Assembly (NCBI RefSeq): GCF_019264355.1
Contig: NZ_JAHVAH010000001.1
Span: 1,844,001-1,908,000, forward strand
Reading direction: 5' to 3'
Source: Sphingomicrobium clamense
GTDB lineage: Bacteria; Pseudomonadota; Alphaproteobacteria; Sphingomonadales; Sphingomonadaceae
Length of the DNA: 64,000 nucleotides
Positions 1 through 64,000 of this stretch are shown piece by piece. The notes beneath the pieces were generated by a model. It was not told where the DNA came from and did not search any database. It worked only from the letters and a program-made list of their open reading frames with translations. Both the position numbers and the translations under genes were made by a program. The first letter of the stretch is position 1. Every line of letters begins with the position of its first letter.

Positions 1-1
1 G

Positions 2-2593
2 CCCGACAGTTTCGCCGACCGCGAAGTCGCAAGGCTACGACTGGCGCAGGTTCGCCACATCCCGCTCTTCATGATCCTGTCGCATCTGCTGGCTGCCGGC
101 GTGCTGGTGGCCAGTCTCGGGATGGCGATCGAGCCGACGATCGTAGCGATGTTCGGCGGGCTGTTGGCCCTCGACATCTCGGCCTGCCTGATGATGCGAT
201 TTCGCAAGCGTGTCGGCCTGCGCTCGCATCATATTCACCGCATCATGGTGGGGTTCGCGCTCGTCACGACTGCGCTTTGGTGTCTGACCGGTTTCGCCGT
301 GTCCGAACTGGATGCGCTCAAGGCCACGCCAATTCCCGAATTCATTGTCGGCGTCGGCGTGCTGGCGCTCGTCATCGCGGCGATGGCGGGCCCGATGCTG
401 ACCGTTGCCATCGGCGTCACGAGCACGCTGACGGCAATGTATGTCAACATGCCGATCTATATCTCGATGGGCATCGCGACCGTCACGCTCTTGGTCGGTC
501 TCGTGTCGGTCACGTCGAGCCGCAACCTGCTTCGCTCGGCGCGGCGTCGACAGCAGTTGGAAGCCGACGCACGCAAGGCGCTCCAGTTCATCAACGAGTA
601 TGAGACGAGCGGCCAAGGCTGGTTCTGGGAGACTGACGCGGCTGGGCTGCTCACCTATGTCAGCGACCAGCTGGCAGAGGATGTCGGCTGCGAAGCAAAG
701 ACGCTGGTGGGACGCAAGCTGACCGAGATTCTCCGGATCGACAAAAAAATCGACGGGAGCGAGACCGAGGACCGCACGCTCGGCTTCCATCTGTCGGCGC
801 GTTTCCCCTTTTCCGACGTCGTCGTGCGGCCGGTCGCGAACGACGATGTCCACTGGTCGATGAGCGGCAATCCGATCTACGACCAGGAGAACCGCTTCCT
901 CGGCTTTCGCGGGCTCGGCAGCGACCTTACCGAAAAGCGCCGAACCGAACAGGAAATTTCACGGCTGGCCCGGTTCGACTCGCTGACCGGCCTGCCCAAC
1001 CGCGCCAAGATGCGCCAGACGCTCGAGGAAGCCCTTCGCAGCGGGCAGCGTCGGGGCCGCGGCTGTACGCTGTTCCTGATCGACCTCGACCGGTTCAAGA
1101 ACGTCAACGATACGCTGGGTCACCCGACGGGCGACGCCTTGCTCCGCGAAGTCGGGGCGCGCCTCACCAGCGTGCTGGGCGAGCATGGACAAGTCGGACG
1201 CCTGGGCGGCGACGAATTCAAGGCCGTCCTGCCGCGACTGACCGAGACGGGCCTGCTCGAATCCATCGCCCGCAACATGATCTCCGAAGTCTCGAAGCCC
1301 TACATTATCGAGGGCCACCGCGTGACCATCGGCACCTCGATCGGGATCGCAGTGGGCGACCCAGGGCGCGGTTGCGCCGACAGCATGATCCGCAACGCCG
1401 ACCTCGCGCTTTACGCGGCGAAGGCTGCAGGGCGCGGCTGCCACGCATTCTTCGAGCCTTCGATGCACAGCGAGGCGACCGATCGACAGCGGCTCGAGAA
1501 CGACTTGCGCGGCGCGGTCGAACGCAACGACCTGCACGTCGTGTTCCAGCCGATCGTGCGTGCGGCGAGCGAGAATGTCTGTGGCTTCGAAGCGCTGGTG
1601 CGTTGGGACCATCCCGCGCGCGGCGCGATCAGCCCCGAGAAATTCATCAGCGTCGCGGAAGAATGTGGCCTGATCGGCAAGATCGGCGAATTCGTGCTCG
1701 ATCGGTCGGTCGAACAAGCCAAGCTGTGGCCGGAGAATGTGCGCGTCGCGGTCAACCTGTCGCCGATCCAGTTCAACGACCCGCGCATCGTCGACATCGT
1801 CGCCAACACGCTCGAGCGGCACAAACTTCGCGCCGATCGGCTCGAACTGGAAATTACCGAAGGCGTATTCCTGGCCGAGAGCGAGGAGACGGACGACACG
1901 TTCGCTCGGCTCAAGGAACTGGGAGTCCGTCTCGCACTCGACGATTTCGGGACCGGCTACTCCTCGCTCGGCTATTTGAAGACGGCACCGTTCGACAAGA
2001 TCAAGATCGACCAGAGCTTCGTCAAAGGACTGCGCGAGACGGGCGACCGCAACCACGCGATCGTGCGAGCGATCGTGACGCTCGCCGAGAGCCTCGGCAT
2101 GGATACGACCGCCGAGGGAATCGAGACGCACGACACGCTTGAGGCGATCCGCGCGCTGGGCGTGAGCCAGGTGCAGGGCTTCATCTTCGGAAAGCCGCTA
2201 CCCGCCGAAGAGGCCGAGCGGGTCGCGCATCGCCAAATTGCGGTGCCCGAAGGCCATGCCGCCAATCGCGAAAAGCGCCATCGCCTGATGCGTCGCGCGG
2301 TGACCGCCATCGATGGCGAGGCGACTGAAATCCGCCTCCGCAACATCAGCGCGAAGGGCGCCTTGGTCGAGTGCACCCGTCCGGTCGCCCCGGGCACGGT
2401 TCTCGCAATCGACATTGTCGGCGTCGGTCCGGTGGTCGGCACCGTCCGCTGGAGCCAGGCAAATCGCTTCGGCGTTCAGTTCGACGACGTTTTCGACCTG
2501 GCGCGTCTCACGGCGACCAAGCAGGAAGTCAAGCCGACGGCGCCGTCGATGAAGCCCTGGTATCTGGAGCAGCCGACGGGCAGCGAAGGCTAG
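2..2593 (+). CDS. Membrane-anchored PAS-GGDEF-EAL-PilZ cyclic-di-GMP protein (5' end outside window)
   Basis: This protein probably makes and/or breaks down cyclic di-GMP at the inner membrane. The frame stays open from the window edge through 23 codons before the first Met (position 71), so the true start lies upstream. Counted from that Met, the first ~155 residues hold several hydrophobic segments, then a PAS-like region (~175-285), GGDEF (intact motif at 379-383), EAL (EAL at 507-509, DDFGTG at 624-629, QGFIFGKPL near the end) and a C-terminal PilZ domain (~734-830, with RxxxR and NISAKG). Diguanylate cyclase and phosphodiesterase signatures are both intact. No RxxD inhibitory site precedes GGDEF, so product feedback may instead come through the fused PilZ c-di-GMP-binding domain. 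The stop overlaps that of the convergent dehydrogenase gene. Confidence 0.93.
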
Positions 2594-4386
2594 AAAGCCT
2601 CCACCGGCAGCGCCATGACGCTGTCCGCACCCGCTTCGACCTTGCGACGCAGCCCCGACGCCTCGCCCAGCTTGCGCGTAGCGTAATAGTTCGCGGTCGC
2701 CAGCTTGGCCTCGTGGAACGCCTTGTCCTCGCCGTCGGCATCCTTCAGCTCGGCCGACGCCTTAGCCATTTTCAGCCACATCCAGCCGAGCGTCACCAGA
2801 CCCATCAGGTCCATGTAGGCATAGGCGCCCGCGCCGACATTGTTGGGATTGGACGGGCCATTCTGCGCCAGCCACATCGTCGCGGCCTGCAGGTGACCGA
2901 CCGCTTTCTCGAGCGGCTCGGCAACGCCCGCCGGATCGCCCGCTTCTTTCGCGGCGGCGATGTCGGCAGCGAGAATTTCGAAATAGCCGCGGATGGCACG
3001 GCCGCCATTCTGCGCCAGCTTGCGACCGACCAGGTCCATCGCCTGCACGCCGTTCGTGCCCTCGTAGATCTGGGCGATACGCGCGTCGCGGACGAACTGG
3101 CTCATGCCCCACTCCTCGATATAGCCATGACCACCAAACACCTGCTGCGACTGCACCGTAGTGTCGAAGCCCTTGTCGGTGAGGTAGCCTTTGATGACCG
3201 GAGTCAGCAGCGAGATGAGATCGTCTGCAGCTTCCCGCTCCTCGTTGGTCTGCGCCTTGCGGGCGAGATCGACCTGCAGCGCGCCCCACAGGATCAGCGC
3301 ACGCGCCGCCTCGTTGAACGCCTTGCCGTCCATCAACATGCGGCGGACGTCGGGATGCACTAACAGCGTGTCCGCCCGCGCATCCTGGTCGCGATCCTCG
3401 GGATTGAGCGCGCGACCCTGCCGGCGGTCCTTCGCGTATTCGACCGCGTTCTGATAAGCGACCTCGCCCTGCGCGAGACCCTGTAGCCCGACGCCGAGGC
3501 GCGCGGCATTCATCATGATGAACATGGCCGCGAGGCCCTTCTCCTTTTCGCCGATCAGGTAGCCCGTCGCCTCGTCATAATTCATGACGCAGGTCGCGTT
3601 GCCGTGGATGCCCATCTTGTGCTCGATCGAGCCACAGCTGACCGCGTTGCGCTCGCCGACCGAACCGTCCTCGTTGACGAGATATTTGGGCACGATGAAG
3701 AGCGAGATGCCTTTCACGTTGTCGGGGCTGTCGGGCATCTTGGCGAGCACCATGTGAATGATGTTCTCCGACAGGTCATGCTCGCCCGCCGAAATGAAGA
3801 TCTTGGTGCCCGAAATCTTGTAGGTGCCATCATCCTGCGGAACGGCCTTGGTCTTGATGAGCCCCAGATCGGTGCCGCAATGCGGCTCGGTCAGGTTCAT
3901 CGTCCCCGTCCAGATCCCCGCGACCATTTTGGGCAGGTAGGTCTGCTTCTGCTCGTCGGTACCCACGACCAGCATCGAGGCGATCGCACCCGCGGTGAGG
4001 CCGTGATACATCTCGAAGCCCTGGTTGGCGGCGACGAAATATTCGCTCACCGCGGTCGACAGCGCATGCGGAAGCCCCTGCCCGCCAAACTCCTCGGGGA
4101 AGGCCAGCGTCGACCAGCCCGCTTCGCAGAACTGCTTGTAGGCATCCTTGAAACCCGGGGGCGTCGTCACCGACCCGTCCTCGTTGCGTTTGCAACCCAC
4201 CTCGTCCCCGACGCGGTTGAGCGGCGCAATCACTTCGCTTGCCATCTTGCCAGCTTCGGTTAGCACCGCCTCGACAATGTCCGGCGTCGCATTTTCGAAG
4301 CCCGGGAGGTTCGAATAATTCTGCAGCCCGACGATATGGTCGAGAACGTACTTGGTGTCCTTAACGGGGGCATTGTAAACGGGCAT
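2590..4386 (-). CDS. Acyl-CoA dehydrogenase, long DmdC-like form with C-terminal extension
   Basis: A FAD enzyme that introduces the alpha-beta double bond into an acyl-CoA. The 598-residue product is longer than a standard ~380-residue ACAD and fits the group annotated as 3-methylmercaptopropionyl-CoA dehydrogenase (DmdC) and relatives. It has an N-terminal helical extension, the FAD/substrate motif [10 protein letters not shown], the helical domain with [14 protein letters not shown], the catalytic-type Glu in IYEGTNGVQ, and an extra C-terminal helical domain. Start [20 protein letters not shown] is chosen over more upstream codons because it begins the family-like N-terminus and lies 2 bases after the MerR gene stop. 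Substrate cannot be read from sequence; the MerR partner suggests induction by an acyl-CoA catabolic route. Confidence 0.92.
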
Positions 4387-4388
4387 GA

Positions 4389-4763
4389 TCAGGTCTCGCT
4401 TTGAGTTTCGAGAAGGCGAACGAAGCCTTCCAGTTCTTCGATGGTTTCGTCGATATCGGCTTTCTGACGTGTCAGCGCCTCGATCCGTTCCTTGCACTTG
4501 TCGAGCGTCGCGGCCTTCTGCGTCTTCCGCGCATCGCCGAGGTCGTAGAGATCGAGCAGGTCGCCAATCTCGCTCAACGAGAAGCCGACGCGTTTTCCGC
4601 GCAGGATCCAGGCCAACCGCGCACGATCGCGCTCCGAGTAGAGGCGCTGGGTGCCATTGCGCTCGGGCGAGATCAGATTTTCATCTTCGTAGAAGCGCAG
4701 CGCCCGGGCGGTGACCCCGAACTCTTCGCATAGCTGGCCGATGGTGAAACGCGGTTCGTCCAT
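4389..4763 (-). CDS. MerR-family transcriptional regulator
   Basis: A 124-residue MerR protein: N-terminal winged helix ([20 protein letters not shown]), the [15 protein letters not shown] wing region, then a coiled-coil dimerisation helix (~80-120) and no large effector domain. It is the first gene of a two-gene unit, 2 bases before the acyl-CoA dehydrogenase, so it most likely controls that gene and itself. MerR regulators of this short type (for example LiuR) control branched-chain and acyl-CoA catabolism; that link is inference from context. There is no Shine-Dalgarno sequence before the ATG, and the promoter lies so close that the transcript may be leaderless. Confidence 0.9.
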
Positions 4764-4770
4764 GGCGCAT

Positions 4771-4799
4771 GAGTTACTTTACGTTTCCGTAAAGGTCAA
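4771..4799 (-). promoter_or_regulatory. MerR-type operator inside a sigma-70 promoter
   Basis: Reading the minus strand there is a -35 TTGACC (4799-4794), a 17-base spacer and a -10-like TAACTC (4776-4771). The spacer is almost exactly filled by a perfect inverted repeat with 7-base arms, CTTTACG/CGTAAAG (4777-4794), separated by 4 bases. A palindrome between -35 and -10 is the classic MerR-family site. The -10 ends about 7 bases before the MerR start codon at 4763. Confidence 0.72.
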
Positions 4800-4831
4800 C
4801 TGCGTTGCGATGAGCAACCGACCCGCTGCGA

Positions 4832-5248
4832 TCAGCAGATTTCCTCGCCTGCGACATCGGTCAGTGGCGCGGCCTCATCGGAGCGAACAAGCTCGCGCCC
4901 CGACAGGTCGACATCACCGCCGCAATAATAGGCGCATGCTGCGGGCGGTTCACCGAACACGAGCCTTTCGCCCTCCATGCGGATCGGGATTTCGCATTGC
5001 GTGTCCCCGCGAGGCTTGAACGTGAGCGCGTCGCCCTCGCCCGACAGGCCGCCCTGCGCCATGCAGTTGGCATCGTCCTCGCCGTAAATTACGAAGGCCG
5101 CTGCGCCCCCTGCCGCCACGCACAGCCCCCCACGCTCACCCGCGGCATAGATGCCGGGCTCGACTTCCACACCAGTGTCGACCGACTCATCAGGCGCCCC
5201 GCAGGATGCCAGCAGCAAGGTCGGAACAATCAGAGTAGAGACGCGCAT
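4832..5248 (-). CDS. Predicted lipoprotein of unknown function
   Basis: A 138-residue secreted protein. The start MRVSTLIVPTLLLASCGAPD gives a short lipoprotein signal peptide with lipobox LASC; a further-upstream start would bury this signal. The mature part is acidic and has five or more Cys (LCVAAGG, NCMAQ, QCEIP, ACAYYCGG and a terminal Cys), suggesting disulfides in the periplasm. I recognise no family. It resembles the small lipoprotein encoded at 56701-57099 in style (acidic linker, GLxGxxxD, cysteines), though I cannot claim homology. It diverges from purF, sharing a ~130-base promoter gap. Confidence 0.72.
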   Translation of the reverse strand: MRVSTLIVPTLLLASCGAPDESVDTGVEVEPGIYAAGERGGLCVAAGGAAAFVIYGEDDANCMAQGGLSGEGDALTFKPRGDTQCEIPIRMEGERLVFGEPPAACAYYCGGDVDLSGRELVRSDEAAPLTDVAGEEIC

Positions 5249-5380
5249 ATCCGGGGCTTTCGTATCGTCACGGGACACCTTGCGTAGGCAGGGGAAAACT
5301 TTGTGACAAGATGGCGACAAATCGCGCCGCAGCTCCTATATGAAGGCTTCTGCTCGAAATTATCCGGATTCGCCGCTGTG

Positions 5381-6823
5381 ATGCTGACGACCAACCCGTT
5401 CGACGATAAGCTCAAGGAAGAATGTGGCGTGTTCGGCGTCTGGGGCGCCGACCAGGCCGCCAGCCTCGTCGCGCTCGGCCTCCACGCCCTGCAACATCGC
5501 GGCCAGGAGGCTGCGGGCGTCGTCACTTACGACGGCAAGGCCTATCACCAATATCGCAACATGGGCCACGTCGCGGGCACGTTCGACAAGCCCAAGGTGA
5601 TCAAGCGGCTCAAGGGTGGCGCCGGGATCGGCCATGTGCGCTATTCGACCACCGGCGACACCGCGCTGCGCAATGTCCAGCCGCTTTATGCCGACCTCGC
5701 CATGGGCGGGTTCGCGCTGGCGCATAACGGCAACCTGTCGAATGCCATGACGCTGCGTCAGGAACTGAACCGTCGCGGTTCGATCTTCCAGTCGACCAGC
5801 GACACCGAAGTCATCATCCACCTTCTTGCGACCAGCCAGAAGGATACGCCTGTCGATCGGCTGACCGACGCGCTTCGCCAGGTCGAGGGCGCCTACTCGC
5901 TGGTGTGCCTCATGCCCGACGGTCTCGTCGCCTGTCGCGATCCGCTCGGCGTGCGTCCGCTGGTCATGGGTAAGCTCAACGAGACGACCGTATTCGCCTC
6001 CGAGACAGTGGCGCTCGACGTGATCGGCGCGACCTTCATCCGCGACGTGGAGCCCGGCGAGCTGATCATCGTCAACGATGACGGCCTGCGCAGTTTTCGC
6101 CCGTTCGAGCCCGTGCGCGCACGGCCGTGCATCTTCGAACATGTCTATTTCTCGCGCCCCGACAGCATCATCGAGGGCACGAGCGTCTACGAAACCCGCA
6201 AAGCGATCGGTGCGCAGCTGGCCGAGGAATCGCCCTGCGACGCGGACATCGTCGTGCCCATCCCCGATAGCGGCGTTCCGGCGGCGATCGGCTATTCGCA
6301 GGCCTCGGGCGTCCCGTTCGAATTGGGCATTATCCGGTCGCACTATGTCGGACGCACCTTCATCCAGCCGACGCAGGACGTGCGCCACCTCGGCGTCAAG
6401 CTGAAGCATAATGCCAACTCGGCGCTGATCGCGGGCAAGTCGGTCGTGCTGGTCGACGATAGCGTGGTACGCGGCACCACGTCGCTGCGGCTCGTGCAGA
6501 TGATGCGCGATGCCGGTGCGCGCGAGGTTCATATGCGTATCGCCTCGCCACCGACCAAATATAGCTGCTTCTACGGCGTTGACACGCCCAAGCGCTCCAA
6601 ACTCATCGCCGCCCAGATGGGGATCGAGGAGATGCGCGATTATATCAAGGCGGACAGCCTTGCCTTCATCACCCTCGAGGGTCTCTATCGCGCGCTCGGC
6701 GACGAACGTGACGACGCCGCGCCACAGCGTTGCGACGCCTGCTTCTCGGGCAACTACCCGACGTCGCTGACCGACCACGAAAAAGAACCGCCCGAGCAGC
6801 TCAGCCTGGTCGCCAACAAATAG
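5381..6823 (+). CDS. purF: Amidophosphoribosyltransferase (glutamine PRPP amidotransferase)
   Basis: Catalyses the first committed step of purine synthesis, PRPP plus glutamine to phosphoribosylamine, in the cytoplasm. The start MLTTNPFDDKLKEECGVFGV leaves a 14-residue propeptide before the nucleophile Cys15, as in the Bacillus-type enzyme. The class II glutaminase domain is followed by the phosphoribosyltransferase domain with the PRPP loop VVLVDDSVVRGTTS. Cys residues in RPCIFEHVYF, SCFYGVDTP and QRCDACFSGNYP match the four ligands of the 4Fe-4S cluster of that type, so this is the oxygen-sensitive iron-sulfur form. Length (480 residues) is normal. An SDR gene follows after 8 bases. Confidence 0.97.
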   Translation: MLTTNPFDDKLKEECGVFGVWGADQAASLVALGLHALQHRGQEAAGVVTYDGKAYHQYRNMGHVAGTFDKPKVIKRLKGGAGIGHVRYSTTGDTALRNVQPLYADLAMGGFALAHNGNLSNAMTLRQELNRRGSIFQSTSDTEVIIHLLATSQKDTPVDRLTDALRQVEGAYSLVCLMPDGLVACRDPLGVRPLVMGKLNETTVFASETVALDVIGATFIRDVEPGELIIVNDDGLRSFRPFEPVRARPCIFEHVYFSRPDSIIEGTSVYETRKAIGAQLAEESPCDADIVVPIPDSGVPAAIGYSQASGVPFELGIIRSHYVGRTFIQPTQDVRHLGVKLKHNANSALIAGKSVVLVDDSVVRGTTSLRLVQMMRDAGAREVHMRIASPPTKYSCFYGVDTPKRSKLIAAQMGIEEMRDYIKADSLAFITLEGLYRALGDERDDAAPQRCDACFSGNYPTSLTDHEKEPPEQLSLVANK

Positions 6824-6831
6824 GAAATTCC

Positions 6832-7536
6832 ATGTCACGTCCGCTCGACGGCAAGCTTGCGCTCGTCACCGGCGCCAGCCGCGGTATCGGTGCCGCGACC
6901 GCCGAACATCTCGCCGGCCTTGGCGCCCACGTCATCATGGTCGCGCGCTCGGCCGAAGCGATGGAAGCGGTCGAGGAGCGCATCCATGCTGCCGGCGGGA
7001 GCGCGACGCTAGCGCCGATGGACCTGCTGGAGGACGGCGCGATCGGACGGCTGGCGCAGGCCATTTCGGAGCGCTGGGACGCGCTGGATATCCTCGTCCT
7101 CAACGCCGCGACGCTCGGTAGCCTCACGCCCGTGCAGTTCATCGATGCCAAGGAATATGGCCGCTCCATCTCGCTCAACCTGCTGGCCAACCAGGCGCTG
7201 ATCGCCGGCTTCGACCCGATGCTCCGAAAGGCCGATCGCGCCGACGTTTTCGGCGTCACGAGCTCGGTCGGGGCGACGCCGCGCGCCTATTGGGGCGCAT
7301 ACGGGTCCACCAAGGCAGCGCTCGACACCCTGCTGGGTGCCTATGCTGACGAGAATGAGCAGCTCGGCAAGATCCGTGTCCATATCGTCGATCCCGGCGC
7401 GACCCGCACGAAGATGCGCGAGCGCGCCTTCCCGGGCGAAAATCCCGACGATCTCAAGGGACCGGAAGTGGTCGCGGAGGCGATCGGCAAGCGCATCCAG
7501 TCCGACGAGGCCGGCCGCCTGACGGTCGACGCCTAG
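6832..7536 (+). CDS. Short-chain dehydrogenase/reductase
   Basis: A 234-residue Rossmann-fold NAD(P)-dependent oxidoreductase of the classical SDR family. It shows the cofactor loop TGASRGIG near the N-terminus, NAATLG (NNAG equivalent), the active-site Ser in TSSVG and the YGSTK catalytic Tyr-Lys pair. The cofactor-specificity position after the second strand carries ARSAEAM, compatible with NADP(H). It starts 8 bases after purF and is probably co-transcribed with it, a pairing seen in related genomes as far as I recall. The substrate is unknown. Its stop shares four bases with the convergent photolyase stop. Confidence 0.92.
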   Translation: MSRPLDGKLALVTGASRGIGAATAEHLAGLGAHVIMVARSAEAMEAVEERIHAAGGSATLAPMDLLEDGAIGRLAQAISERWDALDILVLNAATLGSLTPVQFIDAKEYGRSISLNLLANQALIAGFDPMLRKADRADVFGVTSSVGATPRAYWGAYGSTKAALDTLLGAYADENEQLGKIRVHIVDPGATRTKMRERAFPGENPDDLKGPEVVAEAIGKRIQSDEAGRLTVDA

Positions 7537-8912
7537 TCCTTCATTGCCCGGTAGGCCTCGAGCGCGCGCTCGCGGCCCTCGCGATGTTCGACCAGCTTTG
7601 CAGGATATTCGTCGGGCCGCTTGTCTTCGGGCGGGTCGGGGATATCGTCATCTGACAGGTCCGCCAGCTCGGGTACCCATTCGCGGATATAGGCGGCGCT
7701 GTCGAACTTCTCCGACTGGCTGAGCGGGGCCATGACGCGCACGAACATGTTGCTGTCGATGCCGGTACCCGCCACCCACTGCCAGTTGGTCCCGTTGGAG
7801 CCATAGTCGGCATCGACCAGCGTGTCCCAGAACCACTGTTCGCCCTCGCGCCAGTCGATCAGCAGATGCTTGATCAGGAAGCTCGCCGCGATCATCCGGA
7901 CGCGGTTGTGCATCCATCCGATCGCCCACAACTGCCGCATGCCGGCATCGACGATGGGGTAGCCGGTGCGGCCCTTGGTCCACGCGTCAAATTCGTCACG
8001 CACGGTGGATGAACGGAAATCACGCCATTGGAACGCATTGAAGCGGTCGCGCGCGTTCTTTTCCGGATAATCGGGGAACTGCAGGATCACGTTCTGCGCA
8101 TAATCGCGCCACCCGAGTTCCTTGAGGAAGGTCGCAACGCTCCCGCCGGCATTCTTGACGCGGTTATAAATGGTCGCTGGCGAGATTTCGCCGAAGTGGA
8201 GATGCGGTGAGAGCATCGAGGTGCCTTCGACCGAAGGACAGTTGCGTTGCCCCTCGTAGCGCGATGCCTCGTCCTCGAACGTGGCGAGCCGCTTGCGCGC
8301 GCCCTCTTCGCCCGGCTCCCATTCCTCTTCCATCTGGGTCGCCCAGTTCGGACTGGTTGGGAGCAGGCCCCAATCGTCGAGCTTTTCGCTGTCGGGCCAG
8401 AAGGATGGCGCGTCGATCTTCTGCGGGCGGCGCATGGGCTCCGATGGGGGCATCCGCTCTTTCAGCGCGCGCCAGAAGGGCGTGAAAATCTTGTAGGGGT
8501 TGCCGCTGCCGGTCGTCACGCTGCCGGGCGGGGCAAGATAGTTTCCGTCATGAAGGCACAGGTCGAGACCGCCGGACAACGCGTCCTCCGCCTCGGCCCA
8601 CCAGGGCTCGTAATGCTGCAAGGCATAGACGCGCTTGGCGCCCACTTCTTCGACCAGGTCGGGCAGCACGTCGGTGACCTTGCCACGTCGCAGGATCAAA
8701 CGGCTTTCCTTTTCGCGCAGGGTCGCATCGAGGCTCTTGAGGCTGTGATGAAGCCACCAGCGCGAGGCGCCGCCCATCTTGCGATCACCGGGACTCTCGT
8801 CGTCGAGAATGTAGACAGGAATGACCGGCCCCTCGGACGCAGCGGCGACCACTGCGGCCTGGTCGGACAGTCGCAGGTCGCGGCGAAACCAGACGATCAC
8901 GGGGTCACTCAT
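7533..8912 (-). CDS. phrB: Deoxyribodipyrimidine photolyase (class I CPD photolyase)
   Basis: Light-driven repair of cyclobutane pyrimidine dimers. The 459-residue product has the N-terminal antenna domain (VIVWFRRDLRLSDQAAVVAA), then the FAD-binding domain with LTEL-type region LKELGWRDYAQNV, GRTGYPIVDAGMRQLWAIGW and MHNRVRMIAASFLIKHLLIDW. The Trp residues of the electron-transfer chain in this part are present. The ATG at 8912 is preferred over an upstream TTG because a GGAG ribosome site sits 7-8 bases before it. It overlaps the end of the upstream membrane-protein gene by 8 bases, so the two are probably translationally coupled. Confidence 0.95.
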   Translation of the reverse strand: MSDPVIVWFRRDLRLSDQAAVVAAASEGPVIPVYILDDESPGDRKMGGASRWWLHHSLKSLDATLREKESRLILRRGKVTDVLPDLVEEVGAKRVYALQHYEPWWAEAEDALSGGLDLCLHDGNYLAPPGSVTTGSGNPYKIFTPFWRALKERMPPSEPMRRPQKIDAPSFWPDSEKLDDWGLLPTSPNWATQMEEEWEPGEEGARKRLATFEDEASRYEGQRNCPSVEGTSMLSPHLHFGEISPATIYNRVKNAGGSVATFLKELGWRDYAQNVILQFPDYPEKNARDRFNAFQWRDFRSSTVRDEFDAWTKGRTGYPIVDAGMRQLWAIGWMHNRVRMIAASFLIKHLLIDWREGEQWFWDTLVDADYGSNGTNWQWVAGTGIDSNMFVRVMAPLSQSEKFDSAAYIREWVPELADLSDDDIPDPPEDKRPDEYPAKLVEHREGRERALEAYRAMKD

Positions 8913-9822
8913 CGGTATCTCCAAGGTCTACGCGAAAGGCGTCGCGCGTCATCTCGCTGTCGAAGCGTTGGTCGCGAAGCCAAACGCGTCCGTCACGTTC
9001 CTCGATGAACGGCATGCGGCTCCAGAACAGGAAGGCTTCGACATCGCTCCGGTCGCGCTGCGCGGTCAAGACCGGATGATCGAGCGCAATGTCGCGCGGG
9101 CGCCCCGTGACGCTCGGTCCGTCGAGGAAGAGATAGTCGCCGCGCCCGTGCACCCCCTCGCCGCGCCAAAGGATGTTGCGGGCCCAGAAGCGCACCGGCA
9201 CGGGGTTGGCGACGACGAGCTCGGGCTGGATGCGATATTGCGCTTGGACGAGGCGCGCGCCCTGATTTTCTGCCTGCGCGGTGATCAGGCCGTTGAGGCC
9301 GATATAACCAAGGATCAGCCCCAACCCGTAGCGCGCGGGAACGAACCAGCGGCGGTTGCCGCGCCGCTCGCGCAGCTTGCCCAGCGTGAAGGTCATGGCG
9401 AGGATCAGCCACAGCCAGATGTCGATGATGAACAGCGTGTCGGCGGCGACCCAGCGGCTAGAGAACGGCTCGAGCAGGCGAATGCCGTAGCTGTTGAGCC
9501 AGTCGAGCGCGGGATGGGTCAGCGCGCCGAGATAGGCAAGGCCCAGCAGCGGCAGCGGCTTCACCTCCTGCTTCGCCGGGCGCCAGCGATCCCAGGCGAG
9601 CATGATGCCCCAGAGGACGACAGGCAGAACGAGCAGCGCGATCGGCCCGTGGGTGATGCCACGGCGGATGGCGAGACTCTCGGTCCCCAGCAGCGTCGCG
9701 AAGGCGTCGATGTCGGGCAGGTTCGCCGCGATGACGAGGGTCGCGGTGGCGCGACCGGTCAGTTTCTTGAGGCCAGCCTGCGAGAGCAGCGCGCCGACGA
9801 GGCTGTGGGTGAGATTGTCCAT
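8905..9822 (-). CDS. YdjM-like membrane-bound metal-dependent hydrolase family protein
   Basis: A 305-residue inner-membrane protein. The N-terminus MDNLTHSLVGALLSQAGLKK and the motifs NLPDIDAFATL, GITHGP and GALTHPALDWLNSYG (conserved His and Asp) are the hallmarks of the YdjM/DUF457 family, known from E. coli YdjM as a LexA-regulated protein. At least four hydrophobic segments are visible, with a soluble C-terminal part after ~170. It is directly upstream of, and overlaps, the photolyase gene. Pairing with a repair gene fits the DNA-damage link of the family, but no LexA site was identified here. Biochemical activity is not established for the family. Confidence 0.88.
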   Translation of the reverse strand: MDNLTHSLVGALLSQAGLKKLTGRATATLVIAANLPDIDAFATLLGTESLAIRRGITHGPIALLVLPVVLWGIMLAWDRWRPAKQEVKPLPLLGLAYLGALTHPALDWLNSYGIRLLEPFSSRWVAADTLFIIDIWLWLILAMTFTLGKLRERRGNRRWFVPARYGLGLILGYIGLNGLITAQAENQGARLVQAQYRIQPELVVANPVPVRFWARNILWRGEGVHGRGDYLFLDGPSVTGRPRDIALDHPVLTAQRDRSDVEAFLFWSRMPFIEERDGRVWLRDQRFDSEMTRDAFRVDLGDTDE

Positions 9823-9839
9823 CTCCCCCCACTACGCCC

Positions 9840-10844
9840 CTAGACTTCGTGCGGTTCCTTGTTGACCTGCCAGGTCTGGCCCTTGGCGACGAGTTTCTGG
9901 AGGTCGGGGGTCTTGCCTTCGGAGACAGCGTCGGTTTGCTGGATGACCGCGCTCTCGAATGTAGGAGCCGGGTCTTCGTAGAGGAGGCCGAGCGCGACGG
10001 GGAAGATGTCGCCGGGCATTTCGGCGAGGAGCAGCGCCATCGCGCGATTTGTAGGATCGTGGATCAGCACCTCGTCGCTGTCGCCCGCGACGACCTTGAG
10101 CGACTTGGTGGCGGTGTCGAAGCCAATGCCCTTCTCGCCATTGGCGAAGAGCATTTTCTCGCCCGCTTCCAGCCAGAGCTGTTTCTCGTCGGCGACGCTG
10201 CGGTCGGTGAAGGGCGCGAAGACGTCGTCATTATAGACGATGCAGTTCTGGTAGATTTCGATGAAGGACGCGCCCTTGTGCGCGTGGGCGGCCTTGAGGA
10301 CGTCGGGCAGCTTCTTGTTCACGTCGATCCCGCGCGCGACGAAGCGGGCGCCCGCGCCAAGCGCGAAGCTGGCGGGAATGGCGGGCCGGTCGACCGAGCC
10401 GAAGGGGGTCGAGGGACTGCGCGTACCGATGCGGCTGGTGGGCGAATATTGGCCCTTGGTCAGCCCGTAAATCTCGTTGTTGAAAAGCAGAAGCTGGCAA
10501 TCGAGGTTGCGGCGCAACAGGTGCATCGTGTGGTTGCCGCCAATGCTCAACGCGTCGCCGTCGCCGGTGATGATCCACACGTCCAGTTCGGGATTGGCGA
10601 GCTTTACGCCCGTCGCCACCGCGCAGGCGCGTCCGTGGATCGTGTGGAAGCCGTAGGACGCCATGTAATAAGGGAAGCGGCTCGAACAGCCGATGCCCGA
10701 AATGAACACGGTCTTCGCGAGGCTCGCGCCGAGATCGGGCATGGTCCGCTGCACGGCCTTCAAGACCGCATAGTCGCCGCAACCGGGGCACCAGCGCACT
10801 TCCTGGTCGGAGGCCCAGTCCTTGAGGGTGGTCACTTCGTTCAT
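9840..10844 (-). CDS. korB: 2-oxoacid:ferredoxin oxidoreductase, beta subunit (2-oxoglutarate type)
   Basis: The thiamine-diphosphate-binding beta subunit, 334 residues. The N-terminal DQEVRWCPGCGDYAVL and the TPP/Mg motif ITGDGDALSIGGNHT followed by LFNNEIYGLTKGQYSPTS are typical of KorB. With KorA it would convert a 2-oxoacid (probably 2-oxoglutarate) plus CoA to acyl-CoA and reduced ferredoxin in the cytoplasm, in some bacteria providing low-potential electrons or bypassing the oxoglutarate dehydrogenase complex. It is the last gene of korA-small ORF-korB, starting 3 bases after the small ORF stop. No ferredoxin-domain subunit is encoded here. Confidence 0.95.
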   Translation of the reverse strand: MNEVTTLKDWASDQEVRWCPGCGDYAVLKAVQRTMPDLGASLAKTVFISGIGCSSRFPYYMASYGFHTIHGRACAVATGVKLANPELDVWIITGDGDALSIGGNHTMHLLRRNLDCQLLLFNNEIYGLTKGQYSPTSRIGTRSPSTPFGSVDRPAIPASFALGAGARFVARGIDVNKKLPDVLKAAHAHKGASFIEIYQNCIVYNDDVFAPFTDRSVADEKQLWLEAGEKMLFANGEKGIGFDTATKSLKVVAGDSDEVLIHDPTNRAMALLLAEMPGDIFPVALGLLYEDPAPTFESAVIQQTDAVSEGKTPDLQKLVAKGQTWQVNKEPHEV

Positions 10845-10847
10845 GGT

Positions 10848-10946
10848 CTAGATCCAACCGTTGAGTTTGAGGACGAGGAAGCCGACGACTAGCAGCAGGA
10901 TGATCAGCGGCCAGGCGTTGATCGGTTTGGGCTGGGGTTCGTTCAT
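10848..10946 (-). CDS. 32-residue single-pass membrane peptide inside the kor operon
   Basis: A short reading frame fills the gap between korA and korB. It begins MNEPQPKPINAWPL, continues with an uninterrupted hydrophobic stretch (IILLLVVGFLVLKL) and ends NGWI. Its ATG overlaps the korA TGA (ATGA), and a GGAG lies just upstream inside korA, so it should be translated by coupling. Its stop is 3 bases before the korB ATG. Leaving it out would give an unexplained 99-base gap in an otherwise tightly spaced operon. A role as membrane tether or small regulator of the Kor complex is only a guess. Confidence 0.68.
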   Translation of the reverse strand: MNEPQPKPINAWPLIILLLVVGFLVLKLNGWI

Positions 10947-12820
10947 GACAGCAGCTCCTCGATGGCGGCTTCGATCTCCGCGATGCGGAAGGGCTGGCCG
11001 GACACCTTGTTGAGCGGCTGGGCATCGACGAGGAAGCCGTCGCGCAGCATGGTCTTGAGCTGGCCCATATTCATTTCGGGCACGAGGATCTTATCATATC
11101 CGCGAAGCAGCGGCCCGAGATTCTTCGGGAAGGGCGCGATGTGGCGGATGTGAACGTGGCTGACGTCCATGCCCTTGGCGCGGGCGCGGCGCACGGCCTG
11201 GTGGATCGGGCCGAAGGTCGAGCCCCAGCCGACCAGCGCGAGCTTGCCGGTCTCGGTGCCGAGGCACACGTCCTGGTCGGGGATGGTGTCGGCGACGTTG
11301 GCGACTTTGGCGAAACGCTCCTGCGTCATCTGGCTGTGGGCCGCAGGCGAATAGTCGATATTACCGGTCTCGGGCGCTTTCTCGATGCCGCCGATGCGGT
11401 GTTCGAGGCCGGGCGTGCCGGGCTTGATCCACGGACGCGCGCCGTCATCGTTGCGCTCGTACGGCTTGACCGTGAAATCGCCCTCGGGCGCGGTCGCGAA
11501 CGCGACCGGGAAGGGCTGATACTCGCTCATGTCCGGCACCTTCCACGGCTCGGCCGCATTGGCGATATAGCCGTCGGTGAGCAGCATGACGGGGGTCATG
11601 TAGCGGGTCGCGATGCGGCACGCTTCGATGGCGCAGTCGAAGGCGTCGGCGGGCGAGCGCGCGGCGATCACGGGCAGCGGCGCATCGCCATTGCGGCCAT
11701 AGACCGCCTGGTAGAGGTCGGACTGTTCGGTCTTGGTCGGCAGGCCCGTCGAGGGGCCGCCGCGCTGCGAATTGACGATCACAAGCGGAATTTCGGTCAT
11801 TACGGCAAGGCCCATCGCCTCACCTTTCAAGGCGATGCCCGGACCCGACGAGCTGGTCACGCCGAGGCTTCCTGCATAGCTCGCCCCGATGGCGGCGCAG
11901 ATCGCGGCGATCTCGTCCTCCGCCTGGAAGGTGGTGATGCCATATTCCTTGAGGCGCGAGAGGTGGTGGAGCAGCGCCGAGGCCGGCGTGATCGGATAGC
12001 CGCCGAAGAACATCGGAAGCCCCGCCATCTGCGCGCCCGCGACGAGGCCGATGGCAAGCGATTCCGCGCCCGTGACGGTGCGGTAGAGACCGGGTTCGGC
12101 AGGCGCGGGATCGATCTTGCGCTGCTGGAGCCCCTGCCCGCCCAGTTCGGCGGTTTCGCCATAAGCGTGGCCGGCATTGATCGCGGCGATATTCGCCTCG
12201 GCAATCTCGGGCATCTTGGCGAATTTCTGCTTGAGCCAGTCGATGATCGGCGCGCGCTCGCGCCCGAACATCCACAGCGCGAGGCCGAGCGTCCACATAT
12301 TCTTCGAGCGCAGCGCTTCCTTGTTCGAAAGCCCGAATTCTTTGACCGAATCGAGCGTGCGTTCGGAAATGTCGAAGGCCAGCACCTGCCATTTGGCAAG
12401 GCTGCCATTCTCGAGCGGGTTCTCTTCATACCCGGCCTTGTCGAGGTTGCGCTTGGTGAAGGCGCCGGTGTCGGCGATGATCAGCCCGCCCTCGCGAAGC
12501 GCGACGACATTGGTCATCAGCGCCGCCGGGTTCATCGCGACCAGCACGTCGGGCGCGTCGCCCGCGGTCTCGATGGCCGAGGATCCGAAATTGATCTGGA
12601 AGGCGGAGACGCCGAAGGTCGTGCCCTGCGGCGCGCGGATTTCGGCGGGAAAGTCGGGGAAGGTGGCAAGGTCGTTGCCCGCGAGCGCGGTCGACAGCGT
12701 GAACTGCCCGCCGGTCAGCTGCATCCCGTCGCCGCTGTCCCCGGCGAAGCGAACGACAACCGCTTCACCGCCAGCGCCCTGCGCTTCCTCGTCCGTCAGG
12801 CAATGGGTGGCCGAAACCAT
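10943..12820 (-). CDS. korA: 2-oxoacid:acceptor oxidoreductase, fused gamma-alpha subunit (2-oxoglutarate type)
   Basis: The 625-residue large subunit. The N-terminal ~190 residues are the gamma domain (VVRFAGDSGDGMQLTGGQF, FPDFPAEIRAPQGTTFGVS). From ~230 come the alpha domains: YPITPASALLHHL, FQAEDEIAAICAAIGASYAG, TSSSGPGIALKGEAMGLAVM and TEQSDLYQAVYGRNGDAP. The C-terminal part, with GWGSTFGPIHQAV, is the transketolase-C-like domain. This fused gamma-alpha layout is the KorA/OforA form. The N-terminal start is tentative; alternative downstream starts would shorten it by a few residues. It is the first gene of the kor operon and diverges from rppH. Confidence 0.95.
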   Translation of the reverse strand: MVSATHCLTDEEAQGAGGEAVVVRFAGDSGDGMQLTGGQFTLSTALAGNDLATFPDFPAEIRAPQGTTFGVSAFQINFGSSAIETAGDAPDVLVAMNPAALMTNVVALREGGLIIADTGAFTKRNLDKAGYEENPLENGSLAKWQVLAFDISERTLDSVKEFGLSNKEALRSKNMWTLGLALWMFGRERAPIIDWLKQKFAKMPEIAEANIAAINAGHAYGETAELGGQGLQQRKIDPAPAEPGLYRTVTGAESLAIGLVAGAQMAGLPMFFGGYPITPASALLHHLSRLKEYGITTFQAEDEIAAICAAIGASYAGSLGVTSSSGPGIALKGEAMGLAVMTEIPLVIVNSQRGGPSTGLPTKTEQSDLYQAVYGRNGDAPLPVIAARSPADAFDCAIEACRIATRYMTPVMLLTDGYIANAAEPWKVPDMSEYQPFPVAFATAPEGDFTVKPYERNDDGARPWIKPGTPGLEHRIGGIEKAPETGNIDYSPAAHSQMTQERFAKVANVADTIPDQDVCLGTETGKLALVGWGSTFGPIHQAVRRARAKGMDVSHVHIRHIAPFPKNLGPLLRGYDKILVPEMNMGQLKTMLRDGFLVDAQPLNKVSGQPFRIAEIEAAIEELLS

Positions 12821-12904
12821 GCTTCATCCTTCGTCCAAAATTTCGTAGGCAGCCCCTAAACCCAAGAGCTGCGCTTCGCCACCCCCAAAGGAAAGACCGA
12901 TTTG

Positions 12905-13375
12905 ATGGCCAATGACAAGTATCGATTGGGCGCGGGCGTGATGCTGGTCAACGCGCACCGCCACGTGTGGGTCGGCAGGCGGATCGATAACAAGGACGAA
13001 GCCTGGCAGATGCCGCAGGGCGGGATCGACAAGGGCGAAGAACCGCTGGAGGGCGCGCTGCGCGAACTGGAAGAGGAAACGGGCATCGCCCCGAGCCTCG
13101 TCGAGCAGGTCGAGGGATGCCCCTGTCTCGACCTCAAATACGACCTGCCCGAGACGCTCCAGCCGCATCTGTGGGGCGGCAAATATGTCGGGCAGCGACA
13201 GCATTGGTACCTGATGCGCTTCACGGGCAGCGACGAGGACGTCAACATCGCCACCGAGCATCCCGAATTCTCGCACTGGAAGTGGGTCGAGCCGCAGCTG
13301 CTGCCCGAGCTGATCGTGCCGTTCAAGCGCGACATGTACCGCGCGATCGTCGATCAATTCTCTCGGTGGCTTTAG
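12905..13375 (+). CDS. rppH: RNA pyrophosphohydrolase (Nudix)
   Basis: Removes pyrophosphate from the 5' triphosphate end of mRNAs, exposing them to RNase E-type decay. The 156-residue protein has the full Nudix box GGIDKGEEPLEGALRELEEE continuing TGI, and family features YRLGAGVMLVN near the start, WQMPQGGI, KYVGQRQHWYLM and a terminal FKRDMYRAIVDQF, all typical of RppH/NudH. The ATG at 12905 gives MANDKYRLGAG, matching family N-termini; an in-frame TTG just before it is less likely. It is followed after 27 bases by the AST-linked hydrolase gene. Confidence 0.95.
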   Translation: MANDKYRLGAGVMLVNAHRHVWVGRRIDNKDEAWQMPQGGIDKGEEPLEGALRELEEETGIAPSLVEQVEGCPCLDLKYDLPETLQPHLWGGKYVGQRQHWYLMRFTGSDEDVNIATEHPEFSHWKWVEPQLLPELIVPFKRDMYRAIVDQFSRWL

Positions 13376-13402
13376 GCCGCGCGGCGCGCTAGGACGCGGG
13401 CC

Positions 13403-14614
13403 ATGCAGGGACTGAACGAGACCGAACGCACCGCCGTCGAACGCGCCATGGGCGCCCAGAGCGCGATGCTGCGCGACACGATGAAGTGGGCGAAGATCAA
13501 TTCGGGATCGCGCAACCTGGAGGGGTTGGCCGCAGTCGCCGACGAACTGGCCGACGCGTTTTCAAGCCTGCCGGGCGATCTTGAAATGGTCGAACCGACC
13601 ACGGTCACCGCGGTCGACGACAAGGGCGGCGAATATGAGCTGCCGCACGGCAAGCATCTGCATATGCGCGTGCGCCCCGACGCGCCGCTCCAGCTGCTCT
13701 TTACCGGGCACATGGACACTGTCTTTCCGGTCGACCATCCGTTCCAGAACCTCGACTGGCTCGAGCCCGAAAAGGTGCTTGGCGGGCCCGGCGTCGCCGA
13801 CATGAAGGGCGGGATCGCGGTCATGCTCGCGGCGCTGCAGGCAGTCGAGCAGAGCGCCGATGCGCAGCGCATCGGTTACGAAGTCATGATCAACTCGGAC
13901 GAGGAAGTCGGCTCCCTGTCGAGCGCCGCGCTGATCGCGCGCTGCGCCGAGGGCAAGCGCGCCGCGCTGACCTACGAACCCAGCGCGCTGCCCGACGGCA
14001 CGCTGGCGGGCGCGCGCGGCGGGAGCGGCAATTTCAGCTTCACCATTCGTGGCAAGTCCGCCCATGCCGGGCGCAACCCGCGCGACGGTCGCAACGCGCT
14101 GGTCGCCGCGGCCGATCTCGCGCTGCGCCTCAAGGCGGGAATGGACGACACGCTGTCGGTCAATCCCGCCAAGATCGACGGCGGGAGCCCCAACAATGTC
14201 GTGCCCGATCTCGCGATCCTGCGCGTGAACCTGCGCCCCGTCTCGACCGAGGACCAGGCGCGGGCCGAAACGCTGCTCGAGCAGAGCGCGGCGGCAGTCG
14301 CGAAGGAGCATGAGGTTGCGATCGAGCGCCATGGCGGCTTCGCACGCCCGCCCAAGCCGATGACTCCGCCGATGGAAGAGCTGTTCGGCATCGTCAAGAA
14401 AGCCGGCGCGGACCTGGGCCAGGAGATTGGCTGGAAGGCGACGGGCGGCGTGTGCGACGGCAACAATATCGCGGCCAAGAAAGTCCCCGTCGTCGACACG
14501 ATGGGCGTACGTGGCGGCGCCATTCACTCACCCGACGAATTTCTGATCGTCGAGAGCCTCGCCGAACGCGCGGCGCTCTCGGCATTGACCATCCTCAGGA
14601 TTGCCAATTCATGA
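13403..14614 (+). CDS. M20-family metallohydrolase in the arginine succinyltransferase operon
   Basis: A 403-residue zinc amidohydrolase of the M20 family (ArgE/DapE/CPG2 relatives). Metal ligands and catalysis are visible: LLFTGHMDTVFPVD (His, with catalytic Asp), GGPGVADMKGGIAVML (bridging Asp), NSDEEVGS (catalytic Glu-Glu), the dimerisation domain starting near GSGNFSFTIRGKSAHAGRNP, and IHSPDEF (last His). It overlaps astA by ATGA and is thus the first gene of an AST operon. The normal last enzyme, AstE, belongs to the unrelated AspA/AstE zinc family and is not seen here. I infer that this M20 enzyme may cleave N-succinylglutamate or another succinylated intermediate. Confidence 0.9.
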   Translation: MQGLNETERTAVERAMGAQSAMLRDTMKWAKINSGSRNLEGLAAVADELADAFSSLPGDLEMVEPTTVTAVDDKGGEYELPHGKHLHMRVRPDAPLQLLFTGHMDTVFPVDHPFQNLDWLEPEKVLGGPGVADMKGGIAVMLAALQAVEQSADAQRIGYEVMINSDEEVGSLSSAALIARCAEGKRAALTYEPSALPDGTLAGARGGSGNFSFTIRGKSAHAGRNPRDGRNALVAAADLALRLKAGMDDTLSVNPAKIDGGSPNNVVPDLAILRVNLRPVSTEDQARAETLLEQSAAAVAKEHEVAIERHGGFARPPKPMTPPMEELFGIVKKAGADLGQEIGWKATGGVCDGNNIAAKKVPVVDTMGVRGGAIHSPDEFLIVESLAERAALSALTILRIANS

Positions 14615-15627
14615 CCCACATCATTCGCGCCGCGACGACGAGCGATCTCGACGCGCTTTACGACCTGTCCAAAATCACCGGGGGCGGATTTACCAACCTG
14701 CCCCCGGATCGCGGCACGCTGGCCGAGAAGCTGGAGCGGACCGCGGCGAGCTTCGCGCGCGAGGGCGAGACGCAGGAAGACGATCTCTACGTTTTCATGC
14801 TCGAGGATCTCGAGACCGGGCGTATCCGCGGCACCTGCCAGGTGTTCGGCAAGGTCGGAGTGACGCAGCCCTTCTACAGCTATCGCATCTCGACGCAGAC
14901 CCAACAGTCGAAGGAACTCGACCGGATCTTCCGCAACCAGCTGCTGACGCCGTGCAACGACCTTGAAGGGTCGAGCGAAGTAGGCGGGCTGTTCCTGCAC
15001 CCGGCCGAGCGCGCGGGCGGTCTCGGGCTGCTCCTGGCGCGGTCGCGCTACCTCTTCATCAAGCAGAACCGGCCGCGTTTCGGCGCGCGGATCCTGGCCG
15101 AGCTGCGCGGGGTCATCGACCCGGGCGGGCACTCGCCCTTCTGGGACGCAATCGGGGGCAAATTCTTCGGCATGACCTTCCCCGAAGCGGACGAGTTCAA
15201 CGCCACCAACGGCACGCAATTCATCGCCGACCTATTCCCGCAATCGCCCATCTACGTCTCGATGCTGCCCGAAAGCGCGCAGGCGGTGATCGGGCAGCCG
15301 CATCCGACCGGGCGCGCGGCACTGAAGATGTTGCAGAAGGAAGGCTTCGTCTGGGACAATTATGTCGATATTTTCGACGGCGGGCCGACCGTGGTCGCCG
15401 CGACCGACAACGTCCAGTCGATCAAGCGGGCGGACTGGTACATTCTAGACGGCGACTGCGACGGCGAGGAGTGCGAGCGGACGCTGGCGGCGACGGGGCG
15501 GCTGGCGGACTTCAAGTGCGCATCGGGGCGCGGCAAGATCGAGAAGGGGCACATCCGGCTCGACAGCGCGACGATCGCGGCGCTCGAGCTCGAGCCCGGC
15601 GACACGGTGCTGGCGGTGGGGCGCTAG
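14611..15627 (+). CDS. astA: Arginine N-succinyltransferase
   Basis: First step of the AST pathway: arginine plus succinyl-CoA gives N2-succinylarginine. The 338-residue product starts MTHIIRAATTSDLDALYDL, a GNAT-like fold, and carries the family segments TGGGFTNLPPDRGTL, ELRGVIDPGGHSPFWDAIG, FFGMTFPEADEF and LFPQSPIYVSMLPE. The ATG overlaps the preceding stop (ATGA), which supports this start over an upstream codon. The astB start follows immediately after its stop, so three genes are a single coupled unit. Only one AstA-type subunit is present, unlike the AruF/AruG pair of pseudomonads. Confidence 0.95.
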   Translation: MTHIIRAATTSDLDALYDLSKITGGGFTNLPPDRGTLAEKLERTAASFAREGETQEDDLYVFMLEDLETGRIRGTCQVFGKVGVTQPFYSYRISTQTQQSKELDRIFRNQLLTPCNDLEGSSEVGGLFLHPAERAGGLGLLLARSRYLFIKQNRPRFGARILAELRGVIDPGGHSPFWDAIGGKFFGMTFPEADEFNATNGTQFIADLFPQSPIYVSMLPESAQAVIGQPHPTGRAALKMLQKEGFVWDNYVDIFDGGPTVVAATDNVQSIKRADWYILDGDCDGEECERTLAATGRLADFKCASGRGKIEKGHIRLDSATIAALELEPGDTVLAVGR

Positions 15628-16884
15628 ATGATCCGCGAAATCAACTTCGACGGGCTGATCGGGCCGAGCCACAATTATGCCGGGCTGAGCCTGGGCAATC
15701 TCGCGTCGACCAAAAATGCCGGCGACGTGTCGCAGCCGCGTGCTGCCGCGCTTCAGGGCATCGAGAAGATGCGCACGAACGTGCAGCTGGGGCTGGTGCA
15801 GGGGCTGTTCGTGCCCCAGCCACGACCGGCGGTGGGCTGGCTCGAGCAGCTTGGCGCGGAGTATATGACGGCCGATCATGCGCTGGCGGCCAACGCGATG
15901 AGCGCGAGCGCGATGTGGGCGGCCAATGCGGCGACCGTGAGCCCCGCACCCGACACGGCGGACGGGCGCTGTCACCTGACGGTCGCGAACCTCCGGACGA
16001 TGGCGCATCGAAGTCACGAGTGGCCCTTCACGCTGGCGCAGTTGCGGCTGGCGTTCGGGAATGAGGAGCAGTTCGCGGTGCATGGGCCGGTGCCGACTGC
16101 CTTCGGCGACGAGGGCGCGGCGAACTTCATGCGGCTGTGCGAAGGGCATGGGCGCGAGGGTGTCGAGCTGTTCGTCTATGGAGTGACCGGGGGCCCCTAC
16201 CCCGCGCGCCAGCATATCGAGGCAAGCCGGGCGATTGCGCGGCTGCACGGTCTCGATCCGGCCAAGACGCTGTTCATCCAGCAGTCCGAAGAGGCGATTG
16301 CAGCGGGTGCCTTCCACAATGACGTCGTGGCGGTGGCCAACGAGACGATCCTTTTCGCGCACGAAAAAGCCTTTGCGGATCGCGACGGGACGGTGGAGCG
16401 GGTGCGGGAAATCTTCCCGGCGCTCGACTATGTCGAGGTTCCGGCGAGCGAGGTGAGCCTTGAGGATGCGATCCGCTCCTATCTGTTCAACGCGCAGCTG
16501 GTAAGCCTGCCGACGGGCGAGGCGTGCCTGATCGTGCCGAGCGAGTGCCGCGAGACGCCGAGCGTATGGAAATGGCTGCAGGCGCATCTCGCCTCCAACG
16601 GGCCCATCCGCAAGGTCGAGGTAGTGGATGTGCGCCAGTCAATGGCCAATGGCGGCGGTCCCGCCTGTCTGCGGCTGCGCGTCGCGTGCGACCCCGACCA
16701 TGTCGACCCGCGCTTCCTGGTCGACGAGGCCAAGCTGGATGCGCTGGCGACGGTCGTGTCCAACCATTGGCCCGAGGCGATCGACGCGCGCGAATTGCAG
16801 TCGAAAACGCTGGTCAACCAGGTGCGGCAAGCGCACGCCGCGATCGTCGAGGCGTTAAACCTGGGCGAGCTAACGTCGAGTTAA
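15628..16884 (+). CDS. astB: N-succinylarginine dihydrolase
   Basis: Second AST step: hydrolyses succinylarginine to succinylornithine, two ammonia and CO2. The 418-residue protein has the hallmark N-terminus REINFDGLIGPSHNYAGLS, the Glu in GDEGAANFMRLCE, the His in GAFHNDVVAVANE and the nucleophilic Cys in NGGGPACLRLRV near residue 350-365, which together form the amidinotransferase-like active site. It starts at the base after the astA stop. The following enzymes AstC and AstE are not in this window; astD lies at 45.7 kb. Confidence 0.96.
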   Translation: MIREINFDGLIGPSHNYAGLSLGNLASTKNAGDVSQPRAAALQGIEKMRTNVQLGLVQGLFVPQPRPAVGWLEQLGAEYMTADHALAANAMSASAMWAANAATVSPAPDTADGRCHLTVANLRTMAHRSHEWPFTLAQLRLAFGNEEQFAVHGPVPTAFGDEGAANFMRLCEGHGREGVELFVYGVTGGPYPARQHIEASRAIARLHGLDPAKTLFIQQSEEAIAAGAFHNDVVAVANETILFAHEKAFADRDGTVERVREIFPALDYVEVPASEVSLEDAIRSYLFNAQLVSLPTGEACLIVPSECRETPSVWKWLQAHLASNGPIRKVEVVDVRQSMANGGGPACLRLRVACDPDHVDPRFLVDEAKLDALATVVSNHWPEAIDARELQSKTLVNQVRQAHAAIVEALNLGELTSS

Positions 16885-16893
16885 TTGACACTT

Positions 16894-16917
16894 AACCGTC
16901 GGCTTTAACGGTTTTTT
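16894..16917 (+). terminator. Probable intrinsic terminator after astB
   Basis: Ten bases after the astB stop there is an inverted repeat AACCGT (16894-16899) / ACGGTT (16908-16913) with an 8-base loop, running into six consecutive T (16912-16917). The stem is short (6 bp), so strength is uncertain. It separates the AST operon from the promoter and small membrane-protein gene downstream. Confidence 0.55.
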
Positions 16918-16933
16918 GGCGGAACTCCGCGCT

Positions 16934-16949
16934 TGGCACGGCGTTTGCT
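16934..16949 (+). promoter_or_regulatory. Sigma-54 (-24/-12) type promoter
   Basis: TGGCACG (16934-16940), four bases, then TTGCT (16945-16949) matches the RpoN consensus TGGCACG-N4-TTGCW at every specified base. The conserved GG (-24) and GC (-12) have the correct 10-base spacing. The expected transcript start is near 16960, only about 2 bases before the ATG at 16962, which would make the message practically leaderless. No enhancer-binding protein gene lies nearby. Confidence 0.5.
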
Positions 16950-16961
16950 TAATAATTGCCG

Positions 16962-17294
16962 ATGAAACGACTTGCCCGCCTGTTCACCATCAAGACGCGC
17001 TTCGAAGCCGCGCTCGTGACCTATGCGATTGCGCTCGGCGCCGTCGAGCGGGCGGTTGCCTATCTCAACCAGTATCCTGGCGGATGGGGCCTGACGCTGG
17101 CACTCGCCTGTTGCGGCGTGGTGTTCATCGCCGGGGCGAAGCTGTTCGATGCCGTCAAGCCGCCCGCACCCTCAATCGCGACCGGGCCGCACATGGCGCC
17201 AGTGCGCCGCCACGACCTGCCGCCGCGGCGCCGCGAATTCAGCGATACTCGGCGTACGGCGTCCCGCCGGCCTCGCGCAGCGTCACGGCGCTGA
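16962..17294 (+). CDS. Small predicted inner-membrane protein, unknown function
   Basis: A 110-residue protein with MKRLARLFTIKTRFEAALVT, then two hydrophobic segments (around residues 15-35 and 45-65, ending CCGVVFIAGAKLF) and a basic, low-complexity Arg-rich tail (last ~30 residues). The tail coincides with the stretch overlapped by the convergent gene, which may explain its composition. I do not assign a family, though proteins of this kind appear familiar from sphingomonads. The only visible promoter is the sigma-54-type element just upstream. There is no ribosome-binding site in front of the ATG. Confidence 0.65.
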   Translation: MKRLARLFTIKTRFEAALVTYAIALGAVERAVAYLNQYPGGWGLTLALACCGVVFIAGAKLFDAVKPPAPSIATGPHMAPVRRHDLPPRRREFSDTRRTASRRPRAASRR

Positions 17295-17574
17295 CCTCGC
17301 ACAGATTGACGCCGGTCCACACGATCGGGCCGCTCGACGCCTCGGCGCGAATGTCGAAGGCGCAATCGGGATCGTTGAACGCGACCGACTGACTTGCGTC
17401 GGGTGCGGGCGCGGCACCGAGCGGCCGCCACTCGTTCGAGCCGGTGCGGCGGATCGACAGGTTGCCGAGCGCCTTTCCGGTCCCGTTGACCAGCGTGAAG
17501 TCGGTCGCCTGCGCCGAAACGGCGGCGGGCGTAGCGAGCGCCATCAGCGGCGCGACAAGAAGCATCTTCCACAT
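17239..17574 (-). CDS. Secreted protein with signal peptide, unknown function
   Basis: A 111-residue product. The start MWKMLLVAPLMALATPAAVS followed by AQA gives a clear Sec signal peptide with cleavage after VSAQA; longer N-terminal forms would hide it. The mature domain begins TDFTLVNGTGKALGNLSIRR, with two Cys (DCAFDI, NLCEVSAVTL) likely to form a disulfide, and looks like a small beta-rich domain. The segment FTLVNGTG...LxIR recurs in periplasmic proteins annotated only as hypothetical. It overlaps the convergent small membrane-protein gene by 56 bases. Confidence 0.72.
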   Translation of the reverse strand: MWKMLLVAPLMALATPAAVSAQATDFTLVNGTGKALGNLSIRRTGSNEWRPLGAAPAPDASQSVAFNDPDCAFDIRAEASSGPIVWTGVNLCEVSAVTLREAGGTPYAEYR

Positions 17575-17698
17575 GGCGGTTAACGTAGCGCATTTCGTCG
17601 GAAGATTGAAATCATCCATCGTTACCGACGTTTACGGCTGATTTACTTTTCCCTGCCAAGTTCGCTTGGTCGTGTTTGTCCTATTGGGGAGGAATCAA

Positions 17699-17857
17699 GT
17701 GCGTACAGAGTCCGATCACCGTTTCTATTCGCGCCGCGCCGCCGAAGAGCGTCTCGCCGCGCGACGATCGGTCACCGACGCCGCCCGCGAACGACACAAA
17801 ATGCTCGCCGCCGAATTCGCGCAGCGGGCAGTCCAGTACCAGCCGATCGGGGCGTAA
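17699..17857 (+). CDS. Small basic helical protein (52 residues)
   Basis: A 52-residue, highly charged protein with GTG start: VRTESDHRFYSRRAAEERLA and on to a predicted long amphipathic helix (ARERHKMLAAEFAQRA). A strong ribosome site GGGGAGG (17686-17692) lies 6 bases before the GTG, which decides the start over an in-frame TTG further upstream. Small proteins with an S-x-x-FYxRRAAEE core followed by RHxxLAxxFxxRA are common in sphingomonads; their function is not known to me. It is the last chromosomal gene before the integrated element. Confidence 0.7.
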   Translation: MRTESDHRFYSRRAAEERLAARRSVTDAARERHKMLAAEFAQRAVQYQPIGA

Positions 17858-18133
17858 GACGCCCCTTCAGCGCCGATTTCGTACGAGGTCGGCGCGCAGA
17901 TTATAGTCGCTCAACACCGACTGTATCCCCCCGACGAACCAAGCATCATTGCGGACATCGGATCGATGCACATATTTGTGCGTCGGCGTCGCGTTGAATG
18001 TCTCGATTCTAGAACGTCCTGTTTCTCGAGACATTCGACATAGATCGCCGTTGTGGAACGCGCAGGCGTCGGTCGCCCTCCAATTAACGAGGACTCCTCT
18101 TAGGGGGTCATGGACCACGCAGCGTGCCACAGC
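17858..18133. other. Intergenic region left of the element, with inverted repeats
   Basis: No gene that I can support. It holds a perfect 11-bp inverted repeat GAATGTCTCGA (17996-18006) / TCGAGACATTC (18026-18036) around a 19-base spacer, and a small hairpin GCACA-TATT-TGTGC (17968-17981). A 55-codon minus-strand frame (about 17867-18034, ending DYNLRADLVRNRR) has some protein-like character but no ribosome site and could be a remnant. Confidence 0.5.
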
Positions 18134-18169
18134 AAAAAGGCCGCCTCGGCATATGCCGAGGCGGCCTTT
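18134..18169 (-). terminator. Original tRNA-Arg terminator, now 10.8 kb away
   Basis: A perfect 34-base palindrome with 17-bp arms (18136-18169; AAAGGCCGCCTCGGCAT and its complement) ends, on the minus strand, in TTTTT (18138-18134). It lies 18 bases beyond the left copy of the tRNA 3' end. Before integration it would have directly followed the tRNA-Arg gene, so it is best read as that gene's rho-independent terminator. Confidence 0.8.
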
Positions 18170-18187
18170 GTTCATTTCGCCAGAAGG

Positions 18188-18237
18188 GAAATGGCGCGCC
18201 CGGAAGGATTCGAACCTCCGACCACCTGATTCGTAGT
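18188..18237. repeat. Left attachment site (50-bp direct repeat, tRNA 3' fragment)
   Basis: These 50 bases are identical to 28980-29029 and correspond to the tRNA-Arg 3' half, from the anticodon loop through the encoded CCA plus 4 bases. Beyond 18237 the two copies diverge at once. The left copy lacks the 5' half of the tRNA and is therefore the duplicated attachment-site remnant produced by site-specific integration. Confidence 0.93.
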
Positions 18238-18343
18238 TTCGGATCGGCTGTTGCTCCATTTTGCCGCGTTTTTCTTTTTTGACAGAAAACTCGGGATAAT
18301 GGCAACAATGGCTTGCACGTTCTTGCCTCGCGTTGCCGCTCGT

Positions 18344-18363
18344 GTGATTACTAAGTGATTACT
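18344..18363 (+). repeat. Tandem GTGATTACT repeats before the integrase gene
   Basis: Two identical 9-base copies (18344-18352 and 18355-18363) lie on an 11-base period just before the integrase ribosome site. The spacing puts both on the same DNA face. They could bind an integrase/excisionase arm domain or a repressor; this is inference. Confidence 0.45.
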
Positions 18364-18376
18364 GGAGGACTTTCTG

Positions 18377-19657
18377 ATGGCTGTTCAGAGGATCACAAAA
18401 TCAAGTGTCGATGCACTCAAGCCTGGGCCGCGCGACCAATATATCTGGGACGATCGGCTCAAAGGATTTGGCGTTAAAATCACGCCGGCTGGCGGCATCT
18501 CGTATGTGGTTCAATATCGGCCGAACGGTTCGCGCGGCAATCCGCGGCGAACAACGATCGGGAAACATGGCCCCCTCACCCCGACGCAAGCTCGAGACAA
18601 GGCGGAGGAAACTCTTCGGAACTTGAGGTTGCATGATATCGACCCGATCGAAGAGAAAAGAGCTAAGGCCAAAGCAAAAGTCGACTTGGCGTATCCGGCT
18701 TACGCCAAGCGCTTTGTCGACACTTACGGCAAGCGCAACTGGTCGAGCCATACGCAAGCAGACAACCGGCGCTATCTCACTGCGGCCGATGAGCCTCCAA
18801 TGCAGGCGCTCGGCTGCATGGCAATGCACGAGATCCAGCGGTCGGACATTGCTGCGGTGTTCGATCTGGTGCCTGACGATCAGCCGGGGCGTGCTCGCAA
18901 TCTTTGGGCTGCCCTGCGCAAACTTTTGAATTGGGCAGTGGAGCGCGGCGACATCGATCGTTCACCGGCGGAGGGATTCAAGGGCCCTAAACCCGTCAAG
19001 CCGCGCGATCGGGTTCTGGATGACCGTGAGATAACGCTGGCTTGGCGTGCAGCACACGAACTGGATTATCCGTTCGGACCATTCCTCAGGGTTCTCATCG
19101 CGACTGGCCAACGTCGAAACGAGGTTGCCGGCATGGACTGGCGCGAAGTCGATCGAGACAGCGCATCGTGGACGATCCCCGGCGACAAGACGAAGAACGG
19201 CCAGCCTCATTTCGTGCCGCTAAACGAGCTCGCGATCGCAGCGCTCGATGGCATCGTCGGCGAGGACTGGCCGTCCAGCGGCCTCATTTTCTCGACCACG
19301 GGCAAGACGCCGATCAGCGGGTTTGCTCGAGCCAAGCGGTCGCTGGACGAGGAAATGACCAAGTTGAACGAGGACGAGCCAGTCAATGCGTGGAGGCTTC
19401 ACGATCTGCGGCGAACTTTCGCGACAGGAATGCAGAGGCTAGGGATCCGCTTCGAAGTCACAGAGGCCGCGCTGAATCACATTTCTGGCGCCCGCTCAGG
19501 AGTCGCCGGCGTCTATCAGCGTCATGATTGGCACAATGAGAAGATCGTCGCGATGAAGGCTTGGTCCGATGCACTCATCAGACTTGGCGAAGGGCGCAAA
19601 TCCAAGCTTGGCGATGACGTAAACGAGGGCTCAAACGTGGTTGCGATCAATGCCTAG
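18377..19657 (+). CDS. int: Tyrosine-type site-specific integrase
   Basis: Catalyses integration and excision at the 50-bp tRNA site. The 426-residue protein has an N-terminal DUF4102-type arm-binding domain (WDDRLKGFGVKITPAGGISY), a SAM-like core-binding domain (~115-195) and a catalytic domain with Arg246 (TGQRRNEV), Lys in DKTKNGQPH, His342-Arg345 (LHDLRRTF), His368 (LNHISG) and Tyr380 (VYQRHDW). All catalytic residues are present, so it should be active. A GGAGG ribosome site precedes the ATG. It points into the element and lies 139 bases from the left attachment site. P4-type integrases commonly target tRNA genes. Confidence 0.96.
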   Translation: MAVQRITKSSVDALKPGPRDQYIWDDRLKGFGVKITPAGGISYVVQYRPNGSRGNPRRTTIGKHGPLTPTQARDKAEETLRNLRLHDIDPIEEKRAKAKAKVDLAYPAYAKRFVDTYGKRNWSSHTQADNRRYLTAADEPPMQALGCMAMHEIQRSDIAAVFDLVPDDQPGRARNLWAALRKLLNWAVERGDIDRSPAEGFKGPKPVKPRDRVLDDREITLAWRAAHELDYPFGPFLRVLIATGQRRNEVAGMDWREVDRDSASWTIPGDKTKNGQPHFVPLNELAIAALDGIVGEDWPSSGLIFSTTGKTPISGFARAKRSLDEEMTKLNEDEPVNAWRLHDLRRTFATGMQRLGIRFEVTEAALNHISGARSGVAGVYQRHDWHNEKIVAMKAWSDALIRLGEGRKSKLGDDVNEGSNVVAINA

Positions 19658-20183
19658 TTCGACGCTCGAAATCGATATGAGTGCGCTTGCCGACTTTCCC
19701 GCCGTCGATCGTGAAAAGGTCACATGGGCCATCGAAGTTCACAACGCCAATCTTGATCGGCTGGAGGGTGCGCCAACAACTTCCGAAAGCATCAATTTGA
19801 TGAGGTCTGCCGCGGCCGATTTGAAGAAGGCCAAACACAAATTGGAGCGGGCGAATATGACCAAGATCATGGCCGACACGGAGGCCGAACGCGTCGCTGC
19901 CATCGAACGTGACATCATTGATGAAGCCGACCGGGTGTCCTCATTGAAGCCCGTACAACTCCGAAATCGAGCGTCCATCTGGCTGGTCGCGCACTGCGCA
20001 AGCATATGTTCCGACGCGGGGTATCCGGTCAACGCATCGACGGGTGGCGCGTTATATGCGGTGCTAGCTGTCGTGCACAAAGCCGCCAAAACCGCGAGCC
20101 GGACGGGTAAGGAGCCGCGGATTGAGCACCAAATCCGCTATGCAATGAATGATCGGCTCTTAAGGTCATATCGACCTGGATGA
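19650..20183 (+). CDS. Element protein of unknown function (177 residues)
   Basis: Begins MPSSTLEIDMSALADFPAVD with its ATG 8 bases inside the integrase end, so it is likely coupled to it; an internal Met 12 residues later is an alternative. The middle part (~35-95) is strongly helical and charged (ADLKKAKHKLERANMTKIMA, EAERVAAIERDIIDEADRV), probably a coiled coil. The C-terminal half has Cys and hydrophobic stretches (ASIWLVAHCASICSDAGYPV) and ends basic. I recognise no family. Location next to int suggests a role in element maintenance or excision control, but nothing in the sequence proves this. Confidence 0.7.
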   Translation: MPSSTLEIDMSALADFPAVDREKVTWAIEVHNANLDRLEGAPTTSESINLMRSAAADLKKAKHKLERANMTKIMADTEAERVAAIERDIIDEADRVSSLKPVQLRNRASIWLVAHCASICSDAGYPVNASTGGALYAVLAVVHKAAKTASRTGKEPRIEHQIRYAMNDRLLRSYRPG

Positions 20184-20267
20184 CGGCTCACCTTGCAAAC
20201 CTACCTTAGAAATTGGGGGAGAGTTTCAAGCCTGTTTAGATGGAAGGGCTAGACAAGACGGAGAAAG

Positions 20268-20288
20268 ATGCTCCCTTGAAAGGAGCAT
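20268..20288 (+). promoter_or_regulatory. Hairpin covering the ribosome site of the AlpA-like gene
   Basis: ATGCTCC (20268-20274) and GGAGCAT (20282-20288) form a perfect 7-bp stem with a 7-base loop. The 3' arm contains the Shine-Dalgarno bases (AGGAG, 20281-20285) of the gene starting at 20292. If folded, the RNA would hide the ribosome site, suggesting translational control of the regulator. Confidence 0.5.
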
Positions 20289-20291
20289 GAA

Positions 20292-20489
20292 ATGCGACGA
20301 CTAATGACAGAAGCGGAGGCCTCCATTCGGACGGGGCTGGCGGCTTCCACTCTCCAAAAACAGCGGGTCCGGGGTGACGGTATCCCATATGTGAAGATCG
20401 GGCGAAGCGTCCGTTACGACTCTGATGTCGTGGACGAATGGCTTGATGCTCGGACTGTGTCGTCGACCTCGCAGGCGATCGCCTCATGA
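20292..20489 (+). CDS. AlpA/excisionase-like MerR-type helix-turn-helix protein
   Basis: A 65-residue winged-helix protein. MTEAEASIRTGLAASTLQKQ then IPYVKIGRSVRYDSDVVDEW LDAR follows the classic excisionase/AlpA pattern: helix-turn-helix, a wing with Ile-Gly-Arg-x-Val-Arg-Tyr, and a final helix with WLDAR. In P4-like elements and Gram-negative PICIs, AlpA proteins activate element genes; Xis proteins steer the integrase to excision. It is preceded by AAAGGAG inside a hairpin. Its TGA overlaps the next ATG (ATGA), starting a chain of overlapping small genes. Confidence 0.85.
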   Translation: MRRLMTEAEASIRTGLAASTLQKQRVRGDGIPYVKIGRSVRYDSDVVDEWLDARTVSSTSQAIAS

Positions 20490-20665
20490 CCAGACCGCCC
20501 AAAAAGATGGGGCCCGTTCGGCGGCAGGCCCCGTGTTCCGATCTGGTGACGACCGAGCGAACCTACAGACCCTACTCTGATGGCGGTAAACTCGCAAGGC
20601 GAAGCTGGGCCAATCGTCCTGTCTACGGACGCAATGGCTTCTGGTTGGAGGTTCGCCATGGATAA
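20486..20665 (+). CDS. Small basic element protein (59 residues)
   Basis: Starts MTRPPKKMGPVRRQAPCSDL with ATGA overlap to the AlpA-like gene and ends FWLEVRHG, overlapping the next gene by 8 bases. The product is Arg/Lys-rich with aromatic residues toward the end (TYRPYSDGGKLARRSW, YGRNGFW). It is too short for a confident family call. Support comes from its position in a gene chain where each stop overlaps the following start. It could be a DNA-binding accessory or a regulatory peptide; no function is assigned. Confidence 0.58.
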   Translation: MTRPPKKMGPVRRQAPCSDLVTTERTYRPYSDGGKLARRSWANRPVYGRNGFWLEVRHG

Positions 20666-20921
20666 AAGATCAGCAATCAAAAACGGGAACGATCGAACCT
20701 GGCGACGGCACCTCCGCGGCGATCTTCGGGGCAGCGAGGAGGAATGCCACCTCAAGCGAGTGACGGGCTATTTCGGATACGAGATACCGAACGCTTTTTC
20801 TCTGAGCTGCCTGGTTGCGTCCGGCCATTGGGACGATCTGGCGGATTTGGCCATCTCGGAACAGGAGGGCGGCGTTCTTGTGCTCGACCTCACAGTAGGC
20901 GCCAAGGACGCGAATGATTGA
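20658..20921 (+). CDS. Element protein of unknown function (87 residues)
   Basis: Begins MDKRSAIKNGNDRTWRRHLR, with its ATG inside the end of the previous small gene (8-base overlap) and a GGAGG six bases before it, which supports this start over an in-frame ATG at 20580. The centre CHLKRVTGYFGYEIPNAFSL looks folded, and the C-terminus is acidic and hydrophobic (GGVLVLDLTVGAKDAND). No family recognised. The stop TGA shares a base with the initiator ATG (TGATG), so the chain of coupled translation continues into the replication gene. Confidence 0.62.
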   Translation: MDKRSAIKNGNDRTWRRHLRGDLRGSEEECHLKRVTGYFGYEIPNAFSLSCLVASGHWDDLADLAISEQEGGVLVLDLTVGAKDAND

Positions 20922-21685
20922 TGGCTCGGAAGAAGCGTCATCAGCCGCGCGACCGTGCTGACCTACGCGGCGGGACTTTCATCGGCCTGCCTTCCACCGT
21001 CGCTGACTCGCCAGCCTATGTGGATCTGGAACCCTACGACCGCGCGGTGCTGCTCGAGATCATGCGAGCCTTCAACGGAGGCAACAATGGCAAGATCGGC
21101 ATCAGCTACGCCACGATCGGCAAGCGTCTAGGTAGTCGGAACAACCGGCGCATCTCGCAAGCAATGGGCAGGCTCATCACGCATGGAATGATCGCCGAGC
21201 CTACGGACCACTCATGGACCGAACGACGTGCGCGTGAGTATCGCCTGACGTTTATCAGCACGACCGATGGGCGCGGAATGTCGACCCCGGCGACGAATGA
21301 CTATCGCCACTGGACCCCAGACAGAGAAAAAATCAGCGGTGACGCTCCGACACTAGAGACCCCCTCGTCTGGTGACGCTCAAACACCAGAGCCTGTTTGG
21401 ACTGGTGACGCTGGGACACCAACGACTTTCCATTCTCCCTCTAAGGAGCCGAAAGGGGGGGATGGTCAATCTGGTGACGGAGAGACACTACATATACTTA
21501 AGCCATACGGTGGCGAACAATTGGGGGATGAAAATACCCCCCTTAAATCGGGCGGCCGAATTTGCGACGACTGCGGACAGGCCTTCAAGCCTGGCCCGCA
21601 TCGTCATCAGCGATACTGCGACGAGCGTTGTCGAAGCCGTGCCGAAAAGCGCCGGTTCCGCGAACGGCAGCAGGCGACCGGATGA
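20921..21685 (+). CDS. Winged-helix replication-initiator-like protein with C-terminal zinc motif
   Basis: A 254-residue protein. Residues ~20-105 form a winged helix (DLEPYDRAVLLEIMRAF, ISYATIGKRLGSRNNRRISQ, MGRLITHGMIAEP) resembling the N-terminal DNA-binding domains of phage O-type replication proteins. A Pro/Gly/Asp-rich linker (~120-205) is encoded by iteron DNA (four SGDA-like peptide repeats). The C-terminus has a zinc-binding pattern C215-x2-C218 ... C233-x3-C237, followed by a basic helix RSRAEKRRFRERQQ. No helicase or primase domain is present, so it would need to recruit host DnaB or similar. Initiator identity is inferred from fold plus the embedded repeats. Confidence 0.68.
   Translation: MARKKRHQPRDRADLRGGTFIGLPSTVADSPAYVDLEPYDRAVLLEIMRAFNGGNNGKIGISYATIGKRLGSRNNRRISQAMGRLITHGMIAEPTDHSWTERRAREYRLTFISTTDGRGMSTPATNDYRHWTPDREKISGDAPTLETPSSGDAQTPEPVWTGDAGTPTTFHSPSKEPKGGDGQSGDGETLHILKPYGGEQLGDENTPLKSGGRICDDCGQAFKPGPHRHQRYCDERCRSRAEKRRFRERQQATG
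21338..21488 (+). repeat. Four iterons inside the initiator gene (probable origin)
   Basis: Four 16-base direct repeats start at 21338, 21371, 21404 and 21473; the first three read GGTGACGCTNNNACAC and the fourth GGTGACGGAGAGACAC. Spacings are 33, 33 and 69 bases; 33 is three helical turns. An A+T-rich stretch with CATATACTTAA follows the last copy. This arrangement (iterons within the initiator gene, then an AT-rich unwinding region) is that of lambda O/ori. Confidence 0.7.
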
Positions 21686-22005
21686 TGTCAGACAGGCGGC
21701 TGATCTGTGATGACGAACTTTCGGCGGCAAATTGTTTTCGATGCCGAGCATTTGGTTTGCTCGCGACGATAGATGCCCAGAAGGCCTCCGTCCTAACGTC
21801 CGAAACGACCGCGAGCGATGGATTGCTTAGCAGTGGCAAGCGAAGGGACCTACCCCATCCTGTCACCGCTCCGTGCACGCGCGCGCGAGATCGTCGTGGA
21901 AAATGGCGACGCGCTGATCTACAGTCAGGGTATCGCAATAGGAAAAACTGGCGAAACGGGGCGTCCAGTAATCAAATTGGTAAGCATTTGAGGTGCACAC
22001 GATGA
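21682..22005 (+). CDS. Possible element protein (107 residues), overlapped by an alternative frame
   Basis: Begins MMSDRRLICDDELSAANCFR and links the initiator and terS-like genes by ATGA overlaps at both ends, which argues that it is translated. The first ~45 residues look protein-like (CRAFGLLATIDAQKASVL), but the second half (RRGKWRRADLQSGYRNRKNW) looks like out-of-frame sequence. A 57-residue frame in another phase over the same DNA (21818-21991) looks more natural there. A frameshift or a recoding event between them is possible. No function assigned. Confidence 0.4.
   Translation: MMSDRRLICDDELSAANCFRCRAFGLLATIDAQKASVLTSETTASDGLLSSGKRRDLPHPVTAPCTRARDRRGKWRRADLQSGYRNRKNWRNGASSNQIGKHLRCTR
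21818..21991 (+). CDS. Possible small element protein (57 residues), alternative frame
   Basis: Frame beginning MDCLAVASEGTYPILSPLRA and ending GETGRPVIKLVSI, 10 bases before the terS-like ATG. Its composition (RAREIVVENGDALIYSQG) resembles a real beta-strand/helix protein more than the competing 107-residue frame does over this stretch, but no good ribosome site precedes the ATG. Either this is a separate small gene or it is the correct C-terminal half of the longer frame after a frameshift. Confidence 0.4.
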   Translation: MDCLAVASEGTYPILSPLRARAREIVVENGDALIYSQGIAIGKTGETGRPVIKLVSI

Positions 22006-22424
22006 CGATCTACTCTAAACAACTAGCCGAGCGCATCTGCCAGGCAATCGCTGACGGCCATTCGCTTGCTGCCATCGAGAAGATGGAAAAAATGCCTTGC
22101 AAGCGGACGATTATTCGATGGCGAACCGAACATGCAGAATTTGACGCTGCCTATCGTGACGCCCGAACGGTGGATGCAATAAATGTGGAGGACCAAGTAC
22201 GGCAACTGGTCGAGACCGTTAACTGCAAAGATTCTGCGGCAGCCGCCAGAGAAAAATTCCAAATGCTGAAATGGCTCGCAGCGGTTAAGTCACCTCGAGA
22301 ATACGGCAATCGTACGGAGGTCAGTCATGAGACTCGAATGAACTTGGCTGAGGCCATCAGTGCGGCGCGAAAGCGAGCGGGTATGACTAGTCAGAACATT
22401 TCGCAGCGTTCGTCCAATGAGTAG
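22002..22424 (+). CDS. Terminase small subunit-like protein (Sf6-type)
   Basis: A 140-residue protein: MTIYSKQLAERICQAIADGH, helix-turn-helix (SLAAIEKMEKMPCKRTIIRW), a helical segment (EFDAAYRDARTVDAINVEDQ) and AREKFQMLKWLAAVKSPREYG before a polar tail. The pattern LAERIC..I..G.S...I.....MP....I.RW and the later WLAA...P..YG match small terminase subunits of the Sf6 group, which recognise phage DNA for packaging. No large terminase gene is present, so in this element the protein would redirect a helper phage's terminase or act as a regulator. It ends the plus-strand module; a 283-base gene-free stretch follows before the convergent nuclease gene. Confidence 0.68.
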   Translation: MTIYSKQLAERICQAIADGHSLAAIEKMEKMPCKRTIIRWRTEHAEFDAAYRDARTVDAINVEDQVRQLVETVNCKDSAAAAREKFQMLKWLAAVKSPREYGNRTEVSHETRMNLAEAISAARKRAGMTSQNISQRSSNE

Positions 22425-22707
22425 GGCTGCTGACGGCATGCGCCCCCATTGCTGACTTTCCGGTTCGCTCTTAACCTACCCCAAACCTGCCGTTCAAAAG
22501 CCCAAAGCCGGAGCCCGCTTGATCCAAAACCAATAACCACGAAGCAGATTGCTGCGAAGCTGAGATTGGGATCTTCTCGGCTCACACGCAATCGCTACAG
22601 ATCGAATTTCAAGCGTGGTGCGCTTAGAATAGCGGTTCGGCGGAAAAAGGTAGGTTGGAGTTACTGGCCAGACTTGAATGGCCGAGCCGGCTCTCAACGA
22701 AGCGGCG

Positions 22708-24105
22708 CTAATTTGCCGTTTCAGGGGAAATCGGCTGTCCTCGTTTTTGCGACATCACCTCTGCAGCGTTCGCAGCGATGTGCGAAAGTAGAACTTCCGG
22801 CCCTTTGTCCAAATATCGATCTACGATTGGTCCATTGACAAAGAGAAACTGCAGATGAGTAGTCTGGGTGATTTCTTTCGCGTAGGCGATCGCTTCGCTG
22901 GTGAAATCGCTTGTGGTGACCACCGCCACAACATGTGCTTTCGTGTAGATGGCCAGCCCAACTTCCTTCGCGACATCACCCAAGCCTACACGACCTGCGA
23001 CGCACTTGCATTGGAAGTTCCACCTCGAGAATAATAGGTTTTTCCCTTCCGCCGTGAGATCCACTTCAGCGTAAGCAGTCTCACGGCTTCGCAATCGAAA
23101 AGCACGGGGCTCGATACCAATGTCGAGGATCATTTTGAGAGCTAGGAGCTCTAATCCCAGCCCCCTATCGAACTTCTCGTCGCTTTCGAGCAAACTTTTC
23201 ACATCTGATAGAGGCATGTCGATCTTTGCTCGAAGATCGGCAGGAATGACTTGATCAAAGTCTGGCAAGACTGACTCAATCGGTATGCCCATCAGCCTAG
23301 CTGATGGTTTTATGCTGCCGCTCTTGCCGCCGCGGCCCGCACCCGCGTGTCGAGGGGCTTCCAGCCATCCCGCTAGTGCGAGTGGATTGACTATCTTGGC
23401 CCTCATCTGATCTTCGTCGAAGTGCGCACGATGATGAGCCAAACACTCATCGATGACCCGCTTCGCGGGGATTTCGGTGCCGCCCGTTCCCTCGCTCATT
23501 CGCCTCAGCGCTTGAACAAAAATTTGCTGGTTAAGTGGTAGATCAGAAAAATCTGATCGTTCCGATCCGGAAATACCCAATACCGCCTTCATTCTGGCAT
23601 CGTCCGGAACAGGTGGTTGTCGGCCCTGCTTGGTAAACAAGCCAGCCTCGATCATCCAGTTCAATAGGGTCGTGTGGTCGGTGGTTGCAGTGGACAGGTC
23701 TGTAATGCCAACTCGTTCAAGTTCTTTTTTCAGGGTCGCTTTCGTGACCTGTTCAGTTCTGGTGTTCAGCGACCGGACGGCATCGATTAGAGCCATACCA
23801 TTCATATTATCGACAATATGACGAACGAGCTTCGCCGCCCCATCCTTGGAAGTTTTCGCGGTAGCAATGTCTTTTCCGACCGCTGTCAAAGCGAGAGGAT
23901 CCCGCGTAATTAGACCCAAGTTTGTGAGGGTGGCCGGCACATTCGTACTCGCACGCTTATTGTTAGCGCTGGCGAAGAATACTCTATCCCACTCTTTTAC
24001 GACATCATCCCAATTAGGGGCTTTTGAGGCGACTATCTGCAAAGGCCGACGCACGTCTCCGATTATGCCCGGCGAAAAATCGTTGAATGACGGCAGTCGT
24101 TTCAT
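22708..24105 (-). CDS. Type II restriction endonuclease, PD-(D/E)XK (Mrr-like) fold
   Basis: A 465-residue nuclease and last gene of a four-gene R-M operon, overlapping the methyltransferase gene by ATGA. The C-terminal ~150 residues have the restriction-endonuclease core: helix RGLGLELLALKM with Glu, AYAEVDLTAEGKN with the metal Asp, then FQCKC giving the Q-x-K catalytic pair, and a later KEVGLAIYTKAHVVAVVTT strand region. The N-terminal ~250 residues are helical with probable winged-helix recognition segments (TLLNWMIEAGLFTKQG). It would cut unmethylated DNA at the site protected by the adjacent enzymes. The recognition sequence cannot be read off. Confidence 0.83.
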   Translation of the reverse strand: MKRLPSFNDFSPGIIGDVRRPLQIVASKAPNWDDVVKEWDRVFFASANNKRASTNVPATLTNLGLITRDPLALTAVGKDIATAKTSKDGAAKLVRHIVDNMNGMALIDAVRSLNTRTEQVTKATLKKELERVGITDLSTATTDHTTLLNWMIEAGLFTKQGRQPPVPDDARMKAVLGISGSERSDFSDLPLNQQIFVQALRRMSEGTGGTEIPAKRVIDECLAHHRAHFDEDQMRAKIVNPLALAGWLEAPRHAGAGRGGKSGSIKPSARLMGIPIESVLPDFDQVIPADLRAKIDMPLSDVKSLLESDEKFDRGLGLELLALKMILDIGIEPRAFRLRSRETAYAEVDLTAEGKNLLFSRWNFQCKCVAGRVGLGDVAKEVGLAIYTKAHVVAVVTTSDFTSEAIAYAKEITQTTHLQFLFVNGPIVDRYLDKGPEVLLSHIAANAAEVMSQKRGQPISPETAN

Positions 24106-25151
24106 GCGGCCTCGCAGAGATTTTTACCGATTGCTTCGGAGACGCTCCGTCCGATGGCTGCAGCCAGTTTGGGAGGTACAGCATTCCCGATCTGCCTCCA
24201 TTGCTGCTCGATCGTACCCGCCAGCTGAAACTCATCTGGAAATGTCTGTAAGCGTTTAATCTCCGCGATCCTCAAAATACGATTCCGCCAATGGAATGGC
24301 CCCATATTATTAGAGCGGCGTGCCTGTATCGTCCAAGACGGTAGCTCCGGACTTAGCTTCAGAAGGAACGACCAATATCGTCCTCTCCACTGAAATTTCG
24401 GTTCGGGGTGTCCCCTCTTTTCCGTGAAATATAGATAGTTGTCTCCGGGTGGCACTTGGCAAAGCAAGTCATGGTGTTTCCCGCCTGCAAAGTGCCCACG
24501 GTCACAAGCATTCGCTTCAGTGTCGAGATCTTTTAGAACCTGACCTGAAGTGACCCATGGAAGTTTCCCGTCGCGGGCTTCCTTGTCGTGAGTGGGCTCG
24601 GGCAACTTTATTTGCCCCTCGAGGGACCCAAGAACGAAGCAGCGCTCGCGAATTTGAGGCACACCGAAGTCCGCCGCATTTAAAACGCCCGTCGTCACCT
24701 TATAACCTATTGCCTCTGCGCGTCTTATGATCGTCTCTAACGCCTCCGAATGCACTTTATAAGCCAGGCCTTTGACGTTCTCCAGAATGAAGGCGCGAGG
24801 TCTGAACCAGTCGAGCATCTTCAAATACCCGTCAACTGTTTCCCAACCATTCGGGTCGTCTAAGGCACGCGGCTTGTCCTTCCGGTAAAATCGACTTTTT
24901 GAGAAAGGAGGACATGGTGGGCCACCCGCTATGAGATCGATCTTCTCCGAAATTTTGCCGAGCTTAGCTTGGAAGTCTGCTCGAGATAGCGTGCCGATCC
25001 GACCGCAAAGGAACGGCACTTCAGGTGAATTCACTCGCCATGTTTCTTCACAGAGAGGCTCGGAGTCGGAAGCGAGCACCGTCTTAAAGCCCGCCTCATG
25101 AAGCCCGACATCCAATCCGCCGCAGCCACTGAAAAGACTAATACTACGCAT
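24102..25151 (-). CDS. DNA (cytosine-5) methyltransferase, second of a paralogous pair
   Basis: A 349-residue C5-MTase using S-adenosylmethionine. Motif [16 protein letters not shown], motif [13 protein letters not shown] with the catalytic Cys (PCPPF instead of the usual PCQPF), motif VI ILENVKG, motif [14 protein letters not shown] and motif [15 protein letters not shown] are all present. From the target-recognition region on ([45 protein letters not shown]) it is clearly similar to the neighbouring methyltransferase, so the pair arose by duplication. It overlaps the genes before (8 bases) and after (ATGA). Confidence 0.93.
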
Positions 25152-26340
25152 TCACGCCCTCTTTCACGGCGACTGCGGCAACCACAGCATCGACCATCAC
25201 TCTTGCTAGCGGTGGTGGCACAGCATTGCCCAACTGCCTAACCCGCTCTCTCCGGCTTCCCGCAAATTCGTAATCTGCAGGAAAACCCTGCAGCGCAGCC
25301 ATCTCGACAGTGCGCAGTCGGCGATTGTTCCAATGAAATGGCCCAGTCCAAGGGCCTGGCGATGCTGCAATCGTCCATGAAGGGCGGTCGGGGGACAGCT
25401 TCAGCAAAAAATTCCAGAAACGAGTTTCAGCTACGAATGTCGGGTTCGGATGGCCCGCCCACTCAGTGTGAGCCTTGTAGTTCGAGCCGGGTGGAACTGT
25501 CCTCAGGTGCTCAGCCCAGCGACCCTTAATAATCTCTTCAGGCTCGTGAAATTGCGGCTTATCCAATCCATCAAGAGCCTCCCCAGCTGTGACAGCTGGC
25601 TTCAAGCCACTCTCCCCCTTCAGAGTGTGCGTCGCTTCGGGCGCAACGGGAGCTCCGAACTTACTCCCTAATAGAAAAACCCGCTCCCGTGCCTGAGCCA
25701 CACCGTACTTCGCGGCATTGGCTGTAATCTGGGTGACCTTGTAGCCCGCTGCTTCAGCGGCATTTCGAAACCCCTCGAGCACGGGTCGGTTTCTTGGATG
25801 CTTTATGCTCGGGACATTCTCAAAAACGAACCCTTCAGCGTTGCTCTCGTAAATGAGGCGCCAGAACTCTTCGACGAGAGTTCTACGCGCATCTGGGCGA
25901 GCTTCGGTCGGAGCGGCAGGGCGCTCCATTTCAACACCTGCAGCACGTGCGCGCCTGTATCGAGATTCCTCTCCGTCCTCGACCCAGTAGGCAGCTTTGG
26001 AAAAAGGTTGGCAGGGAGCTCCGCCCACTACGATCAATGGATCTCCGGGCGTAAGGTTTGCGGCAGCCCGAAGCTCCAAACCCGTTAGCTGCGATACGTC
26101 TGCCTCAATTACGGCACCGTGGTACTCCGCGTTAGCTCGAAGCGTTTGGCACGCGGTCGAGTCTATCTCAACGCAAGCTCGGACGTCGCATCCAGCTTGC
26201 GTGGCACCAACGCTTAAACCGCCCGCTCCCGCAAAAAGATCAATGACTGCAAGACCTCTTCCCGACGTTAGCGTGACTGCTGATGAGGAAATGGCCTCCC
26301 GCAATCCGCCGTCGTTCCGATCTATTTCCGGCAACCCCAT
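25144..26340 (-). CDS. DNA (cytosine-5) methyltransferase, first of a paralogous pair
   Basis: A 398-residue C5-MTase. Motif [16 protein letters not shown], motif [13 protein letters not shown] with catalytic Cys, motif [14 protein letters not shown], motif [14 protein letters not shown] and motif [15 protein letters not shown] are intact. Between motifs IV and VI it has an extra ~40-residue insert ([20 protein letters not shown]) missing from its paralogue. Two C5-MTases with one nuclease are known for type II systems with an asymmetric site, where each enzyme modifies one strand; I infer the same here. It starts 3 bases after the RHH regulator gene. Confidence 0.94.
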
Positions 26341-26343
26341 TTC

Positions 26344-26529
26344 TTAGCTCCGTCCGCGTAGGTCGAGTGGCAGCTGCGTTTCTTCGATGCCATCAATGAG
26401 AAGATCGACCGCGTATCTCACGAGCCACGCGACGCTCACCCGATTGCGCTGCGCCAATTCTTTAAGGGCGGCCTCCTGTGATCGAGTCAGTGATGCGGTG
26501 ACCCTGACTATCCCCTCATCTGCGATCAT
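26344..26529 (-). CDS. Ribbon-helix-helix regulator of the R-M operon
   Basis: A 61-residue protein with the CopG/Arc-like ribbon-helix-helix pattern: strand IVRVTASLTRSQEAALKELA, then QRNRVSVAWLVRYAVDLLID. The ATG at 26529 is chosen because GGAG lies 8-9 bases before it; an upstream GTG at 26562 would add a non-family extension. It is the first gene of the operon and 3 bases before the first methyltransferase gene. Control proteins of R-M systems delay nuclease expression; an RHH type here is plausible, and a repeat upstream could be its operator. Confidence 0.8.
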   Translation of the reverse strand: MIADEGIVRVTASLTRSQEAALKELAQRNRVSVAWLVRYAVDLLIDGIEETQLPLDLRGRS

Positions 26530-26564
26530 CAAAAATGCTCCATATCCCGCAACTGGCGTCACAC

Positions 26565-26588
26565 TGCATCATGCATCAAAATGATGCA
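26565..26588 (-). promoter_or_regulatory. TGCATCA repeats: probable operator of the R-M operon
   Basis: Two head-to-tail TGCATCA copies (26565-26571, 26572-26578) and, 3 bases further, the inverted TGATGCA (26582-26588), giving a perfect 7-bp-arm palindrome with one extra half-site. It lies 36-60 bases before the RHH start codon. Repeated short half-sites are the normal binding pattern of ribbon-helix-helix proteins. Confidence 0.62.
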
Positions 26589-26933
26589 AGAACGGAACAT
26601 TTAGTGATCATGGCTAATTGCCGTGTAGCTGACTACTCAGACGATTGAAGGCGCCTTGGCGCCGCGTCCGCTAACACAGCGCGCCGACCAATAAGCGGAC
26701 ACTCGGATTACGGCCCATTAGCCGTCGAACCTCTCGGTGGAACGAGAGGCCCTATCGAACGGCCGGAATGGGGTGGAAAGCGGACGCCCGTCCAAAATAA
26801 AACAGCGTGAACCACAAATGCCCGTGTCTCCACAAATATGTTAATTTGTGTTAAAGGCCCCCGATTGGAAACGAGAACAGAAAGTTCGCCTTTCCCTGTA
26901 GGCGTAGCAAAAACGTTTAACAGGAGGGACGAA
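26589..26933. other. Intergenic region with a CACAAAT palindrome before the propeller gene
   Basis: 345 bases without a supportable gene between the divergent R-M operon and the propeller-protein gene. It contains CACAAAT (26831-26837) / ATTTGTG (26844-26850), a 7-bp inverted repeat with a 6-base spacer, and another CCACAAAT copy about 17 bases upstream. It probably carries the promoter and operator of the gene at 26934. No clear -35/-10 pair stood out. Confidence 0.5.
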
Positions 26934-27893
26934 GTGTTTCCGAAACTTACCGCTTTCAGCTTGCTATCCTTAGCCTGTGCTACGATCGCACTTGCAGAGC
27001 CGCCAGCCGGAAAAGGAAAGCCAGACAAGGGAGGCGGCGGCGACGGCTCTCCGTCATCTTTCGACCCAGAAATCCTTTACCAGTACAACGGCCAACTTCG
27101 TTTCGCGAACCTCGCCGGCGATCAAGCAGTCCTAGTACACGAGAACGCGAGCTTAAATGGTTTCGACCTGTCAAGCGATGTGTCGAAGCGCATTGTTTAT
27201 ACCGACGGAGATCTTTTTCTGCGGACATGGCAGGTAGCGGACCCCGAGAGTGCTTTTCTCAGCGAGCCGACGCAGGTCACGAGCGGATACCGCGTAGTCG
27301 ACCCGGATTTCTCTCCCGACGATCGGCGGGTGGTCTTCACTGATGGCGCGCGTGGCATCTTCATGGTCGACCTGGATACATCGGATGTCGTCACGTTTGT
27401 GACGCCGATCGAGGCCTTCTACCTTCGTTCGCCGCGCTGGAGCCCAGATGGAACGTCGGTCGTATTTTATGGGGGTTACGAGGGTGACCGAGCACTTTGG
27501 CGGCTTGATCTCACCGATTTGTTGGATGTCTCGCAAAGTCAGCGGCCCACGCCAAAAAGGATTGCGACCCAAGGGGTCGACTTCGACGACCAGTTTCTCG
27601 ATATTTCCCGTCCCAAAGACGGCAGTGACCCGGTCATTGCAATCAGCAGTGTGGGACCGGAAAAACGACTTGCCTTATTGAAGCTCGATGGTTCCCCAGC
27701 CCCAGTCGTCCAAACGGTCGAAGGCAAAATCTGGGGCTTCAACTGTGACAATACGGCCGTGATCCATCGCGACCTTTCGGGTAGGAAAGCGGTCATTTCG
27801 ATCACCCAACTAAGTAACGGCGCTAGAGAGATTTGGCTGCGAGGTGACAAAGCGGGGACCAAGACCGATTGGCTGCCAAAGGCCGATTGCTAA
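26934..27893 (+). CDS. Secreted TolB-like beta-propeller protein
   Basis: A 319-residue exported protein starting at GTG 26934, behind a perfect AGGAGG six bases upstream. Residues 1-21 (MFPKLTAFSLLSLACATIAL) form a signal peptide cleaved near LAEPP, followed by a Gly/Lys linker (GKGKPDKGGGGDG). The body holds WD40/PD40-type blades with TolB-like signatures VVDPDFSPDDRRVVFTDG and LRSPRWSPDGTSVVFYGG. It likely works as a periplasmic or surface protein-binding platform. The nearest-family function is unknown. As cargo of a mobile element beside an R-M operon, it might relate to surface defence or exclusion, but this is speculative. Confidence 0.75.
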   Translation: MFPKLTAFSLLSLACATIALAEPPAGKGKPDKGGGGDGSPSSFDPEILYQYNGQLRFANLAGDQAVLVHENASLNGFDLSSDVSKRIVYTDGDLFLRTWQVADPESAFLSEPTQVTSGYRVVDPDFSPDDRRVVFTDGARGIFMVDLDTSDVVTFVTPIEAFYLRSPRWSPDGTSVVFYGGYEGDRALWRLDLTDLLDVSQSQRPTPKRIATQGVDFDDQFLDISRPKDGSDPVIAISSVGPEKRLALLKLDGSPAPVVQTVEGKIWGFNCDNTAVIHRDLSGRKAVISITQLSNGAREIWLRGDKAGTKTDWLPKADC

Positions 27894-28241
27894 ATGTCGA
27901 TTACAGTTTGGCTACAAATGCTAGCATCGATGATAGAGGTTAGCTGCCCTGATCTTCAGAGATCGGAATGTGCAGTTTCGATTGAGCGTTCCGAAGGCTT
28001 AGTCTGGGTTGAAAGAAGAGCTCAGGAGAGCGTTGGACCGGTCCGATACGGTCGCAGAACGGTGCATCCGGCCGGACTGCTGGATGTTGAAGTTGTCGCG
28101 GTCCCCTACCGACCCCCTCTCATGTCCGACAAACGCCCACCCCCGCTAAAAGACCTCCGGGGCGACCCGGCCGCGCAGGAGGCGTTCGACCGAGGCGCCG
28201 TGCCTGGCGACTTTGTCTCGCCACCAGCAGCCATTCGTTGA
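27894..28241 (+). CDS. Hypothetical element protein (115 residues), weak support
   Basis: The ATG follows directly after the TAA of the propeller gene. The first ~75 residues (MSITVWLQMLASMIEVSCPD) are unlike any family I know. The last 39 residues, from an internal Met at 28122 (MSDKRPPPLKDLRGDPAAQE and on to FDRGAVPGDF), look like a conserved-type short domain and may be the true gene product. No strong ribosome site precedes either start. Treat as tentative. Confidence 0.35.
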   Translation: MSITVWLQMLASMIEVSCPDLQRSECAVSIERSEGLVWVERRAQESVGPVRYGRRTVHPAGLLDVEVVAVPYRPPLMSDKRPPPLKDLRGDPAAQEAFDRGAVPGDFVSPPAAIR

Positions 28242-28426
28242 GGACACGGGACTTTGAGCGACGATGTTGTTGAAGAACTGCTGAGCTTTGTGTCCGCACT
28301 TTGGGTCGTTCGCTGCCTGGTCGCTTTCGGGGTAGTTTGCGGACCTTCAATGCAATCTAATGTTCTCCGTGCTAGCTATTTTGCATCAGCAAAGACCAAA
28401 TCAATTCATTGCGTGAGGAGGATTTC

Positions 28427-28612
28427 ATGCCCGAGGAGCAGACGCAGGTCGTGAATGGCGACAAATGCAAGGTCAGTGCCGGAGTCCACAAAGGCAAGAC
28501 AGGACTGGTGGAGGACCTTAATCGCAGCAAGGGGGGTAATCTGACGATTACCGTTCGTCAGGACGATGGCACTCGCTTCAAAACTCTTGCGCGAAGCGTT
28601 GAGAAAATCTGA
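28427..28612 (+). CDS. Small KOW-motif protein
   Basis: A 61-residue protein starting at ATG 28427 with GAGGAGG (28415-28421) five bases upstream. The segment GDKCKVSAGVHKGKTGLVED has the KOW pattern (Val-x-x-Gly-x-x-Lys-Gly-Lys-x-Gly-x-Val) found in ribosomal protein L24 and NusG, here as almost the entire protein, ending with a strand-rich part (NLTITVRQDDGTRFKTLARS). KOW motifs bind RNA or proteins. The role in the element is unknown; an effect on transcription or translation of host or phage is conceivable. It is the last gene before the right end. Confidence 0.72.
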   Translation: MPEEQTQVVNGDKCKVSAGVHKGKTGLVEDLNRSKGGNLTITVRQDDGTRFKTLARSVEKI

Positions 28613-28928
28613 ATTGCTTAGGTCCGCAATTGGGTCGTTAGCGGTCGTTGAGGCCACGCTCTGGCCGAACGGCTGATTTTATAGATTGTGATACCAAGAA
28701 CGGACGGTCTTCTACCGGCCCAAGATCTCCCCCAATCGACAACGGTAACGGCGCTACCCTTGATGGAATTAGCTAGCTCACTGCAATAGCGATTTTCCAT
28801 TTCCACCACGTCTAGGCACGTTCCGAATCGCAATTGGAACGTCTAGGCACGTTCCGAATCGCAATTGGCCGTGGCGGATGCGTTTTCGCAAATCCTACTC
28901 GATTGCTTACCATTTGGTTACTGAACGC
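28613..28928. repeat. Gene-free right end of the element with a 31-base tandem repeat
   Basis: No supportable gene. A 30-base unit beginning ACGTCTAGGCACGTTCCGAA and ending CAATTGG occurs twice, at 28808-28837 and 28839-28868, one base apart. ACGTTCC/GGAACGT inverted arms (28818-28824, 28836-28842) link the two copies, and GCAATTGG occurs a third time near 28630. The repeats end 111 bases from the right attachment site, where arm-type integrase sites or excisionase sites would be expected. Confidence 0.6.
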
Positions 28929-28955
28929 AAAAACCCCCGCCACATTGGGCGGGGG
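28929..28955 (-). terminator. Element-borne terminator now following tRNA-Arg
   Basis: On the minus strand CCCCCGCC (28955-28948) and GGCGGGGG (28941-28934) form a perfect 8-bp G+C stem with a 6-base loop, followed by TTTTT (28933-28929): a textbook rho-independent terminator. It lies 29 bases past the tRNA 3' end, inside the element, and replaces the original terminator that integration moved to 18134-18169. Confidence 0.85.
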
Positions 28956-28979
28956 AAATGCAAGCTAAGTGCTTGAGAA

Positions 28980-29029
28980 GAAATGGCGCGCCCGGAAGGA
29001 TTCGAACCTCCGACCACCTGATTCGTAGT
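28980..29029. repeat. Right attachment site (50-bp direct repeat within tRNA-Arg)
   Basis: Identical to 18188-18237. It covers the tRNA-Arg 3' half from the anticodon loop to the CCA and 4 more bases. Because the element supplies the same 3' half, the tRNA gene stays whole after integration. Confidence 0.93.
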
Positions 29030-29060
29030 CAGGTACTCTATCCAGCTGAGCTACGGGCGC
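28984..29060 (-). tRNA. tRNA-Arg (anticodon ACG)
   Basis: A 77-base cloverleaf read on the minus strand: acceptor GCGCCCG/CGGGCGC, D-arm GCTCAGCTGGATAGAGT, anticodon arm CCTGA-CTACGAA-TCAGG with ACG, T-arm GGAGG-TTCGAAT-CCTTCC type, discriminator G and encoded CCA. ACG is the tRNA whose first base is edited to inosine to read CGU/CGC/CGA. It is the integration target of the element to its left. Confidence 0.96.
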
Positions 29061-29171
29061 TGAGTGACGCGGCTGATAGTCAGGGGAGCGGAGCGATGCA
29101 ACCCCCTCTTTTCGAGAAAATCGCGCCGCGCCCGATTGTCGCGCTCTCGCTCGCAGCCTAAAGCAAGGGCG

Positions 29172-29675
29172 ATGCGCCGCTTCGCCTGCCTCTTCGTCGC
29201 CCTTGCCGCGACCGCCTGTTCGACCACGCCGATCGATGCGCCGTCGCTCGAGACGCGCCCGGGCGAATTGCTCGATCCGCGATTGCCGGTCGAGGATCCG
29301 AACGCGGTGCAGCGGGCCGTCTCACCCTCGGTGCGCGCGCAGCTGGATGGGCTGCTGGCGACCGCCCAGGACGGCGCGCGCGTGTTCGAGATCATGGCGA
29401 CAGGGATCGTCCCCAACATCGAGGCGGCGGGCGAACCCGGTAGCGAAAGCTGGACCGCCGCGACAGAGCAACTCTCGCGCCTCGACGCGTCGCGCGAGCC
29501 AGTCGCGCGGGCGCTGGCCGATGTCGATGCGCTCGCGACGCGGTCGATCGCGCAGGAAGGCTGGGTCAATCCGTCGGATCGCGACGCCATTGCCCAGACG
29601 GCGGAGCGGATTGCGGTGATCGATGCGCGGTTGGCGGCGCAGATCGACCGGCTGACCGGGATCCTCAACCCCTAG
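29172..29675 (+). CDS. Predicted lipoprotein of unknown function
   Basis: A 167-residue product. MRRFACLFVALAATACSTTP is a lipoprotein signal with lipobox ATAC; this fixes the start over a longer upstream frame that runs through the tRNA. After an N-terminal linker with Pro and acidic residues, the rest is helical (QLDGLLATAQDGARVFEIMA, QLSRLDASREPVARALADVD, TAERIAVIDARLAAQIDRLT), like a small helical bundle. No family is recognised. It lies upstream of tRNA-Arg on the other strand and overlaps the convergent acetyltransferase gene by 11 bases. Confidence 0.72.
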   Translation: MRRFACLFVALAATACSTTPIDAPSLETRPGELLDPRLPVEDPNAVQRAVSPSVRAQLDGLLATAQDGARVFEIMATGIVPNIEAAGEPGSESWTAATEQLSRLDASREPVARALADVDALATRSIAQEGWVNPSDRDAIAQTAERIAVIDARLAAQIDRLTGILNP

Positions 29676-30219
29676 AGCGCCACGCGCTCGCGTCGATCAG
29701 CCATTGCCGCGCAGGGCCGTATTTGGGGCTGTAGACGGGGTCGGTATAGGCCAGCTCTGGATCCTCGATCATGCCGAGTTTGCGCATCAGCTTCTGGCTC
29801 GCGACATTGTCGGTAACGGTGACCGCGCTCACGCGCTCGGCTTCGAAGCGGTCGAAGGCGAGATCGAGACAATGCGCGGCCGCCTCGTAGGCGTAGCCCT
29901 GCCCCCATGCGCTCTCGCGGAAGCGCCAGCCGATCTCCATCTCGCCCTGGTTGGGCGCGCCGTCATAGTTGAGCTTCTTGAGGCCGCAGAAGCCGAGCAT
30001 CTCGCCGTCTTCCTTACGCTCGACGATCCAGAACGTGTGTCCAAAGTCGCATTCGTAGGATTGGAGCCGTTCGCAGTTTTCGCACCATTTTTCGTAGGAC
30101 TGTTCGCCGCCGAGGTAACGCATGACCGCGGGCGTGTTCATGATGTCATAGAAGCGTTTGCAGTCACCCTCGCCCCAGCTGCGTAGGACCAGCCGGTCAG
30201 TTTCGGTCCGGAAGGCCAT
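29665..30219 (-). CDS. GNAT-family N-acetyltransferase (RimJ/RimL type)
   Basis: A 184-residue acetyl-CoA-dependent acetyltransferase. It starts MAFRTETDRLVLRSWGEGDC and has the RimJ-like pattern ETxRLxLR, then MLGFCGLKKLNYDGAPNQGE, IGWRFRESAWGQGYAYEAAA (acetyl-CoA loop) and TVTDNVASQKLMRKLGM near the end. Such proteins acetylate protein N-termini or small amines; the substrate cannot be told. Its start lies 23 bases within the end of the upstream permease gene, so hemB, permease and this gene form one coupled minus-strand unit. Confidence 0.88.
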   Translation of the reverse strand: MAFRTETDRLVLRSWGEGDCKRFYDIMNTPAVMRYLGGEQSYEKWCENCERLQSYECDFGHTFWIVERKEDGEMLGFCGLKKLNYDGAPNQGEMEIGWRFRESAWGQGYAYEAAAHCLDLAFDRFEAERVSAVTVTDNVASQKLMRKLGMIEDPELAYTDPVYSPKYGPARQWLIDASAWRSRG

Positions 30220-31483
30220 CGGCGCTTTTCCTGCGGGCGATAAAGTAGAGCGCGGTGCCGACGACCGCAAACCCACCGAGCGTCAGCCACTGGTCGGACG
30301 ACGTCTGGGTCGCGGCCCAGATGGACAGCGTCAACGCGACGGGTGCAGCGATAAATATCGTCGGATTGAGCGCCGGCAGGCCCGCCTGTGTCCGCAGGCG
30401 CGGCAGGGAAGCGATCGAGGCGACGTAGGCCATCAGCCGTGCCAGCGTGCTGACTGCGGCGAGCGCCAGGAAATCGTCCTGCAGCGCGAACAGGATGGCC
30501 CCCGCGCCGAAGAACAGGATGCTGTTGGCGGGCGTGCCCCAGCGCGACACTTTTCCGAACCATTCAGGGAGCAGGCCGTCATCGGCCAGCGCAGGCGGCA
30601 TGCGGCTGGCGGAAGTGTGGCCGGCGGTCAGGTTGGCGAGCACGCTCATGACGATGGTGGCGGCGATGAGCAGTGCCCCGACATTGCCGCCATAGAGCTC
30701 GGCCAGCGCGGTCAGCGGCGCCTCGGGTCCGGTGCCCGCGATGGCGCTGTGACTATAGGCCCATTGCAGCCCGAAATAGATCATCGTGACCACCGCGAGC
30801 CCCAATAGGAGCGCGCGCGGCATGGCGCGGCGGGGATTGCGCGTCTCGCCCGCCGGGATGGTCGCATTTTCGAACCCGACGAAGGCGTAGAGCGCGGCGA
30901 GCGCGATCCCTTCCACCGCACTGAATTGCGGCAGGGTGATCGGTCCGGGTGCCGCGGCCGATGCCAACCCGACCGCCATTAGGACGAGCAAGGGCAACAG
31001 CTTGAACAGGGTCATCGCCCCCAGCACGGCGACGACACGCTTGATGCCGACGATGTTGATGATCGTCAGACCGCCAAGCACTACGACGATCAGCACGACC
31101 TTGGCCGCGCCCGCACCGACGACCGGCCACAAGGCGGCGGCATAGGCGACCAGCACGAGGACGTTGGCGCCCTGACTGATCAATCGCGCCGCGAAGAAAG
31201 TCCAGCCGACGACAAAGCCTGGATAGTCGCCATAGGCATCACCGACATAGCGCTGCGGTCCGCCCGAGCGATCGGTAAGCTTGGTCAATTCGGCAAAGCA
31301 GACGACGATCGCCATCACGAGCACGCCGCCAATCAGCAGCAACCATGGCGCGAAGGTGCCGACCGCGGCATGCAGGGCCTCGGGCAGCCCGAAAATGCCC
31401 GCGCCGATCAGCCCGTTGACGACGATGAACAGGACGCCGAGCGTCCCCATGTCGCGGCGATATTTTCCCCCCGCGTCGGTCAT
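30197..31483 (-). CDS. APC-superfamily amino acid permease
   Basis: A 428-residue inner-membrane transporter with about 12 hydrophobic segments. Helix 1 contains the unwound substrate loop VVNGLIGAGIFGLPEAL typical of amino acid/polyamine permeases. Further typical parts are CFAELTKLTDRSGGPQRYVG and ALYAFVGFENATIPAGETRN (helix 6 break). The substrate is unknown. Its ATG overlaps the hemB stop (ATGA), so it is translated with hemB, and it overlaps the acetyltransferase gene downstream. Coupling with heme synthesis suggests nothing specific that I can defend. Confidence 0.9.
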   Translation of the reverse strand: MTDAGGKYRRDMGTLGVLFIVVNGLIGAGIFGLPEALHAAVGTFAPWLLLIGGVLVMAIVVCFAELTKLTDRSGGPQRYVGDAYGDYPGFVVGWTFFAARLISQGANVLVLVAYAAALWPVVGAGAAKVVLIVVVLGGLTIINIVGIKRVVAVLGAMTLFKLLPLLVLMAVGLASAAAPGPITLPQFSAVEGIALAALYAFVGFENATIPAGETRNPRRAMPRALLLGLAVVTMIYFGLQWAYSHSAIAGTGPEAPLTALAELYGGNVGALLIAATIVMSVLANLTAGHTSASRMPPALADDGLLPEWFGKVSRWGTPANSILFFGAGAILFALQDDFLALAAVSTLARLMAYVASIASLPRLRTQAGLPALNPTIFIAAPVALTLSIWAATQTSSDQWLTLGGFAVVGTALYFIARRKSADGLPDRN

Positions 31484-32466
31484 GCGAGTTTCCTGGCAAT
31501 CTCGAGCGCGTGATAGGTGAGGATGCCGGTGCAGCCTGCACGTTTGAAGGCGAGCAGCGTTTCCATGATCATCGCGTCGCGTTCCCCTGCCCCGGTCGCG
31601 GCAGCGGCCTCGAACATCGCATATTCACCGCTGGTCGAATAGGCGAAGATCGGGGCTTCGAACGCGTCGCGAGCACGGGCGATGATGTCGAGATAGGCAA
31701 GACCCGGCTTGACCATCACGAAATCGGCGCCTTCGTCGAGATCCTGCTCGATCTCGCGCAGCGCCTCGGCGCTGTTGCGAAAATCCATCTGGTAGCCGCG
31801 CTTGTCGCCTTTCAAGCGGTCGCCCGACCCGACGGCCTCGCGGAAGGGACCGTAGAAGGCCGAAGCGTATTTCGCCGAGTAGGCCATGATCGCGGTGTTG
31901 GTATGACCGTTTTCCTCAAGCACCTCGCGGATCGCGCCGATACGGCCGTCCATCATGTCTGAAGGCGCGACGATGTCGGCACCGGCGCGTGCCTGGACGA
32001 TGGCCTGCTGCGCGAGAATGGCGACCGTGCGGTCATTGTCGACGCTGCCATCGTCGGCGAGGAGGCCGTCATGGCCGTGGCTGGTGTAAGGGTCGAGCGC
32101 GACGTCGGCCATGACGCCAATGTCGGGCACGGCGTCCTTGATCGCGGCAATTGCGCGGCAGACGAGGTTGTCGGCGTTGAGCGCTTCCTTGCCATCGTCG
32201 CTGCGACGGTCGGCGGGAGTGTTGGGAAACAGCGCGACCAGCTTGATCCCGGCATCATGTGCTTCGCGAGCACGCTCGACCAGCAAGTCGATGCTCCAGC
32301 GCGACACGCCGGGCAGCGTGCCGATCGGCTGCTCCTCCTTGTCACCATCGACCACGAAGAGCGGCCATACGAGGTCGCTGGGATGGAGGCGATGCTCGGC
32401 GAGCAGGTCGCGCATCCAGGCCGATTGACGTCCACGGCGCAGGCGAAGGGCGGGAAAATGGCTCAT
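31480..32466 (-). CDS. hemB: Delta-aminolevulinic acid dehydratase (porphobilinogen synthase)
   Basis: Condenses two 5-aminolevulinate molecules to porphobilinogen in tetrapyrrole synthesis. The 328-residue protein has both active-site lysines, in IMAYSAKYASAFYGPFR and DFVMVKPGLAYLD. The metal region reads DVALDPYTSHGHDGLL, with Asp/Ser/His in place of the zinc Cys triad, so it belongs to the Mg-dependent class common in alphaproteobacteria. APSDMMDGRI and AYSTSGEYAMF are further signatures. It diverges from the lipid kinase gene with a ~60-base gap. Confidence 0.97.
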   Translation of the reverse strand: MSHFPALRLRRGRQSAWMRDLLAEHRLHPSDLVWPLFVVDGDKEEQPIGTLPGVSRWSIDLLVERAREAHDAGIKLVALFPNTPADRRSDDGKEALNADNLVCRAIAAIKDAVPDIGVMADVALDPYTSHGHDGLLADDGSVDNDRTVAILAQQAIVQARAGADIVAPSDMMDGRIGAIREVLEENGHTNTAIMAYSAKYASAFYGPFREAVGSGDRLKGDKRGYQMDFRNSAEALREIEQDLDEGADFVMVKPGLAYLDIIARARDAFEAPIFAYSTSGEYAMFEAAAATGAGERDAMIMETLLAFKRAGCTGILTYHALEIARKLA

Positions 32467-32526
32467 GCACGCGCCTTAGCGCGGGTTGGCCAAGGAAAGA
32501 AAGTCGCCTTGGCGGGTTCTTCATCC

Positions 32527-33411
32527 ATGAGTGAGGCTTCCCCCAAACAGGCGATCCTGGTCGTCAACGCCATGAGCCGGCGCGGCGAAGAAGCGTTCGA
32601 GCAGGCGTGCGAACTGATCGAGGGGGCAGGCATCGAGCTGATCGAGCGCCATGCGGTCGACGATCCGAACGATCTGCGTCCGACGATCGAACAAGCGATC
32701 CAAAAGGCGCCGATGGTCATTGTCGGCGGGGGCGACGGGACGATTTCGAGTTTTGCCGGCAGCTTCAAGAACAAGGATACGGTGCTCGCCGTGTTGCCAC
32801 TCGGGACCGCCAACAGTTTCGCCCGCACGCTCGGCTTTCCGATCGAGCTGGAAGAGGCGGCGCAGGCGATTACGGACGGCAAGGTCGAGAAAATCGATCT
32901 CGGTTGCATCGACGGCCACTGGTTCGCCAATGTCGCCGCGCTCGGCCTCTCGCCGCTGATCGCCGAGACGATACCCGACAAACTCAAGAAATATCTGTCG
33001 TTTCTCGGCTACATCCTGTGGGCGGCCTATATGGCCTTCCGTTTCCACCCGTTCCGGTTGACCGTCGACATTGACGGCCAGCGCGAGACGCACTGGTCGA
33101 CCGAGGTGCGGATCGCCAACGGGCGCTTTCACGGCGGGGTCGAGCTGGTCGAGGATGCCGACATTGAGGACGGGCGGATCACGGTGCAGGCGATCACCGG
33201 CAAGTCGCTCTGGCACCTCGCCTGGAGCTGGTTCACGACCGTCTTCCACCTGCGCGCACGCGAGCGGACGTGGCGCGAGTGGGAAGCGCCCGAGCTCAAG
33301 CTCGAGACGCAGCCCCCCAAAAAGATCAGCGTGGACGGCGAAATCCGCGCCTCGACCCCGTGCGAGGTCAAGGTCATGCGGCACGCGATCCGCGTCGTCG
33401 TGCCCGCCTAA
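32527..33411 (+). CDS. Diacylglycerol kinase-like lipid kinase (YegS/DagK family)
   Basis: A 294-residue soluble lipid kinase. [20 protein letters not shown] opens the NAD-kinase-like N-terminal domain; the nucleotide loop is [17 protein letters not shown], followed by [17 protein letters not shown] and the beta-sandwich part with [21 protein letters not shown] membrane-associated helix [20 protein letters not shown] lies in the middle. The substrate (diacylglycerol, sphingoid base or phosphatidylglycerol) is not determined; sphingolipid-making sphingomonads do need such kinases. The start after TTCATCC is supported by domain limits. The stop shares four bases with valS. Confidence 0.9.
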
Positions 33412-36107
33412 GAGAGCCGCTCCAGCGCGGCGCGGAGGCGGTCGGCCTCTTCCTTGCGCGCGGCATGGTCTGCGCGCGCTTTTTCGACCGCTTCGGGCTT
33501 GGCGCGCTCGACGAAATTGGGGTTGCCCAAGCGCCCTTCGAGGCTTTTCACTTCCTGGTCCGCCGCTTCGACCGACTTGGCGAGACGCGCGCGTTCGGCA
33601 TCGAGGTCGATCGCACCGTCCAAGCTGATCAAAAGTTCCTCTTCGCCAGCATTTACTCGCATGACAGGACCACCGCGCTCACCTGCAGCAGCGTGAACAG
33701 AAACGCGGGCCAATCGAACAATCTCGGAATCGAACTTCGAGATACGATCGAGTAGCGGCTCATGATTTCTTGACAGGTTTGCGGTCAATCTTTGGCCGGG
33801 CGGGACGTTTAGGTCAGCACGGGCAGAGCGGATATTAGTAATGAGGCTCTGGAGCCAAGCAATCTGCGACTTCGCCTCGGCGTCAACCACTGCCTCAGGC
33901 TCGGGCCATTTGGCGGTGATCAGCGGATAGTCGTCGCGCGTACCCGCCCCCATTGCGGCCCACAATTCTTCGGTGACGAAGGGCATGAAGGGGTGGAGCA
34001 TGACGAGGATCTGGTCGAACGCCCAGGCGGCGACCGCCTTGGTCTCGTCGTCCATCTCGCCCTTGATGAGTTCGAGATACCAGTCGCAGAAGGTGCCCCA
34101 GGCGAAATGGTAGATGGCGTCGGCCATGCCGTCGAAGCGCAGTTCGTCGAAGGCTTTCTCCAGCTTGGCGAGCGTTTCCACGACTTCGCCGATGATCCAC
34201 TTGTTGACGGGCTTGGTTGCGGGCGGCGCTGCGACGGTCTCGGACGCGCCGATACCGTTAGCCTGCAGGAAGCGCGCGGCGTTCCAGATCTTGGTCGCGA
34301 AGTTGCGATAGCCCTCGACGCGCTTGTCATCCATCTTGATGTCGCGGCCCTGGCTTTCCATCGCCGCCATGAAGAAGCGCAGCGCGTCCGCGCCATAGCG
34401 GTCGATGAGGCCGAGCGGGTCGACGACGTTGCCCTTGGACTTACTCATCTTCGCGCCGTCGGCGGCGCGCACGAGGCCGTGGAGGTAGAGCTTGGGCCAC
34501 GGGTTTTCGCCCGTCAGCTGGCGCCCCATCATCATCATCCGCGCATCCCAGAAGAACAGGATGTCGAAGCCCGAGACGAGCAGGTCGTTGGGATAATGTT
34601 TTTCAAGCAGGTCGGTCTTCTCGGGCCAGCCGAGAGTCGCGAAGGGCCACAAGGCGGAGGAGAACCACGTGTCGAGCACATCTTCGTCGCGCTTGAGCGT
34701 GACGCCCTCGCCCGCCTGAGCCTGCGCCTCTTCTTCGGTCATGGCGACGTAGGGCGTGCCGTTCTCGTCATACCAGGCCGGGATGCGGTGGCCCCACCAG
34801 AGCTGGCGGCTGACGCACCACGGCTGGATATTCTCCATCCAGTTGAAGAAGGTCTTCTCCCACGTCTTGGGGACGATCTCGACGTCGCCATTCCTGACCG
34901 CCTCGATCGGCTTCACCGCGAGCTTTTCGGCGTCGACATACCACTGGTCGGTCAGCCACGGTTCGATCACCACGCCGCCGCGATCGCCGAAGGGCGTCTG
35001 GATGGTGCGGGGTTCGGCGTCATGCTCCTCGCCGTCCTTGTCGACGTGCGGGATGAGGTAGCCGTCGGCCTTCATGCGCGCGACGACCGCTTCGCGCGCG
35101 CCGTCGACGCCGTCGCGCTTGAAGCGGTGGAGGCCGATAAACTCGTCGGGGATTAACCCGTCGGCGGTCTGGCAGACATTGCCGTCGCCATCGAGCATGT
35201 TGAGCATTTCGGCAGGTTTCATGCCTGCCCGCTTGCCGACGTCAAAATCGTTGAAGTCGTGGCCCGGCGTGATCTTCACGCAGCCCGAGCCCAGCTCGGG
35301 ATCGGCATGTTCGTCGGCAACCACGGGGATCTGGCGACCCGTGATCGGGTGATCGATCATCTTACCGATGACCGAATGGTAGCGTGGATCGTCGGGGTGC
35401 ACCGCGACCGCCATGTCGGCGAGCATCGTTTCGGGACGCGTGGTCGCGACCTCTAGATAGTCGTGACCCTCGCTGGTCTTCACACCGTCCGCCAAGGGGT
35501 ATTTGAAGTGCCAGAAGCCGCCCTTGGTCTCGATCGTCTCGACTTCGAGATCGGAGATCGCCGTCTTGAGCTTCACATCCCAGTTCACCAGCCGCTTGTC
35601 GCGGTAGATCAGCCCGTCATTGTATAGGTCGACGAACACCTTGAGCACGGCCTCGCTGAAATGCGGGTCCATGGTGAACTGCTCGCGGCTCCAGTCCATC
35701 GAGCAGCCGAGACGACGGAGCTGGCGGGTGATCTGGCCCCCGCTTTCTTCCTTCCACTCCCACACCTTCTGCACGAATTCGTCGCGCGAATAGTTGGTGC
35801 GCTTATCCTGCTGCGCCTCCAGCTGGCGCTCGACCACCATCTGGGTGGCGATGCCGGCATGGTCGGTGCCCACGACCCACAGCGCATCCTTGCCGCGCAG
35901 CCGCTCGTAGCGGATCATGATGTCCTGCAGCGTATTGTCGAGCGCGTGGCCGATATGGAGCGAGCCGGTGACGTTGGGCGGCGGGTTGACGATCGTATAG
36001 GGCTCGGCGTCCGGCCGCTCGGGGCGGAACAGGCCGTTTTCTTCCCAATGCTGGTACCATTTGGCCTCGATCGGGCCCGGTTCGAACGTCTTGGCTAGCT
36101 CGGTCAT
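33408..36107 (-). CDS. valS: Valyl-tRNA synthetase
   Basis: Charges tRNA-Val. The 899-residue class I enzyme carries [20 protein letters not shown] (HIGH motif), the editing (CP1) domain with [33 protein letters not shown] (KMSKS) and a tRNA-binding anticodon domain, ending in the typical C-terminal coiled coil with [20 protein letters not shown]. Length matches bacterial ValRS. It is the last gene of the pcm-like-tolC-popZ-peptidase-valS group on this strand; proximity of popZ and valS is seen in other alphaproteobacteria. Confidence 0.98.
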
Positions 36108-36146
36108 AGGGGGAGCGACTAGAGACAGCCGCTCCCACCATCAAGA

Positions 36147-38192
36147 CTATTCCGCCTCTTCAGCGGTCCAGCGATCCATCCACTCGTGCACCTCGTTATG
36201 CCAGCGGACCGAGTTGGCGCCATCGAGCACCCAGTGGTTTTCCTCGGGGAAGACCAGCAGCTTGGAGGGGATGTCGCGCTCCTGCAGCGCGGTGAAGGCG
36301 CCGAGTCCCTGGCTGTAGGGCACGCGATAATCCTTGAGCCCGAGCACGACGAGCATCGGCGTCTGCCACTTGTCGACATGGTTCACCGGATTCCACTTCT
36401 CGTACATGTCGGCGGCCTCGGCATAGCTGCCGCCCATGTCCCAGCGCGGGAACCAGAGCTCTTCCGTCGCATAGTAGAAGCCGCGCATGTCGAAGAGGCC
36501 ATTATGGTTGATCAGGCAGTCGAACCGGTCGGGCCAGTTCCCCGCGATCCAGTTCATCATGTAGCCGCCATAGGACGCGCCGAGCGCGCAGATGCGGTCG
36601 CCGTCCAGCTCGGGATATTCGTCGAGCGCGTAGGCGAGACCCTTCTGCAGGTCCTCGAGCGGCTTTCCGCCCCAGTCCTGGTTGATGCTGTCGGTGAAGT
36701 CCTGCCCGTATCCGGTGGAGCCGTGGAAATCGACCGACACGACGGCATAGCGTCCCGCCGAGAGCGCGCGCGGGTTCCAGCGGGTCGACCAGCTATTCCC
36801 GAAGCTGCCCTGCGGCCCGCCATGGACCACGAAGGCGATAGGAAGGTCCTCGGTGGCGCCCGACGGCTTGAGGCGGAAGCCCCAGACCGTGTCGCCTTCC
36901 GCGCCTTCGAAGCTGAACTTCTCCCACTCGATCGGATCGAGCTGTTTGAGCATTTCGCTGTTGAAGTAGCTTTGCTGCGTCACCGTCCCGCCTTCGGGCG
37001 CGTAGAGGAACAGCTCGGTCGGCATGGCGAGATTGTTCATCGAGAAGAGAATGCGGCCGTCATCGAGCGGCACGGCATTTCCGGCATTGCCGTCGCGCGT
37101 GAGGCGCTGTCGCGCGCCGGTGGCGACGTCGATGCGGTAGAGCGGGTGCTCCATGACTTCGCCCACCCCGACGATCAGCGAGCTGCCGTCAGGCGTCCAG
37201 GCGATCGAACCGACCGACAGGTCCCAGTCCGCGGTCAAGGCACGCGTCTCGCCGGTCGCGAGGTCGCGCAGCATGACGCTCATCTTGTCGCTCTCGTAAT
37301 TCGGGCGCTCCATCGCCGCATATGCGAGCCACTGGCCGTCGGGCGAGATGGACGGGAGGTTGTCGTGCGCTTCGTTGGCGTCGGTCAGGTTAACCGGCGC
37401 CGCGCTGCCGTCGATCGGCGCCGCGTAGAGATCGAGATTGGTCGAAGTGGGCTCGGCCGACCCGCCCTCGCGCTGGGCGAAATAGACGATTCCGTCATTC
37501 GACACGGCGACTTCCTCGCTGCCGCCGAAGGGGCGCGAGGGGGTGTTGCCGGTCAGGCCCCGCCCGACGATTGCGCCGTTGCCGGCCATCTGCCCGTCGA
37601 CGATGCGGAAGCCGTAAAGCTGCGCCTTTTCGCCCGGCGTGACCCACGTGTCCCACTGGCGAACGAAGATTTCGTCATATTCGAGCGCATTGCCGATTTC
37701 GTCCGCCGCCTCGACATTGGCGCAGGCGAAGTCTTCGCAGGCGAGATCGCGCGAGGCGAGTAGGACGATGTTCGAAGCATCGGGCGACAGGACGAAGTCG
37801 TCGATCGATCCGGCCGACAGGTTGGAGACTTGCGTGGCATCGCCATCACCCTCGACCCAGCGATGGACCTGGTCGTCCCTGACGAACCAGATCGCGCCGT
37901 CGCCGCCATAGCGTGCGCCCCCGGCGCCATCGAGCGCGGGCACATGCCGCTGCGTCCCGTCCGCCATCGAATGGATGTAATAGGCCGAACGACGTCCCGA
38001 CATATCGTCCTTGGCATAGGACACACGAACCAACGCCTTGCTGCCGTCGGGCGAGACGGACGGCGCGCCGATGCGGGCGAATTTCACCAGGTCCTCGGCC
38101 GTCATGGGCCGCGCGTCGGCGGATGCGGGAAGGGCCCAGCCGGTGGTGGCGAGGGCGGCGGCGAGCGCGGTCAGCGCGGTGCGAGTCTTCAT
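36147..38192 (-). CDS. Exported S9-family serine peptidase (acylaminoacyl-peptidase type)
   Basis: A 681-residue secreted peptidase. The start MKTRTALTALAAALATTGWA gives a signal peptide cleaved near ASADA; the next ~380 residues form a WD40/PD40 beta-propeller (SVSPDGSKALVRVSY, LSPDASNIVLLAS, ISPDGQWLAYAAM). The C-terminal alpha/beta hydrolase domain has the nucleophile in CALGASYGGYMMNW, the Asp in GLKDYRVPYSQG and the His in PEENHWVLDG. It probably degrades oligopeptides in the periplasm. It is inserted between popZ and valS, with a ~40-base gap to each. Confidence 0.93.
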   Translation of the reverse strand: MKTRTALTALAAALATTGWALPASADARPMTAEDLVKFARIGAPSVSPDGSKALVRVSYAKDDMSGRRSAYYIHSMADGTQRHVPALDGAGGARYGGDGAIWFVRDDQVHRWVEGDGDATQVSNLSAGSIDDFVLSPDASNIVLLASRDLACEDFACANVEAADEIGNALEYDEIFVRQWDTWVTPGEKAQLYGFRIVDGQMAGNGAIVGRGLTGNTPSRPFGGSEEVAVSNDGIVYFAQREGGSAEPTSTNLDLYAAPIDGSAAPVNLTDANEAHDNLPSISPDGQWLAYAAMERPNYESDKMSVMLRDLATGETRALTADWDLSVGSIAWTPDGSSLIVGVGEVMEHPLYRIDVATGARQRLTRDGNAGNAVPLDDGRILFSMNNLAMPTELFLYAPEGGTVTQQSYFNSEMLKQLDPIEWEKFSFEGAEGDTVWGFRLKPSGATEDLPIAFVVHGGPQGSFGNSWSTRWNPRALSAGRYAVVSVDFHGSTGYGQDFTDSINQDWGGKPLEDLQKGLAYALDEYPELDGDRICALGASYGGYMMNWIAGNWPDRFDCLINHNGLFDMRGFYYATEELWFPRWDMGGSYAEAADMYEKWNPVNHVDKWQTPMLVVLGLKDYRVPYSQGLGAFTALQERDIPSKLLVFPEENHWVLDGANSVRWHNEVHEWMDRWTAEEAE

Positions 38193-38231
38193 GGACGCGG
38201 AAGCTACGCCTTCCGCAGTGAAGCGCAAGTG

Positions 38232-38663
38232 TTAGAGCTTGCGACCGGTAATCCGGGAAATTTCGGCGCGGACATGCTCGTCGACGATGCCGGGCAGCCG
38301 CTCGTCGAGCCATTGCTTGAGCATCGGGCGCAGCATGTCCCGGACCATGTCCTCGAACGGGTTGGCGGCGGCAGCGGTCGGGTCGGACTTGGTGACTTCG
38401 CCCAACTGCTCGAGGCTCGCGCGGGTGTTTTCGGCGACTTCTTCGGCCATCAGGCTGGCGACGGCCGCGGGCTGCGCCGACGGTTGGTGCCCGGTTCCGT
38501 CCGCCGGCACTTCGGCCATGCTCTCGTCGAGTTCGAGGATCTCGTTCTCGTCGTGGGACTCGTTGTCGGGACTGTCGGAGTCGCGAAACTCCTTCTCTTC
38601 CGCGATCACCTTTTTGATCGAGGCGAGAATATCTTCCATCGATGGTTCCTGCGCTGCGGCCAT
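38232..38663 (-). CDS. popZ: PopZ-like polar organising protein (DUF2497)
   Basis: PopZ forms a polar matrix that anchors the ParB-centromere complex in alphaproteobacteria. The 143-residue protein has the short conserved N-terminal helix EPSMEDILASIKKVIAEEKE, an acidic, Pro-containing disordered linker (~25-75) and the C-terminal oligomerisation helices NPFEDMVRDMLRPMLKQWLD then ERLPGIVDEHVRAEI. Start MAAAQEPSMED is preferred to an upstream Met because family members start a few residues before EPSMEEIL. Its place between tolC and (via the peptidase gene) valS matches the Caulobacter popZ-valS neighbourhood. Confidence 0.9.
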   Translation of the reverse strand: MAAAQEPSMEDILASIKKVIAEEKEFRDSDSPDNESHDENEILELDESMAEVPADGTGHQPSAQPAAVASLMAEEVAENTRASLEQLGEVTKSDPTAAAANPFEDMVRDMLRPMLKQWLDERLPGIVDEHVRAEISRITGRKL

Positions 38664-38702
38664 GGGCGCACCTATTGCTGAAAATCCGCCGTGTGTCACG
38701 CC

Positions 38703-40109
38703 TCAGCGCGTGGGCGTGGCCACAGGTTCCGGGTCGGGGTCGCCCGCCCAGTCCATGATGTCGCCCGCCACGCGGCGATAATTGCCGAGCGGATCGTAGA
38801 GCGCAGTGCCCTCGAGATTGAGGTCCTCGGCCTCGGCCTGACCCATCACGTCGAGCAGGCGGAAACCCGCGACATAGGCGTCGCGTTCGGCCGTCGCGAG
38901 GCTGACCTGGCTGTTGAGCAGCTCCTGCTCGGCGTTCAAGACATCGAGCACGTCGCGCGAGCCGATCGACTGTTCGAGACGCGCGCCTTCCTGCGCCAGC
39001 TCATTGGCCTCGACCGCGACCTGGTTGGCGGCGATGGCGCGCTGGGCGGCTTCGTAGGTGGCGAAGGCCGAGCGGGCATCGGCGATGACCGCGCGCTCGA
39101 CCGCGACGCGGCGTTCGAGCAACTGCGATTCGAAGGCTTGTGCCTGCCGGATACGCGCGCTGGGAGCGCCGCCCTGATAGATCGGGATACGCGAGCTGAC
39201 CCCGACCGAGGTCGACGTTCCCGAGTTGGGGATGGCCGACGGGTTGCTCCCAAGCGCGTTGAGATAGGTGCCGCTGCCAACCGCCGACAGCGTCGGCAGG
39301 CGCGCGCCCTTGGCAGCCTTGGTGTCGAAGCGCGCCGCAGCCGCATTGGCGACGATCGCCTCGAAGTCGGCATTATAGGCAAGCGCGATATCCACCGCCT
39401 CTTCCGCCGTTTGCGGCAGCGGCGGCAGCGGGGGCGGGGGCGCAAGATCGCCCGGAAAGACGCCGATCACTTCGCGAAATGTCTCGATGGCCGAGGCAAG
39501 ACGCCCTTCGGCAGACGCAAGATTGGCCTGCGCGAGCTGGAGCCGCGCTTGGGACTGCGCGACGTCGGTGCGAGTGACGTCGCCGATTTCGAACCGGTCG
39601 CTGGTCGCCTGCAGGTTGGTGTCGAGCACGCGGACCTGGTTCTGGTTGAGTTCGACAATGTCACGGTTGAGGCGCACGTCCATGTAGGCCGCAACCGCCT
39701 GTACGAAAATGTCGCCTTCGACCGCGCGCAGAGTGGCTCGGCCCGCGGCGACACGCGCCTTGGCGGCGCGGATGCCGTTCTTGACCTGCCCGCCGCGAAA
39801 TAGCGGCAGCGAGAGGTCGACCCCAACGCTGAGATCGGGACCCTTGGGCTGGGTCGATTCGAGGATACCCGAGCGCGTGAGATCGCGATTGATGCCGGCA
39901 ACCGCCGACAGGCTGGGCCGCGCGCCCGAACGAGCCAAAGCGACGCCAGCATCGTCACCGCGCAGCGCGGCGCGCTCCCCGGTCAGCGTCGGATTGGTCT
40001 CATAGGTCAGCGACAGCGCCTCGGAGAGCGTGTCGACATCCTGCGCCGCCGCGGGCGTGACCATGGCACCTGCCAGAAGCAGCAGGGTCAAACGGACGGG
40101 CTTGGACAT
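38703..40109 (-). CDS. tolC: TolC-family outer membrane efflux/secretion channel
   Basis: A 468-residue outer membrane factor. Residues 1-22 (MSKPVRLTLLLLAGAMVTPA) are a signal peptide. The mature protein shows the two-fold TolC pattern: SLSEALSLTYETNPTLTGER-like helices, PLFRGGQVKNGIRAAKARV (first membrane-strand turn) and, in the second half, IPIYQGGAPSARIRQAQAFE, with conserved GxxDxxxVxxAQ regions (FEIGDVTRTDVAQSQARLQL, GSRDVLDVLNAEQELLNSQ). It would work with a type I secretion or RND system encoded elsewhere. It sits 31 bases after the pcm-like gene in one operon. Confidence 0.95.
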   Translation of the reverse strand: MSKPVRLTLLLLAGAMVTPAAAQDVDTLSEALSLTYETNPTLTGERAALRGDDAGVALARSGARPSLSAVAGINRDLTRSGILESTQPKGPDLSVGVDLSLPLFRGGQVKNGIRAAKARVAAGRATLRAVEGDIFVQAVAAYMDVRLNRDIVELNQNQVRVLDTNLQATSDRFEIGDVTRTDVAQSQARLQLAQANLASAEGRLASAIETFREVIGVFPGDLAPPPPLPPLPQTAEEAVDIALAYNADFEAIVANAAAARFDTKAAKGARLPTLSAVGSGTYLNALGSNPSAIPNSGTSTSVGVSSRIPIYQGGAPSARIRQAQAFESQLLERRVAVERAVIADARSAFATYEAAQRAIAANQVAVEANELAQEGARLEQSIGSRDVLDVLNAEQELLNSQVSLATAERDAYVAGFRLLDVMGQAEAEDLNLEGTALYDPLGNYRRVAGDIMDWAGDPDPEPVATPTR

Positions 40110-40139
40110 CGGATACTCCCCCTCCCCGGGGCATGGTGA

Positions 40140-40763
40140 CTAGAAAGCGAAGGCCTCGACCTTGGCGAATTGCGGCAGGACGGGCAATTGCGCATCGGCG
40201 AACGGATGAAGCGCCAGACGATCGTCCACCTTCACCCCGCGCGCGAGGCGCGTGACGCCACCGTCGAAAATGCCGGTGACGAGCTGGCCGCCATCGACCA
40301 GCTGCTTGCGATAGGCGGCGGGCAATTCCTCGACCGCGCCGACGATCAGGATCAGATCGTAAGGTCCGCCCTTGGCGTGACCCTTGTCGAGCTTGCCCTT
40401 GGCGGCCTTGGACGGTTTGGGACCGATCGGCGCTTCGTCGTCGAGCGCGACCGTCTCGAGACCCATCTCGTCGAGCAGCGCGGCGGCATAGTTGCTCCCG
40501 GGCCCCACCACGAGCGCCTTGTCTCCGGGCGACAGGGTCGCTTCGGTGAGCATCATTCCCAGCGCGGCAGGCGCAATCAGCGCGCGTCCTTCGCCCAGCG
40601 GGACCGAGCGGTCGCGATAGGCGACGCCGGCGCGCTCCTCGGGCACATAGTCTTCGCGCGGGACCGCGGCAAAGGCCGCGAGCACGGCCGGATCGTTGAC
40701 GCCCTGGGGGCGAAGCTGGCTGTCGATCATGATGCGGCGCAAATTCTCGCTGTCGGCGATCAT
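40140..40763 (-). CDS. Protein-L-isoaspartate O-methyltransferase-like protein, diverged SAM site
   Basis: A 207-residue Pcm-family protein, the kind regularly found before tolC in alphaproteobacteria. MIADSENLRRIMIDSQLRPQ, VPREDYVPEERAGVAYRD and PLGEGRALIAPAALGMMLTE follow the family. The usual S-adenosylmethionine loop (GTGSGY) is replaced by VGPGSNYAAALL, and the acidic residue normally closing motif II and the following region are shortened. Activity as an isoaspartate methyltransferase is therefore uncertain. A strong sigma-70-type promoter lies just upstream. Confidence 0.85.
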   Translation of the reverse strand: MIADSENLRRIMIDSQLRPQGVNDPAVLAAFAAVPREDYVPEERAGVAYRDRSVPLGEGRALIAPAALGMMLTEATLSPGDKALVVGPGSNYAAALLDEMGLETVALDDEAPIGPKPSKAAKGKLDKGHAKGGPYDLILIVGAVEELPAAYRKQLVDGGQLVTGIFDGGVTRLARGVKVDDRLALHPFADAQLPVLPQFAKVEAFAF

Positions 40764-40793
40764 CGGTGGGTTCGTCCTTTTTCGTCTTGCTGT

Positions 40794-40822
40794 ATCATAC
40801 CGATAATACAGTGGCTGTTCAA
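40794..40822 (-). promoter_or_regulatory. Sigma-70 promoter of the pcm-like-tolC operon
   Basis: Minus strand: TTGAAC (40822-40817), a 17-base spacer, TATGAT (40799-40794). An imperfect palindrome CTGTATCAT (40790-40798) / ATAATACAG (40803-40811), with one mismatch, overlaps the -10 and spacer and could be a repressor site. The leader to the ATG at 40763 is about 25 bases. Confidence 0.65.
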
Positions 40823-40924
40823 GCACCCTCTACTGCGCATATCCGCCAACGCCAACCCGCCTTGTTCAGTTGCGCGTTGACAAGCCCACACCATATTGTC
40901 CAAAGCGCAGCCCGCACCACGAGA

Positions 40925-40998
40925 GGTCCGGTGGCGGAGTGGTGACGCAGCGGACTGCAAATCCGTGTACGCCGGTTCGATTCCGGCCCGGACCTCCA
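40925..40998 (+). tRNA. tRNA-Cys (anticodon GCA)
   Basis: A 74-base cloverleaf: acceptor GGTCCGG/CCGGACC, D-arm GGCGGAGTGGTGACGC, anticodon arm with CTGCAAA loop (GCA), T-arm GCCGG-TTCGATT-CCGGC, discriminator T (U73, a strong Cys identity element) and encoded CCA. Confidence 0.97.
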
Positions 40999-41021
40999 AC
41001 TTCTCGAAACTGGCGGAAAAG

Positions 41022-42215
41022 TCAGGCGGCGCGGATGGCGCTGCCGCTGTCGCCTGCCACGACGACGCGGTCGCGGCCGCCCCGCTTCGCGTCATACAGC
41101 GCCAGGTCGGCGCGGCGCAGCGCGGCGTGAATGGGTTCCTTTTCGCGCCAGCGCGTGAGGCCGATCGAGGTCGTGGTTTCGACGAACTGCTCGCCGCCAT
41201 CGATGCTGAGCGCTGCGATGCGTTCGCGTATTTCCTCGGCGCAAGATTGCGCTTCGTCCATGCTCTGCGCGGTGTGCAGGAGCACGAATTCCTCCCCGCC
41301 CAGCCTCGCGGCGACACCATGGTCCTGGACATGCTCGACATTGGCGAGGATTGCACCGACGCGGCGCAGATATTCGTCGCCGACAAAATGGCCGTGCGCG
41401 TCGTTCACCGCCTTGAAGTGATCGAGGTCGATGATCATCGCGTACCAGTCGCGCCCCCGGTCGCGACGGACTGCGATGGCATGGGCCTCTTCTTCAAAGG
41501 CGCGGCGATTGCGCACGCCCGTCAGCTGGTCGAAGCGGGCGAGCTTGTCGGCACGGTCGAGCGCTTCGCCAAGCTCGAGATTGAGCGTGCCGAGCGTGTC
41601 CGCCATCTGCCGGTTTTCGGCATCGAGGCGAATGGTGCGGCGCGTGTCACGCGATAGGCGAAGCGCGAATCCGGAAATGATGACGAGGAGACCGACCAGC
41701 GTCACCGCGAACGGCAGCACTTGGTCGAGATTCGCAAGGAGGTGCGCACCGCACACCACCGTAAAGCCGCCCACGAACGACCACATGGCGCGGGTCACCG
41801 GGCTGACCACCATCGTCACGATGGTCAGGCCAACCAGTACCAGCGCGACGAGCGAAAGCGCCTCGATACTGGCCAGTGCCGAAACGGGGATGACGATGAT
41901 GATCGACGCCCAACTGGCACCCCCGAAAAACAGGCTGACGCACATGCGATTGATGCCCGGCAGGAGCGGGCGGCCATTAGCGACGTCGCGTTCGAGCAAT
42001 TTGCCCATCAGTCCGGTCATCCCGACCGTGACCAGCCGCAACACGAGCGCGACCATCAGGAGCTTCCAGAAGGGCGCGAAGAGAGCGACAAGCGCGATGA
42101 GGAAGGCCCCGGCCGCGTTGGCGAGCGCACCCGCATTGGCACGCCGAACCATCAACGCAATGAAGTCGCGTTCCTCGGGCGTGTCGAAACTGGCGAAGGC
42201 GGGTACGATACTCAT
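41022..42215 (-). CDS. Membrane-bound diguanylate cyclase (GGDEF)
   Basis: A 397-residue c-di-GMP synthase. About six hydrophobic segments span residues ~25-200 (GALANAAGAFLIALVALFAP, LLMVALVLRLVTVGM and more), then a short coiled coil and the GGDEF domain (FDQLTGVRNRRAFEEEAHAI, IIDLDHFKAVNDAHGHFVGD, the signature GGEEF in VAARLGGEEFVLLH, DLALYDAKRGGRDRV). GGEEF is an active variant. No RxxD inhibitory site is visible at the usual place. Start MSIVPAFASFDTPEERDF is used since upstream codons read into promoter DNA. It is a second c-di-GMP enzyme in the window besides the one at the left edge. Confidence 0.92.
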   Translation of the reverse strand: MSIVPAFASFDTPEERDFIALMVRRANAGALANAAGAFLIALVALFAPFWKLLMVALVLRLVTVGMTGLMGKLLERDVANGRPLLPGINRMCVSLFFGGASWASIIIVIPVSALASIEALSLVALVLVGLTIVTMVVSPVTRAMWSFVGGFTVVCGAHLLANLDQVLPFAVTLVGLLVIISGFALRLSRDTRRTIRLDAENRQMADTLGTLNLELGEALDRADKLARFDQLTGVRNRRAFEEEAHAIAVRRDRGRDWYAMIIDLDHFKAVNDAHGHFVGDEYLRRVGAILANVEHVQDHGVAARLGGEEFVLLHTAQSMDEAQSCAEEIRERIAALSIDGGEQFVETTTSIGLTRWREKEPIHAALRRADLALYDAKRGGRDRVVVAGDSGSAIRAA

Positions 42216-42321
42216 TGCGTCGCACCTAGCAGGCAAAACATAAGACGCGCTTAATGCTATTAGTCGAAAAGGCCGCACAGGCGATTGCCCGATGACGCGT
42301 TTGTCGCTAGGCGGCGCGGCC

Positions 42322-42771
42322 ATGACGATCAAGACCCGATGGCTGTTGCCGTTTGCCGCCCTCGCGCTCGCTGCCTGCGATGCGCAGACCACCACCGCCG
42401 ATCCCGTCGTCAGCGACGCCTGGGCCCGCGAGACGCTGGAAGGCCAACCGATGGGTGCGGCCTACTTCACCATCACCAACGAGGGTAGCGACCCGATCAA
42501 GCTGGTTGGCGTGTCGAGCGACGCATCGAACGGCGCGAGCCTCCACAGTTCGGTGATCGAGAATGGCGTTGCCAGCATGCGGGCCATCGAGGGCGGACTG
42601 GTGATCGATGCAGGCGAGAGCGCGACGCTCGAACCCGGCGGCGACCATGTCATGTTCGAAGGACTGACCGGCCCGCTCGCCGAAGGCAGCACGGTACCGT
42701 TGACCCTTCGCTTCGAGGACGGGAGCGAGATGACCGTCGACGTTGCGGTTGTGGGAGCGGGCGAACGATGA
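42322..42771 (+). CDS. PCu(A)C-type periplasmic copper chaperone
   Basis: Delivers Cu(I) to the CuA or other centre of cytochrome oxidase in the periplasm. The 149-residue lipoprotein starts MTIKTRWLLPFAALALAACD with lipobox LAAC. The PCuAC pattern is present: SDAWARETLEGQPMGAAYFT, LHSSVIENGVASM and PGGDHVMFEGL, giving His, Met and His-x-Met ligands. The residue after the first His is Ser instead of the usual Met, so one ligand differs. Its stop overlaps the SCO gene start (ATGA); together they form a copper-insertion pair. Confidence 0.92.
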   Translation: MTIKTRWLLPFAALALAACDAQTTTADPVVSDAWARETLEGQPMGAAYFTITNEGSDPIKLVGVSSDASNGASLHSSVIENGVASMRAIEGGLVIDAGESATLEPGGDHVMFEGLTGPLAEGSTVPLTLRFEDGSEMTVDVAVVGAGER

Positions 42772-43367
42772 CCCGGCTGCAGATGATCCTGTGGGGGGTC
42801 CTCGGACTGGTCACGGCGGGCATGGCGGCGTTCATCGTCTTCGCTCCCGAGCCCGAACCCCGGATCGTCTCGCGTCCCGCCGAAAATGTGCAGGCATCGA
42901 TCGGCGGACCTTTCACGCTCACCGATGCCGATGGTGAGACCTTCTCGAGCCTGTCGCTGGCGGGACGACCGCATGCGGTCTTTTTCGGCTTCACCAATTG
43001 CCCCGACGTCTGTCCGACGACGCTGGCGCGTCTCGTCCGGCTACGCGAGGAACTGGGCACCGATGCGTTCGACATCGTCTTCATCACCGTCGACCCCGAG
43101 CGCGACGGCCCCGATGAGGTCGGTAAATATGCCGCATTGTTCGACACGCCGATCATCGGCCTGACCGGCTCTCCCGAGCAGATTGACAAGGTCAAGGAAC
43201 AGTATGGCGTCTATAGCGAGAAGTCGGGCGATGATCCGGCGGCCTATAATGTCGATCACACCGCGACCGTGTTCCTGATGGATGGCGAAGGCAATTTCGT
43301 GTCGACCATCGCGCAGGAAGAGGCTCGCGAGCCCGCGCTGGCCAAGCTGCGCCGGATCGCCGCCTAG
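42768..43367 (+). CDS. SCO1/SenC-family copper chaperone/thioredoxin-like protein
   Basis: A 199-residue membrane-anchored thioredoxin-fold protein needed for CuA assembly of cytochrome c oxidase. The N-terminal helix MILWGVLGLVTAGMAAFIVF anchors it; the copper/redox Cys pair is in FTNCPDVCPTTLARLV, the third ligand His in YNVDHTATVFLMD, and VFITVDPERDGPDEVGKYA is the family segment. It is coupled to the PCuAC gene by ATGA. No oxidase subunit genes lie in this window. The stop shares CTAG with the convergent hydrolase gene. Confidence 0.95.
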   Translation: MTRLQMILWGVLGLVTAGMAAFIVFAPEPEPRIVSRPAENVQASIGGPFTLTDADGETFSSLSLAGRPHAVFFGFTNCPDVCPTTLARLVRLREELGTDAFDIVFITVDPERDGPDEVGKYAALFDTPIIGLTGSPEQIDKVKEQYGVYSEKSGDDPAAYNVDHTATVFLMDGEGNFVSTIAQEEAREPALAKLRRIAA

Positions 43368-44224
43368 ACTTCGATTTTGGCGAGCAACCGTTCGAGCGCG
43401 GCGAGGCTTTCGGGCTCGTCGAGGCTCGGCGCGTGCCCGACGTCGGGGATGGTGACGAGCTCCGAATTGGCAAGCTCGCGCTCCATGCGCTTTGCCGTCG
43501 CCTCGTCGAACAAATCGCTGGTGCCCCCGCGCAGGATCGTCACCGGCTTGTCCTTGAGATTCTCGAGCAGGTGCCAGGCTGACACGGGCGGCTCGCCCTG
43601 CGCCTTCACGAAGTTGTCGCGGATCGCCATGTCGTAGGCGAGGCCGATGCGACCGTCCGCTTCCTCGCGCATGACGCGGCGCGCGAACCGTTCCCAGTCG
43701 CCCAGGTCCCAGGCAGGATAGATGGGCTTCATCCGCTCGGCGAACCCGGCGGCAGCGGCGGCCCAGTCGTCGAAATAGACGGGCACGCCGACATACTGAC
43801 CGATCCGCGCGATCCCCTCGTCGACGATCTCGGGTCCGATGTCGTTGATCAAGGCGCCCGCGATGCGTTCGTCGTCGCTGTCGGCAAGCAGCATCGTGAC
43901 GATGCCGCCCAGTGACGTCCCCACGAACACCGCATCGGCAATGCCGAGCTCGTCGAGAAATTTGAGCACGTCGCCGGCGTAGGTCTTGGGCACGTAATTG
44001 GCACTGTCGGGATCGTTAGCGCTCAGCCCTCGTCCGCGAAAACTCATCGCCAGCACGCGCCACTCGCCCCCGAACCGATCGCCGACCGGTTCGAAATCGC
44101 GCGCATTGCGGGTCAGGCCCGGCAGGCACAGGATGGGCGGCCTGTCGCGCGGTCCGTCATAATCGCGATAATGAAGCTTGAGACCGTTGGTGCTGTTGAA
44201 GAAACGGTCCTTGAAACGCGCCAT
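43364..44224 (-). CDS. Alpha/beta hydrolase
   Basis: A 286-residue esterase/lactonase-type enzyme: ILCLPGLTRNARDFEPV (oxyanion region HG replaced by PG), FRGRGLSANDP, nucleophile Ser in VFVGTSLGGIVTML, acid in LRGGTSDLFD and His in IPDVGHAPSLDEPE. The N-terminus KDRFFNSTNGLKLHYRDYDG is typical for this subgroup, which acts on small carboxylic esters or lactones. The substrate is not evident. It diverges from selO (gap ~40 bases). Confidence 0.92.
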   Translation of the reverse strand: MARFKDRFFNSTNGLKLHYRDYDGPRDRPPILCLPGLTRNARDFEPVGDRFGGEWRVLAMSFRGRGLSANDPDSANYVPKTYAGDVLKFLDELGIADAVFVGTSLGGIVTMLLADSDDERIAGALINDIGPEIVDEGIARIGQYVGVPVYFDDWAAAAAGFAERMKPIYPAWDLGDWERFARRVMREEADGRIGLAYDMAIRDNFVKAQGEPPVSAWHLLENLKDKPVTILRGGTSDLFDEATAKRMERELANSELVTIPDVGHAPSLDEPESLAALERLLAKIEV

Positions 44225-44265
44225 TCACTCTTTCCCTGAAGCTGGACGCCACCTATCGCTGGTGC

Positions 44266-45648
44266 ATGGCCAAAAGCCAACCCTATCGTCCCGATCCCAA
44301 AATCCTCGAGCTCGGGGACCGCTTCTTCGATCCCGTCGAGGCGGCCGACTTCCCGAGGACCGAGGAGCGCTTCTTCAATGCGCGCTGGGCAGAGAAGATC
44401 GGTCTCGGCGATCTGGATGCCAAGGCACGCGAGGCGCATTTCGGACGCTTCGAGCCGCTACCCGACAATCTGCAGCAGCCGCTCGCGCTGCGCTATCACG
44501 GGCACCAATTTCGGCACTACAACCCCGAGCTGGGCGACGGGCGCGGCTTCCTGTTCGCGCAGATTCGCGACGGCCACGACCGCTTGCTCGACCTGGGCAC
44601 CAAGGGTTCGGGGCAAACGCCGTGGAGCCGACGCGGCGACGGGCGGCTGACGCTCAAGGGCGGGGTGCGCGAGATTTTGGCGACCGAAATGCTCGAGGCG
44701 CTGGGCGTCAACACGTCGAAAAGCTTCGCGCTCTACGAAACGGGCGAGGAATTGTGGCGCGGAGACGAGCCCTCCCCTACCCGCTCGAGCGTGCTGACGC
44801 GGCTTGGCCACGGCCATATCCGTATCGGCACCTTCCAGCGTCTCGCCTATCACAACGACAATGACGGCATCGCGGCACTGACCGACTATTGCCTGCGCCA
44901 TCTTTACGGCGAGGCACCGACGGGAGACACGGCGGAGCATGCGGCGCGCTTGTTCGAGCTGGTCGTGGCGGCGACCGCGAAACTCGCTGCGTCCTACATG
45001 GCCGCAGGGTTCGTGCACGGCGTGCTCAACAGCGACAATATCGCGATCACCGCGGAAAGCTTCGACTACGGCCCATGGCGGTTCACGCCGATGTGGGATC
45101 CGGCCTTTACGGCCGCCTATTTCGACGAAGCCGGCCTTTACGCCTTTGCGCGCCAGCCCGAGGCGATCCAGTGGGACGTCGCGCAATTGGGCGGCGTCTT
45201 CTCGCTCGTCTGCCCGGCGGAGCGGTTGCAGCCCGCGCTCGAGGATTGGGGCCCGCAATTCGACCGCGCCGTTTCTCGCGCTTTGCTCGCCCGGCTTGGT
45301 GTCGGCGAGAGCGACGAAGATGCCGACCTGGCGCGGCTGCTGGTGGCTGCGCTGGCGACACAGGATGCGACGATCAATCGCGTTTTCTTCGACTGGCAAG
45401 GCGGGGTCGACCCGGGGGCCGACGCCTACCCTGCCCCGGCCTTCCGTGCGCTGGCCGAACGGCTGGATGGGCGCGGTGGCAAACGGCCAAACCACGAATA
45501 TTGGTCCGATCCGGACCCGGTCGCTATGCCGATCGAGACGGTCGAGGCGCTGTGGGCGCATATCGACGAACGCGACGACTGGGCGCCGCTGCAACGGATG
45601 ATCGCGAATATCCGGCGGATGGGGGAAGCGATGGCGCTTCGCGCTTGA
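44266..45648 (+). CDS. selO: SelO-family protein adenylyltransferase (YdiU)
   Basis: A pseudokinase-fold enzyme that transfers AMP to protein Ser/Thr/Tyr and acts in redox homeostasis. The 460-residue protein shows the family order: FFNARWAEKIGLGDLDAKAR, LALRYHGHQFRHYNPELGDG, LGTKGSGQTPWSRRGDGRLT, LKGGVREILATEML, then FVHGVLNSDNIAITAESFDY (catalytic Asn/Asp) and DYGPWRFTPMWDP. Homologues in other phyla often end with a selenocysteine or cysteine near the C-terminus; none is visible here. A non-standard N-terminal length near 460 residues is normal for alphaproteobacterial forms. Confidence 0.94.
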   Translation: MAKSQPYRPDPKILELGDRFFDPVEAADFPRTEERFFNARWAEKIGLGDLDAKAREAHFGRFEPLPDNLQQPLALRYHGHQFRHYNPELGDGRGFLFAQIRDGHDRLLDLGTKGSGQTPWSRRGDGRLTLKGGVREILATEMLEALGVNTSKSFALYETGEELWRGDEPSPTRSSVLTRLGHGHIRIGTFQRLAYHNDNDGIAALTDYCLRHLYGEAPTGDTAEHAARLFELVVAATAKLAASYMAAGFVHGVLNSDNIAITAESFDYGPWRFTPMWDPAFTAAYFDEAGLYAFARQPEAIQWDVAQLGGVFSLVCPAERLQPALEDWGPQFDRAVSRALLARLGVGESDEDADLARLLVAALATQDATINRVFFDWQGGVDPGADAYPAPAFRALAERLDGRGGKRPNHEYWSDPDPVAMPIETVEALWAHIDERDDWAPLQRMIANIRRMGEAMALRA

Positions 45649-45680
45649 CCGCGGCGCGCGCATCTGGAACCTCGCGCGCC

Positions 45681-47111
45681 ATGGCCGAAACGATGACGTC
45701 GCACGAACCCGCAACGGGCAAGAAACTCTGGAGCGGGAGCGCAGGCGACCCCGCCGCCGAGATCGCCAAGGCACGCGAGGCCTTTCCCGACTGGGCCGAT
45801 CACAGCTTCACCTTCCGCGCCGAGACGATGCGCCGCGTCGCCAATGTCGTGCGCGCGAAGGAAAAGGAGTTCGCCGACCTGATCGCGCGCGAGACGGGCA
45901 AGCCGCTGTGGGAAGCGCAGCAGGAAGTCGGGATCGTCATCGGCAAGGTCGATATCTCGATCGACGCCTATTCCAACCGCACCGGTTCGACCACGTTCGA
46001 GGGCGCGCTCGGCTCGAAAGTCGCGGTGCGCCATCGCCCGCACGGCGTGTTGGGCGTGCTCGGGCCCTATAATTTCCCGGCCCACCTGCCCAATGGGCAT
46101 ATCGTCCCTGCGCTGCTGGCGGGGAACACGGTCGTCTTCAAACCGTCCGAAAAAACCCCGGCAAGCGGCGAATTCCTCGTCCAGTGCTTTCACGAGGGCG
46201 GCGTCCCCGAAAATGCGTTGCGCCTCGTCCAGGGCGGTATCGAGGTCGGCAAGGCGCTGGCGGGAGACGACGGGCTTGACGGCCTGCTCTTCACCGGCTC
46301 GGCGGGCGCGGGCAAGGCGCTCGCCAAGCAATATGCCGACACGCCGCACAAGATCCTCGCGATCGAGGCAGGCGGGAACAACCCGCTGGTCGCGTGGGAC
46401 ATGAAGGACATTCATGCCGCCGCCGCGATCATCACCCAATCGGCCTTCCTGTCGGCGGGGCAGCGCTGCACCTGCGCACGCCGCCTGATCGTGCCCGAAG
46501 AAGGCCATGAGGAAACGCTCGACGAAGTGCTGAAGCTGGTCGACCGGATCATCGTCGACCATCCCCACGCAGACCCCGCGCCCTTCATGGGGCCGGTGAT
46601 CGACAATGCGGCGGCAGACAATGTGCAGGAGCAGTTCGTCGAGCTGATGATGAAGGGCGGCGTGCCGATCAAGAAGCTGCACCGCCCTGACGAGGAAAAG
46701 CCTTTCCTGACGCCCGCGATCATCGACGTCACCAACGTCAAGAACCGCCCCGACGTCGAGATTTTCGGCCCCGTGCTGCAGCTCGTCCGCGTGCGCAATT
46801 TCGAGGAAGCGATCGCGGAAGCGAACAAGACGCGCTTCGGGCTCGCCGCCAGCGTGCTGACGCGCTCACCCGAGCTCTACAAACAGTTCTGGCGCGGCGT
46901 GCGCGCGGGCGTCGTCAACTGGAACAAGCCGACCAACGGCGCTCCCTCGACTGCGCCCTTCGGTGGCGTCGGCATCTCGGGCAACCATCGCCCGAGCGCC
47001 TACTACGCTGCTGATTATTGCGCCTGGCCGGTGACCAGCGTCGAGGCGGAGCTGTGCCGTGCGAGCATCGGGACGGGCCTCAAGGACCCGGCGACCGAAA
47101 AGACCCGCTAA
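45681..47111 (+). CDS. astD: N-succinylglutamate 5-semialdehyde dehydrogenase
   Basis: Fourth AST step: oxidises succinylglutamate semialdehyde to succinylglutamate with NAD. The 476-residue aldehyde dehydrogenase has FNFPAHLPNGHIVPALLAGN, KPSEKTPASGE, FTGSAGAGKAL, catalytic Glu in LAIEAGGNNPLVAW and Cys263 in SAGQRCTCARRLIV. The C-terminal ISGNHRPSAYYAADYCAWPV is the AstD signature. Start: ATG at 45681; MTSHEPAT 12 bases further is an alternative. The frame stays open ~790 bases further upstream, over selO, but that extension is a non-coding artefact. It lies ~29 kb from astA/astB. Confidence 0.95.
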   Translation: MAETMTSHEPATGKKLWSGSAGDPAAEIAKAREAFPDWADHSFTFRAETMRRVANVVRAKEKEFADLIARETGKPLWEAQQEVGIVIGKVDISIDAYSNRTGSTTFEGALGSKVAVRHRPHGVLGVLGPYNFPAHLPNGHIVPALLAGNTVVFKPSEKTPASGEFLVQCFHEGGVPENALRLVQGGIEVGKALAGDDGLDGLLFTGSAGAGKALAKQYADTPHKILAIEAGGNNPLVAWDMKDIHAAAAIITQSAFLSAGQRCTCARRLIVPEEGHEETLDEVLKLVDRIIVDHPHADPAPFMGPVIDNAAADNVQEQFVELMMKGGVPIKKLHRPDEEKPFLTPAIIDVTNVKNRPDVEIFGPVLQLVRVRNFEEAIAEANKTRFGLAASVLTRSPELYKQFWRGVRAGVVNWNKPTNGAPSTAPFGGVGISGNHRPSAYYAADYCAWPVTSVEAELCRASIGTGLKDPATEKTR

Positions 47112-48598
47112 CCGCGCGGTTCGGCGTAGTAACTCTCGTCGACGACGTCGGTGAAGCGGGTGACCGTGCGGTCGAACTTCATCATCACCTTGCCGGTCGA
47201 ACCGTGGCGCTGCTTGGCGACGATCAGCTCGGCGAGGCCATAGAGACGGTTCATCTCTTCCTGCCACTCGACGAATTCGGGATGGTCGTCCTCGGGCTTG
47301 CGCATTTCGAGATAATAGTCGCCGCGATAGACGAACCAGACCATGTCGGCGTCCTGCTCGATCGAGCCCGATTCACGAAGGTCGGAAAGCTGCGGACGCT
47401 TGTCCTCGCGCTGCTCGACCGCACGGCTGAGCTGCGAAAGCGCGATAACGGGGCAATCCAGCTCCTTGGCGAGCTGCTTGAGGCCACGGCTGATCTCGGA
47501 GATTTCCTGAACGCGGTTGCTCTCGCTCGAGCGACCGGTGCCCGAGAGCAGCTGGAGATAGTCGACCACGACCATACCGATGCCCTTCTGCCGCTTGAGG
47601 CGGCGAGCACGGGTGCGCAGCGCGGCGATCGAAAGACCGGCGGTATCGTCGATATAAAGCGGCAGGTTTGAGAGTTCGGCCGAAGCGCGCGCGAGGTTCT
47701 GGAACTCGTCGCGGCCGATCTTGCCCATGCGCAGCTTTTCCGAGCTGATCCCGCTCTCGGCGGCGAGCACACGCGTGGCGAGCTGGTCGGCGGACATTTC
47801 AAGGCTGAAGAAGGCGACCGGCGCGCCGGCGGCCTTTTCGGGCGGGATGCCGTCCTGCTGGTCGCGCACGAAACGCTGGGCGCAGGAAAAGGCGATGTTC
47901 ATCGCGAGCGATGACTTGCCCATACCCGGACGTCCGGCGAGGATGACGAGGTCGGAGCGCTGGAGGCCACCGGTCTTGCCATTGATGCCCTCGATCCCCG
48001 AGGTGAGCCCTGACAGTTTGCCGCCGAAATTGAGTGCCTTTTCGGCCATTTCGAGCGCCAGCTTGGTGGCTTCGGAAAAGCTCTTCGCCTTGCCTTCCGC
48101 GCCGCCTTCCTCTGCCACTCGGTAGAGTTCGGTCTCGGCACGTTCGATCTGGTCGAGCGGGGCGACGTCCTCCGACGTGTCCATCGCGCCTTCGACCAGT
48201 TCGCGCCCGACGCCGACGAGCGAGCGGAGCAGCGCGAGATCGTAGACCTGCGCGGCGAAATCTTTCGCGCCGATCACGCTCGCACCCGATCCGGTGAGCT
48301 TGGCGAGATAGGCCGGCCCGCCCACTTCCTTCATCGGTTCGTCCGCCTCGAACAGCGGCTTGAGGGTCACCGGGTTGGCGACCATGTTCTTGTCGGTGAG
48401 CTTGAGGATCTGGTCGTAGATGCGCCCGTGGAGCGGCTCGTAAAAATGATGGGCGCGCAGCTTCATCTGCACGTCCTCGACGAGCCTGTTGTCGATCATC
48501 AGCGCGCCAAGCAGCGCAGCCTCCGCCTCGACATTGTGCGGCAATTTCTGTTCGGCGTTCGAGCCCCCGCTCTCGCCAATCTGGATCACTTCGGCCAT
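47108..48598 (-). CDS. dnaB: Replicative DNA helicase
   Basis: The ring helicase of the chromosome replisome. The 496-residue protein has the N-terminal primase-interacting domain (LPHNVEAEAALLGALMIDNR), linker, then the RecA-type motor with Walker A ILAGRPGMGKSSLAMN, Walker B-like MVVVDYLQLLSGTG and the arginine-finger/loop region SQLSRAVEQREDKRPQLSDL. Start MAEVIQIGESGG is preferred over longer upstream forms that run through the promoter. It diverges from dcd over 119 bases that contain a perfect DnaA box. Confidence 0.97.
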   Translation of the reverse strand: MAEVIQIGESGGSNAEQKLPHNVEAEAALLGALMIDNRLVEDVQMKLRAHHFYEPLHGRIYDQILKLTDKNMVANPVTLKPLFEADEPMKEVGGPAYLAKLTGSGASVIGAKDFAAQVYDLALLRSLVGVGRELVEGAMDTSEDVAPLDQIERAETELYRVAEEGGAEGKAKSFSEATKLALEMAEKALNFGGKLSGLTSGIEGINGKTGGLQRSDLVILAGRPGMGKSSLAMNIAFSCAQRFVRDQQDGIPPEKAAGAPVAFFSLEMSADQLATRVLAAESGISSEKLRMGKIGRDEFQNLARASAELSNLPLYIDDTAGLSIAALRTRARRLKRQKGIGMVVVDYLQLLSGTGRSSESNRVQEISEISRGLKQLAKELDCPVIALSQLSRAVEQREDKRPQLSDLRESGSIEQDADMVWFVYRGDYYLEMRKPEDDHPEFVEWQEEMNRLYGLAELIVAKQRHGSTGKVMMKFDRTVTRFTDVVDESYYAEPRG

Positions 48599-48663
48599 GG
48601 GATCATGCCTTATAGCAAAAAGTCCCGCGCGGGGGCGTCCAAAAATTTTTTCCGTGGAATGCG

Positions 48664-48672
48664 TGTGGATAA
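48664..48672 (-). promoter_or_regulatory. Perfect DnaA box between dnaB and dcd
   Basis: TTATCCACA on the minus strand (TGTGGATAA on the plus strand) is the exact high-affinity DnaA 9-mer. It lies 66 bases upstream of dnaB and 46 bases upstream of dcd, in their shared promoter region, suggesting DnaA control of one or both. Confidence 0.6.
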
Positions 48673-48717
48673 CTCGCACGATTGCGTGGATGGATTTTTG
48701 CCGCCACACAAAGGCGC

Positions 48718-49272
48718 ATGAGCATTCTATCCGATAAGTGGATTCGCCAGAAGAGCCAGGACGACGGCATGATCGAGCCGTTCGTCGAGGCGCAGCGGCG
48801 CGAGGGCAATATCAGCTTTGGGCTTTCGAGCTACGGTTACGACGCGCGGGTCGCGGACGAATTCAAGATCTTCACCAATGTCGACTCAAGCGTCGTCGAT
48901 CCCAAGAGCTTCGACCCCAAGAATTTCGTCGACCGGCAGACCGACGTCTGCATCATTCCGCCCAACAGCTTCGCGCTGGCGCGGACGGTCGAATATTTCC
49001 GCATCCCCGAGGACGTGCTGGTCATCTGCCTCGGAAAGTCGACCTATGCGCGGTGCGGCATCATCGTGAACGTCACCCCGCTCGAGCCGGGCTGGGAGGG
49101 GCATGTTACGCTGGAATTTTCCAACACGACGCCGCTCCCCGCCAAGATCTATGCCAATGAAGGCGCGTGCCAGTTTCTGTTCCTCAAGGGGAACGAGCGG
49201 TGCGAGACGAGCTACAAGGACCGCGCCGGCAAATATATGGGTCAGCGCGGGGTCACGCTGCCCAAGCTTTAG
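48718..49272 (+). CDS. dcd: dCTP deaminase
   Basis: Deaminates dCTP to dUTP for thymidylate synthesis. The 184-residue trimeric enzyme begins [20 protein letters not shown] and has [39 protein letters not shown] (nucleotide-binding and catalytic Arg/Glu region: [20 protein letters not shown]) and the closing [13 protein letters not shown]. No added dUTPase domain. The ATG at 48718 matches the family start. It shares its promoter region and the DnaA box with dnaB. Confidence 0.97.
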
Positions 49273-49790
49273 GTCGCGGCGCCGCGGGGCGGATAATCCT
49301 TGTCGCGCACGAAATCGAGCGCACCCATCAGCGTTTCCCAATCGGGCCGTGTGAACGGCATGGTCTGCCACACGCCGGCGTAAAGCGTCTGGTCGGGATG
49401 GACGAGCAACAGGCCGGGCTCGCAGAAGCGGTCGGGCTCTTTCGATCCTTCGCGCTTGGTCGAGATGTAGCAACCAAGGCTCCGCGCCAGCTCTTCGCTC
49501 ATGCCATAGGCGAGCGGGACGTTGTCGATGTTCCAATCCTTTTGCGAGAGCCGGGCGCGCGCTTCTTCGTCCATGCTCATCGCGGTCACATTGATCCCGC
49601 GCTCCGCATATTGGTCGACCAGCCCGTCCAGCTGCTCGAGCCATTTCTTGCACAGCGGGCAGTGCACCCCGCGATAGATGGCGAGGATCGAGAGGAAGTC
49701 GGGATTGTCGCCCGCCAGGCTGAACCGGCCATCGGGAAGCATCGGCAGGTCGACGTCGGGGACGGGTTGCGTAGGGATCAGTTGGGACAT
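49269..49790 (-). CDS. Peroxiredoxin-like AhpC/TSA-family protein
   Basis: A 173-residue thioredoxin-fold protein of the redoxin type. The active-site segment [20 protein letters not shown] has a Cys-x-x-Cys pair; [14 protein letters not shown] and [20 protein letters not shown] are typical. The C-terminal half has [20 protein letters not shown]. Such proteins are annotated as peroxiredoxin-like or thiol reductases; peroxide as substrate is likely but not proven. AAGGAG is 6 bases before the ATG at 49790, deciding the start against upstream codons. The stop overlaps that of dcd. Confidence 0.9.
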
Positions 49791-49830
49791 GCGTGGCTCC
49801 TTCGGGAGGCCAACGCGAAAGCGCGCAATC

Positions 49831-50400
49831 CTATCCCTCGATACAGGGAATCCGTGTCGCCTTGAGCATGATCGGGGGCAGCGGATTGCCCTCCGCATCG
49901 AGCGCATGATGGACGCGCATCCATTGATCCGGACCCAGCCGCTTGAAGGTCGCCTCGAAGCCTTTTCGCTCGGGATGAACCTGCGTCATCACCGGCTCGC
50001 CCTTGTCGTTGATCGTGGCGACGAGGTGCTGCGCCGAGAAGGACGGCTGCGCGAGCCAGACCATTTCCCAGACTCCATCGTCGCGCTTCATGCGCACATT
50101 GACGCCCGAACCTTTCTGCTCCTCGAAACCGGGATCGACATTGAACCATTCGTCGATGACCGCGGTGCCGCCCAGTCCGTAGCGGCCATTCCAGCGCGAG
50201 GGCGGGGTATTGGGACGCGGCGGCGACCATTGGGTACCCAGCCACATATGGCCGGTGACCCAGAAATCGCCGATCAGGAAATCGAAATCTCTGAGCCGCT
50301 CGCGCTGCTCGGGGGTCGCCTCGCCGGTTTCGCAGGCCGCGGGCGCGATGCCTTCGGGTGGTAGCGGGACGCTAAAAAGAAGAAAGGCCAGGCCGGTCAT
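49831..50400 (-). CDS. Probable exported protein, DUF1579-like fold, unknown function
   Basis: A 189-residue product beginning MTGLAFLLFSVPLPPEGIAP, with a short hydrophobic N-terminus that may be a signal peptide. The body (LRDFDFLIGDFWVTGHMWLG ... WNGRYGLGGTAVIDEWFNVD ... VWEMVWLAQPSFSAQHLVAT) resembles the lipocalin-like proteins that are annotated as DUF1579, where FDFLIGxW opens the barrel. Function unknown; it may bind a small hydrophobic ligand. It is upstream of the peroxiredoxin-like gene on the same strand, separated by ~40 bases. Confidence 0.7.
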   Translation of the reverse strand: MTGLAFLLFSVPLPPEGIAPAACETGEATPEQRERLRDFDFLIGDFWVTGHMWLGTQWSPPRPNTPPSRWNGRYGLGGTAVIDEWFNVDPGFEEQKGSGVNVRMKRDDGVWEMVWLAQPSFSAQHLVATINDKGEPVMTQVHPERKGFEATFKRLGPDQWMRVHHALDAEGNPLPPIMLKATRIPCIEG

Positions 50401-50472
50401 GTCGATGCTCCCTCTGTTCGGGACCAGTCGACAGGCCGGCCTGGCCCTTGGCTATACGTCTTCTACGAAGCG

Positions 50473-50649
50473 TCAGGTCTCGTCGACGACCTCGGCGCCC
50501 GGGCCGTTCTTCAGGATCGAGTCGATCGCGTTCTTCGCGCTGCTCTTGGAGCTATAGCCCTCGGTCCAGAAGATCTTCTCGCTGTTATAGTTGAAGGACA
50601 CGCGGAACTCGCCCTTCTTGTCTTTGGTGATGTGGAACCGATGCGGCAA
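50473..50649 (-). CDS. YegP-like DUF1508 protein (58 residues, TTG start)
   Basis: A short gene with a TTG start: (M)PHRFHITKDKKGEFRVSFNY followed by EKIFWTEGYSSKSSAKNAID and SILKNGPGAEVVDET. This is the single-repeat DUF1508/YegP pattern (F-x-[IV]-x-K-D-x-x-G-x-[FW]-R ... SEx-Y-x-SK-x-x-[AC]-x-N-x-I). A GGAGG lies 5 bases before the TTG, which supports the start; no ATG fits. E. coli YegP has two such repeats. Function is not known. It is flanked by the DUF1579-like gene and the FMN reductase gene on the same strand. Confidence 0.8.
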   Translation of the reverse strand: MPHRFHITKDKKGEFRVSFNYNSEKIFWTEGYSSKSSAKNAIDSILKNGPGAEVVDET

Positions 50650-50704
50650 TGGAGCCTCCCTGCGTTTCGTGGAGCGAGGAGACTGTCAGCCAGCCGACAA
50701 AGCG

Positions 50705-51286
50705 TCAACCGGCATGTTCGCTGCCACCACGCACCATCTGCTCGATGTGACTGGCGAAAGCTTTTGCAAAGCGGGAGACCTCCTTGCGCAACCCGTTGTC
50801 ATGGATGGTGCCGTCGAGGTCGATCTTGTCGTCGCTGATGCCGCCATAATAGGCCTCGGGCTGTCCCATGTCGGGCATGTCGAGCGTTTTGAAGCAGGGC
50901 AGGATGGCGAGGCTGCCGCCCAGCGCGCCGGTCGACCCGGGCGTGGTCGAGAAGACCGCGCAGGGCTTGCCGATCAGCACGCCCTTTCCATAGGGGCGCG
51001 AGCCGACGTCGATGGCATTTTTGAGCGCGCCGGTGATCGAGCGGTTCCATTCGGGGCTGGCGAACAGGACGGCATCCTTTCCCTCGATGGCGTCGCGATA
51101 GGTTTGCCACGCCTCCGGCCGGTCGTCATTGTCGATGTCCGGATTGTAGAGCGGGAGATCGGCGATCGCGACTTCCTCGATCTCGAGGCGGTCGGACACC
51201 ATGTCGGCGATCGCCTTGCCAATGCGGCGATGGAAGCTGGCTTCGCGGATCGACCCGCAGATGAAGGCGACGGTGGGCTTGGTCAT
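50705..51286 (-). CDS. NADPH-dependent FMN reductase-family flavoprotein
   Basis: A 193-residue flavodoxin-fold oxidoreductase: MTKPTVAFICGSIREASFHR gives the FMN-phosphate loop (GSIREASF), and DAVLFASPEWNRSITGALKN is the family PEYN-type motif with SPEWN. STTPGSTGALGGSLAI follows. Members (ChrR/YieF, AzoB type) reduce quinones, chromate or azo dyes with NAD(P)H, giving oxidative stress tolerance. The exact substrate is not determinable. It is a stand-alone gene, with rnr upstream on the same strand after a ~50-base gap. Confidence 0.92.
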   Translation of the reverse strand: MTKPTVAFICGSIREASFHRRIGKAIADMVSDRLEIEEVAIADLPLYNPDIDNDDRPEAWQTYRDAIEGKDAVLFASPEWNRSITGALKNAIDVGSRPYGKGVLIGKPCAVFSTTPGSTGALGGSLAILPCFKTLDMPDMGQPEAYYGGISDDKIDLDGTIHDNGLRKEVSRFAKAFASHIEQMVRGGSEHAG

Positions 51287-51337
51287 GAAATTCTCCGTTG
51301 GTTTCCCGACCAACGGGCGCGGACCGCACGGGTTGCG

Positions 51338-53644
51338 TCAGCGCCCCCTGCCCTTTGGTCCAGCCTTGCTCGACTTGCCGCGACGCCCCCCGCCGTCGCG
51401 GTGGCGTTTGCGCGCCCCGGTGCGGCGTTCCTGGCCATCGCGCCGTCCACCGCCACCCTCGCGGGACCCGGTGCGGCGATCCTGGCTGTCACCGCCATAG
51501 CTGCCCTCGGGAAGTTCGAAGCGCAGCGCGCCCGAAACCGGATCGGCCTCGACCAGCTTGAGCTCGAGCCGCTGGCCGCCGCGATATTCGTCACCGCTAT
51601 CCTCGCCGATCAGCGACTGGCGTTTCTCGTCATAGCGGAAATATTCGCGGCCCAACGTCTTGGCGAGGACGAGCCCGTCGCCGCCCAACCCGTCAACCGT
51701 GGCGAAGAAGCCGAAGGGCTGCACGCCCGTGATGCGCGCCTTCACCAGCTGGCCGACCTGGTCGGCAAGATAGGCGGCGACATAGCGGTCGACTGTCTCG
51801 CGCTCCGCCTCCATCGCACGGCGTTCGAGGCCTGAGATGATTTCGCCAATCTTGCCGAGATCGTCCGCCTGCCCTTTCTCCAGCCCGCCGGGGCCAAGAT
51901 CGTATTTCGACACGAGCGAGCGATGGACGATGAGGTCGGCGTATCGGCGGATGGGCGAGGTGAAATGGGCGTAGCTCCCCAGCGCGAGGCCGAAATGGCC
52001 GAGCGGTTCGGGGCCGTAGCGCGCCTGCATCTGGCTGCGCAGGATCTGCTCGGTAATCTCGATCCGGTTGTCGTGGTCGGGGCCGAGCCGTTCGAGGATG
52101 CGGTTGAACGTCTTGGGCTGGATGACCTGTCCGAGCGCAAAGTCGATATCGAACGTCTTGAGATAATCCTTGAGCGTGACGAGCTTTTCGCGATCGGGCA
52201 CCTCGTGGATACGGTACATGACCGGCGCCTTCTTCTTCTCCAGCGCCTTGGCGGCCGCGACGTTGGCGGCGATCATGAAATCCTCGACCAGCCGGTGCGC
52301 ATCGAGCCGTTCGCGCGGCGCCACCGACATGATGCGGCCCTTCTCGTCCAGCTGGACCCGGCGTTCGGGCAGGTCGAGGTCGAGCGGCTCACGCGCATTG
52401 CGCGCCTCGAACATGACCTTCCAGCAATCCCAGAGCGGCTTGAGCGAATGTTTGACGATCTCGGGGTCGACGCGCCCTTCCTCGCCATCGATCGCGGCCT
52501 GTGCGTCTTCATAAGCGATATTGGCGGCGATGCGGACTTTCGCGCGGGTAAAGCGGAAATCCTTCATGTTGCCGCCGCTGTCGAAGCGGATGTGCGCGAC
52601 CATCGCGGCGCGGTCGGCGCCCTCCTTTAGCGAGCAGATTCCGGCCGACAATTCCTCGGGCAGCATCGGCACGACCTGGTCGGGGAAGTAGACGCTGTTG
52701 CCGCGCTTCAAGGCTTCCTTGTCGAGCTCGCTATTGGGGCGGACATAGTAGCTGACGTCGGCGATCGCGACGATCGCCTTGTAGCCGCCCGGATTGTCCT
52801 TGGCGTCGTCATGCGCGGCCCAGATCGCATCGTCATGATCGCGTGCATCCTCGGGGTCGATCGCGACGATCGGCACGTCGCGCAAATCCTCGCGAAAGTC
52901 GCCGAGGTCCAACTTGGCCACCTTCTCGGCTTCGCGCAGCACGCTTTCGGGAAACTTGTCGCGGATACCGTGCTTGTGGATCGCGATCATGGAGAAGGAC
53001 TTGGGCGCGAACGGATCGCCGAGCACCGCGTCCACCTTGGCAGTATTCTGCCGCCCGCCACTCTTGGTCGGCTCGGCGAGCACGAGATCGCCAACTTCTG
53101 CTTCGCCCAGATCGGTAAGCAAGAAAGTGGTGCGCACTTTCTTGTCGATCGGCGCGAGAAAGTGGCGGCTGCCTTCCTTGCGCACGACGCCCATCAGCAT
53201 CTCGGCCGAGCGGGCGAGCTTCTTCATGACGTGCGCGACATGGCCCTGCCCGCGCTCCTCGGTGCGCGAGAGGATGCGGTCGTTGACCGCAAGCGCGGAA
53301 CGCCTCCCTTTCTCGATCACGCGGATCTTGGGCGCAGGGGTTTCGGCGTGCCAGTTTTCGGGGGTCGCCCAGACTTCGCCATCCTCGGTCGAGACGACCC
53401 GCAACACGGTCACGCGCGGCACGCCGCCCATCTTGTGGAAGGCGCGGCCCGGGCTGCTGTCGATCAGCCCTTCGTCGGCCATGTCCTTGAGCAAGCGCTT
53501 GAGCGCGATCTTGTCATTTCCTTTGAGCCCGAACGCACGCGCAATCTCGCGCTTGCCCGCCGGCTGGTCGGAGGACTCGATAAATTCGAGGATCTGCTTC
53601 TGGGTCGGAAGCCCCTGAGGCTTCTGCTTCGGTTTCTTGGCCAT
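51338..53644 (-). CDS. rnr: Ribonuclease R
   Basis: A processive 3'-5' exoribonuclease that can unwind structured RNA. The 768-residue protein has an N-terminal winged helix (LPTQKQILEFIESSDQPAGK), cold-shock domains, the RNB catalytic core (VVAIDPEDARDHDDAIWAAH with the metal-binding Asp cluster; FTSPIRRYADLIVHRSLVS) and a C-terminal S1 domain (VKARITGVQPFGFFATVDGL). The tail of ~60 residues is Gly/Arg/Lys-rich (DRRTGSREGGGGRRDG), typical RNA-binding disorder. Start MAKKPKQKPQG is preferred over an upstream Met. Confidence 0.96.
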   Translation of the reverse strand: MAKKPKQKPQGLPTQKQILEFIESSDQPAGKREIARAFGLKGNDKIALKRLLKDMADEGLIDSSPGRAFHKMGGVPRVTVLRVVSTEDGEVWATPENWHAETPAPKIRVIEKGRRSALAVNDRILSRTEERGQGHVAHVMKKLARSAEMLMGVVRKEGSRHFLAPIDKKVRTTFLLTDLGEAEVGDLVLAEPTKSGGRQNTAKVDAVLGDPFAPKSFSMIAIHKHGIRDKFPESVLREAEKVAKLDLGDFREDLRDVPIVAIDPEDARDHDDAIWAAHDDAKDNPGGYKAIVAIADVSYYVRPNSELDKEALKRGNSVYFPDQVVPMLPEELSAGICSLKEGADRAAMVAHIRFDSGGNMKDFRFTRAKVRIAANIAYEDAQAAIDGEEGRVDPEIVKHSLKPLWDCWKVMFEARNAREPLDLDLPERRVQLDEKGRIMSVAPRERLDAHRLVEDFMIAANVAAAKALEKKKAPVMYRIHEVPDREKLVTLKDYLKTFDIDFALGQVIQPKTFNRILERLGPDHDNRIEITEQILRSQMQARYGPEPLGHFGLALGSYAHFTSPIRRYADLIVHRSLVSKYDLGPGGLEKGQADDLGKIGEIISGLERRAMEAERETVDRYVAAYLADQVGQLVKARITGVQPFGFFATVDGLGGDGLVLAKTLGREYFRYDEKRQSLIGEDSGDEYRGGQRLELKLVEADPVSGALRFELPEGSYGGDSQDRRTGSREGGGGRRDGQERRTGARKRHRDGGGRRGKSSKAGPKGRGR

Positions 53645-53739
53645 GATGTGCCATCGCATGAGGCGCGGAAAAGTGCCATCTGGCGTTTCCGGGTGCGGGT
53701 CGCTAGTCAGCGGGCGAACCGAATTCAGGAGTCGATTTC

Positions 53740-55239
53740 ATGCGCAGCATCCAGCATTACATCAACGGCAAGAGCGTGAGCGGGGGCGACCGTAGCGGCG
53801 TCGTCTTCAACCCGTCCGAAGGCAAGCAGCAGGCGGAGGTCGCGCTGGGCGGCGCGGATGTCCTGCAGCAGGCGGTCGACGCCGCCAATGCGGCGCAGCC
53901 CGCATGGGCCGCGACCAACCCGCAGCGCCGCGCGCGCGTCATGTTCCGCTACAAGGAGCTGGTCGAGCAGCATATGGACGAGCTCGCCGAACTGCTGTCC
54001 AGCGAGCATGGCAAGGTCATTGCCGACGCCAAGGGCGACGTGCAGCGCGGGCTCGAAGTGATCGAATTCTGCTGCGGCATCCCTCACGCGCAGAAAGGTG
54101 AATATACCCAGGGCGCAGGCCCCGGCATCGACGTCTATTCGATGCGCCAGCCACTCGGCATCGGCTGCGGCATCACGCCGTTCAACTTCCCCGCGATGAT
54201 CCCGATGTGGATGTTCGGCCCAGCCATCGCGACCGGCAACGCCTTCATTCTCAAGCCCTCCGAGCGCGACCCGAGCGTGCCCGTGCGCCTCGCAGAACTG
54301 ATGACCGAAGCCGGACTTCCCGACGGCATCCTCAACGTCGTCCACGGCGACAAGGAAATGGTCGATGCGATCCTCGACCATGACGACATCAAGGCGGTCA
54401 GCTTCGTCGGTTCGTCCGACATCGCGCAATATATTTACTCGCGCGGCACCGCGAACGCGAAGCGCGTGCAGGCCTTCGGGGGCGCGAAGAATCACGGCAT
54501 CGTCATGCCCGACGCCGATCTCGACCAGGTCGTCAACGACCTCACTGGCGCCGCCTTCGGCTCGGCGGGCGAGCGCTGCATGGCGCTTCCAGTGGTCGTG
54601 CCCGTGGGCGACGACACCGCTGCGCGCCTGCGCGAAAAGCTAGTCCCCGCGATCGAGAAGCTGCGCGTCGGCGTTTCGACCGATCCCGACGCCCATTACG
54701 GCCCGGTGGTCAACGAAGCCCACAAGCAGCGCGTCGAAAACTGGATTGCCAAATGCGCCGACGAAGGCGGCGAACTGGTCATCGACGGTCGCGGTCTCGA
54801 ACTGCAGGGCACTGACGGCTGGTTCGTCGGCCCGACCTTCTTCGATCACGTGAAGCCCGAATTCGAAAGCTACAAGGAAGAGATTTTCGGTCCCGTGCTC
54901 CAGATGGTCCGCGCCGATACGTTCGAAGAGGCCGTGCGCCTGCCGAGCGAGCATCAATATGGCAACGGTGTCGCCATTTTCACGCGTAACGGCCACGCCG
55001 CGCGCGAATTCGCGCATCGCGTCAATGTCGGCATGGTCGGCATCAACGTGCCCATCCCCGTGCCGGTCGCCTATCACACGTTCGGCGGCTGGAAGCGTTC
55101 GGGCTTCGGCGACATCGACCAGCACGGCCCCGACGGCATCCGCTTCTGGACCAAGGCGAAGAAGATCACCCAGCGCTGGCCCGACGGCATCGTGGGTGGC
55201 GACAACAAGGACGCGTTCGTCATCCCGACGATGGGGTGA
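53740..55239 (+). CDS. mmsA: Methylmalonate-semialdehyde dehydrogenase (CoA-acylating)
   Basis: Last step of the distal valine pathway: converts (methyl)malonate semialdehyde plus CoA and NAD to propionyl-CoA or acetyl-CoA. The 499-residue ALDH begins MRSIQHYINGKSVSGGDRSG and has GITPFNFPAMIPMWMFGPAI, KPSERDPSVPVRLAELM, FVGSSDIAQYIY, FGGAKNHGIVMPDADLD and catalytic Cys280 in GSAGERCMALPVVVP. Unlike other ALDHs there is no general-base Glu at the usual site (position taken by Asn in GGAKNHG), as known for this family. CAGGAG precedes the ATG. It opens the valine cluster. Confidence 0.97.
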   Translation: MRSIQHYINGKSVSGGDRSGVVFNPSEGKQQAEVALGGADVLQQAVDAANAAQPAWAATNPQRRARVMFRYKELVEQHMDELAELLSSEHGKVIADAKGDVQRGLEVIEFCCGIPHAQKGEYTQGAGPGIDVYSMRQPLGIGCGITPFNFPAMIPMWMFGPAIATGNAFILKPSERDPSVPVRLAELMTEAGLPDGILNVVHGDKEMVDAILDHDDIKAVSFVGSSDIAQYIYSRGTANAKRVQAFGGAKNHGIVMPDADLDQVVNDLTGAAFGSAGERCMALPVVVPVGDDTAARLREKLVPAIEKLRVGVSTDPDAHYGPVVNEAHKQRVENWIAKCADEGGELVIDGRGLELQGTDGWFVGPTFFDHVKPEFESYKEEIFGPVLQMVRADTFEEAVRLPSEHQYGNGVAIFTRNGHAAREFAHRVNVGMVGINVPIPVPVAYHTFGGWKRSGFGDIDQHGPDGIRFWTKAKKITQRWPDGIVGGDNKDAFVIPTMG

Positions 55240-55280
55240 CGCCCCAAGCCGGTCCGGGGGACCGGCGGTGGCGTCACCAA

Positions 55281-55305
55281 CAGTTTTGCCATGACGGTAA
55301 AACTG
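55281..55305. other. Hairpin in the mmsA-deacetylase gap
   Basis: CAGTTTTGCC (55281-55290) pairs with GGTAAAACTG (55296-55305) through 10 bp with one G-T pair and a 5-base loop. A second hairpin, CCGGTCC/GGACCGG, stands ~30 bases before it. Neither has a T run, so terminator function after mmsA is uncertain. Confidence 0.4.
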
Positions 55306-55393
55306 GGGCGGGGTACAAAACACTCCCGGCGTAGCCGGACCATACTGCCGCACGAAACTGGACAATGAAGGGGGCGCGTGGCCATCTGCCGCC

Positions 55394-56332
55394 ATGCGTC
55401 CCCTTCTCTTTCTTGCGCTCCTGCTTCCCGGATGCGCGACCGCCCATCCTGTAGAACCCACCAAGCGCGTGGCGCTGTCGTTCGACGACATTCCGCGCCA
55501 TGCGGGCGCATGGTTTACGCCCGACGAGCGTACCGATCGGTTGATCGAGGAGCTCGACAAGGCGGGCGTCGCGCAGGCCGCCTTCCTCGTCACGCCCGGC
55601 AACCTCGACAGGCCCGATGGCGCGGGCGGCAAGGAGCGCATCGAGCGCTATGTCGCGGCAGGCCACGTCATCGCCAATTACAGCTGGTCGCACCCCTGGC
55701 TCCACCGTACCGAGACCGACGACTATATCGCCGACATCGACAGGGCGGCGGCATGGCTTGAAGGACGCGCGGGGTATCGCCCCTGGTTTCGTTACCCCTA
55801 TCTCGACCACGGCCGCCGCGACATGGTGAAGCGCAAATCGGTCGAGGATGCGCTTGCGGCGCGAGGGCTGACCGACGGGCATGTGACGATCGACAATTAT
55901 GACTGGGCGCTCGACGGGCTGGCGAACACGGCCAAACGCGAGGGGCGCGAGGTCGATCTGCCGGCGTTGTGCGATCTCTATGCCGAAACGTTGGTGCAGG
56001 CGTCCGAATTCACCGACGCGATAGCGCGCGAGACCATGGTCCTCTCGCCCGCGCACGTCCTACTGCTCCACGAGACCGATATCGCCGCGAACTGCATGGG
56101 CACGCTGGTACGCGCGTACAGAGAGGCCGGTTGGCAAATCATCACGGCCGACGAAGCCTACGAAGACCCGCTCTTCGGCGCGAAGATCGACAGCCCGTTC
56201 ATGGGTGGAGGCCATGTCTCCGCACACGCCCACGCTGCGGGCCGACCGGCAAGAGACTTGATCCACGAGCGCACCGACGAAAAGGTGCTTGCCGCATTGT
56301 TCGAAGAAAGGGTGATGGCCAATGACGACTGA
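55394..56332 (+). CDS. Polysaccharide deacetylase-family lipoprotein
   Basis: A 312-residue NodB-fold carbohydrate esterase. MRPLLFLALLLPGCATAHPV is a lipoprotein signal (lipobox LPGC). The metal motif 1 is LSFDDIPRHAG (Asp-Asp) and motif 2 SWSHPWLHRTE (His-x3-His); ARG-rich motif 3 reads WFRYPYLDHG. It would remove N-acetyl groups from a periplasmic or cell-wall glycan. The C-terminus ends ADEAYEDPLFG and a short tail. It overlaps the RidA-like gene by 11 bases, so it leads a three-gene accessory unit inside the valine cluster. Confidence 0.88.
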   Translation: MRPLLFLALLLPGCATAHPVEPTKRVALSFDDIPRHAGAWFTPDERTDRLIEELDKAGVAQAAFLVTPGNLDRPDGAGGKERIERYVAAGHVIANYSWSHPWLHRTETDDYIADIDRAAAWLEGRAGYRPWFRYPYLDHGRRDMVKRKSVEDALAARGLTDGHVTIDNYDWALDGLANTAKREGREVDLPALCDLYAETLVQASEFTDAIARETMVLSPAHVLLLHETDIAANCMGTLVRAYREAGWQIITADEAYEDPLFGAKIDSPFMGGGHVSAHAHAAGRPARDLIHERTDEKVLAALFEERVMANDD

Positions 56333-56708
56333 GCGGGCGCACGGGACCAGTCCTTTTGAAAAGCGGTACGGATTCTGCCGCGCGCTGAGGACGGGCAATC
56401 GCATTCTCGTCGCGGGGACAGGGCCGGTCGAAGAAGACGGATCGACGGCGCCCGGCGATGCGGCGGCGCAGGCGCGGCGCTGCTTTTCCATCGCGCTTCA
56501 GGCCATCGCGGAACTGGGCGGTTCCGCCAGCGACGTCGTGCGCACGCGCATGTTCATCACCGATGCCGACGATGCCGACGCGATCGGCACCGTCCACGGT
56601 GAAGTCTTCGCCGACGCGCCGCCGACCGCAACGATGGTGGTCGTCGCAGGGCTCGTACGCCCCGAATGGCGCGTCGAAATCGAAGCGGAGGCCGAAGTTG
56701 ATGCGTAG
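56322..56708 (+). CDS. RidA/YjgF-like protein
   Basis: A 128-residue trimeric chorismate-mutase-like fold protein. RidA proteins hydrolyse reactive enamine/imine intermediates of amino acid metabolism. YGFCRALRTGNRILVAGTGP, LGGSASDVVRTRMFITDADD (with the conserved Arg) and ATMVVVAGLVRPEWRVEIEA with the terminal Glu follow the family (Rid group unresolved). It overlaps the deacetylase gene by 11 bases and the next lipoprotein gene by 8 bases. In the valine cluster it may deal with imine by-products, though that is inference. Confidence 0.88.
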   Translation: MTTERAHGTSPFEKRYGFCRALRTGNRILVAGTGPVEEDGSTAPGDAAAQARRCFSIALQAIAELGGSASDVVRTRMFITDADDADAIGTVHGEVFADAPPTATMVVVAGLVRPEWRVEIEAEAEVDA

Positions 56709-57099
56709 TCTGTCGATCCTTGCCTTGCTCACGCTGATCGCTTGCGAGAACACGGTCGAGGATGCCGGGTCGGTCGCCTACGAAGGGCCGAGCGAGCTGA
56801 CCGCCGCGCCCGACGATCCGCAGCGCGATGCGGTCGTTGCGGCGGGGGCGGCGAGCGGGCTCGACGGGCGCTACGGGGCAAGCGCGGCCGACTGCGCGTC
56901 GGACAATCGCTACATGACCGAATATCTCGAAATCGACGGACCCACCTTGTCCTATCGCGGGCAGGACAGCGTCATCGCGATCGTACGCGAGGACAGTATC
57001 GTGCTGCGCGGCGGCGAGGAATTGGCGCGTGAGGAAGACCGGCTCGTGCGCTGGCCCGACCAGCGCCGCAAGCGCACCGTTTACACGCGCTGTAGCTGA
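56701..57099 (+). CDS. Predicted lipoprotein of unknown function
   Basis: A 132-residue exported protein. MRSLSILALLTLIACENTVE is a lipoprotein signal with lipobox LIAC. After an acidic linker the domain (GLDGRYGASAADCASDNRYM ... YLEIDGPTLSYRGQDSVIAI) has strands and three Cys including a terminal CS. DGxYGxSxxDC looks like a small periplasmic beta-domain known only as hypothetical. Its ATG lies 8 bases within the RidA-like gene end. There is a 42-base gap to the following dehydrogenase gene. Confidence 0.75.
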   Translation: MRSLSILALLTLIACENTVEDAGSVAYEGPSELTAAPDDPQRDAVVAAGAASGLDGRYGASAADCASDNRYMTEYLEIDGPTLSYRGQDSVIAIVREDSIVLRGGEELAREEDRLVRWPDQRRKRTVYTRCS

Positions 57100-57140
57100 C
57101 CCCTTTGCGCGCCGCCATGGGGGTGCTAGGGGCGCTTCCC

Positions 57141-58283
57141 ATGACCCAGTTCGACCTGACAGACGATCAGCGCCAGATCCAGGAAATGGCGCAGAAATTC
57201 ACCGCCGACGCCATCACGCCGCATGCCGCGGAATGGGACGAGAAACATATCTTCCCCAAGGACACGATCCGGCAGGCTGCCGAACTCGGCTTCGGCTCGA
57301 TCTACGTTTCCGAAGAAAGCGGCGGCATCGGGCTTGGACGGCTCGAGGCAGCGCTGATCATGGAAGCGATGGCCTATGGCTGTCCCTCGACCAGCGCCTT
57401 CATCTCGATCCACAACATGGCCGCATGGATGATCGACCGCTTCGGCTCGGACGAAGTGAAGCAGAAATATCTGCCCTCGATGGTCACGATGGAGCGGATC
57501 GGCAGCTACTGCCTGACCGAACCCTCCAGCGGGTCGGACGCCGCAGCGCTCAAGACCAAGGCAGTGCTCGACGGAGACCATTACGTCGTCTCCGGATCGA
57601 AGGCCTTCATCTCGGGCGGCGGCGAGAACGAGATCTACGTCACCATGGTCCGCACCGGCGAGGACGGCCCCAAGGGGATCAGCTGTCTCGTCATCGAAAA
57701 GGACATGGATGGCGTCAGCTTCGGCGCGCAGGAGAAAAAGCTCGGCTGGCACTCGCAGCCCACGTGCCAAGTCAATTTCGACGAGGTCCGCGTACCCGTC
57801 GCCAACCGCGTCGGGGGCGAGGGCGAAGGCTTCCGCATCGCGATGATGGGCCTCGACGGCGGCCGTCTCAACATCGGCGCCTGCTCGCTCGGCGGTGCGC
57901 AGCGCAGCCTTGATGAAGCCATCGCCTACACCAAGGAACGCAGCCAGTTCGGCAAGAACATCGCCGACTTCCAGAACACCCAGTTCATGCTCGCCGACAT
58001 GGAAACCGAGCTTCAGGCCGCACGCACCCTGCTCTACCAGGCGGCGGTCAAGGTGACCGAGAATGCGCCCGACAAGACCCGCTTCGCGGCGATGGCCAAG
58101 CGGCTGGCAACCGACACGGGCTCTGCCGTCGTCGACCGCGCGCTCCAGCTCCACGGCGGCTACGGCTACCTCCAGGACTATCCGATCGAGCGTTTCTGGC
58201 GCGACCTTCGCGTGCATTCGATCCTCGAGGGCACCAACCAGATCATGCGCATGATCATCGCGCGCGACCTGTTGCGCCAGTAG
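57141..58283 (+). CDS. Isobutyryl-CoA dehydrogenase (ACAD8-like)
   Basis: The valine pathway oxidation of isobutyryl-CoA to methacrylyl-CoA. The 380-residue FAD enzyme has the standard ACAD order: LTDDQRQIQEMAQKFTADAI, SAFISIHNMAAWMIDRFG, SYCLTEPSSGSDAAALKTKA (FAD/substrate), QFMLADMETELQAARTLLYQ, LQLHGGYGYLQDYPIERFWR and the closing SILEGTNQIMRMIIARDLLR with catalytic-type Glu. Its place in front of HIBCH, ECH and mmsB supports the isobutyryl-CoA assignment over a general short-chain enzyme. Start: ATG at 57141. Confidence 0.92.
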   Translation: MTQFDLTDDQRQIQEMAQKFTADAITPHAAEWDEKHIFPKDTIRQAAELGFGSIYVSEESGGIGLGRLEAALIMEAMAYGCPSTSAFISIHNMAAWMIDRFGSDEVKQKYLPSMVTMERIGSYCLTEPSSGSDAAALKTKAVLDGDHYVVSGSKAFISGGGENEIYVTMVRTGEDGPKGISCLVIEKDMDGVSFGAQEKKLGWHSQPTCQVNFDEVRVPVANRVGGEGEGFRIAMMGLDGGRLNIGACSLGGAQRSLDEAIAYTKERSQFGKNIADFQNTQFMLADMETELQAARTLLYQAAVKVTENAPDKTRFAAMAKRLATDTGSAVVDRALQLHGGYGYLQDYPIERFWRDLRVHSILEGTNQIMRMIIARDLLRQ

Positions 58284-58290
58284 GCCCGCC

Positions 58291-59982
58291 ATGATCGACA
58301 CGATGAGCGATTTCGCCAAGCGGCTCAATGAGGCCGCCGAAGCCATGACCGGTGCCAAGACCGCCACCCTGCCCTTCGATCCGTTCGCGATCGCCAAGGC
58401 GCAGAGCGAATGGGCGATGGGGCTGGCCAGCCGCCCCACCGACCTTCTCGAAGTGCAGATGGAAGCCGCCGCGCAGTGGGGCGAATTCTGGAAACGCACG
58501 CTGTCGGGAGAGGCCGGCGAAGCGCCGCGCGACCGCCGCTTCCGCTCTGCCGAGTGGCAGGATGACGGCTATTATCGCGGTCTTCGCGACGCCTATTTGC
58601 TAGCCAGCGAACAGTTGCAGTCGGTTGTCGAGATGGGCGGTGGTGAAGAGTCGACCAAGTCGATGATGCACTTCCTTCTCGACCAATATCTCAATGCCGT
58701 GTCGCCCGCGAACTTTGCCGCGACCAACCCGGACGTGGTGGCGAAGACCAAGGAAACCGGCGGCGCGAACCTCGTGCGCGGCTTTGCCAACCTCGTCGAG
58801 GACGTCGCGAGCGGCAAGGGCATCGTCCAGCGCCGCACCGACCCCACCGCGTTCGAAAAGGGCAAGACCATCGCCGCAACGCCCGGCGAAGTCGTGTTCC
58901 AGAACGAGCTGTTCCAGCTGATCCAGTACACGCCCGCCACCGACAAGGTCGCGGCCGAGCCGCTGCTCTACGTGCCTCCGCTGGTCAACCGCTTCTACAT
59001 GATCGACCTCGACCCCTCGCAGTCCTTCGTGAAGTGGCTGGTCGAGGAAGGACGCACCGTCTTCGTGATCAGCTGGGTCAATCCCGGCGACGAGCATAAG
59101 GACAAGGGCGTCGGCGACTATGTGCTCGACGGCATCGTCACCGCCGCCAGCGAAGTGAAGAAACGCACCGGTGAAGCGCCCGACCTGTTCAGCTTCTGCC
59201 TCGGCGGGACGCTGGTCGCGATCGCCCTCGCCTATCTCGCCGCCGAAGGACGCAGCGACGAGGTCAACAGCGCGACGCTGATCGGCAGCCTCGTCGATTT
59301 CGCCGACATGCGCGACTGGTCGGCCTTCGTGCACGAGGGCCATCTCGATGCGCTCGACGACCATCTCGAGGCCCAGGGTTATATCGACAGCCTCGAGCTG
59401 CAGCGCCTGTTCGCGGCGATGCGCGCCAACGACCTCATCTGGTCTAGCGTCATCAATCATTACCTCCTCGACCGCGATGCGCCGCCCAGCGACCTGCTCT
59501 ACTGGTTCGAGGACGGCGCGCGCATCCCCGCCGCCTTCCTCAAAAGCTATAATCGCGACCTCCTGCTCGACAACAAGCTGGCCGAACCGGCCGGCTTCGA
59601 AGTCGGCGGAGTGACGATCGATCTCGCCAAGATCGAGATTCCGATGATGGTCATCGCGCTCAAGGACGATCACGTGTCGGCCTGGGAAGCGGTCTATCGC
59701 GGTGCCCGCGACATGGGCGCGGAGTTCATCCTGGGCGGCTCGGGCCACAATGCCGGGGTCATCAACCCGCCCAGCCGCAACAAGCACGGTTTCTGGACCG
59801 GTGGAAAAACCATGCCCGAAGACGCCGATGCCTGGCTCGCCAAGGCCAAACGTCACGAAGGCAGCTGGTGGCCAACCTGGACCCAGTGGCTCGACAAGCA
59901 TGGCGACGGCAGACAAGTCGCCGCCAGGAAGATCAAGGACGGCATCGAACCGGCACCCGGTTCCTATGCGATGATGCCGTAA
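58291..59982 (+). CDS. phaC: Class I poly(3-hydroxyalkanoate) synthase
   Basis: Polymerises 3-hydroxyacyl-CoA to PHA granules. The 563-residue protein has the N-terminal granule/dimer domain (~1-190), LLYVPPLVNRFYMIDLDPSQ, the lipase-like box LFSFCLGGTLVAIALAY with nucleophile Cys303 (Phe-Cys-Leu-Gly-Gly), catalytic Asp in VIALKDDHVSAWEAVYRG and His in LGGSGHNAGVINPPS. The ATG at 58291 is 7 bases after the dehydrogenase stop, so it is inside the valine operon. No phaR/phaE partner gene is adjacent, consistent with class I. It may use 3-hydroxyisobutyryl or other hydroxyacyl-CoA pools, which is speculation. Confidence 0.95.
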   Translation: MIDTMSDFAKRLNEAAEAMTGAKTATLPFDPFAIAKAQSEWAMGLASRPTDLLEVQMEAAAQWGEFWKRTLSGEAGEAPRDRRFRSAEWQDDGYYRGLRDAYLLASEQLQSVVEMGGGEESTKSMMHFLLDQYLNAVSPANFAATNPDVVAKTKETGGANLVRGFANLVEDVASGKGIVQRRTDPTAFEKGKTIAATPGEVVFQNELFQLIQYTPATDKVAAEPLLYVPPLVNRFYMIDLDPSQSFVKWLVEEGRTVFVISWVNPGDEHKDKGVGDYVLDGIVTAASEVKKRTGEAPDLFSFCLGGTLVAIALAYLAAEGRSDEVNSATLIGSLVDFADMRDWSAFVHEGHLDALDDHLEAQGYIDSLELQRLFAAMRANDLIWSSVINHYLLDRDAPPSDLLYWFEDGARIPAAFLKSYNRDLLLDNKLAEPAGFEVGGVTIDLAKIEIPMMVIALKDDHVSAWEAVYRGARDMGAEFILGGSGHNAGVINPPSRNKHGFWTGGKTMPEDADAWLAKAKRHEGSWWPTWTQWLDKHGDGRQVAARKIKDGIEPAPGSYAMMP

Positions 59983-59998
59983 TCCAAAGAAAGAATTC

Positions 59999-61066
59999 AT
60001 GAGTAACAGCCAAGACGTACTGACCTTCAAGGAGGGGCTTGCCGGCCGCCTTCGTCTCAACCGCCCTAAAGCGCTCCACAGCCTGACGCGCGACATGTGC
60101 CTGTACATGACCCAGGCGCTCGAAGCCTGGCGCGACGATCCCGATGTGCGGATCATCATGATCGACCATGCCGACGGACGCGGCTTCTGCGCCGGCGGCG
60201 ACGTGGTCAGCATCGTCAAGTCGGTCGAGGGACAGGGCCGCGCCGCGCGCGCCTTCTTCGCCGACGAATATCGCCTCAACCATCTCGAATATACCTACCG
60301 AAAGCCGGGCGTCGCCTTCATGGACGGCATCACGATGGGTGGCGGGGTCGGCATTGCCTGCCCGTGCCGCTACCGCGTCGCGACCGAGAATACGGTCTTC
60401 GCGATGCCCGAGACGACGATCGGCATTTTCCCCGACGTTGGCGGCGGCCGCTATCTCTCGCGCCTGCGCGGACGGATGGCGCAATTTCTCTCGCTGACCG
60501 GTGCGCGGCTCGACGGGGCGGAGTGCAAGGCGCTGCGGCTCGCGACCCACTACATCAAGTCGGAGAAGCTCGAGGCGGTGAAGCAAGCGATCATGGAAGA
60601 CCCCTTCCGTGTGCAGGCGATCCTCGACGAGGCTGCCGAGGTCGACATGCCCGAAGCGCGGATCATGTCAAACCTCGACAAGATCAACGAGTATTTCGCC
60701 TCCGACACGCTCGAGGAGATTCTCGGCGCGCTCGATGCGGGCGCTGCGGCGGGTGACGAATGGGCGGCGACCGAAGCGGCGACCATTCGCAAGAAGTCGC
60801 CCATGGCGTGCAAGGTCAGCCTCAAGCTGATGACCGAGAGCCCCAAACAGCTCCATTTCGTCGACGAAATGGAGATGGAGTATGGGATCATGGTCCGCCT
60901 GATCTATCACCCCGACTTCGTCGAGGGCGTTACTGCGCTCTTGATCGACAAGACCAACGACCCGAAGTGGAGCCCTGCGGACCCGAGCGAGATTAGCGAC
61001 GAGGAGGTCGAGGCCTTCTTCGAACCGCTGCCGCCCGAGGAACGTTGGACCCCGCTGGACCAATAG
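59999..61066 (+). CDS. 3-Hydroxyisobutyryl-CoA hydrolase
   Basis: A crotonase-fold thioesterase that frees 3-hydroxyisobutyrate in the valine pathway. The 355-residue protein is larger than an enoyl-CoA hydratase. [60 protein letters not shown] and [20 protein letters not shown] contain the oxyanion-hole loop and the Glu/Asp of HIBCH. The C-terminal extension (~260-355) with [14 protein letters not shown] fits HIBCH. It starts 16 bases after phaC and ends 10 bases before the hydratase gene. Confidence 0.94.
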
Positions 61067-61076
61067 GAGCGCATTC

Positions 61077-61853
61077 ATGAGCGACTACGAAACCATCCTC
61101 GTCGAGAAAAAGGGCGCCGTGACGCTGGTCACGCTCAACCGTCCGCAGGCGCTCAACGCGCTCAACAGCGACGTGCTTGCCGACCTGATCAACGCCTTCG
61201 CGAACTATGACGCCGACGACAGCCAGCGCTGCCTGGTCCTGACCGGGTCGGAAAAGGTGTTCGCGGCCGGTGCCGATATCAAGGAGATGCAGGACCAGTC
61301 CTTCGCCGACATGTACAAGTCGGACTTCTTCAAAGGCTGGGAAAAGGTCACCGCGACCCGCAAACCGTGGATCGCCGCAGTCGCGGGCTACGCGCTCGGC
61401 GGCGGGTGCGAAGTCACCATGATGGCCGATTTCATCATCGCCGCCGACACCGCCAAGTTCGGCCAGCCCGAGATCAAGTTGGGCGTGACACCGGGCATGG
61501 GCGGCTCGCAACGTCTCACCCACGCCATAGGCAAAGCGAAGGCCATGCACATGTGCCTGACCGGGGAGATGATGGGCGCCGAAGAAGCGCTGTCGAGCGG
61601 GCTGGTCGCAAAGGTCGTGCCCGCCGCGGACCTGATCGACGAAGCGATGAAGACCGCCGAGACGATTGCAGGCATGGCCCCGCTTGCCGCGATCGCGAAC
61701 AAGGAAATGGTCAATGCGGCCTATGAAATGACGCTGGCCGAAGGCATCAACTTCGAACGCCGCCTGTTCCACGGCCTGTTCGGCACGCAGGATCAGAAGG
61801 AGGGCATGAAGGCCTTCGTCGAGAAACGTCCGGGTAATTGGACGGGCAAGTAA
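61077..61853 (+). CDS. Enoyl-CoA hydratase
   Basis: Hydrates the double bond of an enoyl-CoA, here most likely methacrylyl-CoA to 3-hydroxyisobutyryl-CoA. The 258-residue crotonase has [40 protein letters not shown] (oxyanion Ala/Gly loop) and the two catalytic Glu residues in [16 protein letters not shown] and [20 protein letters not shown]. It lies between the thioesterase and the dehydrogenase of the valine pathway. GGAG is 7-10 bases ahead of the ATG. A repeat-rich 110-base gap follows it. Confidence 0.94.
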
Positions 61854-61862
61854 GTAGAAAAA

Positions 61863-61953
61863 CCGTTCGTCCTGAGCTTGTCGAAGGACCGCCCTTTTCC
61901 AGGGCACGGTGAGAAGAGTAAGGACTGGGCTTCGACAGGCTCAGCCCGAACGG
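61863..61953. repeat. REPIN-like inverted pair of a REP-type sequence
   Basis: Two 27-base arms face each other at 61863-61889 and 61927-61953. Arm 1 has CCGTTCGTCCTGAGCTTGTC then GAAGGAC; arm 2, read in reverse complement, is the same but for 5 positions (22 of 27 identical). Between them is a small hairpin GCCCT/AGGGC (61891-61905). This CTGAGC-TGTCGAAG motif is a widespread intergenic repeat; here it separates two valine-pathway genes. Confidence 0.8.
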
Positions 61954-61963
61954 AGAGGGAAAA

Positions 61964-62875
61964 ATGGCACGCATCGCATTTATCGGGCTCGGCAACATGG
62001 GCGGCGGGATGGCCGCGAACCTGGTGAAGGCCGGGCATGAGGTCGCCGCGTTCGACCTGTCACCCGACGCGCTGGAGCGGGCCAAGTCCAACGGCTGCGA
62101 GATCGCCGATGACGCCGCGAGCGCGGTCAAGGGCGCCGACGCCATCGTCACCATGCTGCCTGCGGGCAAGCATGTTGCGGCGGTCTATGCCGAGAGCGTC
62201 ATTCCCAACGCGTCGAAGGATGCCATCCTGATCGATTGTTCGACCATCGACGTCGCCACCGCGCGCGAGGTTGAAAAACAGGCTGCCGACGCCGGTCTCG
62301 CCATGGTCGATGCGCCCGTCTCGGGCGGTATCGCGGCAGCCGATGGCGGCACGCTGACGTTCATGGTCGGCGGCACCGACGACGGGTTCGAAAAGGCTAA
62401 GGTCATCCTCGACCCGATGGGCAAGGCCGTGATCCATGCCGGCGACGCCGGCGCGGGCCAGGCGGCGAAGATCTGCAACAACATGCTGCTCGGTGCGACC
62501 ATGGCAGCCACCGCAGAGACGTTCGCGCTGGCCGAGAAGCTCGGCCTCGACCTCCAGACCTTTTACGACATCAGCTCGCAGGCCTCGGGCCAGAGCTGGT
62601 CGATGACGAGCTATTGCCCGGTGCCGGGCGTCGGTCCGGAAACGCCCGCCGATCGCGACTATGACGGCGGTTTTGCCTCCGCGCTGATGCTGAAAGATCT
62701 GCTGCTCGCCATGCAGGCGGCGAAGAATGCCGACAGCTACACGCCGATGGGCGCCGAAGCCGCCGACCTCTACCAGCGCTTCGTCGACCGTGGTGGCGCG
62801 GGCAAGGACTTCTCCGCCATCATCAAGATGATCGACGACAGCTGGAAGGCCCCGGACGAGAACGGCTCCGCTTGA
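61964..62875 (+). CDS. mmsB: 3-Hydroxyisobutyrate dehydrogenase
   Basis: Oxidises 3-hydroxyisobutyrate to methylmalonate semialdehyde with NAD. The 303-residue beta-hydroxyacid dehydrogenase has the Rossmann loop ARIAFIGLGNMGGGMAANLV, substrate motif VDAPVSGGIAAADGGTLTFM, and catalytic Lys in GAGQAAKICNNMLLGATMAA. The C-terminal helical domain ends DFSAIIKMIDDSWKAPDENG. GAGAGGGAAAA precedes the ATG. With mmsA, the dehydrogenase, hydratase and thioesterase genes it completes the valine pathway from isobutyryl-CoA to propionyl-CoA. Confidence 0.95.
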   Translation: MARIAFIGLGNMGGGMAANLVKAGHEVAAFDLSPDALERAKSNGCEIADDAASAVKGADAIVTMLPAGKHVAAVYAESVIPNASKDAILIDCSTIDVATAREVEKQAADAGLAMVDAPVSGGIAAADGGTLTFMVGGTDDGFEKAKVILDPMGKAVIHAGDAGAGQAAKICNNMLLGATMAATAETFALAEKLGLDLQTFYDISSQASGQSWSMTSYCPVPGVGPETPADRDYDGGFASALMLKDLLLAMQAAKNADSYTPMGAEAADLYQRFVDRGGAGKDFSAIIKMIDDSWKAPDENGSA

Positions 62876-62905
62876 TCGCGGCGCCGGCAACCCCACATTA
62901 GACCC

Positions 62906-63484
62906 ATGTTGATCCAGACCGAACAGACGCCCAACCCGTCGACCCGTAAGTTCCTCCCCGGCCGCACCGTCATGGAGACGGGCGGGCGCGATTTCCCGAC
63001 GCTTGAAAGCGCCGAGGCGAGCCCGCTCGCCGAAGCCCTGTTCGCGACCCAGATGGTCGACGGCGTCTATTTCGGGCGCGACTTCGTCTCGGTCAGCGCG
63101 GCACCGACAGTCGAATGGAGCCAGCTCGAGCCGATCGTGCTCGAAATCCTGCTCGACCATTTCGTCACCGAAGCGCCGCTCTTCAAACCGGGCAGCGCTG
63201 CCGAAATTTCGGTTGCGCCCGACGCGAGCGTCCAGTTCGAGGATCGTGAGGAAGACGCCGACATCATCGCGCAGATCAAGGAATTGATTGAGACGCGCGT
63301 GCGCCCCGCCGTCGCGCAGGATGGCGGCGACATTGTCTATCGCGGCTATCAGGACAACAAGGTCTATCTCGAGCTTCAGGGCGCCTGTTCGGGCTGCCCC
63401 TCTTCGACCATCACGCTCAAGAATGGGATCGAAGGGCTGATTAAGCATTACGTCCCCGAGGTCGAGAGCGTCGAAGCGGTCTGA
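62906..63484 (+). CDS. Nfu-type NifU-family iron-sulfur carrier protein
   Basis: Carries Fe-S clusters to target enzymes. The 192-residue protein starts MLIQTEQTPNPSTRKFLPGR, the N-terminal Nfu scaffold domain, and ends with the NifU C-terminal domain with LIETRVRPAVAQDGGDIVYR and Cys-x-x-Cys in LELQGACSGCPSSTITLKNG. Both domains match the NfuA/NFU1-like two-domain form of alphaproteobacteria. It lies 30 bases after mmsB, and tsaB follows after a ~70-base gap. It may belong to the same transcript as mmsB, but the function is general. Confidence 0.95.
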   Translation: MLIQTEQTPNPSTRKFLPGRTVMETGGRDFPTLESAEASPLAEALFATQMVDGVYFGRDFVSVSAAPTVEWSQLEPIVLEILLDHFVTEAPLFKPGSAAEISVAPDASVQFEDREEDADIIAQIKELIETRVRPAVAQDGGDIVYRGYQDNKVYLELQGACSGCPSSTITLKNGIEGLIKHYVPEVESVEAV

Positions 63485-63557
63485 CCCGCTAGGACTTGCG
63501 CTTTCCCGCCAATTATGGTCGCTTCCCGACTCGGGGGGCGCAATGGAGTGACGCCCA

Positions 63558-64000
63558 GTGATTTTGGCGATCGACACATCGACCGGAGCGTGCAGCGTCG
63601 CCTTGTTCGGCGCTGACGGAGAGGTCATTGCCGAACGCCACGAGATTATCGGGCGCGGCCATGCCGAGAAACTCGTTCCGATGATCGAGGACGTCCTCGA
63701 CCACCACCTTCCCAGCCAGATCCTCGTCGGCGTCGGTCCCGGCAGCTTTACCGGTATCCGCGTCGGTATTGCCGCTGCCCAGGGGCTCGCCATCGGCTGG
63801 GGTGTCCCGGTGCACGGACTGTCATCGCTCGCGCTGATCGCGGCCTCGGCGTGCGACAGCGAGCATCACGGCGGCAAGGTCGCCGCGGTCATGAATGGCG
63901 GCCATGGCGAACTCTTCATCCAGACCTTCTCATCGCCCGCCACCAAGCCGCTCGGCGAGCATGTCAGCCTTGCTCCCTCCGTCGCTGCGCGACAGATCGA
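63558..64000 (+). CDS. tsaB: tRNA threonylcarbamoyladenosine biosynthesis protein TsaB, 3' end outside window
   Basis: Partner of TsaD in making the t6A modification at position 37 of ANN-decoding tRNAs. The visible 147 codons start at a GTG (GTG ATT TTG GCG ATC) giving MILAIDTSTGACSVALFGAD, the ASKHA nucleotide-fold opening, and contain LVGVGPGSFTGIRVGIAAAQ, the TsaB signature. The frame runs off the window end. A possible ribosome site GGAG lies 14 bases upstream, somewhat far; ATG alternatives do not fit. Start choice is supported by homologue N-termini. Confidence 0.9.
   Translation, partial: MILAIDTSTGACSVALFGADGEVIAERHEIIGRGHAEKLVPMIEDVLDHHLPSQILVGVGPGSFTGIRVGIAAAQGLAIGWGVPVHGLSSLALIAASACDSEHHGGKVAAVMNGGHGELFIQTFSSPATKPLGEHVSLAPSVAARQI

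Follow-up and report, generated by a model that had tools for sequence, protein, structure and literature searches.

What kind of mobile element is inserted at a tRNA gene of Sphingomicrobium clamense, and how would it spread? The window, a 64,000-nt stretch of this genome, contains a 10.8-kb island (18188-29029) flanked by perfect 50-bp direct repeats (Table 1). A preliminary description had read it as a satellite of the phage-inducible chromosomal island (PICI) type with restriction-modification (R-M) cargo. The insertion point is the 3' part of tRNA-Arg(acg). The site is empty in two genus mates (G074 and G019), in both of which the genes of the left and right flanks are found side by side at a single tRNA-Arg(acg). 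The G+C content per kb is 52-58% within the island, 64-67% in the 2-kb flanks and 60-68% elsewhere.

Table 1. Features of the island and its integration site, in window coordinates
Feature	Position	Strand	Remarks
attL	18188..18237	none	50-bp direct repeat identical to 28980-29029
Tyrosine integrase (Int)	18377..19657	+	PF00589 1.7e-13, PF13356; phrog_1 1.6e-52
orf2, 177 aa	19650..20183	+	start overlaps int stop by 8 nt; position is that of PICMI gene iolg
AlpA/Xis-like regulator (predicted), 65 aa	20292..20489	+	HTH_17 3e-06; phrog_66 3.3e-08
Small ORF, 59 aa	20486..20665	+	no PHROG match
orf5, 87 aa	20658..20921	+	no Pfam or PHROGs family
Putative replication initiator	20921..21685	+	family A2; winged-helix part, disordered linker, zinc-finger-like C-terminal end
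GGTGACG x4, candidate iterons/origin in initiator gene	21338..21479	+	copies at 21338, 21371, 21404, 21473
TerS, Sf6-type small terminase subunit	21993..22424	+	PF20901 9.5e-24; phrog_1482 1.1e-22; PDB Sf6 gp1 3.4e-11
Restriction endonuclease, Mrr_cat domain (cargo)	22708..24105	-	PF04471 1e-08
C5-cytosine methyltransferase M2 (cargo)	24102..25151	-	PF00145 8.7e-56
C5-cytosine methyltransferase M1 (cargo)	25144..26340	-	PF00145 5.8e-49
Ribbon-helix-helix protein, possible R-M controller	26344..26562	-	RHH_1 5.9e-05
TolB-like beta-propeller protein (cargo)	26838..27893	+	TIGR02800 partial match 1.1e-06, far under its cut-off
Small KOW-like ORF	28409..28612	+	weak NCBIfam match 0.0056; 'KOW' is our reading
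Two 30-bp tandem repeats just inside attR	28808..28868	none	possible integrase arm or regulator sites
attR	28980..29029	none	50-bp repeat, overlaps tRNA-Arg(acg)
tRNA-Arg(acg), integration target	28984..29060	-	right repeat copy lies over tRNA gene

The gene content bears out what had been described. The integrase, AlpA-like gene, initiator with internal repeats, TerS and R-M operon are all present by Pfam, PHROGs or PDB matches, the initiator's own match being weak. Intact catalytic residues had been claimed for Int together with the att repeats, and they are kept (TGQRRNE 243, HDLR 342, HIS 368 and YQRH 380). The HTH_17 match of the AlpA-like protein is barely above threshold (27.8 bits, cut-off 27). 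The orf2 product belongs to no Pfam or PHROGs family and no homologue was found; orf5 has no match among 70 other genomes of the genus. The DNA around the KOW-like ORF recurs at another place in the same genome. Virion genes had been reported missing, and portal, capsid, tail and TerL had no match among the window ORFs scanned singly (ten against Pfam, ten against PHROGs); for the pooled family scan of the window, the families listed are the first 25 of 159.

The initiator alone is weakly annotated, with matches to phrog_391 ('replication initiation O-like', E 0.036) and, under the cut-off, zf-CGNR (0.0055). In its structure model, most of positions 20-90 have high confidence and most of 139-209 score below 50. 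The GGTGACG repeats are not significant in the window gene alone (codon-shuffle p 0.125), and a protein repeat could explain them, since their spacings (33, 33 and 69) are multiples of three. In several family members the spacings of in-gene repeats are not multiples of three. An 8-mer occurs at least three times in 46 of 68 initiator genes (shuffle mean 10.6, maximum 18). Counting neighbouring 8-mers separately, repeated 8-mers take up 753 positions at nt 380-620 of these genes (shuffle mean 11.4, maximum 23) and 118 positions elsewhere (shuffle mean 29.4, maximum 55). Judged by sequence comparison, the window repeats are at the family's usual place, and with its in-gene repeats and nearby integrase gene the window initiator fits the sphingomonad initiator family.

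The preliminary description would have been contradicted by initiator and TerS homologues confined to full prophages or conjugative elements. Such confinement was not seen for the initiator: with tblastn at 1e-3, none of 50,697 phage records and none of 72,556 plasmid records matched it. Three of its relatives, compared with the phage records, gave no match in two cases and one 16.2-kb record in the third; this record is annotated with an integrase, cox, an O-like protein and a primase, and a virion gene is absent from its annotation. However, distant initiator relatives are located in 36-47-kb viral contigs, and the window TerS has relatives in ordinary phages (68 records).

Relatives of the initiator occur in at least 38 of 397 Sphingomonadaceae genomes, in at least 44 places; these are lower bounds, at most six candidates having been scored per genome. 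An integrase lies within 10.5 kb of the initiator in 41 of the 43 contexts read, and within 6 kb in 37 of these; the two others are both close to contig ends. Repeats at a tRNA site bound 19 of 70 initiator loci, eight of which have an MCP gene, and all eight measure 10,033-10,847 bp. Among the 43 contexts, TerL, MCP and portal occur together in three, TerL and MCP in one that runs off its contig, MCP without TerL in five and portal only in one; none of the head genes sought was found in the other 33. An initiator accompanied by an integrase and different cargo is present in many sphingomonad genomes. The expected single conserved int-alpA-initiator-TerS block is not supported: an AlpA-like gene was recognised in 14 of the 43 contexts, and none of the other initiator loci showed an Sf6-type TerS.

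Five loci (L028, L034, L035, L109 and L130) code for Int, an HTH protein, the initiator, HNH, TerL, MCP, protease, portal and connector according to our own profiles (L028 also by PHROGs), and a tail set was not seen in them. Head modules lie in tRNA-bounded elements of 10.3-10.8 kb in L028 (by PHROGs), L109 and L130 (by our own profiles) and L036, where the portal was not recognised. The sole TerS-family matches in L028 and L036 are those of their HNH proteins to phrog_4581 (6.3e-05 and 1.3e-09). Yet another locus, L105, has a capsid gene and a TerS without TerL that is unrelated to the window TerS (phrog_12559, 7.9e-37). R-M cargo recurs: the pooled scan contains Type I and MmeI-type families, which gene size and order place in L115 and L124. 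Relatives thus join a similar core to a complete head module, to a capsid gene lacking TerL, to a different TerS or to defence cargo.

L036 and L103 provide an example of a module swap. Their similarity is 89.9% along 1,253 bp at int and 93.2% along 866 bp at the initiator; from L036 position 3890 to 10690, the segment that separates initiator and attR, blastn aligned nothing. That cores so similar hold different blocks is better explained by swapping than by decay. The core for integration and replication and the packaging/cargo block act as units open to exchange, which suggests that satellites change strategy through the swap of one gene block.

How does the island compare with known satellites? 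A primase-replicase is a feature of Gram-negative PICIs. No primase was matched among the window ORFs scanned (Pfam, PHROGs); an O-like/DnaD-like initiator with in-gene repeats is in its stead, and the island is therefore not a canonical PICI. The PICI-type reading is supported in part: the island is a small, att-bounded, site-specific element of satellite type that cannot make virions of its own, with an integrase, a packaging gene (by homology) and no virion gene found, and a predicted AlpA-like gene lies downstream of int, as in Gram-negative PICIs (PMC11773190, excerpt). It differs in its Sf6-type TerS; in proteobacterial PICIs, Rpp acts on phage TerS at cos sites (PMC10690885, excerpt). 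Capsid-forming PICIs (cfPICIs) encode a capsid, protease, portal, connectors, terminases and HNH themselves (PMC10690885, excerpt). Genes of this set were found in relatives such as the five loci above, whereas scans of the window ORFs revealed no head gene. The Vibrionaceae PICMIs have int, alpA, prim and a fis site, and the excerpted account gives the order int, int-stop-overlapping gene, alpA, replication gene (PMC10803314). The window island has the same order, but belongs to another host order, is at tRNA-Arg instead of fis and had no prim match. In 17 of 31 codirectional loci, a count made without a chance control, the start of an ORF lies between -8 and +13 nt relative to the int stop, and most of the overlapping ORFs do not resemble one another. 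SaPIs differ from the island in host phylum, cargo and replication module. The likeness lies in a satellite-coded TerS, since some SaPIs have their own TerS with pac sites (PMC10690885, excerpt).

We favour, with moderate confidence, the reading of the island as a phage satellite whose family is widespread among Sphingomonadaceae, with a proposed helper-driven cycle. This reading is strengthened by the att repeats and empty site, the initiator without phage or plasmid match, its integrase-linked relatives, the tail-less head modules, the recurrence of R-M cargo and of TerS without TerL, and the L036/L103 block swap. The helper would be a podovirus-like (Sf6/P22-type, headful) phage infecting the carrier. 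Upon its infection, AlpA and Int would excise the element, and the initiator may bind the repeats in its own gene and start replication with host proteins. The window terS may be the gene that redirects helper packaging: element TerS, together with helper TerL and helper capsid, would start packaging at an element pac site. The R-M operon is proposed to shield the carrier from other phages.

The island could instead be an integrative defence island, self-excising and self-replicating, with a stray phage gene as TerS and transfer by transformation, vesicles or generalized transduction. The many contexts without sought head genes agree with this, as do R-M and other DNA-modification genes in several family members and the solitary occurrence of the Sf6-type TerS among the initiator loci. 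Moreover, the host genome has no match to the TerL family phrog_2 or the portal family phrog_12, and no co-resident prophage was found thereby. Nevertheless, terS is an uninterrupted, full-length reading frame on the initiator strand, L105 also has TerS without TerL, and members with a similar core have head modules. We regard a defence island as unlikely. Still less probable is a decayed prophage that acquired cargo and still has int, xis, an O-like initiator and terS. The best matches of Int, the AlpA-like protein and TerS are phage families, and phage-like contigs hold distant initiator relatives, but the perfect att repeats, the kept Int residues, the bounded small elements (those with an MCP being of narrow size range) and the swapped blocks argue against decay. 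Mobilizable islands also usually combine an integrase and R-M cargo at a tRNA, but a conjugation-dependent element is very improbable here, as ten window proteins scanned against Pfam include no relaxase and the initiator is unmatched in the plasmid records.

On the satellite reading, the sphingomonad family combines a core for integration and replication with a packaging/cargo slot whose content can be exchanged. Among the literature matches listed, there was no report of phage satellites in sphingomonads. Whether 'PICI' and 'capsid-forming PICI' are here states of one satellite rather than separate lineages we judge about evenly balanced; the slot between initiator/origin and attR would be exchanged, alternating between own heads, capsid protein only, TerS only and defence cargo alone. 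The initiator provides a marker for satellite candidates in about one in ten Sphingomonadaceae genomes drawn. The window island looks like a virus parasite that would spread in a shell taken from a phage. Given similar cores that differ in having or lacking head genes, the relation between capsid-forming and capsid-stealing satellites would become directly testable through a comparison of transfer in natural pairs.

The best reading of the window element is that it is probably a phage satellite belonging to a sphingomonad family. Family and profile matches bore out the gene content given in the preliminary description. Perfect 50-bp direct repeats spaced 10,792 bp apart bound the element, the right-hand one overlapping tRNA-Arg(acg), and its G+C content per kb is 52-58% versus 64-67% just outside. 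Two further genomes of the genus have the left and right flank genes side by side with a single tRNA-Arg(acg) between them, which identifies the element as an insertion. The cargo comprises a pair of C5 methylases and a nuclease of Mrr type, encoded in overlapping frames and preceded by a ribbon-helix-helix gene.

The window Int belongs to the tyrosine recombinases and has kept its catalytic residues. The start of orf2 and the end of int overlap by 8 nt; next come the AlpA-like gene, a pair of small ORFs and then the initiator. This order resembles that described for the PICMI satellites of Vibrio, in which int, an overlapping gene drawn from many families, alpA and a replication gene succeed one another (PMC10803314). 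Int and initiator share a strand in 31 loci of the initiator family; in 17 of these an ORF begins between -8 and +13 nt of the int stop, a raw count without a chance control. Comparison of 16 of these 17 ORFs found clear likeness only between loci L100 and L101, with a weak link to L119.

At the sequence level, the initiator family itself is established. It is present in at least 38 of 397 Sphingomonadaceae genomes, in at least 44 places and at least 25 of 96 genera, with at most six candidates scored per genome. The contexts of 43 of the 44 places were covered; an integrase lies within 10.5 kb of the initiator in 41 and within 6 kb in 37, and the two without one are both near contig ends. TerL, MCP and portal occur together in three contexts, TerL and MCP in one that a contig end cuts, MCP without TerL in five and portal alone in one; none of the three was found in the other 33. 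In the tree set (68 initiator loci, stricter cut-off), 15 are full-head, 2 have MCP and portal, 4 MCP only, 44 none, and 3 are cut. PHROGs matches in L028 include TerL (1.3e-136), MCP (1e-65), portal (1.6e-87), adaptors and HNH; those in L036 include TerL (2.7e-48), HNH, MCP (2.5e-14) and connectors, with no portal recognised. By eye, the genes beyond the repeats in L109 and L130 appear chromosomal. Cargo elsewhere in the family includes Type I and MmeI-type systems (pooled Pfam scan; the size and order of the genes place them in L115 and L124) and HerA-type plus methylase domains in L118. A 16.2-kb 'Pseudomonas phage' record (L157, PP003913.1), annotated with an integrase, cox, an O-like protein and a primase and with no virion gene, may be an island instead of a phage.

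Coordinates of features in the window and in family or related loci
Locus	Coordinates	Feature
Window	G000:C1:1844001-1908000	The whole stretch, part of a 2.2-Mb genome
Window	28808-28868	Pair of 30-bp repeats in tandem, immediately inside attR
Window	28289-28639	352-bp alignment to L156, 98.9% identical, around a KOW-like ORF
L156	11554-11904	Partner of that alignment, G000:C1 near 119.6 kb; other integrase gene ~5 kb away
L027	13637-16255	Tape-measure-like gene in family element; tail set not seen
L103	4917-7562	Tape-measure-like gene in family element; tail set not seen
L013	3268-14401	Initiator and int beside 1598-aa and smaller proteins resembling podoviral ejection proteins (by eye); capsid genes not seen
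L018 (genome G075)	773-14939	14.1-kb element between repeats at tRNA-Arg(tct); int, Sf6-type TerS (PF20901); primase-like and TerL-like genes by eye; portal, capsid not seen
L036	3890-10690	No alignable DNA versus L103 (blastn)

Two elements that both target tRNA-Arg(tct) differ in their head genes: L036 carries TerL and MCP, and L103 carries MCP and the tape-measure gene without TerL. Their int regions share 89.9% identity along 1,253 bp and their initiator regions 93.2% along 866 bp. Placing the full-head label on the initiator tree takes 13 changes, at least six forced by starred branches, hardly below the 13.7 with shuffled labels. The closest relative of the window element (61% identity) is an MCP-only element, L012, whose DNA resembles it only at the initiator. 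Sphingomonad PICI and cfPICI could be states of one satellite in which the slot between initiator/origin and attR is exchanged, a proposal we put at close to even. Our own profiles picked up an AlpA-like or related HTH gene in only 14 of the 43 contexts, which slightly lowers our confidence in both the satellite and the exchangeable-slot readings; this part of the core is either less constant or less well detected across the family.

Repeats overlapping a tRNA bound 19 of 70 initiator loci, five of them by 18-22 nt only. The eight bounded elements with MCP all measure 10,033-10,847 bp, as would be expected with a head of fixed size. The 11 without MCP are between 3,594 and 12,280 bp long; three, including the window element, fall at 10.2-10.8 kb, and for the window element this likeness may be chance.

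A search with phrog_2 (TerL) and phrog_12 (portal) drew no match in the window strain's own genome; among 14 control genomes, 11 match phrog_2 and 4 match phrog_12. A helper would therefore come from outside, as is likewise described for PICMI, where the helpers known are virulent phages (PMC10803314). Among the ORFs scanned, the window element showed neither a primase-replicase, as in canonical PICIs, nor its own head, as in cfPICIs, and is therefore classed as neither. Its TerS is Sf6-type; PF20901 scores above cut-off in 4 of 71 genomes of the genus. Elsewhere in the initiator family, TerS without TerL occurs in L105, where it belongs to another family (phrog_12559, 7.9e-37), and as a weak match in L097 (phrog_2538, 6.3e-06). 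Some SaPIs are described as using their own TerS at pac sites, whereas in proteobacterial PICIs Rpp acts on the phage TerS (PMC10690885). Reliance on a helper and the way in which TerS would act are inferred, and a window element with its own Sf6-type TerS would represent a SaPI-like strategy in an alphaproteobacterium.
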